Under the pieces are notes generated by a model, which was given only the letters and a program-made list of their open reading frames with translations, was not told where the DNA came from and did no database searches. This document shows positions 1-37,514 of a stretch of DNA of 37,514 bases, in pieces. Positions within the stretch are counted from its first letter, which is position 1. Each line of letters opens with the position of its first letter. Both the position numbers and the translations under genes were made by a program. This stretch comes from Candidatus Dadabacteria bacterium (lineage in GTDB: Bacteria > Desulfobacterota_D > UBA1144 > Nemesobacterales > Nemesobacteraceae), in the NCBI GenBank assembly GCA_026706695.1, contig JAPOYE010000083.1:1-37514 (forward strand). The letters are read 5' to 3'.

Positions 1-14
1 CGAAAGGACTCAAA

Positions 15-28
15 CCCTGATTTCAGGG
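15..28. repeat. Short perfect hairpin ahead of the GIY-YIG remnant
   Basis: CCCTGA and TCAGGG form a 6-bp stem with a 2-base loop. It contains the in-frame TGA at 18-20 that closes the GIY-YIG frame upstream. No T-run follows, so it is not a convincing terminator, and its role is unknown. Confidence 0.3.
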
Positions 29-635
29 GTGGTGCACTTCAAAGTTCAAGGGGCGGATATATAAAATCAGCTTTCCCGACGGATCGGCTTACGTTGGGCA
101 GACAAGACAGCCGATTTCCTCCCGACTCGCGCAGCATCGGCGGTCGAACCCATGCAATTCGATTCTGCACCGAAACCTTCTGATAATGAAGCCGACTGTG
201 GAAGTTCTCTCTCGTCACCGCAAGCAGGAGATTGCCGACCGGGAAGAAAGTGGATCATGGGACTTGAGAAACCGATAAACAGATATGTTGACGGGAAGCA
301 GATCAACGGGAATCCCGAAGCGCCGTCGTTGCGTGACAACAGGTGGCCTAAAGAAAGAAACCGGCGGAAGAGGCCCAAGTATCCTCGTAGGGACAGCGGT
401 TATCACGTTTGTTCTTGGTGTTGGCGAAAACTTCCAGTGTCGGAATTCTATTCGGACTGCCGCAGGTCGGTTGGTCTCTCAAGCCGGTGCAAGAGGATGC
501 GCTGAAGCCGAGAGCAGGGCCCGTCGAGAGGCGATAAGAAAAAGAGGAGATACTTCCGTCGCTTATTTCCAGACGAAGCTAGCGTGTCAGGCACTGCGGG
601 CGACGAAAACCCGACCGGTGGTTAAAGTTGTATGA
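21..635 (+). pseudogene. Broken GIY-YIG endonuclease with C-terminal CxxC zinc finger
   Basis: Three frame segments read as one decayed protein. Frame 3 from about 51 to 250 gives the GIY-YIG core: GRIYKISFPDG, then AYVGQT, an Arg and a His (RLAQH), and an acidic stretch ending ADREE, where the family places its catalytic Glu. One missing A in the A-rich run near 244-249 moves the frame to +2, which continues as KWIMGLEKPINR, a typical end of the fold. The +2 frame then encodes a CSWC knuckle followed by LPVSEFY and GLSSRCK, the well-known paired-CxxC zinc finger of phage and mobile nucleases. An extra A at 497 breaks the second knuckle. Removing it restores CKRC and an Ala/Glu/Arg-rich tail ending at 635. 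No in-frame ATG/GTG precedes the core and a stop lies at 18. The protein is most likely dead. Sequencing error is the alternative, but neighbouring genes are intact. Confidence 0.72.
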
Positions 636-681
636 GAAATAAAAGGATGTCCGGGCATGAATCTCGGGACCCGGTGGAACT

Positions 682-1554
682 CTATTCTATATTCTGAATC
701 TGTTCCCGTATTTTCTCGAGTTCAAGGCGTACGCCTATTGTAAGGTGCGAGATCCCCGCGTCCTTGCATTTCGCCGATATCGTTCCCGCCTCCCTGTTCA
801 TTTCCTGGACCAGAAAGTCAAGCTCCTTCCCTACGGCCCCCTTTTTCCTGGCGGTTTTCCTGAACTTTGAGATGTGAGCCTCAAGCCTCACGATTTCCTC
901 GTCAATCTCGCTTTTCTCCGTGATTATTGCCGCGGCTTCCTGGGAGAGAATAGGGTCGTTCTTATGCTTTGAGGAGAAGAGTTTCTCGATTTTCTCCTTA
1001 GTCTTTTTGTCGGATTTCTTTATGAATTCTTTTCTTTTTTTCTTTATGCCGTCAACCGTCTTTCTTATGACCTCCAGACGCCCGAGTATGGATTTTTCAA
1101 GTTTCTGCCCCTCGATTTCCCGGCTTTTGTTGAACTTTACGAGAGTTTTTGCTACCGCTTCCTTGATTCTGGCTTCCGTCTCCCTTGAGACCTCTGGTCC
1201 GGCGTGGCTTTCAAAGGAGTTCTCCATCATGAGCAGGTGCTCAATTCCTATCTCCGTTTTGAGCCCCAGGGCGGAATTGATTCTTTTGAGGGAACTGTGA
1301 TTTTCCCGGAGAACCTTTTCGGATAACCGCTGTCTCTCCTTTCTGTTTGTCTGCACGGAAAGCCTGAGGCGGAGTTTCCCCCTCTGAATCGAGTTCTTCA
1401 GCCTGTCTTCAATGGTGGTTTCCATGTGGAGTAACGATTCGGGAACGCTGGCCTTGACGTCAAGGAACCTGTGGTTCTCCGACCGCATGTCCACCATGAT
1501 CTTTCCGATCTCCGTGCTTACGGATGATTCCGCGAAACCTGTCATGCTTTTCAT
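682..1554 (-). CDS. yicC: YicC/YloC family endoribonuclease
   Basis: The product is 290 residues, the normal length for this family of RNA-degrading endoribonucleases that act in the cytoplasm. The ATG at 1554 is chosen because the protein then starts MKSMTGFAES, the family's characteristic opening. The frame stays open upstream to 1689, but that extra 45 residues matches nothing and lacks a family counterpart. Visible motifs are SENHRFLDV near residue 25 (family R-S-x-N-H-R-F), a long charged coiled-coil middle, and the conserved C-terminal DUF1732 part with KELDFLVQEMNREAGTI and a final EKIREQIQNIE. It stands alone on the minus strand, divergent from the lipoprotein gene at 1741, with only a weak AAAGAGAAA ribosome site. 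Family assignment is secure; the RNase role is known from the family, not shown here. Confidence 0.93.
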   Translation of the reverse strand: MKSMTGFAESSVSTEIGKIMVDMRSENHRFLDVKASVPESLLHMETTIEDRLKNSIQRGKLRLRLSVQTNRKERQRLSEKVLRENHSSLKRINSALGLKTEIGIEHLLMMENSFESHAGPEVSRETEARIKEAVAKTLVKFNKSREIEGQKLEKSILGRLEVIRKTVDGIKKKRKEFIKKSDKKTKEKIEKLFSSKHKNDPILSQEAAAIITEKSEIDEEIVRLEAHISKFRKTARKKGAVGKELDFLVQEMNREAGTISAKCKDAGISHLTIGVRLELEKIREQIQNIE

Positions 1555-1740
1555 GATAGTTTTCTCTTTATTTCTGTATCCGTTTTCTTTTTTCCCAAGC
1601 AGGATACCCGCAACGGGTTCGGCTTCGCAACCGCCGCCGGGTGTGCGGAGAAAACCGCGGCGCACGTCGCCGAAACTTGCCTGCGCCATTTTTCTCGTTT
1701 AACTTCTTATTTTATTCACAGGATCTTCAGTTCCCGCTCC

Positions 1741-2214
1741 ATGAGAAAAGCTTATCTTTTCGTTCTGCCATTGCTGCTTCTTTTTGCTTCCTGCGCCATT
1801 CCCGTGCGAAGTCAAGACGCAAGAAGGCCGCAGCCGAGAGTTTCTGCCACCAGCGTGGTGAACTCTTTTCTCGAGGCGCTTAAGGAACGGGATTTTAAAT
1901 CCGCTTACGAGAAGATCCATATATTCAGTTCGGACCGCGAGGGTTACGTGAGCAGGTTCGAGCTTCTTTACGAGCGCTACGACATCAGGATAGTTGACTA
2001 CAGGGTCCTGGCGACCCAGCTTTTCAAGGACACCGCCATAGTGGTCGCGGAAGTCGAGGTCGACTACAGGGAGCCGGGCGAAGACAAGCGTCAGAGGGCC
2101 AGATACACAAACCGCTACGATCTTTCCATACCCGAAAAAGAATGGAAGATAATGAAGGACGAGTGCATTGAGAACTGCAGTTACGGACCGCAAGGCGGAG
2201 ACGGAGGAGGCTAA
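1741..2214 (+). CDS. Small predicted lipoprotein with NTF2-like domain
   Basis: The protein is 157 residues. Residues 1-17 are a signal peptide (MRK, then a Leu/Val-rich core) ending in the lipobox-like LFASC with the lipidated Cys at 18. The -3 Phe is slightly off consensus. After a short polar linker, roughly residues 34-145 look like a compact alpha+beta domain: SVVNSFLEALKERDFKSAY is typical of the first helix of NTF2-like/DUF4878 folds, followed by alternating beta strands. The C-terminus is Gly-rich. No catalytic motif is visible. Its stop (2212-2214) lies one base before the dapB start, so the two are probably co-transcribed and translationally coupled. The function is unknown; envelope location is inferred from the signal peptide. 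The fold call rests on pattern only. Confidence 0.75.
   Translation: MRKAYLFVLPLLLLFASCAIPVRSQDARRPQPRVSATSVVNSFLEALKERDFKSAYEKIHIFSSDREGYVSRFELLYERYDIRIVDYRVLATQLFKDTAIVVAEVEVDYREPGEDKRQRARYTNRYDLSIPEKEWKIMKDECIENCSYGPQGGDGGG
2203..2210 (+). promoter_or_regulatory. Ribosome binding site deciding the dapB GTG start
   Basis: GGAGGAGG lies 5 bases before the GTG at 2216, inside the end of the lipoprotein gene. It selects this GTG over the ATG at 2168, which would add 16 residues ahead of the Rossmann fold. Confidence 0.75.
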
Positions 2215-2215
2215 A

Positions 2216-4146
<1,931 letters not shown>

Positions 4147-4524
4147 TTGAAAAAACTAGCTTTTGCCGCTACTTCAGCCCTTTTTCTTTTATCATGCATG
4201 CCTCCCGGGACCGGGCAGGGAGGAACGGGGGGAACGCCGTTCTCGGCCATACTCCCGTTCGTTTTAATATTCGCCCTTTTTTACTTTCTTATAATAAGAC
4301 CTCAGCAGCGCCAGAGCCGTGAGCGCAAGAAGATGCTCGCCGAGGTAAAAAGAGGCGACGGCATTGTTACCACCGGTGGCATATACGGCAGGGTGATAAA
4401 CGTCGACGGGGACGACCTCACGGTCGAGATAGCTAAAGGCATCAACATAAAAATGGTCCGCTCCGGGATCTCGGAGAAGACCGATTCCGGGGCAGCTGAA
4501 GGCAAACCCAAAGGGGGCGGCTGA
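4147..4524 (+). CDS. yajC: Preprotein translocase subunit YajC
   Basis: The product is 125 residues. The YajC hallmark is present: one membrane helix (about residues 34-52, PFVLIFALFYFLIIRPQQ) followed by the basic motif RPQQRQSRERKKML. A small cytoplasmic beta domain carries VKRGDGIVTTGGIYGRV and ends in a Gly/Lys-rich tail. YajC associates with SecD and SecF at the SecYEG channel in the inner membrane. The start is a TTG immediately after the tgt stop, with a good ribosome site. The N-terminus is unusual: residues 1-17 form an extra signal-like helix ending LFLLSC, which resembles a lipobox although the -2 Leu is off consensus, followed by a Gly/Pro-rich spacer. Either an added signal peptide or a second membrane segment is possible. 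Gene order tgt-yajC-secD-secF supports the call. Confidence 0.93.
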   Translation: MKKLAFAATSALFLLSCMPPGTGQGGTGGTPFSAILPFVLIFALFYFLIIRPQQRQSRERKKMLAEVKRGDGIVTTGGIYGRVINVDGDDLTVEIAKGINIKMVRSGISEKTDSGAAEGKPKGGG

Positions 4525-4528
4525 TTAG

Positions 4529-6130
4529 ATGAAAGGCGTGTCCCGTCTTTGGATTACCGTTATCGCTCTTTTCTCTTTTCTCTGCGTAATACTCCTTACG
4601 CCTACCTTCATGGGCGACAAGCTTCCCTCGTGGTGGGGAAAGGTTTTCTCAAGCAAGGGGATAAGCCTCGGGCTTGATCTTGAGGGAGGGATATTTCTTC
4701 TTCTGGGAGTGGAGACCGAAGAGGGCGTGGAGCAGGAAATGCTCATAGTCGAGGAGTCCCTGGTATCGAAATTCAGGCAGAACAGGATTCTCGTTAAGAA
4801 CTCCTCTGTCTCGGACGGAACCCTCACGATCGGCCTTTTCCCGGGCGCGGATATGGACAAGGCGCTTGAGGTTGCGCGCGACGAGTTTGAAAAGGTGGCG
4901 AATATAAGTTCCGACGGCTTTCTGGTCAGGCTCTCGATAAAATCGTCCTACGTGGATGAGCTTGAGCGAAACTCAATAGAGCGGGTCCGCCACATAATAG
5001 AGAACCGCGTTAAGGATTTCGGCCTCGTCGAGCCGAGCATACAGAAATCAGGCGAAGACAGGATCCTGGTGCAAGTGCCGGGCGCTTCCAAAAAAGACAG
5101 GCAGAGAATAGTTAACCTGATCAAAAAGACGGCCGTTTTGGAATTCAAAATCGTAAGGGCGGCCGGGGCGTCGCAGGAGAACCTGCTCGCTGCCGCCGAA
5201 GCCGGGACCAAGAGGCAGCTCGCGGAAAAAGGTTTTGCCATCCACGAGGGAGACACCGGGAACGAGAACGAGAAGTTCTTCCTGACTGAAAGGCTTGCGA
5301 GCGTGACGGGGGAATATATCTCGGATGCCCGGATAACGTTTGACAATTACGGAAACCCCGCGGTCGGATTCACGTTCAGGGGGGAGGGCGCGAGCAAGTT
5401 CGGCAAGCTTACCGAGGCTAACATCGGCGAACGTCTGGCGATAGTTCTTGACGGCGTGATAAAGTCGGCTCCCACAATCCAGGACAAAATAACCTACCAG
5501 GGCACGATAACCGGCACTTTCACCACGGAGGAGGCAAAAGACCTCGCGCTTATCCTGAGATCAGGCTCCCTTCCGGTTCCCGTGAGGGTCGAGCAGGAAA
5601 GGACCGTAGGTCCTTCCCTGGGGCAGGACTCGATAGAGAAGGGGAGATTCTCCATGATCGTCGGCGGCATACTTGTTCTGGTGTTCATGGTCTTTTTCTA
5701 CAGGATGCAGGGTGTTGTAGCGAACGCCGCGCTTGTGCTCAACATACTTTTCATAATGGGTTTTCTCTCCGCTTTCGGCGTTACGCTTACGCTTCCCGGC
5801 ATAGCGGGACTCGTTTTGACGCTCGGCATGGCGGTTGACGGAAACATCATCATATTCGAGAGAATAAAAGAGGAACTCATGGCGGGCAAAACCGCGGTTC
5901 ACTCGATTGAAACGGGATACGCGAGATCCGTCTGGACCATACTTGACGCGAACGTCACGACACTTCTTACGGCGCTTATACTTTTCTGGCTGGGCACCGG
6001 CCCCGTAAAAGGTTTTGCGGCAACGCTTTCAATCGGAATAGTGTCGACCGTTTTCAGTAACCTGATTGTGGCGAGAGTCTTTACGAACATGCTTTACAGA
6101 GACAAGAACCTAACGGAAGTAAGTATCTGA
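4529..6130 (+). CDS. secD: Protein translocase subunit SecD
   Basis: SecD uses the proton gradient, together with SecF, to pull exported proteins across the inner membrane on the periplasmic side. The protein has 533 residues. A first membrane helix at about 8-26 is followed by the family motif LGLDLEGG at 47-54. The large periplasmic P1 region contains RIENRVK-like and VQVPGASKKDR segments, and AIVLDGVIKSAP precedes the C-terminal five-helix domain from about residue 370. That domain has DSIEKGR, the FYRMQG turn, and MAVDGNIIIFERIKEEL with the conserved Asp. It starts 4 bases after yajC and is followed by secF 10 bases on, so one transcript is likely. Motifs and length are all normal. Confidence 0.97.
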   Translation: MKGVSRLWITVIALFSFLCVILLTPTFMGDKLPSWWGKVFSSKGISLGLDLEGGIFLLLGVETEEGVEQEMLIVEESLVSKFRQNRILVKNSSVSDGTLTIGLFPGADMDKALEVARDEFEKVANISSDGFLVRLSIKSSYVDELERNSIERVRHIIENRVKDFGLVEPSIQKSGEDRILVQVPGASKKDRQRIVNLIKKTAVLEFKIVRAAGASQENLLAAAEAGTKRQLAEKGFAIHEGDTGNENEKFFLTERLASVTGEYISDARITFDNYGNPAVGFTFRGEGASKFGKLTEANIGERLAIVLDGVIKSAPTIQDKITYQGTITGTFTTEEAKDLALILRSGSLPVPVRVEQERTVGPSLGQDSIEKGRFSMIVGGILVLVFMVFFYRMQGVVANAALVLNILFIMGFLSAFGVTLTLPGIAGLVLTLGMAVDGNIIIFERIKEELMAGKTAVHSIETGYARSVWTILDANVTTLLTALILFWLGTGPVKGFAATLSIGIVSTVFSNLIVARVFTNMLYRDKNLTEVSI

Positions 6131-6140
6131 GGGTGCGCGA

Positions 6141-7052
6141 GTGCGGATTATAGGAAAACTGAGTTACGATTTTGTGGATAAGATGGGGGGTGCGATGCGT
6201 ATTTCCATCGCGCTTGCGGTTATCTCCATCGCCTCCCTTCTGTATCACCAGGGGCCTAACTGGGGAGTAGAGTTCACCGGTGGAACGGAGATACATATAA
6301 AGCTCGCAAAGAGCCTTGAGACCCAGGTTCTCAAAGATGCGCTTGCCGAGAACGGCTTTCCCTCGGAATCGGTTCAGCGCTTCGGTCTTCCGGGCGACAA
6401 CGAGCACCTGATACAGTTTGCGCCGGAACTTGCGACTTTTGACCAGATAGGAGATTTCCAGAAAAAGCTGGAAGACCTCTTCGCCACGTCAGAAAATTTC
6501 GAGGGAGCCTCCATCCAGAGGATAGACTACATAGGTCCCAGGGTGGGTAAGGAGCTCATAACCAAGGCCCTTTTATCCATACTGATTGCGTGCGTCGGCA
6601 TACTCGCCTACCTGGTGTTTCGGTTTGAATTCGGTTTTGCCGTGGGGGCGGTTATCGCCCTTATTCACGATACCCTTATAACCGTTGGGGCCATATCGCT
6701 CGCGGACAAGGAGTTCACCCTTGCGATCGTAGCCGCGCTTCTGACAGTGATAGGTTATTCGGTTAACGACACAATCGTCATATTTGACAGGATAAGGGAG
6801 AACATGGGGAATTTCCCCGAAAAGGGCTTCAGGGAGCTTGTTAACGATGGAATAAGCCAGACGCTCTCGCGTACGTTGCTCACGGCTATAACGGTATTCA
6901 TAGTACTCCTTCCGCTCTTTTTCCTCGGCGGCTCGGTAATACACGATTTCGCGTTTACCCTTATGGTCGGGGTCATTATAGGAACCTACTCGTCGATTTT
7001 CGTGGCGAGTGCCTTCGTGGTCTACTGGAGAAAAAGAAAGGCGGCCGGATAG
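6141..7052 (+). CDS. secF: Protein translocase subunit SecF
   Basis: This is the partner of SecD in the inner-membrane SecDF complex. The product is 303 residues from a GTG start, within the normal range. After a first membrane helix (about 19-37) comes GVEFTGGTE at 42-50, the family's FTGG signature. The periplasmic loop includes IDYIGPRVGKEL. The C-terminal membrane domain has FRFEFGFAVGAVIALIHD and VIGYSVNDTIVIFDRIREN, then LSRTLLTAITVF, all conserved across SecF. It ends with a basic WRKRK tail facing the cytoplasm. It is the last gene of the plus-strand run; 115 bases without a clear terminator separate it from pheS. Confidence 0.97.
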   Translation: MRIIGKLSYDFVDKMGGAMRISIALAVISIASLLYHQGPNWGVEFTGGTEIHIKLAKSLETQVLKDALAENGFPSESVQRFGLPGDNEHLIQFAPELATFDQIGDFQKKLEDLFATSENFEGASIQRIDYIGPRVGKELITKALLSILIACVGILAYLVFRFEFGFAVGAVIALIHDTLITVGAISLADKEFTLAIVAALLTVIGYSVNDTIVIFDRIRENMGNFPEKGFRELVNDGISQTLSRTLLTAITVFIVLLPLFFLGGSVIHDFAFTLMVGVIIGTYSSIFVASAFVVYWRKRKAAG

Positions 7053-7167
7053 AAGCCGCGCTTTGGCGGATGGCCCGTCAAAAGCTCCATCCGTGCTTTG
7101 ATAATCGCTCCCATAACGGTTAAATATTTTCCGTTTTGTTTCTTAAAACACACAACTCGTTCATATT

Positions 7168-8187
7168 ATGCAGGAAGCGCTTGAGCAGATAAGAAACCAG
7201 ATAGGTTCTGATCTTGAGGGGGTCTCTACGGAAGCCGATCTCGTCAGGGTGAAGGCAGGCTACGTCGGGAAGAAGGGATCCCTCACGCAGCTTCTGAAAT
7301 CCATGAAGGACCTTCCCGCTTCCGAGCGCCGCCAGGCGGGCATTCTCATAAACAGAACCAAGAAGGAAGTCGAGGAGCTGATCGAGAGAAAATCCGATGA
7401 GATAAAGCGCAGAGCGATGGATGAAAAGCTCCTTGAGGAGGCAACCGACTTCACTCTCCCGGGGCGTGGAATGCCAGTCGGAGCCAAGCATCCCATAACC
7501 CAGGTGATGGAGCGCATCGTCTATGATTTTGAGAGGATGGGATTTGAAGTCGCCGAGGGGCCCGAGGTCGAGCTTGATTACTACAATTTCGAGGCGCTTA
7601 ACATACCGAAAAACCACCCCGCAAGGGACATGCAGGACACTTTCTACATAACCGATGACATGGTGTTGAGAACCCATACCTCGCCGGTGCAGATACGGAT
7701 CATGCAGACCCAGCAGCCCCCCGTGAAGATAATAGCTCCCGGAAAGGTTTACCGGTGCGACAGCGACGTTTCCCACACCCCTATGTTCCACCAGATAGAA
7801 GGTCTTCTCGTTGACAAGGGGATAACTTTCGGAAACTTAAAATCCGTCATCATTCAGTTCGTCAAACTCACTTTCGGCGACGATACGAACGTAAGGTTCC
7901 GCCCGAGTTTCTTTCCCTTCACCGAGCCCAGCGCCGAGGTGGACATAGAGTGTCAGATATGTTCCGGCAACGGATGCAGGGTATGCAAGGGCACCGGCTG
8001 GCTTGAAATAATGGGATGCGGAATGGTCGACCCCGCGGTTTTCTCAAGCGTTAACTACAACACTGACATCTATTCGGGTTTCGCCTTCGGCATGGGGGTT
8101 GAGAGAATCGCCATGCTTAAGTACGGGATAAACGACATAAGGCTTTTCTTTGAGAACGATGTAAGGTTTTTGAGGCAGTTCGTATAG
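7168..8187 (+). CDS. pheS: Phenylalanyl-tRNA synthetase alpha subunit
   Basis: This is the catalytic subunit of the alpha2-beta2 enzyme that charges tRNA-Phe. The product is 339 residues, normal for PheS. Residues 1-80 form the tRNA-binding coiled coil with YVGKKGSLTQLL. The class II core follows: GFEVAEGPEVE, NIPKNHPARDMQDTFY (motif 1 region), LRTHTSPVQIR, YRCDSDVSHTPMFHQIEG (motif 2), RPSFFPFTEPSAEVD, and GFAFGMGVERIAML (motif 3). A CQICSGNGCRVCKGTGW insert with four cysteines is the zinc-binding-like loop seen in many PheS proteins. The start at 7168 has no good ribosome site, but the length fits. The usual partner pheT is not adjacent; dcd follows instead, so the beta subunit must be encoded elsewhere. 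Confidence 0.96.
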   Translation: MQEALEQIRNQIGSDLEGVSTEADLVRVKAGYVGKKGSLTQLLKSMKDLPASERRQAGILINRTKKEVEELIERKSDEIKRRAMDEKLLEEATDFTLPGRGMPVGAKHPITQVMERIVYDFERMGFEVAEGPEVELDYYNFEALNIPKNHPARDMQDTFYITDDMVLRTHTSPVQIRIMQTQQPPVKIIAPGKVYRCDSDVSHTPMFHQIEGLLVDKGITFGNLKSVIIQFVKLTFGDDTNVRFRPSFFPFTEPSAEVDIECQICSGNGCRVCKGTGWLEIMGCGMVDPAVFSSVNYNTDIYSGFAFGMGVERIAMLKYGINDIRLFFENDVRFLRQFV

Positions 8188-8356
8188 TTTTTAGGGGCGG
8201 CTGTCAGATGGGAATCGTTTTTTATGGTTCGCTTCATTTTACTATATAAAACCATCAAATTAGACAACATTTCGAAGTTTTGAAAATATTTCTCATATGA
8301 GAATGATCCGGATCAAACGTTAAGCAAAATTCGAGAGAACAGAAAGGAGAACATCG

Positions 8357-8920
8357 ATGGGAATCAAACCTGATCACTGGATAAGGAAAATGGCGCTTGA
8401 GCACAAGATGATAGACCCTTTTGTAGAGGGGCAGGTAAGCAAGGGCGTTATATCGTACGGCCTTTCCTCTTACGGCTACGATATCAGGGTGAGCAACGAG
8501 TTCAAGGTGTTTACCAACCTTCACAGCGCCGTCGTTGACCCTAAGAATTTCGATCCCAACTCCTTTGTGGAGATAGAGAACGATTACTGTATAATTCCGC
8601 CGAACTCCTTCGCGCTCGCAAAAACCGTTGAGTATTTCAGGATACCCAGAAGCACCGTTACCGTGTGCGTCGGTAAATCCACTTACGCAAGGTGCGGGAT
8701 AATCGTTAACGTCACCCCGTTCGAACCCGAATGGGAGGGATACGTGACGCTTGAAATTTCGAATACGACCCCCATTCCCGCGAAGATATATTCAAACGAG
8801 GGAATAGCCCAGGTGCTCTTTTTTGAGGGTGATGAGGAATGCCAAATTTCGTACGCGGACAAGAAGGGAAAATACCAGAAACAGACCGGCATAACGCATC
8901 CGAAAATTTCCCAGGGGTAG
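8357..8920 (+). CDS. dcd: dCTP deaminase
   Basis: The enzyme deaminates dCTP to dUTP and ammonia, feeding dTMP synthesis. The product is 187 residues, close to the 193 of E. coli Dcd. AGAAAGGAG lies a few bases before the ATG. Motifs: [10 protein letters not shown] near residue 37, a [17 protein letters not shown] strand, [13 protein letters not shown], and [18 protein letters not shown], which contains the catalytic Glu and the trimer-interface residues. The C-terminal [10 protein letters not shown] segment, which closes over the nucleotide, is present. It is a standalone gene with 169 bases upstream. Dcd-like enzymes can act in phage defence and this one lies beside AbiE, but its sequence is that of the ordinary housekeeping enzyme. 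Confidence 0.95.
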
Positions 8921-8956
8921 CATGACGGCCGGTGTTTTGCTGCTGATTTTAACGCC

Positions 8957-9823
8957 TTAAGAGAAAAGACCGGCAATCTGCACGCGCAGGTCGCTGAGCA
9001 CCATCTTCAATGCGGGCGGATCCGGCACGATGTCTCCAAGTGAGCGTTCCCAGTCCCTGCCGACGAGGGCAAGCAAGCCGTCGTCAAAAAAATCCTCAGC
9101 GCCTGTGAACATGATGTTCTTTGCCGAGCACTTGTTCCGCAGGAAAGAACTGAAATCGGTAAAGTCCATGTCATCCCTGCGTGCGCTCAATATATGCCAG
9201 AGGTCATAGTAATCGCGAGCACGTGGTCTGACCCATCTGCTGCTTTTAAATCTGTCAACGTTTTGCAATACCGCCCGTAGTTTTTCCGCGACAACTTCTT
9301 CAAGGGAATATGTATTGATTTCCGCTTCGAGCGGTTCGTCGTAATGATGAATGATTTTTCGCCTTTGCTGGGGCCTGAGAATTTTTTCATCCATGGTGAT
9401 TTCCACCATAATCCTGGTAAGCGGATAATTATGCCAAGGGAGGCGGGCCCGTATTTTGAAAGCTTCCTGATTTCCAGGGTGAGGGCGCCTTTCCTTATAG
9501 CGTTTACAGACAATATTCACGGGTTCTTTCAGGAGTCTCTGTTGAACGATCTCGCACGCTTCCCGAATGGAATTTTCCATGTTATCGCCTCTGGGCGTCG
9601 TGGGGAGTCCGGTAAAATCCAGGTCCTCGGAAAAGCGATAATCATCGAAATAACATTTCCTGAGAGCCGTACCCCCTTTGAAGACAAGGGTATCGGAAAG
9701 TGCCGGTACTTGGCTGATACCGGCGAGAATCCAGGAAAGCAGATAATCACGTTCGATAACATGCCACGGAATGCCGGTGGACTTGTGCGCCTGCGAAATA
9801 AGGGAGTAAGCTGATTTTACCAT
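8957..9823 (-). CDS. abiEii: AbiEii toxin, nucleotidyltransferase of type IV TA system
   Basis: The product is 288 residues from the ATG at 9823. The core is the DNA polymerase-beta-like fold of the AbiEii/MenT family: LVFKGGTALRKCYF near residues 46-59 and RFSEDLDF at 63-70 give the G-G-T and paired acidic metal ligands, and a later EEVVAEKLRAV holds the family Lys. RDYYDLWHI is also characteristic. These toxins transfer nucleotides, in some cases to tRNA ends. The ATG overlaps the abiEi stop (ATGGTAA), so translation is coupled. A GTG at 9874 with GAGAAAGGG before it is an alternative start adding 17 residues. It is convergent with dcd. Nothing suggests inactivation. The exact target is not readable from sequence. 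Confidence 0.92.
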   Translation of the reverse strand: MVKSAYSLISQAHKSTGIPWHVIERDYLLSWILAGISQVPALSDTLVFKGGTALRKCYFDDYRFSEDLDFTGLPTTPRGDNMENSIREACEIVQQRLLKEPVNIVCKRYKERRPHPGNQEAFKIRARLPWHNYPLTRIMVEITMDEKILRPQQRRKIIHHYDEPLEAEINTYSLEEVVAEKLRAVLQNVDRFKSSRWVRPRARDYYDLWHILSARRDDMDFTDFSSFLRNKCSAKNIMFTGAEDFFDDGLLALVGRDWERSLGDIVPDPPALKMVLSDLRVQIAGLFS

Positions 9824-10626
9824 GAGTCGATGTTCCCGGGCAGATTTTCCTGTATCATCCAGCGGCTGTTGCACGGTCCCTTTCTCGGCCCCGTGGGATC
9901 AAGCTTGCGATAGCCCTTGACGGGCAGTTCCGCAAGTTCGCTGAATTCGGAAGAATCATATCCCCAGTATTCAAGAATCCAACCCAGTCGTTTTGCCGCC
10001 GCGCCGCTCAGTCGCAGAGCGTATTCGACTATGCGCTTGATATTCAGTCTGTCTTCTGTTTTGTTAAAGGCGTAAAGCACTTCCTCAAAGCCGCCGCAGT
10101 ACTGCGGACGGCAGAGACCGTCCAGAAGGGTACGTTCCATATCCGTTATTGATACCAGAGTGTTGCCGATCAGTATTTCTTCCGTACCGAAGAAATGCTC
10201 GGGTTTCACCTGAATGAACCTGTATGAAGCGTTCCCGCTCTCATAACCCCTGTAGGACATTCCTCTGCCTTTAATCCCTCGAACGCGCGGGAAGGAACTT
10301 TCCGTGGTTGTCAGGACGAAAATCGTTCTCGGGATCTGTTCTGTCAAGCCGTGGTGATTCATGGCCAGCCAGTGAGAGATCGCCGCGGGGCTTGCCAGAT
10401 TCATGGCAATCTCAAACTCGTGCACGGGAAAGATTCCAGGAACGGACAGTGCAAACAGCCCCCTGCGGATCGGGACTATCCAGTCATTTTGACGCAGGTG
10501 GTAAAGAGCTTCGCATAGGTACGAATCCTTGAGACCAACGCGGGGGGCCAGTTCCCGCGCCCGTTCTGTGGAGAATATCCTGTCTCCCTGGGAAGCCAGA
10601 AGCTTGACCAGTTCAATTCCGACCAT
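9817..10626 (-). CDS. abiEi: AbiEi family antitoxin (transcriptional regulator)
   Basis: The product is 269 residues. Residues 1-65 form a winged helix-turn-helix typical of the AbiEi antitoxin domain (VGLKDSYLCEALYHLRQNDWIVPIRRGLFAL). The next region, ISHWLAMNHHGLTEQIPRTIFVLTT, and the C-terminal AbiEi domain with SITDMERTLLDGL are family hallmarks. Known members repress their own operon through the winged helix and neutralise AbiEii by a type IV mechanism. Here the gene precedes and overlaps abiEii by 7 bases on the minus strand. About 73 bases upstream lies a strong promoter enclosed in an inverted repeat, which would suit autorepression. The start lacks a good Shine-Dalgarno site. The call is firm; regulation is inferred. 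Confidence 0.9.
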   Translation of the reverse strand: MVGIELVKLLASQGDRIFSTERARELAPRVGLKDSYLCEALYHLRQNDWIVPIRRGLFALSVPGIFPVHEFEIAMNLASPAAISHWLAMNHHGLTEQIPRTIFVLTTTESSFPRVRGIKGRGMSYRGYESGNASYRFIQVKPEHFFGTEEILIGNTLVSITDMERTLLDGLCRPQYCGGFEEVLYAFNKTEDRLNIKRIVEYALRLSGAAAKRLGWILEYWGYDSSEFSELAELPVKGYRKLDPTGPRKGPCNSRWMIQENLPGNIDSW

Positions 10627-10705
10627 GGACTTTTTTAGATTTCTTTCGGTGTTAATTTGATTTTCTCTAATTGTTACTTAATATAATCTATCATGTTTGA
10701 TATAA

Positions 10706-10734
10706 ATAATATGGCAAAAATTAGATAATGTCAA
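10706..10734 (-). promoter_or_regulatory. abiE operon promoter
   Basis: Read on the minus strand, TTGACA (10734-10729) is separated by exactly 17 bases from TATTAT (10711-10706). That is a perfect -35 and a -10 with one mismatch. The predicted start of transcription is near 10699, leaving about 73 bases of leader before the abiEi ATG at 10626. Confidence 0.8.
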
Positions 10735-10749
10735 ATTTTTGCCATATTA
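10707..10749. repeat. 16-bp perfect inverted repeat, probable AbiEi operator
   Basis: The arms are TAATATGGCAAAAATT (10707-10722) and its exact reverse complement (10734-10749), with 11 bases between. The left arm covers most of the -10 box and the right arm begins at the -35 box of the abiE promoter, so a bound dimer would block RNA polymerase. AbiEi proteins are known to bind inverted repeats in their own promoters. A smaller repeat, TATCA-TGTT-TGATA (10689-10702), lies over the predicted transcription start. Confidence 0.7.
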
Positions 10750-13508
<2,759 letters not shown>

Positions 13509-13577
13509 TAGACCGAACTGGGAGTTGTATGGGAAGGGAACTATCAGTTCTATAGACCAGAATCGTTGCAAGCCCAA

Positions 13578-15311
13578 ATGAAAATATCTCAGAACACCCT
13601 AACTCTTCCGCCCAATATCGGGCGGACCATCGTCAGAAAAAGTGCCCTAATAGCTTGCCCGCTATTAGGAACGGATAAATTTATCAAGTTTTGCAAGGAC
13701 CGAAGCCTGCCGCTAAATCGAAAGCGTTTGATTGGGCTGGAACGACTTGGGCTATTTGCACCGGTCTACCGAGTACGAACACCGCCACGAGCAAAGCGAT
13801 CTTTCGTGCTTCTATCTATAAAGGAGAATGACTGGTTTAGGAAAGGGTGGGCTTGGGACACGACCTCCATCCAAGATTCCCATACTGTTCCTGACACTAA
13901 AGACCAGAATCAAGAGGGCTACTACTCAATCTTTCAGCTTGCGCACCTCGACTTCATCTTGAACAGCATGACTCTTTCTGTGCATATGGACGGTTTTCTG
14001 GAAACCAAAGAGACAAGAGATATAGACTGGAATAAGAATGGCAAGAAATGGATGGAGATCTTTGAAGACAGCGCAAACATGCTACGCGAGCATGAGCACC
14101 GTCGCAGTCGGGCTTTGCTCTGCCAGTTCATTTCGAATCGCTACTATCCCTACACTCAGAGCGATCAACGCACTGGGAAAGTTTCTGTTAAGTTATACGT
14201 GGACAGATGGATTATTGTTAATCCAATGAACTGGGATTGGGAGGAATATGCCCGTTGCTGGAAACCGCGTCAGACCGAAAAGCTATTCCAACTTACCGCT
14301 GAGAAGTTGCGTCGTGCTTATGAGGGGTTGGCGGTCATGCAAGAAAGCTGTGATCCGATGGCGCGCTGGTATCAGTTAATCCAATTTATACCCATTAGAG
14401 AGCGGAACAAGTTAAAAGGTAATGCACTCAAAGCCGAGGCATTGCGTACTGGTGCACATATGCTACGACTTTTATATAAAGATCTGTATGGTGATAACCT
14501 ACCACATCCGAACGAAGTTACTGGCACCATAATCAATCATGTGCCCGAACTGGAAGTCCGTCGTGATACGCGACGTTATTTGGAGTTTGTTGCGAACCGT
14601 TATGGTGTAAACCCTCAACCCAAATTATGCCTGCTTGTTGAAGGTCCTTCAGAGGAACTAGTGATCCAGAGAATATTCGATAGTTATTTTGGAGCGCATC
14701 CTGGTAAATTCGGGATCGAAATCATTCCTCTCGGTAGTGTGGATAATGCCACTGGTGGGAGACAAGACCGATACCGTGCGATATTACGTCTCGTGGACTA
14801 TCTGCATCATAATCAGACATTCACATTTCTCATTCTCGATAATGAAAACTATGCGAAACGACTGAAGAACGCAGCAAAAGAGGCGAAGTCGATCCATGGA
14901 ATACGTCGATATGTTACCCGGGGGGAATACATCAAGATTTGGTGTCAATCGTTTGAACTGGATAATTTTTCAGCAACAGAGGTCGCTGCAGCTCTTAGCG
15001 TGGTGGCACAGGATCGAGCATGCTTTACTCGTTCAGAAGTTATTACATGTACAAAGGACAAGAATCCGAATGCTCGCTTGAGTGAACTTTATAAAAAGAA
15101 GACCGGTGGAGGACTTTCGAAGCTTAAATTGGCGGAGCAGTTGGTCAATAGAATGCTGGACAAGAAATCGCAAAGAAAAATCAATAACCGCCCGCTTGTG
15201 AAAACATTGGAGCGGGTAACTAAGTTGGCCGCGCGCAACCCCTTCCCTACGATGCTTGATGTCTGGGAGCGGAATCAGTCTTCTAAACTTCTTTCCAAGA
15301 GAGGACGTTAA
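13578..15311 (+). CDS. TOPRIM-domain protein of unknown function (OLD-like nuclease module)
   Basis: The product is 577 residues from the ATG; a TTG at 13566 would add four, and neither has a clear ribosome site. Residues below use the longer numbering. The C-terminal half has a TOPRIM fold of the OLD/Gabija type: LCLLVEGPSEE (354-364) with the catalytic Glu359, IEIIPLGSVDN (384-394), FLILDNE (421-427) with Asp425 and Glu427, a Glu in SFELDNFS (462-469), and a basic helix LSKLKLAEQL near 521. The N-terminal 340 residues contain a helical start with RLIGLERLGLFAPVYRV, then many Trp/Tyr/Arg, and match no family I know. There is no Walker A, so the usual OLD ATPase is missing. Codon use (CGA, CGT, CTA, TTA) differs from neighbouring genes rich in AGG, which suggests transfer. 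A defence role is inferred, not shown. Confidence 0.72.
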   Translation: MKISQNTLTLPPNIGRTIVRKSALIACPLLGTDKFIKFCKDRSLPLNRKRLIGLERLGLFAPVYRVRTPPRAKRSFVLLSIKENDWFRKGWAWDTTSIQDSHTVPDTKDQNQEGYYSIFQLAHLDFILNSMTLSVHMDGFLETKETRDIDWNKNGKKWMEIFEDSANMLREHEHRRSRALLCQFISNRYYPYTQSDQRTGKVSVKLYVDRWIIVNPMNWDWEEYARCWKPRQTEKLFQLTAEKLRRAYEGLAVMQESCDPMARWYQLIQFIPIRERNKLKGNALKAEALRTGAHMLRLLYKDLYGDNLPHPNEVTGTIINHVPELEVRRDTRRYLEFVANRYGVNPQPKLCLLVEGPSEELVIQRIFDSYFGAHPGKFGIEIIPLGSVDNATGGRQDRYRAILRLVDYLHHNQTFTFLILDNENYAKRLKNAAKEAKSIHGIRRYVTRGEYIKIWCQSFELDNFSATEVAAALSVVAQDRACFTRSEVITCTKDKNPNARLSELYKKKTGGGLSKLKLAEQLVNRMLDKKSQRKINNRPLVKTLERVTKLAARNPFPTMLDVWERNQSSKLLSKRGR

Positions 15312-15330
15312 ATCATTTGGAAATTATATA

Positions 15331-16380
15331 CTAAAGGATTCCCGAAACGATAAGAAAACTTATGAGAAGCAGGTTAGCTACTGCTAAGGGGAAAAGCCTC
15401 TTCCAGCCGAGGCCCATTACCTGATCATATCTGAACCTTGGCAAAGTCCATCTTACCCAGATAAACAGGAAGAGTAAGAAAAGGACTTTGCCGATAAAGA
15501 CAGCCGGCGGCAGATACCAATGTGTGTTGATATCAATGCCGAACCACCCTCCGAACGGTAAGGGATACCAACCACCCAAAAACAAACAAGTTATCATGCA
15601 CGAAGCAACTATCATATGAGTATATTCAGCCATGAAGAACATTGCAAATTTCATACTGCTGTATTCGGTGTGATAGCCGGCGACTATCTCGGGCTCGGCT
15701 TCCGGCATATCAAACGGGAGCCTGTTGGTTTCGGCAAACGCGGAAACTACGAAAACCACAAAGCCTATAAAGGACGGGATTAGGAACCACATCTGCTCCT
15801 GCGCTTCGATTATGTCCCCTAGGCGAAGCGATCCCGTTATGGCGATTACCCCCAGTATGGACAGGCCCAGAGCGAGTTCATAGCTTATCATCTGCGCTGC
15901 GGCCCGAAGTCCTCCTAGAAGAGAGTACTTGCTGTTAGAACCCCACCCGCCGAGCACCACGCCGTATACGCTGAGCGAACTTATTCCGAGCACGTAGAGA
16001 AGGCCGATGTTTATGTCGGCTATCTGGAACCTTATGAACACGGGATCCTGGAGAAATCCGAAGAGGTCCGTGTGAACCCCCTTTCCTATGGGAATCACTG
16101 CGAGAGCCGCAAGGGCCGTGACGAGCGCGAACGCCGGGGCCATTATATACATGGTCTTGTTCGCTTTCGGGGGAATAATGTCTTCTTTGAAGATGAACTT
16201 GATGCCGTCTGCAAGAGGCTGGAGCAGTCCCGAGGGTCCAACCCTGTTCGGTCCGTAGCGGTCCTGTATGAAGGCGCTTAACCTTCTTTCCGCGAAGGTT
16301 AGATAGGCAACAACCGTCAGGACGACGAAAAAGACAAGCGCTATCTTTGCAACCGCTATTGATATCAGAAGTGGAGTCAT
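15331..16380 (-). CDS. nuoH: NADH-quinone oxidoreductase subunit H
   Basis: This inner-membrane subunit links the quinone site to the proton-pumping arm of complex I. The product is 349 residues with eight or nine hydrophobic helices, a normal length. Signatures: ERRLSAFIQDRYGPNRVGP near residues 30-48, LQPLADGIKFIFKEDIIP, and the quinone-chamber loop AFAETNRLPFDMPEAEPE, followed by YHTEYSSMKFAMFF. Its ATG overlaps the nuoG stop as ATGA. The next expected gene, nuoI, is absent: the opposite-strand TOPRIM gene ends 19 bases from the nuoH stop. All visible motifs are intact, so the protein is probably functional with subunits encoded elsewhere. Confidence 0.96.
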   Translation of the reverse strand: MTPLLISIAVAKIALVFFVVLTVVAYLTFAERRLSAFIQDRYGPNRVGPSGLLQPLADGIKFIFKEDIIPPKANKTMYIMAPAFALVTALAALAVIPIGKGVHTDLFGFLQDPVFIRFQIADINIGLLYVLGISSLSVYGVVLGGWGSNSKYSLLGGLRAAAQMISYELALGLSILGVIAITGSLRLGDIIEAQEQMWFLIPSFIGFVVFVVSAFAETNRLPFDMPEAEPEIVAGYHTEYSSMKFAMFFMAEYTHMIVASCMITCLFLGGWYPLPFGGWFGIDINTHWYLPPAVFIGKVLFLLFLFIWVRWTLPRFRYDQVMGLGWKRLFPLAVANLLLISFLIVSGIL

Positions 16381-17984
16381 CTGCCCGCGCCGTGTTCAAG
16401 AACTTTTCCGACGGTACCTATCCTGTCATAGCTAATCCCCCCGTATCCGGGGATCTTGAGGCTTATGTCATCCATCACTTCCGACGCGGAGCCGTAGCTG
16501 AACAGGGTCTTGTCGAGCCGCTCCCCAATCATGCACAGTATTTCGCATGCGGACTTAGCATTCCCGGGAGGAGGTATGGCCTTTCTTATCCTCTGAACCC
16601 GTCCGGCGTCGTTCGTGAAAGTCCCGTTTTTTTCATAGGGACTTGCCGCTGGAAGTATTACGTGAGCGTGTCTCGCGGTCTCGGTGAGTCTGTAGTCGAT
16701 GACGGCAAGGAAGCTGATTTTCTCAAGAGCCCGGGAAAGAGCGTACTTCTCGTGGCCTGAAACCATCTCGAACAGGTCCGCCTCGATGACTACTAGCGTA
16801 TTGATCCTGCCGGCAAGCAGCGAGTCAATCGTAGCTTTCGTATCGTCTCCGTTTGCCTGCGTCATGAAATTCCTGGCTCCGGCGCTGTTTGGATACGGGT
16901 CGTTGCTTACGAGATCGAATTTTTTCTCTATTTCCTCGGTTCCCACGGCGCAGATTACCAGGCAATCTCCAAGTGTGGACGAAAGCTTCGCCGCGAGAAA
17001 CATTTCCTCATTTGTAAGCCTGGCCGATCCCGCAATCGCACAGGTGCCCGCGCCGCCTGACTTTATTCCAGAGAGCCTGGCCCCGACGCTGTTAATCGCG
17101 TTTTCCCAGGAGGCTATCTCGTAGTCCCCGTCACTTTTCATTATGGGGTCTTTAAGTCTGGTCGACTTCTGGACCTTCTTGTAGTCGAATCTTCCCCTGT
17201 CGCATATCCAGTGTCCGTTAACTTCCTCGTTTATTCTCGGGCGTATGCGGGAGACTTCTCCTTTTCTCGGATCGACGCCCACGGTAATGTTGCACCCGGT
17301 GCTGCAGAGAGAACACACGGAGTCTGTGAATTTCATGTACCAGACCCTCTCTTCGTGAAGGTTGTCTTTGGGGAGCAGGGCTCCGACCGGGCAGATGTCA
17401 ATCACGTTTCCCGCAAGTTCATTATCGAGCGTTTTCCCGGGGAAAACGGAGATTTTCTTCCGAAAGCCTCTTCCGGTGGTCCCAAGTTCGTGGGTTTTCG
17501 TTACCTCATCCGTGAAGCGCACGCATCTGGTGCACATGATGCACCTGTTGGCGTCGTACATTATGCGGTCGCTCAGGTAGCTTTTCTGCCTTACCTTCTT
17601 GTTCTCGGGACCGCCGACCCTGCTGTAGCCGGGACCGTGATCGAAAGTGGTCATCTGGAGCGGGCATTCCCCTCCCTTGGCGCATATGGGACAGTCAAGC
17701 GGGTGGTTTATCAGAGTGAACTCAACGGCTGCTTTTCTGGCCTCAAAAGCTTTTTCGGTGTCCGTCTTGACCACTAGGCCGTCTCTTACGGTCGTGTTGC
17801 ACGCGGGGAGTACCTTGGGAACGCCTTCCACTTCCACAAGGCATTGCCTGCACTGGGCGACCACGCTCAGCGAAGGGTGATAGCAGAAATGAGGGATCTC
17901 TATCCCGGCCACCGCGGCAGCCTGGATGACGTTTATTCCGTCGTCCACATCAAGTTCAATTCCGTCGATGGTTATCTTGGGCAT
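16377..17984 (-). CDS. nuoG: NADH-quinone oxidoreductase subunit G (short form)
   Basis: This is the iron-sulfur subunit of the peripheral arm of complex I. The cluster ligands read clearly: C34, C45, C48 and C62 for the [2Fe-2S] centre; H94, C98, C101 and C107; then C148, C151, C154 and C198. A further set, C224, C227, C231 and C261, corresponds to the extra N7-type cluster found in some bacteria. The molybdopterin-fold region follows from about residue 275 to the end. At 535 residues it is much shorter than E. coli NuoG (908) or the roughly 690-780 of many others, so the C-terminal fold is reduced. The end looks natural because it overlaps nuoH by ATGA. nuoF and nuoE do not precede it; tatA does. 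Confidence 0.93.
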   Translation of the reverse strand: MPKITIDGIELDVDDGINVIQAAAVAGIEIPHFCYHPSLSVVAQCRQCLVEVEGVPKVLPACNTTVRDGLVVKTDTEKAFEARKAAVEFTLINHPLDCPICAKGGECPLQMTTFDHGPGYSRVGGPENKKVRQKSYLSDRIMYDANRCIMCTRCVRFTDEVTKTHELGTTGRGFRKKISVFPGKTLDNELAGNVIDICPVGALLPKDNLHEERVWYMKFTDSVCSLCSTGCNITVGVDPRKGEVSRIRPRINEEVNGHWICDRGRFDYKKVQKSTRLKDPIMKSDGDYEIASWENAINSVGARLSGIKSGGAGTCAIAGSARLTNEEMFLAAKLSSTLGDCLVICAVGTEEIEKKFDLVSNDPYPNSAGARNFMTQANGDDTKATIDSLLAGRINTLVVIEADLFEMVSGHEKYALSRALEKISFLAVIDYRLTETARHAHVILPAASPYEKNGTFTNDAGRVQRIRKAIPPPGNAKSACEILCMIGERLDKTLFSYGSASEVMDDISLKIPGYGGISYDRIGTVGKVLEHGAGR

Positions 17985-18046
17985 AGAGAGGACTCAAGGG
18001 AAAAGCGATTAGCGTAAATATTATCAGAGAAAGTGCTTTTGACAAG

Positions 18047-18262
18047 TCAGACGTTTTCGTCCTTTTTGGGTGTCTGAAACTTGGTTTTCTCGTCCATATC
18101 GTCTTCAAATTCTATGTTCTTTTTTATATCGTCCTTGGCTCTTTGAAGCTCTCTTATCCCCCTGCCAAGGGTTCTTGCGACCTTGGGCAACTCCTTGGGC
18201 CCCAGAACCACAAGTGCGATGAAAAGTATTATGAGTAATTCAGCTGTGCCGAGTCCGAACAT
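18047..18262 (-). CDS. tatA: Sec-independent translocase protein TatA/TatE
   Basis: The product is 71 residues. A single membrane helix at about 6-21 (GTAELLIILFIALVVL) is followed by the hinge GPKELPK and an amphipathic helix with VARTLGRGIRELQRAKDD, then an acidic-basic tail. This is the TatA/E pattern; TatB is usually longer and has a different hinge. TatA oligomers form the pore through which folded proteins pass. No tatB or tatC lies in the window. It sits between an MFS gene and nuoG in the minus-strand run. Confidence 0.9.
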   Translation of the reverse strand: MFGLGTAELLIILFIALVVLGPKELPKVARTLGRGIRELQRAKDDIKKNIEFEDDMDEKTKFQTPKKDENV

Positions 18263-18304
18263 CGTTTCTTTCTCCCAGTGTCTAATATAACCAAAACCGG
18301 AAGA

Positions 18305-19537
18305 CTAAGTGGCGGTTTTGTTAATTTTTTTTACGGGAGTCCTTATAAGTAGTACTAAGAAGGCCGTTGTAAAAGACGCCGCCATCGCCACGATAAGGGA
18401 TTTCTGGTAGCTCTGGGTCATGTCGAAGAGAAGTCCGGAAACAAGGGGGCCGCTGATCGCGGCGAGGGAGAATCCGGTGCCAAAAATACCGAAGATGCTT
18501 CCAAGTGACTTAAGACCGTAGAATTTTCCAAGTATAGTCGGAAACATCGGCACCCACCCGCTGTAGAAAAGGCCGAACAGAAAGCCGAACAGGTAAAGCG
18601 ACCATACCTCCGCGACCGACAGAATGAGGATTATGGATGTTGCCTGGAAGAAATAGCAGACAAACAGTATGCGCACGTCGCTTATGAAGTTGGTCACGAC
18701 TCCCGAGAAGAAAATCCGCCCGATAATGCTTCCAACCCCTATGAAGGCGGGTGCCCCTGCCGCGACGAGAGGGGATATTCCCGCTTCTACGGAGAAGTTA
18801 AAAAGATGTACGATAATAATGAGAAAAGTGTTAAACCCGAAGAAAAACGCGATGTACATAAGCCAGAAGCTTGAGTGTGAAAACGCTTCCTTTGCGCTCC
18901 AGTCAGAAGCTCCCGTATCTTTCGCCGCATCCTCAGAGTTCTCTCCGTACGGTCTGAGTCCCATTTCCTCGGGACGGTTTTTCACCAGAAGCGCGGAACA
19001 CAGTATCGCGGTAAAAATTACAGAGAGGTAAACAAGGGCGCGCTCGTAACCGAATGATTCTATAAGCCAGGTGGTAAGCGGGTTTACCACCAGACCGCTT
19101 ACAGGAACCCCCGCCGTGGCGATTCCTATTGCAAGCGCCCTTTTCTTAACGAACCACCTGCTGATGACGGTGACGGGCAGTATGTAGAGAAACCCGTCTC
19201 CTATTCCCACCATCACGCTGTAGGTCAGGTAGAGTTCCCATGTGGTTTCGGCATAAGCTGAAAGAAGAAAGCCGAATGCTCCTACAAGTCCTCCAAAGAA
19301 GGTTAGGTACCTCGCGTCGTGGGTGTCTATGAGCCTTCCCGCGAACACGAATGAAAAGGCCATGCAGACGCATCTCAGGGAAAAAAATGACGATCCGACG
19401 GTATTTGAGAGACCGAAAGCTTCGTTCAGGTAAGGGAGAAATATCCCGAACGAGTAGAGAACCATCCCGTCAAGCGTTATGAGCAGGTGTCCTGCTATGA
19501 CTATGACCCATCCGTAAAAAAATCTGTTTCTAAGCAT
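18305..19537 (-). CDS. MFS transporter, oxalate/formate- or monocarboxylate-type
   Basis: The product is 410 residues with about 12 hydrophobic helices. It starts FFYGWVIVIAG, the opening typical of the OFA/monocarboxylate-porter branch of the major facilitator superfamily. Motif A-like residues appear after helix 2 (AGRLIDTHDARYL), and the central cytoplasmic loop with NRPEEMGLRPYG is also characteristic. Such carriers move small organic acids by proton symport or exchange. The substrate cannot be read from sequence. It lies 42 bases downstream of hisS and 42 bases upstream of tatA, so it is probably in the same transcript, with no functional link visible. Confidence 0.88.
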   Translation of the reverse strand: MLRNRFFYGWVIVIAGHLLITLDGMVLYSFGIFLPYLNEAFGLSNTVGSSFFSLRCVCMAFSFVFAGRLIDTHDARYLTFFGGLVGAFGFLLSAYAETTWELYLTYSVMVGIGDGFLYILPVTVISRWFVKKRALAIGIATAGVPVSGLVVNPLTTWLIESFGYERALVYLSVIFTAILCSALLVKNRPEEMGLRPYGENSEDAAKDTGASDWSAKEAFSHSSFWLMYIAFFFGFNTFLIIIVHLFNFSVEAGISPLVAAGAPAFIGVGSIIGRIFFSGVVTNFISDVRILFVCYFFQATSIILILSVAEVWSLYLFGFLFGLFYSGWVPMFPTILGKFYGLKSLGSIFGIFGTGFSLAAISGPLVSGLLFDMTQSYQKSLIVAMAASFTTAFLVLLIRTPVKKINKTAT

Positions 19538-19579
19538 AGGTTTTTCGGTTGGAAACGGAATTTCGCCGCCGCGGGCGAA

Positions 19580-20863
19580 TCAGAGAAGTTTCCGAAAATC
19601 GTCGTGTCCCCGAAGGTCGGCGAGTGTTTTGAGGGGAAACGTTTTTTCCTCTCCGGTTCTCATATTGCGAAGCGAAAAGACTTTTTTCCGAAGCTCGTCC
19701 TCTCCGATAATTACGGAGTACGCAGCCCCGGTTCTGTTCGCTTTTCTCATCTGGCTTTTCAAGCTTTTGTTTTCGTATTCGGTCTCGACCCGCATGCCCT
19801 TTTTTCTCAGATCGTCGGCTATCCTCGCCGCCTCTCCTCTGGCTTCATCCCCGATGTGGATAATGCACACGAGCTGTTTTCTCCCCGGAGCGTTCCTCCG
19901 CGTCCCGGTTTTCTCAAGCAGAAGCAATATTCTCTCAACCCCCATCGCGAATCCCACGGCGGGTGTTTCCGGTCCTCCCATCCGCTCCACTAGGAGGTCA
20001 TATCTTCCCCCCGCGGCCACGGCGTTTTGGGAACCGAGTTTGTCAGTAGTTATCTCGAAAACCGTGTCGGTGTAGTAGTCAAGCCCTCTCACTATCCTTG
20101 GGTTAAGCTTGTAGGGTATGGATTTCTCGCCGAGAGAGTAGGTAAGCGCGTCTAGATGCTCGCTGCTTTGCTCGGAGAGATAATCCCGGATCGAGAAGGG
20201 AATCTCGGACGTTATCTCACGGCATGTTCTGGTTTTGCAGTCAAGTATGCGGAGGGGGTTAGTGCCGAGTCTGTTCTGGCAGTTCTCGCAAAGGGAGTCC
20301 TTCTTCGGGGAGAGAAACCCGATAAGGGCCTCTTTGTACCGCTCGCGTTCAGCGGGCTTTCCTATCGAGTTAAGCTCAAGTTCCACATGATCTGAGAGCC
20401 CAAGTTCCGTAATCGCAAGCCAGAGCATCGCGATTATCTCCGAATCCGCAAGGGGGTCTTTGGAGCCGAAAAGCTCGGCTCCTATCTGGTTAAAGCTTCT
20501 CTGCCTTCCTTCTTGGGGTTTTTCATGTCTGAACATCTCTCCCAAGTAGTAAAGCTTCGTCACGGGCGATTTTCTGTAAAGGGAATGTTCGATAAATGCC
20601 CTTACGACTCCCGCCGTTCCCTCGGGTCTCATCGAAACCCACTCTCCCCCCTTGGTCTCAAACGTGTACATCTCCTTCTGGACGATGTCTGTGGTATCGC
20701 CGAGCCCCGTTGAGTAGACCCCGGATAGTTCCAGAATCGGAATGATTATCTCGGAAAAACCGAAGCGTTCGAACACTTCCTTGGCTCTGCTCTCTACGAG
20801 TCGCAGTTTTTCCGTTTCGGGGTGAAATATGTCTTTGAATCCGTGAAGACGGGCCGCTTTCAT
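19580..20863 (-). CDS. hisS: Histidyl-tRNA synthetase
   Basis: This is a class II synthetase charging tRNA-His. From the ATG at 20863 it has 427 residues, the family's usual size, beginning ARLHGFKDIFHPE as expected. A GTG at 20893 would add ten residues that the family lacks. Motif 2 is MRPEGTAGVVRAF, with FRHEKPQEGRQRSFNQ beyond it. The histidine-specific motifs are RGLDYYTDTVFEI and GGRYDLLVERMGG. Motif 3 is PAVGFAMGVERIL. The anticodon-binding domain follows from about residue 330 with SLKSQMRKANRTGA. CENCQNRLG and CKTRTC are common lineage variants. It heads the minus-strand run hisS-MFS-tatA-nuoGH. Confidence 0.96.
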   Translation of the reverse strand: MKAARLHGFKDIFHPETEKLRLVESRAKEVFERFGFSEIIIPILELSGVYSTGLGDTTDIVQKEMYTFETKGGEWVSMRPEGTAGVVRAFIEHSLYRKSPVTKLYYLGEMFRHEKPQEGRQRSFNQIGAELFGSKDPLADSEIIAMLWLAITELGLSDHVELELNSIGKPAERERYKEALIGFLSPKKDSLCENCQNRLGTNPLRILDCKTRTCREITSEIPFSIRDYLSEQSSEHLDALTYSLGEKSIPYKLNPRIVRGLDYYTDTVFEITTDKLGSQNAVAAGGRYDLLVERMGGPETPAVGFAMGVERILLLLEKTGTRRNAPGRKQLVCIIHIGDEARGEAARIADDLRKKGMRVETEYENKSLKSQMRKANRTGAAYSVIIGEDELRKKVFSLRNMRTGEEKTFPLKTLADLRGHDDFRKLL

Positions 20864-20943
20864 AGTACGTTTTCCCGGGGGAGCAGTTATCACCGCAGGT
20901 TGGTTAAGGTTATACGCTCTTCAGTCAAAAATAAAGTTTCCGC

Positions 20944-20965
20944 TACAGAAGAGAGCCCTTCTGTA
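20944..20965. terminator. 8-bp hairpin between the binding-protein gene and hisS
   Basis: TACAGAAG and CTTCTGTA form an 8-bp stem with a 6-base loop. On the minus strand a T-rich patch (TTTATTTTT) begins about 11 bases later, too far for a strong intrinsic terminator. It could weakly end the upstream lipoprotein transcript or belong to the hisS leader. Confidence 0.35.
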
Positions 20966-21098
20966 TGACTTGGGATGGTGGGGCCGGCGAGTACTGCTGA
21001 GAGGACTGAAATCTCTGGGAAATCGGTGTTTTCAACCAACCTCCTGAAGCTGTTCTCCCAACCCCTTTGCGGACAATACGGGCTTGTTGCCGAGGGAG

Positions 21099-22397
21099 TT
21101 AATTCGTATTCACTTCTTCGCCTTCAAAATTAAGATATATTGTCGTTGGTACACCCTGAGCATCGTATGTATTAACCGCGTAGAGTCCGTCCGTTATATC
21201 TCCGTATTGATCAAGGTTGATCGGACCCGAAATTCCTTCGTAGTCAATGTCGTCGTTAACCGTGGTTTCGTCTGTAAGCGCTGCGGCGCAGGTAGCGTAA
21301 CTGTGGCACTTTGTTCCGCCTCTCGTGACCTCCTGGACTTCGGAAACATAAACGGAGGGATCATTGCTTCCGGCGCTTAAAGCCGCAAGCCTCAGTATCA
21401 CCACCGCGTCGTAGGCGTGCGCGGCATAATCACTGAAATTGAACCGTTCTTTGAATTCCTCAAGCCTTTGGCCTAGAGGTGGGGTTGAGATTACCTGCTT
21501 GAATCCTGCGATCTCGCCGCTCTCCTTCTCCACATGCTGGAAAAGGGCGTCGTCAAACGTGAGCCCGTCCCCGAAGTAATATCCGACTCCGTCGGAAATT
21601 GCGGAGGAATCAAGCAATCCCCTGACTATCGGCCCTCCCTCGACATTAAAAACAAGCAACACTATGGACTCTGCCTTGATTTCCTCTACTGCACCTTCAA
21701 CCTTTAAAACAACATCGGCCGCCCGCTGCGAGACCGTGGCGTCATCTGCGTCATCCGGGAAATCGGCGGTGTCGTAAGGGATGGTTTTGGCCTGTCTGCC
21801 ATCAGACATTATTCCTTCTCTGGTATCTGCCGCAAGGCTTTTTCCCCATGCGTCATCACGATACACTATGACCGTGTTGCCCTGGGACTGTTTTGCCAGT
21901 ATCGGTGCCTGAAAACGATCAGAGGGGGCTACTCTGAAGAAAAAAGGCTGATCGCCTCTCTCCACGACCTTTTCGTTTTCAGTTGTAAGTTCAACGGAAG
22001 TGGCCGAAGGTGAGATGCCGACCATTTCATTTTCACCCAGAAAAGGATGAATAGACACAGAGTCCGAAGAGTATGAAGGCGCCACCATGCCGTGGATGCC
22101 CATTTCAAGAAGCTGCTCAGCGCTTGCGGTCACTTGGGATGCTCCCGCCTGAAAAGAGTTTCCGCTTATGATCTCTGTATTTCCCCCCGCCTTGTTAATG
22201 TCTTCTTTGGCGAGATTCACGGCTTCTATAAGAGAACCGTTAAACCCTTCGCCTTCAGCGAGAAGCGTTCCTATGCAGAAAGCTTCCGCGCAGTCCACTT
22301 TTGCCTCGTCTTCGTCATCAAGGCACCCCGAAGAGAATATTCCCATAAAAACCAAAAGCAGGGCAGAACCTAAAATGCTTAGTTTTTTCACGACCAT
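21099..22397 (-). CDS. Branched-chain amino-acid-type ABC substrate-binding lipoprotein
   Basis: The product is 432 residues from the ATG at 22397, chosen over the upstream open frame because GGAGG lies 3 bases before it and a clean signal peptide follows. MVVKK and a hydrophobic core end in FSSGC, with the lipidated Cys at 25. The mature part has the two-lobe periplasmic binding fold of the LivJ/receptor family: FNGSLIEAVNLAKEDINKAGG, then GISPSATSVELTT, FFFRVAPSDRFQAPILAK, and YRDDAWGKSLA. Near the end AHAYDAVVILRLAAL and YEGISGPINLD are family hallmarks. The ligand is unknown. No permease or ATPase genes adjoin it, so it either serves a transporter encoded elsewhere or acts as a sensor. 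Confidence 0.87.
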   Translation of the reverse strand: MVVKKLSILGSALLLVFMGIFSSGCLDDEDEAKVDCAEAFCIGTLLAEGEGFNGSLIEAVNLAKEDINKAGGNTEIISGNSFQAGASQVTASAEQLLEMGIHGMVAPSYSSDSVSIHPFLGENEMVGISPSATSVELTTENEKVVERGDQPFFFRVAPSDRFQAPILAKQSQGNTVIVYRDDAWGKSLAADTREGIMSDGRQAKTIPYDTADFPDDADDATVSQRAADVVLKVEGAVEEIKAESIVLLVFNVEGGPIVRGLLDSSAISDGVGYYFGDGLTFDDALFQHVEKESGEIAGFKQVISTPPLGQRLEEFKERFNFSDYAAHAYDAVVILRLAALSAGSNDPSVYVSEVQEVTRGGTKCHSYATCAAALTDETTVNDDIDYEGISGPINLDQYGDITDGLYAVNTYDAQGVPTTIYLNFEGEEVNTN

Positions 22398-22457
22398 ATA
22401 CCTCCAATTGAAATACGAATTGTGCGTCACCGAATCTCCGGTCCGCTGATATGCCTT

Positions 22458-22463
22458 ATTATA
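22458..22463 (-). promoter_or_regulatory. Candidate -10 box for the binding-protein gene
   Basis: On the minus strand a perfect TATAAT lies about 60 bases before the ATG at 22397. No convincing -35 box is seen at 16-18 bases, so this is a partial promoter call. Confidence 0.35.
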
Positions 22464-22555
22464 CAACAAAACAGAACTAAGCGGTTGAATTCTTTGCGGT
22501 GATTTATCACTGAAGAAAAGCCTCTTTTCGTTTAATGCTTCGGGAAAGGAAGGGG

Positions 22556-22846
22556 TTATTCGTTTATAAGTTTTTCTTCGAACTCGCCTATGGGGATTGC
22601 GGCAAGGGTTTCTATATGGATTGTGCCCCTTGAACCGAGTTCTATTACGATTTTCGTGATCGTCTCGTTATCCGGAGCTTCCACTATGTTAACAAAGTCG
22701 TAAGGACCGAGCGCCGCGTACTGGGCTTCAACCTTGGCGCCCATCTCCTCAAGCTCCCTGTTGACCTCGTTTATCCTCTCGGGCCTCATCTTTATGGTCC
22801 TTCTGCCCTCGTCGGTGAGGTTGCTAAGCATGATGTATTTGCCCAT
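22556..22846 (-). CDS. GYD domain protein
   Basis: The product is 96 residues and consists of a single GYD-type alpha/beta-barrel domain: YIMLSNLTDEGRRTIK at the start, RINEVNRELEEMGAKV, LGPYDFVNIVEAPD in the middle (the conserved G-x-Y/F-D segment) and SRGTIHIETLAAIPIGEFE at the end. The domain is common and resembles dimeric ferredoxin-like folds, but no biochemical role is established. It lies 26 bases downstream of thioredoxin on the same strand, so co-expression is likely. Confidence 0.88.
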   Translation of the reverse strand: MGKYIMLSNLTDEGRRTIKMRPERINEVNRELEEMGAKVEAQYAALGPYDFVNIVEAPDNETITKIVIELGSRGTIHIETLAAIPIGEFEEKLINE

Positions 22847-22872
22847 TTTTCGCGCCCGAGCCCGGAACTCAG

Positions 22873-23205
22873 TCAGTCCAGGGTCTTGTCAAGTACCTTT
22901 TCTATTTCGCTTTTCGGGACGGCGCCGACTATCTGCTCGGTGACCTCTCCGTTTTTAAAAACTATCAGCGTGGGAATGCTTCTTATGCGGAAGTTCATGG
23001 TTGTCTGGGGGTTCTCGTCCACATTTACCTTTCCCACCTTAACGCTGCCTTCGTAGTCATTGGAGATCTCCTCGATGACGGGGGAAAGGGCTCTGCAGGG
23101 ACCGCACCAGGGAGCCCAGAAGTCGACCAGGACGGGAACTTCGCTTTCCATTACTTCCTTATCGAACGTGGAATCTACTACTTCAACTATGTTTGAGGAT
23201 GCCAT
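22873..23205 (-). CDS. trxA: Thioredoxin
   Basis: The product is 110 residues, one thioredoxin domain. The redox site WCGPC has Cys34 and Cys37, preceded by VLVDFWAP; the cis-proline loop is SIPTL near residue 77, and FKNGEVTEQIVGA follows. AAAGGAGA precedes the ATG by 5 bases. It is a cytoplasmic dithiol reductant with many clients. It is divergent from the RND genes across 219 bases and is followed by the GYD gene. Confidence 0.95.
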   Translation of the reverse strand: MASSNIVEVVDSTFDKEVMESEVPVLVDFWAPWCGPCRALSPVIEEISNDYEGSVKVGKVNVDENPQTTMNFRIRSIPTLIVFKNGEVTEQIVGAVPKSEIEKVLDKTLD

Positions 23206-23424
23206 TTAATCTCCTTTGGGGCTTTTATGCCTATATGCTAATACCAATTTGGAATAATACAAGAATGAGGATAGAAGATGTTTCTCGTTTATAGTGCCGG
23301 TTGTTGAGTCATGTATAATTTGAAAGGTTTCAGAACGCACACGTGGCGTCCCTCGCATTTAAAACGGTATGGCAGGTTTTTGCGGCGTCCTGAAAGAGAT
23401 GTTCCGATATATGGAGAATGAACT

Positions 23425-24492
23425 GTGGTTATACGAACAAAAATCTTTCTGCTTTTTTTATCTGTCTGTATTTTTCCAGGATTCTCGCTCGCTCAGCCTC
23501 CTGACGCTCCGGTAGTGGTATCCGCGGTAGTTGAGAGGGAGGTGAGCAAGCCGCTCAGGCTTGTCGGCGCGACATTTCCCGCGAGAAAATCCGTCATATC
23601 GAGCGAGGTCGAAGGAGTCGTCGGGAAAATAAACGCCGAGGAAGGCCAGTACGTAAAAAAGGGCGAGACCCTCGCCGAGATAAAAAACGACAAGATCCGC
23701 TTCGCCCTTGAGCGGCTTAAGAACGAGAGAAAGGAAGCCCTCGCGAGAGCCGAGCTTTCGGAAAAAGATTTTGCAAGAATGAAAGAGCTTTACGACAAGG
23801 GAATTGTTTCCGACGGAGATTTTGACAGGGCGAGGACCCAGAGGGAGTCCGGCCGGGCCGGGCTGCTCAGTCTCGAGAGCCGTATCGAAATCGCCGAATA
23901 CGATCTTGCGGCGTCGAGAATCGCCGCTCCTTTTAACGGCTACGTGACCAAGCACCACGCCGAAGCGGGACAGTGGCTCGGTCTCGGGGACAAGGTGGTT
24001 TCCTTTGTTGATATAGACACGATAGAGGTAATGGCGGGGGTGCCCGAGAGGTATATAGACGACATAAGCGAGGGCATGGAGGTCGAGGTCATACTGCCCT
24101 CCCACGATCTGCTGACCGTTCCCGCAAAAATCTCTTCAGTTATCCCGGACGCGGACCCGATAACCGTATCCTTTCCGGTAAGGGTGATGCTTGAGAATCC
24201 GGATCATACGATAAAATCCTCAGCTTCCGCCATAATCATGGTAAGGATCGGCAAAACCGAGAAAATCAAGCTCGTACCGAAAGATTCCATAGTCAGGTCC
24301 CCCCAGGGCTCTAAGGTCTTTGCCGTGAGGGAGGGCCTCGCGCATCCGGTACCGGTGGAAGAAAAGGGCTGGTATGAGAGTTTCACTCACGTTGAAGGGG
24401 GAATAAGCGTCGGCGAGAACGTGGTCGTAAGAGGAAACGAGAGACTAAGGCCCATGCAGAAAGTCAGGATCACTGACACCATAGAGCAATGA
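23425..24492 (+). CDS. RND efflux periplasmic adaptor (membrane fusion protein)
   Basis: The product is 355 residues from a GTG start. An N-terminal signal segment ends near residue 23 (FPGFSLAQ). There is no lipobox Cys at the cleavage point, so it looks secreted or membrane-anchored rather than lipidated. Order of domains: a biotinyl-lipoyl-like half at about 47-80 (VGKINAEEGQYVKKGETLAEI), a helical hairpin to about 150 (KDFARMKELYDKGIVSDGDFDRA), the second lipoyl half (AASRIAAPFNGYVTKHHAEAGQW), then the beta-barrel. This is the HlyD/AcrA architecture that bridges the inner-membrane pump to an outer-membrane channel. Its TGA overlaps the pump ATG (ATGA). No TolC gene is nearby. Confidence 0.93.
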   Translation: MVIRTKIFLLFLSVCIFPGFSLAQPPDAPVVVSAVVEREVSKPLRLVGATFPARKSVISSEVEGVVGKINAEEGQYVKKGETLAEIKNDKIRFALERLKNERKEALARAELSEKDFARMKELYDKGIVSDGDFDRARTQRESGRAGLLSLESRIEIAEYDLAASRIAAPFNGYVTKHHAEAGQWLGLGDKVVSFVDIDTIEVMAGVPERYIDDISEGMEVEVILPSHDLLTVPAKISSVIPDADPITVSFPVRVMLENPDHTIKSSASAIIMVRIGKTEKIKLVPKDSIVRSPQGSKVFAVREGLAHPVPVEEKGWYESFTHVEGGISVGENVVVRGNERLRPMQKVRITDTIEQ

Positions 24493-27400
24493 ATCTTGTC
24501 GAGACCTCTATAAAAAATCCCGTAACCGTAGCCGTCGGCGTTATATTCCTCGTTATTTTCGGGGTTATCTCGCTTTTCAGGATTCCCGTTCAGCTTACCC
24601 CGGACGTCGAGACGCTCAGGGTTACCGTGAGCACCTTCTGGAGAGGGGCAAGCCCCTTTGAGATGGAAAGCGAGGTGGTAAACGAGCAGGAAGACGAGCT
24701 CAGGGGAATAACGGGACTCAGAAGACTTGACAGCGAGAGCTCGGAGAACTCCTCCGAGGTAATACTCGAGTTTGAAGTTGGCGCCGACATTGACTCCAAG
24801 GTGGTCAAGGTGTCGAACAGGCTTGACCAGGTAAAGGAATACCCGGACGAGGTCGAGCGGCCCGTGATAACCACCGTCGACCCCAGAGCAAACGCCATGG
24901 CGTGGTTTATCCTGAAGCCTCTTCCTGACAATCCCGCTGATATAAATCTCTACTACGATTTCGCGGACGAGATAATCCGCACCAGGCTTGAGAGGGTTCC
25001 CGGAGTCGGCGCCTCAAACGTGTTCGGCGGAAGGGAGCGGCTTATAGAGGTTCTTTTCGACCCCGCCGCGCTTGCCAAGAGGAATATTACGATAGCTGGG
25101 CTTGCCGCCTCCATTGACAGGGAGAATGAGAATTTCAGCGCCGGTTCCTTTAACGAGGGTAAAAGGCAGTATATCGTTCGAACCGTCGGAGAGTACAGAA
25201 CCACGCGGGACATAGAAAACATAGTAGTGGCTACCGCGCAAAGCGGTCTTCCCGTTTACCTGAGGGACGTTGCCACTGTCCGCCTCGGGTACGAGGACCC
25301 GGGCTACACCGTGAGGCAGAACGGAGAGCCCTGCATTGCCGTTAACGTGCTTCGCGAAAGCGGGGCGAACTCAATAGAGGTTAAAGAGGGCATCTTTGCG
25401 GCCGTTGAGGAACTGAATGAGGGAGTCCTCAAGGAAAACGGACTTCGCCTCCGGAATGTCTACGAAGAGACCGGGTACATAAAAAACGCGATAAAGCTCG
25501 TGAGGGGAAATCTTATTATAGGCGGCGTGCTTGCCATAACGGTTCTTCTTCTTTTCCTGAGAAGCGCGAGCAGCACGATGATTGTGGCAATCGCCATACC
25601 GTCAAGCGTCATAGGGACTTTCATAGTTTTCGAGGCGCTCGGGCGCACCATAAACGTGGTCAGTCTCGCGGGGATGAGCTTCGCCGTCGGCATGGTCATA
25701 GACAACTCGATCGTGGTTCTTGAAAACGTGTACCGCCACATGCAGATGGGAAAATCGAGGATGAAGGCAGCCTATGACGGCACGACCGAGGTCTGGGGGG
25801 CGGTGCTTGCAAGCACCCTCACCACGGCCGCCGTGTTCATTCCGATCATGTTCATTCAGGAGCAGACGGGACAGCTGTTTCGCGACATAGCCATAGCGAT
25901 CAGCGTCTCCGTCATACTTAGTCTTCTTGTTTCCATAACCGTCATACCGTCTGCGTCTTCAAAGTACCTCTCCGCGAAGGGCGCGGAATCTCTTGAGCGC
26001 CTTCGTATCATGTCGCGGCTGTCCGGTTTCGCGGGAAGGGTATCCGGCTTTATAAACCGCTTTACCGAGGAGATAATGACAAGCGTCAGGAAAAGAGCGG
26101 TTCTCGTGGGTTCCTTCACCCTCTTGTCAATAGTGCTTATAATCGCCGTTTTTCCCAAGACCGAGTACCTGCCCACGGGAAACAGGAACCTGCTTTTCGG
26201 GATACTTATACCGCCTCCCGGATACAATGTCGAGGAATATACGTCCATCGGAAAGCAGCTCGAGGCTGATCTCGAACCCTACATGAACGGAAAGACCGCG
26301 ACCGGGAAAGATCTCCCGCGGATAAAGAATTTCTTCTATGTCGCGAGGGGAAAACAGATTTTCATGGGCGCGGTCGCCGAGAACAGAAAGGAACTCAAGA
26401 AACTTTTTCCCGTTCTTCAACAGGCCCTATCCAAGGTCCCGGGAACGTTCGGCGTGATAATTCAGCCCAGCATCTTTAACGCCAACATAGGCGAGGGGAG
26501 GTCGATAGACGTTAACGTCACGGGAGATGATCTGGATGAGATACTGAGGACCGCCAGGAGCGTGTTTTTCATGTCCATGGAGAGCATTCCCGGGGCGCAG
26601 ATAAGACCGATTCCGAGCCTTGATCTCGGAAACCCCGAACTCAGGATCATTACTGAACGGGAGGCGGCTTCCCGGGTCGGGATCACCAACAGCGAGCTCG
26701 GGTTTACCGTGAGATCCCTGATAGACGGAGTCCAGGCAAGCGAGTTTAACCTCGAGGGACAGGAGGTCGACATAGTCTTGCGGGCGGAGCAGGATTTCTC
26801 CGAGAGAACTCAGGATATAGAGAACATAATGATCACTTCTCCGAGCGGGCAGGTAATTACCGTGGGAGCCCTGGCCAGGGTCAGTCTTGAAAACGGCCCG
26901 GAGCAGATAAATCACTACGAAAGACAAAGGGTGATAACGATACAGATAACTCCTCCTGAGGAAATTGCGCTTGAGGAGGCGATAGAGACCGTTAACGACG
27001 ATATAATCTCCGTGCTTCGGCAAAGCGGCCAGGTGGGGGAGCGGACCGGTTTTGTCCTTGCCGGGACCGCGGACAAGCTCGCGACGGCAAAAGACGCGCT
27101 TCAGTGGAACTTTCTCCTGGCCGTGGTGATATCGTTTCTGCTGATGGCGGCTCTTTTCGGAAGTTTTCTCCATCCGCTTGTTATTCTGGTCACGGTTCCG
27201 TTTGCCTCCCTCGGAGGGTTCCTCGGGCTTTTTATCCTTAACCTGTTCACGTACCAGCCGCTTGATATACTGACGATGCTGGGCTTTGTTATTCTCATAG
27301 GGATAGTCATTAACAACGCCATACTCATAGTTCACCAGGCGCTTAACAACATCCGGGCGGGAATGGAGCAGCAGGCGGCCATACGCGAATCGGTAAGGGT

Positions 27401-27611
27401 GAGGATAAGGCCGATCTTCATGAGCACCCTGACGAGCGTGTTCGGCATGCTTCCCCTTGTGCTTGCCCCGGGGGAAGGCTCTGAGCTCTACAAGGGACTT
27501 GGAAGCGTCGTGGTCGGCGGACTTGTTCTCTCCACGGTCTTCACCCTGTTTCTGATCCCTTCGGTTTTCAGCCTCATGCTCGAGTTCCGAAGAAGGCCCT
27601 CCTTCTTATGA
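24489..27611 (+). CDS. RND efflux pump, HAE-type inner-membrane subunit
   Basis: The product is 1040 residues, the standard size for an AcrB-like trimeric proton-driven pump. It opens NLVETSIKNPVTVAVGVIFLVIFG, the usual first helix, followed by the large porter domain. Helix 4 carries AVGMVIDNSIVVLENVYRHM near residue 400: the first Asp of the AcrB pair is kept and the second is Asn, as in many members. Helix 10 has GFVILIGIVINNAILIVHQ instead of the AcrB Lys region. STLTTAAVFIPIMF and STLTSVFGMLPLVLAPG are the paired post-helix signatures. It overlaps the adaptor gene by ATGA. Drugs, bile-like compounds or lipids are possible substrates; sequence alone does not tell. Confidence 0.95.
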   Translation: MNLVETSIKNPVTVAVGVIFLVIFGVISLFRIPVQLTPDVETLRVTVSTFWRGASPFEMESEVVNEQEDELRGITGLRRLDSESSENSSEVILEFEVGADIDSKVVKVSNRLDQVKEYPDEVERPVITTVDPRANAMAWFILKPLPDNPADINLYYDFADEIIRTRLERVPGVGASNVFGGRERLIEVLFDPAALAKRNITIAGLAASIDRENENFSAGSFNEGKRQYIVRTVGEYRTTRDIENIVVATAQSGLPVYLRDVATVRLGYEDPGYTVRQNGEPCIAVNVLRESGANSIEVKEGIFAAVEELNEGVLKENGLRLRNVYEETGYIKNAIKLVRGNLIIGGVLAITVLLLFLRSASSTMIVAIAIPSSVIGTFIVFEALGRTINVVSLAGMSFAVGMVIDNSIVVLENVYRHMQMGKSRMKAAYDGTTEVWGAVLASTLTTAAVFIPIMFIQEQTGQLFRDIAIAISVSVILSLLVSITVIPSASSKYLSAKGAESLERLRIMSRLSGFAGRVSGFINRFTEEIMTSVRKRAVLVGSFTLLSIVLIIAVFPKTEYLPTGNRNLLFGILIPPPGYNVEEYTSIGKQLEADLEPYMNGKTATGKDLPRIKNFFYVARGKQIFMGAVAENRKELKKLFPVLQQALSKVPGTFGVIIQPSIFNANIGEGRSIDVNVTGDDLDEILRTARSVFFMSMESIPGAQIRPIPSLDLGNPELRIITEREAASRVGITNSELGFTVRSLIDGVQASEFNLEGQEVDIVLRAEQDFSERTQDIENIMITSPSGQVITVGALARVSLENGPEQINHYERQRVITIQITPPEEIALEEAIETVNDDIISVLRQSGQVGERTGFVLAGTADKLATAKDALQWNFLLAVVISFLLMAALFGSFLHPLVILVTVPFASLGGFLGLFILNLFTYQPLDILTMLGFVILIGIVINNAILIVHQALNNIRAGMEQQAAIRESVRVRIRPIFMSTLTSVFGMLPLVLAPGEGSELYKGLGSVVVGGLVLSTVFTLFLIPSVFSLMLEFRRRPSFL

Positions 27612-27679
27612 AACCGGTTTTGTTTGTGGCATAATAAATTCCCTAACTGAAATTGACGATTATCTGGAGGGAATCTTAA

Positions 27680-29068
27680 ATGGCTAAGACGAAATACAGG
27701 GTGGAATCCGACTCGATGGGAAAGATGAAAGTTCCCTCGGACGCTTATTACGGGGCGCAGACGGCAAGGGCGGTTGAGAACTTTCCCGTGAGCGGACGCA
27801 CTCTTCCAAGGGAATTCATAAGGGCGATGGGTCTTGTGAAACTGGCCGCCGCCCATACAAACTCAGAACTCGGGTTCTTGAAGAAGGGTGCCGCGCGGGC
27901 CATAGCGAGGGCCGCGCAGGAGGTTGTCGACGGGAAGCTTGACGATCATTTCGTGGTGGACGTTTTTCAGACGGGTTCTGGCACCTCGACCAACATGAAC
28001 ACGAACGAAGTGATAGCCAACAGGGCGACCGAGATACTTAAGGGAAAGACCCGGGTGCATCCGAACGACCATGTGAACATGGGTCAGTCAAGCAATGACG
28101 TGATCCCCACGGCCATGCATGTCTCTTCTCTTGAGGCGATAGAAAAGGATCTTATACCGTCGCTTGAGTATCTTCGCGACGCATTCTCGAAAAAGGCAAA
28201 GGAGTTTGATTACATAGTAAAGATAGGACGCACCCACCTTATGGACGCTACCCCTATACGGCTCGGCCAGGAGTTCAGCGGGTACGCGAGCATGGTCGAT
28301 CACGGGATCTCGAGATTAAAGGGGATAAGAAACGACCTTTCGGAACTCGCCATAGGGGGGACCGCGGTCGGCACGGGGATAAACACCCACAGGGATTTCG
28401 GAAAAAAGGTGGCGGCGAGGATAAGCGAGGCTACGGGGGTTAAGTTCAGGGAGGCTAAAAACCACTTCGAGGCCCAGGCGTCAAAGGACGCGGTTGTCCA
28501 GGCAAGCGGAGCGCTAAAGACGGTCTCCGTAAGCCTCATCAAGATAGCAAATGACATACGGTGGCTTGGAAGCGGCCCGCGCTGCGGCTTCGGAGAGATC
28601 CTTCTGCCCGCGATACAGCCGGGTTCGTCCATTATGCCGGGGAAAATTAACCCAGTGATCGGCGAGTCGGTTACGCAGGTCGCGGCCCAGGTAATCGGCA
28701 ATGACGCGGCGATAACGATCGGAGGACAGTCGGGGAATTTCGAGCTCAACGTGATGATGCCCATGATGGCGGACAATCTCCTTCAGTCGATAAGGCTTCT
28801 CTCGAGGGTATGCACCGTGTTTGTCGACAAGTGCATCTCTGGTATAGAGGCGGACGAAGAGCGCTGCGGGGAAACCATCGAGCAGAGCCTCGCCATGTGC
28901 ACCAGCCTCGCGCCGATCATAGGTTATGACAACGCGGCTGCGATTGCGAAGGAAGCCTACGCTTCGGGGAGCACCGTAAGGGAAGTTGCCAGGCAAAAGG
29001 GAGTGCTTTCAGACGAGGAACTTGACAAGGTTCTTGATCCGCTGTCGATGACAAAGCCGACTTCCTAG
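27680..29068 (+). CDS. fumC: Fumarate hydratase class II
   Basis: This enzyme interconverts fumarate and malate in the TCA cycle and needs no iron-sulfur cluster. The product is 462 residues, the normal length. It begins with YRVESDSMGKMKVP. SGTSTNMNTNEV and HPNDHVNMGQSSNDVIPTAMH are family active-site regions, GRTHLMDATPIRLGQEFSGY carries the catalytic His region, and the superfamily signature GSSIMPGKINPV lies at about 314-325. GGAGG sits 8-10 bases before the ATG. The last 60 residues have the usual class II tail with SGSTVREVARQKG. Aspartase is similar, but the length and the motifs favour fumarase. Confidence 0.94.
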   Translation: MAKTKYRVESDSMGKMKVPSDAYYGAQTARAVENFPVSGRTLPREFIRAMGLVKLAAAHTNSELGFLKKGAARAIARAAQEVVDGKLDDHFVVDVFQTGSGTSTNMNTNEVIANRATEILKGKTRVHPNDHVNMGQSSNDVIPTAMHVSSLEAIEKDLIPSLEYLRDAFSKKAKEFDYIVKIGRTHLMDATPIRLGQEFSGYASMVDHGISRLKGIRNDLSELAIGGTAVGTGINTHRDFGKKVAARISEATGVKFREAKNHFEAQASKDAVVQASGALKTVSVSLIKIANDIRWLGSGPRCGFGEILLPAIQPGSSIMPGKINPVIGESVTQVAAQVIGNDAAITIGGQSGNFELNVMMPMMADNLLQSIRLLSRVCTVFVDKCISGIEADEERCGETIEQSLAMCTSLAPIIGYDNAAAIAKEAYASGSTVREVARQKGVLSDEELDKVLDPLSMTKPTS

Positions 29069-29127
29069 TGCCATGGGCCCGGATAGCCGTTTGGTGGTAC
29101 AGAGTATTTTCGGCGGAAATTTGAATA

Positions 29128-29586
29128 ATGAGGAAAATTCTTTTAGTTTTTCTGCTTTTTTTAGCGGTTCCGGTTTCTTCTTACGGAAAAGAAGAGGTTT
29201 ACAAGACCTATACCGATATCGGAGAACTTGAACCGCCGGCTGTAACCATTTCGCAGGTTCTCTCCTCACGTGATGAGTTTGACAGAAAGATATTCACGCT
29301 CGAGGGGCAGGTAGGTGATCTGCGGTTCAGGAAAATGGCGAACGGAAGAAAGTTCACTCTGTTTCAATTTTTTGACAACGATCCGGGAAGAAGGATAAAC
29401 GTCTACGCCAGGGGGTTCGTGCAAGGCATTGAGAACGGCAGCCGAGTAAGGATATGGGGCCGCTACAGCAAGCATAAGAGGTATTTTATCTCAAAGCGAA
29501 ATAACATCATGAAGGCAAAAAAAATCCAGATTGAAGGAATTCCGCAGTCGGGACAGAGCGGAACTGAAGAGAGAGATTCTTCTTAA
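29128..29586 (+). CDS. Secreted OB-fold protein of unknown role
   Basis: The product is 152 residues. A signal peptide of about 20 residues (MRKILLVFLLFLAVPVSSYG) precedes a single OB-like beta-barrel: VTISQVLSSRDEFDRKIFTLEGQV, then RKFTLFQFFDNDPGRRINVYARG and NGSRVRIWGRYSKHKRYFISKRNNIMKAKKI. This is the nucleic-acid-binding tRNA-anti-codon type fold seen in many exported hypothetical proteins. No catalytic residues are apparent. It follows fumC by 59 bases and could share its transcript. The periplasmic location is predicted; the function is not known. Confidence 0.72.
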   Translation: MRKILLVFLLFLAVPVSSYGKEEVYKTYTDIGELEPPAVTISQVLSSRDEFDRKIFTLEGQVGDLRFRKMANGRKFTLFQFFDNDPGRRINVYARGFVQGIENGSRVRIWGRYSKHKRYFISKRNNIMKAKKIQIEGIPQSGQSGTEERDSS

Positions 29587-29587
29587 G

Positions 29588-29613
29588 AGGTATTGAGGTA
29601 TATATTCAGGTAT
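29588..29613. repeat. Three AGGTAT repeats upstream of the Phd/Doc promoter
   Basis: AGGTAT occurs at 29588, 29596 and 29608, just 5' of the -35 box at 29622. The spacing (8 and 12 bases) and position would suit a regulator binding site, but the repeats are short. Confidence 0.3.
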
Positions 29614-29621
29614 GTATTTAA

Positions 29622-29650
29622 TTGACATTCCATGCAAAACCCCGTACACT
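29622..29650 (+). promoter_or_regulatory. Promoter of the Phd/Doc module
   Basis: A perfect TTGACA (29622-29627) is followed after 17 bases by TACACT (29645-29650), a -10 with two mismatches. Transcription would begin near 29657, about 18 bases before the antitoxin ATG. The ribosome site AGGAGGT (29664-29670) is strong. Confidence 0.65.
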
Positions 29651-29674
29651 TGAGGCATAAAACAGGAGGTAGTT

Positions 29675-29923
29675 ATGGAAACCTTGCTAACCAAAAAAAC
29701 CGCTTCATTAACCGAACTTCGCGACCCTGGGAATGTGATCAAGAAAGCCGGTGGCAAGCCCGTTGCCATCTTGAACCGAAATAGGCTTGTTGGCTATTTC
29801 GTGCCTGCTTCCGCTGTGAACAAAGTCAGTTTTGAGCTTGCTGACCCTGACGAAGTTGACGTCGCTATTGCGAAGAGCATAGCCAAGAATCAGCCAATCC
29901 TGGACTATCTGAAAGACAAATAG
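29675..29923 (+). CDS. Phd/YefM-type antitoxin
   Basis: The product is 82 residues. Its N-terminal part, SLTELRDPGNVIKKAGGKPVAILNRNRLVGYFVPASA, follows the Phd/YefM fold: a helix, then the K-P-V-A-I-L strand and the N-R-x-x-x-x-Y-x-V-P turn. The C-terminal 40 residues are acidic and probably disordered until bound to the toxin. Phd proteins bind the Doc toxin and their own promoter. A strong promoter and ribosome site precede it, and the Doc gene begins 2 bases after its stop, as in classic Phd-Doc operons. Confidence 0.85.
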   Translation: METLLTKKTASLTELRDPGNVIKKAGGKPVAILNRNRLVGYFVPASAVNKVSFELADPDEVDVAIAKSIAKNQPILDYLKDK

Positions 29924-29925
29924 AA

Positions 29926-30291
29926 ATGAACTATTTGTTTTCAGAAAAGGTGATAGCCATTCATGAACAAGTTGTTGTTGGATCCAGTGAACTTCAGGGT
30001 ATGGCCCTGAACAAGTCCATTGAATCCGTTCTGGCCCGTGTAGACAATCGCGTTGCCTACGGAATGATTGAGGATATCTTTGAGTTGGCTGCCACTTACG
30101 CCTGTTATATTGCCGTTGGTCGTGTATTTAATGACGGAAATAAGCGAACAGCCTTTACGGCAATGGATACTTGTTTGCGGATTAACGGCATAGAATTGGA
30201 TTTTGACACGGAAAGAGCAAGTGAGATGATTATTAAAGCTGCACAAGGCATTGTTGATGAAGAAGAACTGGCGGAGTGGCTTAGAATCTGA
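29926..30291 (+). CDS. doc: Doc/Fic-family toxin with altered catalytic motif
   Basis: The product is 121 residues, the size of phage P1 Doc (126). The Doc fold is clear: LNKSIESVLARVD near 29-40, IFELAATYACYIA, and a Fic-type loop at 66-74, RVFNDGNKRTA. P1 Doc reads H-x-F-x-D-x-N-K-R at the same positions, with His66 as the catalytic base for phosphorylating EF-Tu. Here residue 66 is Arg (codon CGT at 30121-30123, one transition from CAT). P1 Doc loses toxicity when His66 is replaced. F68, D70, N72, K73 and R74 remain. The rest (LRINGIELDFD, the C-terminal helix) is intact. This is probably a disarmed toxin kept with its antitoxin; a changed activity cannot be excluded. Confidence 0.87.
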   Translation: MNYLFSEKVIAIHEQVVVGSSELQGMALNKSIESVLARVDNRVAYGMIEDIFELAATYACYIAVGRVFNDGNKRTAFTAMDTCLRINGIELDFDTERASEMIIKAAQGIVDEEELAEWLRI

Positions 30292-30315
30292 CTCAACAGA
30301 ATTTGTGAATTCAGG

Positions 30316-30480
30316 ATGCCTAAAATGACTCTAAATACTGAAAAGGGAAAAGCCGGCATGCTGTTCGAAGATTTCCTTAAAGAACAGGGAACTTATGAGG
30401 AAACGACCGAGCGGGCAGTAAGGCGCGTTCTGGTCTTCCAAGTTGTTCAATTGATGAAAAAATATTTAGAACGTAATTAA
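30316..30480 (+). pseudogene. Truncated XRE/HigA-like antitoxin remnant
   Basis: The 54-residue frame reads GMLFEDFLKEQGTYEETTERAVRRVLVFQVVQLMKK before ending YLERN and a TAA. This matches the N-terminal lead-in of a common family of HTH-XRE antitoxins (pattern FDDFLKEEG, then E-x-V-T-x-x-A-x-K-R-V-L-x-x-Q-x-x-x-x-M). In those proteins a helix-turn-helix (SKTEMARRM-like) follows; here the frame stops exactly where it should begin, and no continuation appears in other frames to 30584. It lies 24 bases after the Doc gene. It is most likely a decayed antitoxin with no toxin partner left. A functional short peptide is less likely. Confidence 0.65.
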
Positions 30481-30584
30481 TCTTTTCACAAGTTCAGATA
30501 TAATTTTTCCGAAAGGTTCTGCCCCTTGAGGGGTTTCAGTTCCAAAAACGGCTTTTCTCAGAATCTCCGGCATTTCTTTGCTAG

Positions 30585-33500
30585 ATGAAGCTAATTTATC
30601 ACGCCAAAGAACTCACTTTTAAAAATCTTTTCAAAAAATACGGGCTTAACCCAAGCGACGAAGCGACCCTGTTTCTTCTTCCAGGGGTATCGGTTGTACA
30701 GGAAATAGAAGATTGCTACTCTGGCGAAGGGGTGTGGGGGAAAAACCTGCTTACGTTCAGCGAACTTTCTGATTTTGTAAACGAGACATCCCCGAACCTC
30801 AAAAAGAAAAGGATATCGAGAACCCAGATACTGTCCGTAACCAGAAAAGCGGCGGAATTGGTCTCGGGCGACCTTGAGGTTTTCGGGGAGTTTTCGGAGA
30901 ACCGGGATTTTCTCGACGCCGCGGCTTCAATTATCTCGAAACTGAAGCAGGGCAGAATTTCGGTAAAGGAGCTTGCCGGGTCTGCCGGAACGATCAAGGC
31001 GCGGAGCCTGCGGAAAAAACTCTCGGATATAGGGCTTGTTTACGAAAAATACGAGGTGCTCATCTCTGAAAGAGGTTTTCTTGATGACGCGGATTCCGTC
31101 CGTGTAGTTTCAAAAGAGCTTGACCGGGAAGGAATTGACAGGTTTTTCCCGTCGGCGAAAAAACTTGCTGTCTTCGGTTTTTCCGACTTCACCCTCTGCG
31201 AGCTTGACGTGATAAAAAGCCTTTCCTCCCGGGTTTCCGAAACTTTCTTTTTCGTAAGCGATTTCGGCGGTCTTCACGAATACAGAGACTGCTTTGTGGA
31301 CAGGCTCGGTGAAGCCTCCGTTGTCTGCGAGGAGGATCTCGCCATGATCAGTCAACCTGGGGAGTCTGGACCGAGAACTGAGTTCAGAGATTTCTACGAT
31401 TCCCACGAAGAGATTGAACATGTCTCAAGGACGATAAAAAAGCTTGTTCTTGACAAGGAACGCAAGCCGTCTGATTTCAGGGTGCTTGTGAGGTCGGCGC
31501 AGCGCCGCGGCCGCTCAGTAGCAGGCATATTCGAGAAAAACGGAATCGCGGTCAACCTGAGAAACTGGGGTACCCTCGCGGAGAGCACGTACGGACAGAT
31601 TGTGCGTGATATTCTCTGTCTAAAGTCCGGCAATTTTCACAGAGACGACCTGATACGTCTTTTTCAGAGCCCGCTTTTCATCTTCTATCTGGGAGAGTCA
31701 GAGCCCGCGCGGCGATGCGTGAACCTTGTGAGAACGCTTTCATCCGCCAACGCGAAACACACGACCATAAGCGGAATCCCGGGCTGGAAAAGGGTTCTCG
31801 AACATATAACGAATCTTGACGGGCAACTTGCTTCCGTCGCGGGTGCCGTAAACCTCGCTCTTGACTCGGTGTCGTCTAAGTTCGGAAGAAAAAGCTTCGC
31901 CGCCATGACTTCTGACCTGAGAAAGGTTCTCTCAGAACTCAGGGCCTCTGAGAGTTCCGCGCTGCTTATAGAGAGAAACGCCGTGACAAGGGAGTGTTTC
32001 GATGAGTTTTTCTCTTTCCTGAGAGATCTTTCCTTTTCTCGCGGAGAGTTTGATTTCAGGGTTTCGGGCCCGGCGGAGTATCTGCGCCTTCTCGAAGATG
32101 CAATGATGGAGCGGACGGTACCCTACAAGACCCCCAGCGCGCCTGAGACGCGGAGGGTAAGCGTTACTGATTTTTCCTCGGCCCGCGGCACAAACCCTCG
32201 GTTTGTCTTTATGACGGGCCTTTCAGACGGCTCTTTTCCCTCTTCCCAGCCAGCTGACCCGGTACTGAAACCCAGGGAAAAAGTCGAAATAAACCGTGCG
32301 CTCGGAAAAACGGTTTTTGAGTCAGAAGGTCTTCACTACGAGAAGGAAAAGCATCTTTTTCTCTGTCTCTCCGCGGCGGCTTCAGAGAAAGCGTTTTTAT
32401 CCTGTTTCCGCTACGACCAGACATCAAAGGAGGTTAACCGCTCCGATTTCCTAGAGGAAACCATGGGCATCTCCGAAACCAGGCGCCCCGGGAGCGTCTG
32501 TGCGCCTGAGAACCTGTTCTCGCCTGAAGATATTTTTTTTCACGGTCTGTCATCCTCCCGAAACGGAGACGAGAGAATCTCCGGGACTCTTATTCGTCAC
32601 TACGGCTCTGACATTCTGGGCCATCTTCGCGCCGGTGTTTCCGCCGAGAGAAAGAGGCTTGAGGCGGATGGAAATTATAGTGAATTTGAAGGGGCGCTCC
32701 TTTCTCCTCCTCCGCGACCGGATGCTTTTTCTCCCACAGCGCTTGAAGATTACGGCACATGCCCCTTCATGTATTTTTCAAAAAGGATCTTGGGACTTTC
32801 AAATCCGCGGTCCCCGGACGAGCAAAGGGCCTCTCGGCTCGACCTGGGCTCGCTCGCCCACAGATTTCTCGGTGAGTTTATGGAGAGTCTTTTCTCCGGA
32901 AGCTCGGACCATGGTGGAGAAGGCGGCGTTGGAATGCTCTATGATGAGCTCAGGCAGAAGTATGAGAGCGGCACCGCGATTTTTTCCCATCTTCCCGAAA
33001 ATGTCGCGGCCGCGGAGAAAAAAGCATTTTTTGAACACACGCTCTGGAATTTTATCTATGATGAGCTGTGGAGAATCGAAAAGGATCTCCACGTGCCGTC
33101 ATTTTTTGAAAAGGAAGTGGAGTTCCGCATAGAGGATGTGAAAATCAGGGGGAAGGTTGACAGAGTTGATATCCAGAGTTCGTTTGAACACGGAACCAAG
33201 GTTGAAGTCGTGGATTACAAGATCGGAGGTATCGGGGAGAAGAAATTTTTTGACTTCAGGAATCTCCAGCTCCCTCTTTACCTAAGAGCGCTGCTTGATG
33301 AAGGAATGTATCCGGTCCGCGGATCCTATCGTTCAATCTCAAACCCGGAAAAGATCGTTTCGTCCAGAAAGATTTCCGACATTTCTTTTCGCGAAGCGGT
33401 TTCTCTCGCCGGATCCTACATAAGCTGCATAGAGAGAGGATTCTTTCCTCCGTACGTGGGGAAAAAACCGGCGGAACATGGCGAATACCTGCTTCAGATG

Positions 33501-33614
33501 CTGAAGGGTCAGCCTTGCTCATACTGTGATTACGCGGATCTCTGCAGGGTGAAAAACGGGACAAAAAGAAAAGCGGCAGCTTCTGCGGAGGAGGGCGATG
33601 CGGAGAATATCTGA
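30585..33614 (+). CDS. addB: AddB-type nuclease/helicase-like subunit with FeS cluster
   Basis: The product is 1009 residues. AddB partners AddA in double-strand break repair, degrading DNA ends and responding to Chi-type sites before RecA loading. The N-terminal half is a degenerate helicase fold (for example LFLLPGVSVVQEIE near residue 30, and an SVTDFSSARGTNPRFVFMTGLSDGSFP block near 525). The C-terminal part is a PD-(D/E)XK nuclease: GSLAHRFL, GKVDRVD, and VEVVDYKIGG near residue 875 with the Asp and Lys. Four cysteines for a 4Fe-4S staple are visible: C726 in CPFMYFSKR and C978, C981, C987 in CSYCDYADLC. addA starts inside its last 17 bases. Intact and typical. Confidence 0.9.
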   Translation: MKLIYHAKELTFKNLFKKYGLNPSDEATLFLLPGVSVVQEIEDCYSGEGVWGKNLLTFSELSDFVNETSPNLKKKRISRTQILSVTRKAAELVSGDLEVFGEFSENRDFLDAAASIISKLKQGRISVKELAGSAGTIKARSLRKKLSDIGLVYEKYEVLISERGFLDDADSVRVVSKELDREGIDRFFPSAKKLAVFGFSDFTLCELDVIKSLSSRVSETFFFVSDFGGLHEYRDCFVDRLGEASVVCEEDLAMISQPGESGPRTEFRDFYDSHEEIEHVSRTIKKLVLDKERKPSDFRVLVRSAQRRGRSVAGIFEKNGIAVNLRNWGTLAESTYGQIVRDILCLKSGNFHRDDLIRLFQSPLFIFYLGESEPARRCVNLVRTLSSANAKHTTISGIPGWKRVLEHITNLDGQLASVAGAVNLALDSVSSKFGRKSFAAMTSDLRKVLSELRASESSALLIERNAVTRECFDEFFSFLRDLSFSRGEFDFRVSGPAEYLRLLEDAMMERTVPYKTPSAPETRRVSVTDFSSARGTNPRFVFMTGLSDGSFPSSQPADPVLKPREKVEINRALGKTVFESEGLHYEKEKHLFLCLSAAASEKAFLSCFRYDQTSKEVNRSDFLEETMGISETRRPGSVCAPENLFSPEDIFFHGLSSSRNGDERISGTLIRHYGSDILGHLRAGVSAERKRLEADGNYSEFEGALLSPPPRPDAFSPTALEDYGTCPFMYFSKRILGLSNPRSPDEQRASRLDLGSLAHRFLGEFMESLFSGSSDHGGEGGVGMLYDELRQKYESGTAIFSHLPENVAAAEKKAFFEHTLWNFIYDELWRIEKDLHVPSFFEKEVEFRIEDVKIRGKVDRVDIQSSFEHGTKVEVVDYKIGGIGEKKFFDFRNLQLPLYLRALLDEGMYPVRGSYRSISNPEKIVSSRKISDISFREAVSLAGSYISCIERGFFPPYVGKKPAEHGEYLLQMLKGQPCSYCDYADLCRVKNGTKRKAAASAEEGDAENI

Positions 33615-36600
33615 ATTTCTGAGCCTTAACCAAGAGCAGAGCCGGATACTGGAAGCGGCGGAGAAGACGGCTGTGAGGGCGGGAGCCGGATCGGGCAAGA
33701 CAAGGGCCATAATAGCCAGATATATAGGCATTCTCGAAACCGGGGAGGCGGATATCCCGCAGATAGTGGCTATTACCTTCACGGAAAACGCCGCGGCTGA
33801 ACTCAAGTCAAGGATAATACACGAGATAGCAAGATATATCGGCAGGTACGGGCACAGGGGAAACATAATGGACGGGTGGCGCAGAAAAATTTCATCCGCT
33901 CCCATAGGAACGATTCACAGTTTCTGTTCGGGAATGCTCAGGGAAAACGCCTTTGATTCAGGGCTCCCCCTCGGTTTCTCCGTGATTGAGGATTCGGAGA
34001 AAGATTCTTTTTACGAGCAGAGCGCGGGCAGGTTCTTTCTGGAGAAAACAAAAAGCGCCGACCCCCGTCTCAGAAGGCTTCTGGAACTTGAGTCTTATGA
34101 TTACGCCCGGATAGTGAGAACAACGTCCATGATACTGAAAGAAGCGGCGAGGCTTCATCTCGTCCCTCCCTTCAGCTATGTCGCCAGCCATGCTTTTCCG
34201 GAGAAGCCCGACGCTGGAAAACTTGAAGACATGCAGAGGGATCTCCAGAAAAAGATCGGGGAGCATATCTCCCTGCTTCCTTCCGTTTCCAGGAAAAAAA
34301 GAGACGATCTCGAAGTTCTTGGCAGAAAAATAGACATAACCTTGGGCATTGACAGCAATATTCGCCACCTAAAAGTACTTTACGGGAGCGTAAAAGACAG
34401 CGTGAAAACCTATGAGGTTGAGCAGTCGAGAAAATCGCTTCTGAGTACCTTGTTTCGGATAATGGGCTATTACGACCATGAGATCAACTCTCTTTATCTC
34501 GATCTCTCGGGTGACGCGTACCAGTTTCTGGTCAACCGGAGAATCGGAGAGGAGAAGATTGAATACGAGGACATGATCCGGTTCGCCATGGAACTTCTCG
34601 GAGAAAATCCCGGGATACTCAGTTATTACAGGAATTTTTTCAGGTTCATAATAGTTGACGAATTTCAGGATACGGACTGTCTTCAGCTTGAGCTTCTGGA
34701 GCTGCTTACGGACGGCGACGCGGGCGGGAGCCTTATAGCCGTTGGCGATCTTAACCAGTCGATCTACGGTTTCAGGGGAGCGCAGCCCGAGATGTTCGCG
34801 GATATACTGGGGCGCGAGGACTTTGAAAAGATTTCCTTTACGACCAACTACCGCTCAAGCGGATCCCTTATAGGATTTTTCAACGCTTTTTTCGAAGGCG
34901 TTTTCCCGACGGGATATTATGATCCGATGACGCTTGCGCCGGGGGAAGCCGACTCCGGAGAACCCGTCGAGGTGATTGTCAGCGAGGGCGCGAGCTCCTC
35001 TGAGTGCGCCGAGCTCGAGGCACGCGCCGTGGCTTCGAGGATAGCGGAGCTTCAGCGGGAATCCTGCGGGAGGACGGCAATTCTTTTCAGGTCGTCTTCA
35101 AAGGTTTCTGTTTATGAAAACGCGCTTGCGCGGGAAGGGGTAAGGTTCCAGTCCCGCGTGGGACGCGATTTCTACGATCTCGCTGAAGTTAGGGATGTTA
35201 TGTCCATGCTTCGGTATTTTCTTGATCCGAAGGATGATCTGGCTCTTGCGTCGGTGCTCAGGTCTCCCTACTTCGGGGCGTCTGATGATGAACTGCTTTC
35301 CCATTTCCGCGGCGAACCGCAAAAAAACGGCCGCAGAGTCAGCGAATATATACGCTTTCTTGACAGAAAAAGGGAGGAGAACATCGGCGCCGATACATTC
35401 AGGGTGGTTGATCTCGCGGTAAACGGCCTCGGTTATTCCTCCGCGGTCCGCGCTCTTCCTGACAGCGAGGCGAGGTATCTTAACCTCAGAAAAGTTCTTC
35501 TCGTGACCGAAGGCCTGATTTCGCGTAAAGGGTGCGGACTTTGCCAGGTGGTCGAACATTTTGATTCAATGTGGCGGGAGGGGGCCGAAGAACGCATGTT
35601 TGAAGAAACGGGCGACGACGTGGTGAGGCTCATGACGGTTCACGGGGCGAAGGGGCTTGAGTTTGAGAATGTTTTTATCTGCGATACCAATTCACGGAAA
35701 CCGACCAAATCCGAAAGAGTGATGGCGGACGTAGAGAGAGGATTTATAATCAGATATCCTGCCGCCGCTTCGGATTACTGGAATGACCTCAAGGGGGATA
35801 TTGAAACAAGAGAAGCGCTTGAAGAGCGGCGGGCGCTTTACGTGGCGATGACCCGGGCGGAGAAAAGGCTTTTTATATGTTTAAGCGGCAAACGTGCGTC
35901 CAAGGAACAGCGGATACTGATCGAGGAGGACAGCTTCGCCGAACTCATCGATTCAAGACTTTCGCTGTCTTCCCGGTGTCTTCAAATTCCGGACGGGTTT
36001 GCGGACCAGGAGATGGGAATCGTTTTCCCGGGCCTTGGGACCACGGCATCAAAGGAACCTGTCCGCGTCCGCGAAACTCCCTCTTCCGTGAGAAAGGAAA
36101 TTTCTTCCGACCTTAAATACACAGAACCGCTCTACGGAGATGAAGAAAAACCGTCGCGTGCCAGAATATCTGCTCTGCCGGACCTGTTTTCACCGATCAG
36201 TCGTTTAAAAGACCCGGAGAGAACCGGAAGCATAATGCACAGATTCCTTGAGACCTGGGACTTCACGGAGGAAACGGTTGAGAAGGAAATTGAATTCGTT
36301 CTGGGGGAATTTCTCGTCTCAAACCCGGACATGAAGGAACTCCTGTTTGAGCTTTCCTCAAACTTCCTTTCCTCGGAGCTTTTTCCCTTTATCAGTGCGG
36401 CCGGGCGGATCAGAAGGGAACTTAAGTTTGTCTTTGACCCGGGGGAAGATTCTCCGAGAAGAGGCAGAATAGATCTTCTGACTGAAGAGAAGGCGGGAAT
36501 GCGTCTTTTCGATTACAAGTACAGAAAATCGATGGATGACGAAGCCCGAAGCGTTTACGAGGAACAGATGGACGGCTACTGCGAGGCTGTGCGCTCAAGG

Positions 36601-36666
36601 TTTGAGAAACCGCTGCTTTCGCGCCACATAGTCCTTATCCCGCAGGTGGAGCTTGTCTCCATATAA
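33598..36666 (+). CDS. addA: AddA-type UvrD/Rep helicase with C-terminal nuclease
   Basis: The product is 1022 residues, within the AddA/RecB-like range. Helicase motifs in order: the Q motif LNQEQ at 10-14, Walker A AGAGSGKT at 28-35, TFTENAAAELKSRI (Ia), VDEFQDTD near 353 (II), GDLNQSIYGFRGA (III), FTTNYRSS (IV), RLMTVHGAKGLEFENVF near 676 (V) and ALYVAMTRAEKRL near 746 (VI). A PD-(D/E)XK nuclease follows: GSIMHRFLETWD, then RGRIDLL and LFDYKYRK near 975. Its ATG overlaps addB by 17 bases, so translation is coupled. With addB it forms one complex acting on broken DNA ends. Confidence 0.92.
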   Translation: MRRISEFLSLNQEQSRILEAAEKTAVRAGAGSGKTRAIIARYIGILETGEADIPQIVAITFTENAAAELKSRIIHEIARYIGRYGHRGNIMDGWRRKISSAPIGTIHSFCSGMLRENAFDSGLPLGFSVIEDSEKDSFYEQSAGRFFLEKTKSADPRLRRLLELESYDYARIVRTTSMILKEAARLHLVPPFSYVASHAFPEKPDAGKLEDMQRDLQKKIGEHISLLPSVSRKKRDDLEVLGRKIDITLGIDSNIRHLKVLYGSVKDSVKTYEVEQSRKSLLSTLFRIMGYYDHEINSLYLDLSGDAYQFLVNRRIGEEKIEYEDMIRFAMELLGENPGILSYYRNFFRFIIVDEFQDTDCLQLELLELLTDGDAGGSLIAVGDLNQSIYGFRGAQPEMFADILGREDFEKISFTTNYRSSGSLIGFFNAFFEGVFPTGYYDPMTLAPGEADSGEPVEVIVSEGASSSECAELEARAVASRIAELQRESCGRTAILFRSSSKVSVYENALAREGVRFQSRVGRDFYDLAEVRDVMSMLRYFLDPKDDLALASVLRSPYFGASDDELLSHFRGEPQKNGRRVSEYIRFLDRKREENIGADTFRVVDLAVNGLGYSSAVRALPDSEARYLNLRKVLLVTEGLISRKGCGLCQVVEHFDSMWREGAEERMFEETGDDVVRLMTVHGAKGLEFENVFICDTNSRKPTKSERVMADVERGFIIRYPAAASDYWNDLKGDIETREALEERRALYVAMTRAEKRLFICLSGKRASKEQRILIEEDSFAELIDSRLSLSSRCLQIPDGFADQEMGIVFPGLGTTASKEPVRVRETPSSVRKEISSDLKYTEPLYGDEEKPSRARISALPDLFSPISRLKDPERTGSIMHRFLETWDFTEETVEKEIEFVLGEFLVSNPDMKELLFELSSNFLSSELFPFISAAGRIRRELKFVFDPGEDSPRRGRIDLLTEEKAGMRLFDYKYRKSMDDEARSVYEEQMDGYCEAVRSRFEKPLLSRHIVLIPQVELVSI

Positions 36667-36672
36667 AATTCC

Positions 36673-37365
36673 ATGGAAAAGACGGTTGTCATAATACCGG
36701 CCTTGAACGAGGAGCGCTCCATAGGTCAGGTAATCGGGGATATTCCCCGGGATCTCGTTACGGAAATAGTGGTCGTTGACAACGGTTCGACCGATTCCAC
36801 GGCAAGTGTTGCTTCCGGTTGCGGAGCCACGGTTGTAAACGAAGAGAGAAAAGGGTACGGACAGGCTTGCCTTGCGGGAATAAATTACATTAAGAGTTCT
36901 TCGTATACACCTGATATCATAGTATTTCTTGACGGGGATTATTCTGATTATCCAAGGGAAATGAAGACCCTTCTCTCGCCGATAGCGAAGGGCGGGTACG
37001 ATTTCGTCATAGGGTCAAGAACTATCGGCGAAAGACAGAAGGGAGCGCTTTTGCCCCAGGCCCTTGTGGGCAACTATGTGGCGACCAGCCTTATAAGGCT
37101 GCTCTACGGAGTGAGCTTTACCGATCTTGGTCCCTTCAGGGCCATAAGGTACGATAAGCTCCTTTGTCTTGACATGAGAGACAAAACCTTCGGATGGACG
37201 GTTGAGATGCAGGTAAAGGCAGCAAAGAAAGGATTTCGCTGCACAGAGGTTCCGGTGAGTTACAGAAAGAGAATAGGAACTTCAAAGATAACCGGAACGA
37301 TTGCGGGAAGCTTTATGGCCGGGGTGAAGATCATCTGGATGATATTCAAACAGCTTTTTTCGTAA
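36673..37365 (+). CDS. Family 2 glycosyltransferase, dolichol-phosphate-mannose-synthase-like
   Basis: The product is 230 residues. It has the GT2 fold: VVIIPALNEERSIGQVI at the start, VVVDNGSTDSTA at 34-45, and the metal-binding D-x-D as FLDGDYSD with Asp87 and Asp89. GSRTIGERQKGAL and LGPFRAIRYDKL are typical of the DPM1/polyprenyl-phosphate glycosyltransferase branch. VEMQVKAAKKGFRCTEVPVSYRKR follows. It has no membrane helices, so it acts at the cytoplasmic face, transferring sugar from a nucleotide to an acceptor, probably a lipid phosphate. It begins 6 bases after addA, likely co-transcribed but unrelated in function. Confidence 0.9.
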   Translation: MEKTVVIIPALNEERSIGQVIGDIPRDLVTEIVVVDNGSTDSTASVASGCGATVVNEERKGYGQACLAGINYIKSSSYTPDIIVFLDGDYSDYPREMKTLLSPIAKGGYDFVIGSRTIGERQKGALLPQALVGNYVATSLIRLLYGVSFTDLGPFRAIRYDKLLCLDMRDKTFGWTVEMQVKAAKKGFRCTEVPVSYRKRIGTSKITGTIAGSFMAGVKIIWMIFKQLFS

Positions 37366-37454
37366 GGCTTTGGGATCGTTGTTCTTATGCCGAACTTCAT
37401 TCAGCAAAACAGCTCATTACTCAATAATGACAATCTTGACTGCGACGTTTCTGA

Positions 37455-37514
37455 CTATAGAGCCTCTTGCAAAATTCTTAAGGCGAGTGAATTTCTTTGA
37501 GATGAAGGGATAAA
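37455..37514. other. Possible insertion-sequence end at the window edge
   Basis: From about 37459 the sequence reads TAGAGCCTCTTGCAAAATTC, resembling terminal inverted repeats of IS5-type elements, which often open with GAG-x-CT followed by TTGCAAAA. Only the first ~55 bases are visible, so no transposase or second end can be seen. The 90 bases between this point and the glycosyltransferase hold nothing recognisable; a 37-codon frame at 37387-37500 has no features. Confidence 0.25.

Follow-up and report, generated by a model that had tools for sequence, protein, structure and literature searches.

The stretch of DNA analysed here (the window; 37,514 nt, contig JAPOYE010000083.1 of Candidatus Dadabacteria assembly GCA_026706695.1) carries, between gyrB and the convergent nuoH, a plus-strand open reading frame coding for a protein with a TOPRIM domain, open from TTG 13566 or ATG 13578 to a stop at 15311 (Table 1). 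The gyrB stop codon (13508) lies 57 bp before the TTG and 69 bp before the ATG, and the in-frame TTG would give an alternative product of 581 aa; the protein can be aligned with its homologues from about residue 6. Residue numbers below refer to the 577-aa frame beginning at the first ATG. A preliminary description of the locus, made from the sequence without database searches, counted from the TTG and its numbers are 4 higher: its Glu359, Asp425 and Glu427 are E355, D421 and E423 in the present frame.

The family is known from only six members. Besides the window protein these are a homologue in genome G013 of the same genus (L005, 70% identical), one in a cyanobacterial MAG (L002, 52%), two in further genomes of that cyanobacterial order (L038 and L039, 51%) and one in genome G034 of the same order as the window genome (L006, about 26%). 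Comparison of the window gene with the G013 copy gave dN of 0.19 and dS of 1.9 (dN/dS about 0.1, dS being near saturation), with purifying selection on both halves of the protein. Because the homologues keep the whole reading frame and dN is low against dS, the frame is beyond what chance would leave, and by these measures the gene looks functional, not decaying.

Table 1. Features of the TOPRIM gene and its flanks in the window
Feature	Position	Strand	Basis or remark
CDS of TOPRIM protein	13578..15311	+	577 aa from ATG
N-terminal module, residues 1-344	13578..14609	+	Without known family; mostly helical in very low-confidence model
TOPRIM domain, residues 345-455 (E355, E359; D421-N-E423)	14610..14942	+	Pfam PF20469, PADLOC GajA models
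C-terminal helical domain, residues 456-577 (S458-F-E460, K508)	14943..15308	+	PADLOC GajA in L002; Foldseek
E355 and E359 codons	14640..14654	+	Counterparts of Bp OLD E400, E404; invariant in six
D421-N422-E423 codons, DxD/E motif	14838..14846	+	Counterpart of D455/D457; invariant in six
S458-F459-E460 codons, metal B motif	14949..14957	+	Counterpart of T506/E508; invariant in six
K508 codon, proposed catalytic lysine	15099..15101	+	Invariant in six; assignment inferred
gyrB, host flank	11022..13508	+	Pfam DNA_gyraseB, Toprim and others
nuoH, host flank, convergent	15331..16380	-	90-99% identical within genus
Inserted segment	13511..15323		Against empty gyrB-nuoH gap of sister G009 (83 bp there)

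The sole Pfam match of the protein was OLD-like_TOPRIM (residues 351-391, E = 6e-6; 27.1 bits against a curated cut-off of 23.2). Five of the six family members matched this model at E values up to 10, L005 scoring under the cut-off and L006 having no Pfam match. PADLOC GajA models, which are named 'AAA ATPase domain', matched the protein only from residue 314 on, and in L002 one of them spans residues 355-520 and thus extends into the helical domain. The beta-alpha order of a TOPRIM domain was visible in both the full-length and the C-terminal predicted models. In an alignment of the six members, the five homologues being 26-70% identical to the window protein, E355, E359, D421, N422, E423, S458, E460 and K508 were invariant. 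The TOPRIM core with its acidic residues and the further Glu in the SFELDNFS segment (now E460), both noted in the preliminary description, were borne out by the Pfam score and by this conservation.

These residues agree in order and local spacing with the active site of the Bp class 2 OLD protein (E400/E404/D455/D457/T506/E508/K562; PMC6755086), and they fit the TOPRIM of retron-Eco2 even more closely (E374/D378/D460/D462/S513/E515/K562; PMC12405507). The motif in the window protein reads DxE where DxD is the norm, and the second Glu is kept in L006 only with a two-residue gap that alters the E+4 spacing. Among K508, K515 and K517, only K508 is invariant in the six sequences; its distance from E460 is 48 residues, compared with 47 in Eco2 and 54 in Bp OLD, so that K508 is, from conservation and spacing and not from structure, the putative catalytic lysine. 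Taken together, the family match and the two-metal residues mark the C-terminal half as a predicted OLD-type TOPRIM nuclease domain.

Structure models were built by AlphaFold from two input sequences. The full-length model was poor (mean pLDDT 38.8) and gave nothing informative for the N-terminus, and that of residues 342-577 was modest (pLDDT 62). When the latter was compared with the PDB using Foldseek, ranks 1 to 5 were all C-terminal regions of class 2 OLD proteins (entries 6njw, 6njx, 6nk8 and 6njv; E = 0.009-0.04, probability 0.92-0.99), and the matches to GajA and Thermus OLD ranked below these. Since TM-scores to OLD were only 0.36-0.46, the ranking supports the sequence evidence but does not stand alone. 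Sequence profiles searched against the PDB gave chance matches only, and a Foldseek comparison with viral models produced no convincing match.

No family in Pfam, NCBIfam, PHROGs or PADLOC and no PDB sequence matched residues 1-344, and a scan of the homologues returned no family match for this part either. A MerR-like winged helix suspected by eye at residues 30-70 failed in hhalign comparisons with CueR, SoxR and ZntR. The module is nevertheless no less of a conserved unit, being conserved to the same degree as the nuclease half. Residues 301-360, just ahead of TOPRIM, share 68-80% identity across the four closer homologues and form the best conserved block in the five homologues, except for the first 37 aligned residues of L006; conservation at this junction fits, rather than proves, a regulatory interface. 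A motif scan found neither a Walker A or Walker B motif nor a GK[S/T] sequence anywhere in the protein, and the ATPase models of Pfam and NCBIfam did not match it either. The earlier statements that the protein has an unrecognised N-terminus of 340 residues and no ATPase motif therefore both stand.

OLD and GajA TOPRIM nucleases normally carry an ABC ATPase at the N-terminus and act in phage defence. Class 2 OLD and GajA proteins (Bp OLD, Xcc OLD, Bacillus GajA) share with the window protein the TOPRIM and helical nuclease half and the active-site set of E, E+4, DxD/E, S/T-x-E and a downstream Lys, but not the absence of the ATPase. Gabija additionally has a UvrD-like helicase gene, whereas none was recognised beside the homologues and the window gene is followed by nuoH; the nearest UvrD-family gene in the window (33553-36663) is 18 kb away. 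The latter is the second of two large plus-strand ORFs at 30585-36663, possibly AddAB and not the GajB of Gabija. Class 1 OLD proteins (P2 Old, Thermus OLD, YbjD) are likewise products of a single gene with a C-terminal TOPRIM, but have an N-terminal ATPase with Walker A and B motifs.

OLD-type effectors that are free of an ATPase are already known, among them AriB of PARIS and retron-Eco2. AriB, a proposed class 4 OLD, is a TOPRIM nuclease effector with no ATPase in its own polypeptide, but it is partnered by the ABC ATPase AriA, adjacent or fused. Reading of the ORFs revealed no AriA-like adjacent ATPase gene in the six contexts (an AAA-like ORF without a match among the PADLOC models, L039:2011-3009, lies at a distance of about 5 kb), and the six genes here carry ~344 extra N-terminal residues. 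Retron-Eco2, a fusion of reverse transcriptase and TOPRIM, is the closest in architectural logic: its OLD-type TOPRIM, with an S-x-E motif and nearly the same Glu-to-Lys spacing, is silenced by an unrelated N-terminal module and without an ATPase. The N-terminus of Eco2, however, is a reverse transcriptase with msDNA; the window N-terminus had no Pfam match of that kind, and no reverse transcriptase was matched in the rest of the protein or recognised in the neighbouring ORFs. The window protein thus falls outside full-length OLD, Gabija, PARIS and retrons, the defining feature of each being absent, and searches of open-access papers for stand-alone, ATPase-less TOPRIM proteins with another N-terminus turned up no account of this family.

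In codon use the gene departs more strongly from the remaining window sequence than any other of 23 ORFs (distance 0.472, against 0.157-0.407 for the others, with the window ORFs only as reference), and its GC3 is the lowest of the 23 (0.471). Its arginine codons include 13 CGA and 16 CGT with one AGG, compared with 30 AGG and one CGA/CGT in gyrB. In sister genomes G003, G006, G009 and G012, gyrB is followed by nuoH across an empty gap of 70-88 bp. The gene was found in just two of 14 genomes of the genus (the window genome and G013), at differing loci; because nuoH is 99% identical between these genomes and the two copies of the gene only 70%, the best reading is that each was acquired separately. 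Codon use, sporadic presence at different loci and precise empty sites in the sisters collectively indicate, at the level of sequence, that the gene is a foreign insertion between gyrB and nuoH, gained by horizontal transfer. The preliminary description had noted the deviant codon use and had suggested a possible horizontal acquisition.

In the cyanobacterial genus the gene is similarly sporadic (two of ten genomes). Two members of the family came from an alignment search of 399 genomes in the cyanobacterial order, and the same type of search brought no new member from 386 cyanobacteria, from 387 relatives (mostly from outside the phylum) or from 245 genomes of a further phylum. With the window protein, the diverged L006 and the alignment as queries, plasmids, phages and IMG/VR yielded no homologues.

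Restriction-modification genes adjoin four of the five other homologues (L002, L038, L039 and L006). L002 has an MmeI-type enzyme on one side and a BsuBI/PstI-type restriction-modification pair on the other, after which comes another MmeI-type gene. L038 has an MmeI-type gene before it and Fic-domain and PDC-M30A-like genes after it, L039 is divergent from HsdM/HsdS-like genes, and L006 is preceded by HsdM, HsdS and HsdR as well as a TPR gene; the MmeI-type gene beside L038 and the Hsd genes were named by reading of the sequence. The G013 copy is preceded by small ORFs that, also on reading, look like HicB/HicA and have no PADLOC match. No partner gene was constant across the six contexts, which suggests a one-gene system.

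In the L002 region (4195-18728), the TOPRIM gene and the BsuBI/PstI-type pair are enclosed by the two MmeI-type genes, and a fragment of a nearby helicase gene is repeated at 12717-13388. This region looks like a duplicated, composite defence island.

A likely defence role, as suggested in the preliminary description, is supported by these restriction-modification neighbours and by the defence genes found around gyrB in sister genomes. Restriction-modification genes are, at the same time, enriched in sponge symbionts generally (PMC8163846), and the carriers of the homologues may be sponge symbionts, judging by the name of the L002 MAG; such enrichment may weaken guilt by association.

Our best reading, with a probability of about 0.62, is that the gene encodes a horizontally acquired, single-gene nuclease effector of OLD type, in which the N-terminal module replaces the ABC ATPase as sensor and regulator. 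What sequence and model support directly is that the domain has its conserved active-site residues and the protein no ATPase motifs, that the gene is foreign, and that homologues have restriction-modification neighbours. The C-terminal ~235 residues would be the nuclease domain, made up of the TOPRIM and a helical part, and would contain the full two-metal active site, metal A being held by E355, D421 and E423, metal B by E359, S458 and E460, and K508 being placed at the scissile phosphate. Regulation and sensing, the task of the ATPase in OLD/GajA, would fall to the N-terminal ~344 residues, which would keep the nuclease silent by autoinhibition. Disturbance of the cell by a phage or another invader would make this module release the nuclease, which would then cut nucleic acid and stop the infection; defence, autoinhibition, trigger and substrate are all inferred. 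As a first guess the substrate would be host or phage RNA or tRNA, because the ATPase-free relatives AriB (PMC12409363) and Eco2 (PMC12405507) act on RNA. DNA nicking would be less likely, and is kept in view because class 2 OLD nicks and degrades DNA (PMC6755086).

Several observations count against this reading. The gyrB-nuoH gap also takes non-defence cargo in sister genomes, L006 breaks the E+4 spacing and is without a Pfam match, the family has only six members, and YbjD provides a precedent of an OLD protein whose TOPRIM can be dispensable for anti-phage activity (PMC13261556).

A bolder version, to which we would give somewhat less than even odds, is that the six proteins represent an undescribed class of OLD-type defence nuclease, combining an ATP-independent sensor of new fold and a complete two-metal TOPRIM in one polypeptide, self-sufficient against phage and shared by unrelated bacteria that are possibly symbionts of the same animal hosts. 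A review raises the questions of how many OLD classes there are and whether one OLD protein suffices to defend a cell (PMC10568477). OLD-type TOPRIM nucleases are the end point of several defence systems, and a rare single-gene form with the ATPase sensor swapped for an unknown conserved module would test the need for ATP sensing, and what else can gate such a nuclease.

The strongest competitor to the single-gene effector with a regulatory N-terminus, though a rather unlikely one, is a DNA-cutting nuclease of restriction type, whose N-terminal module would recognise a DNA sequence, modification or structure while the TOPRIM nicks or degrades, working beside restriction-modification. The nearness of the C-terminal half to class 2 OLD, a DNA nicker and degrader (PMC6755086), the restriction-modification enzymes adjoining four homologues and the basic net charge of the window protein (+33) all speak for it. 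This charge, however, is not conserved among homologues (-6 to +33), no dedicated methyltransferase travels with the gene, and no DNA-binding domain was recognised in the protein, a MerR-like assignment of residues 1-110 being unsupported against three MerR proteins.

Considerably less probable is a non-defensive nuclease of housekeeping, or of mobile-element-linked DNA repair or processing. TOPRIM nucleases also work in repair and RNA maturation, and the archaeal OLD-family ATPase Cran1 is reported to have, apparently, no role in antiviral defence (PMC12796447); a non-defensive function sits poorly with the sporadic, foreign and independently acquired genes, with their restriction-modification neighbours, and with an insert in the window that holds no transposase or conserved partner.

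The preliminary description had also raised a guard arrangement, in which the protein would monitor GyrB and fire upon phage inhibition of gyrase; apart from the co-directional position of the window gene 69 bp from gyrB, gene order speaks against this very improbable idea and brings it close to refuted, since the five other homologues all have neighbours other than gyrB, the gyrB of G013 is on another contig (C25) with different cargo, and the gap in the sisters holds unrelated genes or nothing.

These gap contents point to a permissive convergent gap and not to a functional link with gyrase. In G001 the gap contains an HNH_2 endonuclease gene (PADLOC HNH, 'Type II restriction enzyme'), in G013 a transposase-like fragment and an unknown ORF, and in G002 two large, secreted-looking ORFs; G004 and G011 are uninformative, their contigs ending too close to nuoH. 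An alpha (eukaryotic-type) carbonic anhydrase occupies it in G007 and G008 (L027 3174-3926, plus strand; L026 1190-1942, minus strand), so the gap is not solely a defence site. Genes similar to HNH_2 of G001 adjoin nuoH, on the same strand, in G005 and G010, in both of which the sequence analysed stops short of gyrB. The HNH_2 genes of these three genomes are at L029 3070-4020 (minus strand), L024 1051-1995 and, in L048, near the nuoH end.

The gyrB flanks of this genus appear to be a permissive region in which defence cargo is frequent but not exclusive. They resemble small hotspots of insertion, where a search might bring up more cargo. The other side of gyrB is empty (about 54 bp) in G006, G009 and G012 and holds other sequence in G002, G003, G007 and G008, while PglZ, BrxL and SduA-like genes are present in G001 and an AbiE pair in G013 and the window. 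The G001 genes form a BREX-type set (L053, G001:C139, 1-5458), and about 160 bp separate its end from the gyrB region, which lies downstream. The AbiEi/AbiEii type toxin-antitoxin pair of the window (8957-10626, minus strand) lies between dcd and gyrB, and its codon use is among the most atypical in the window.
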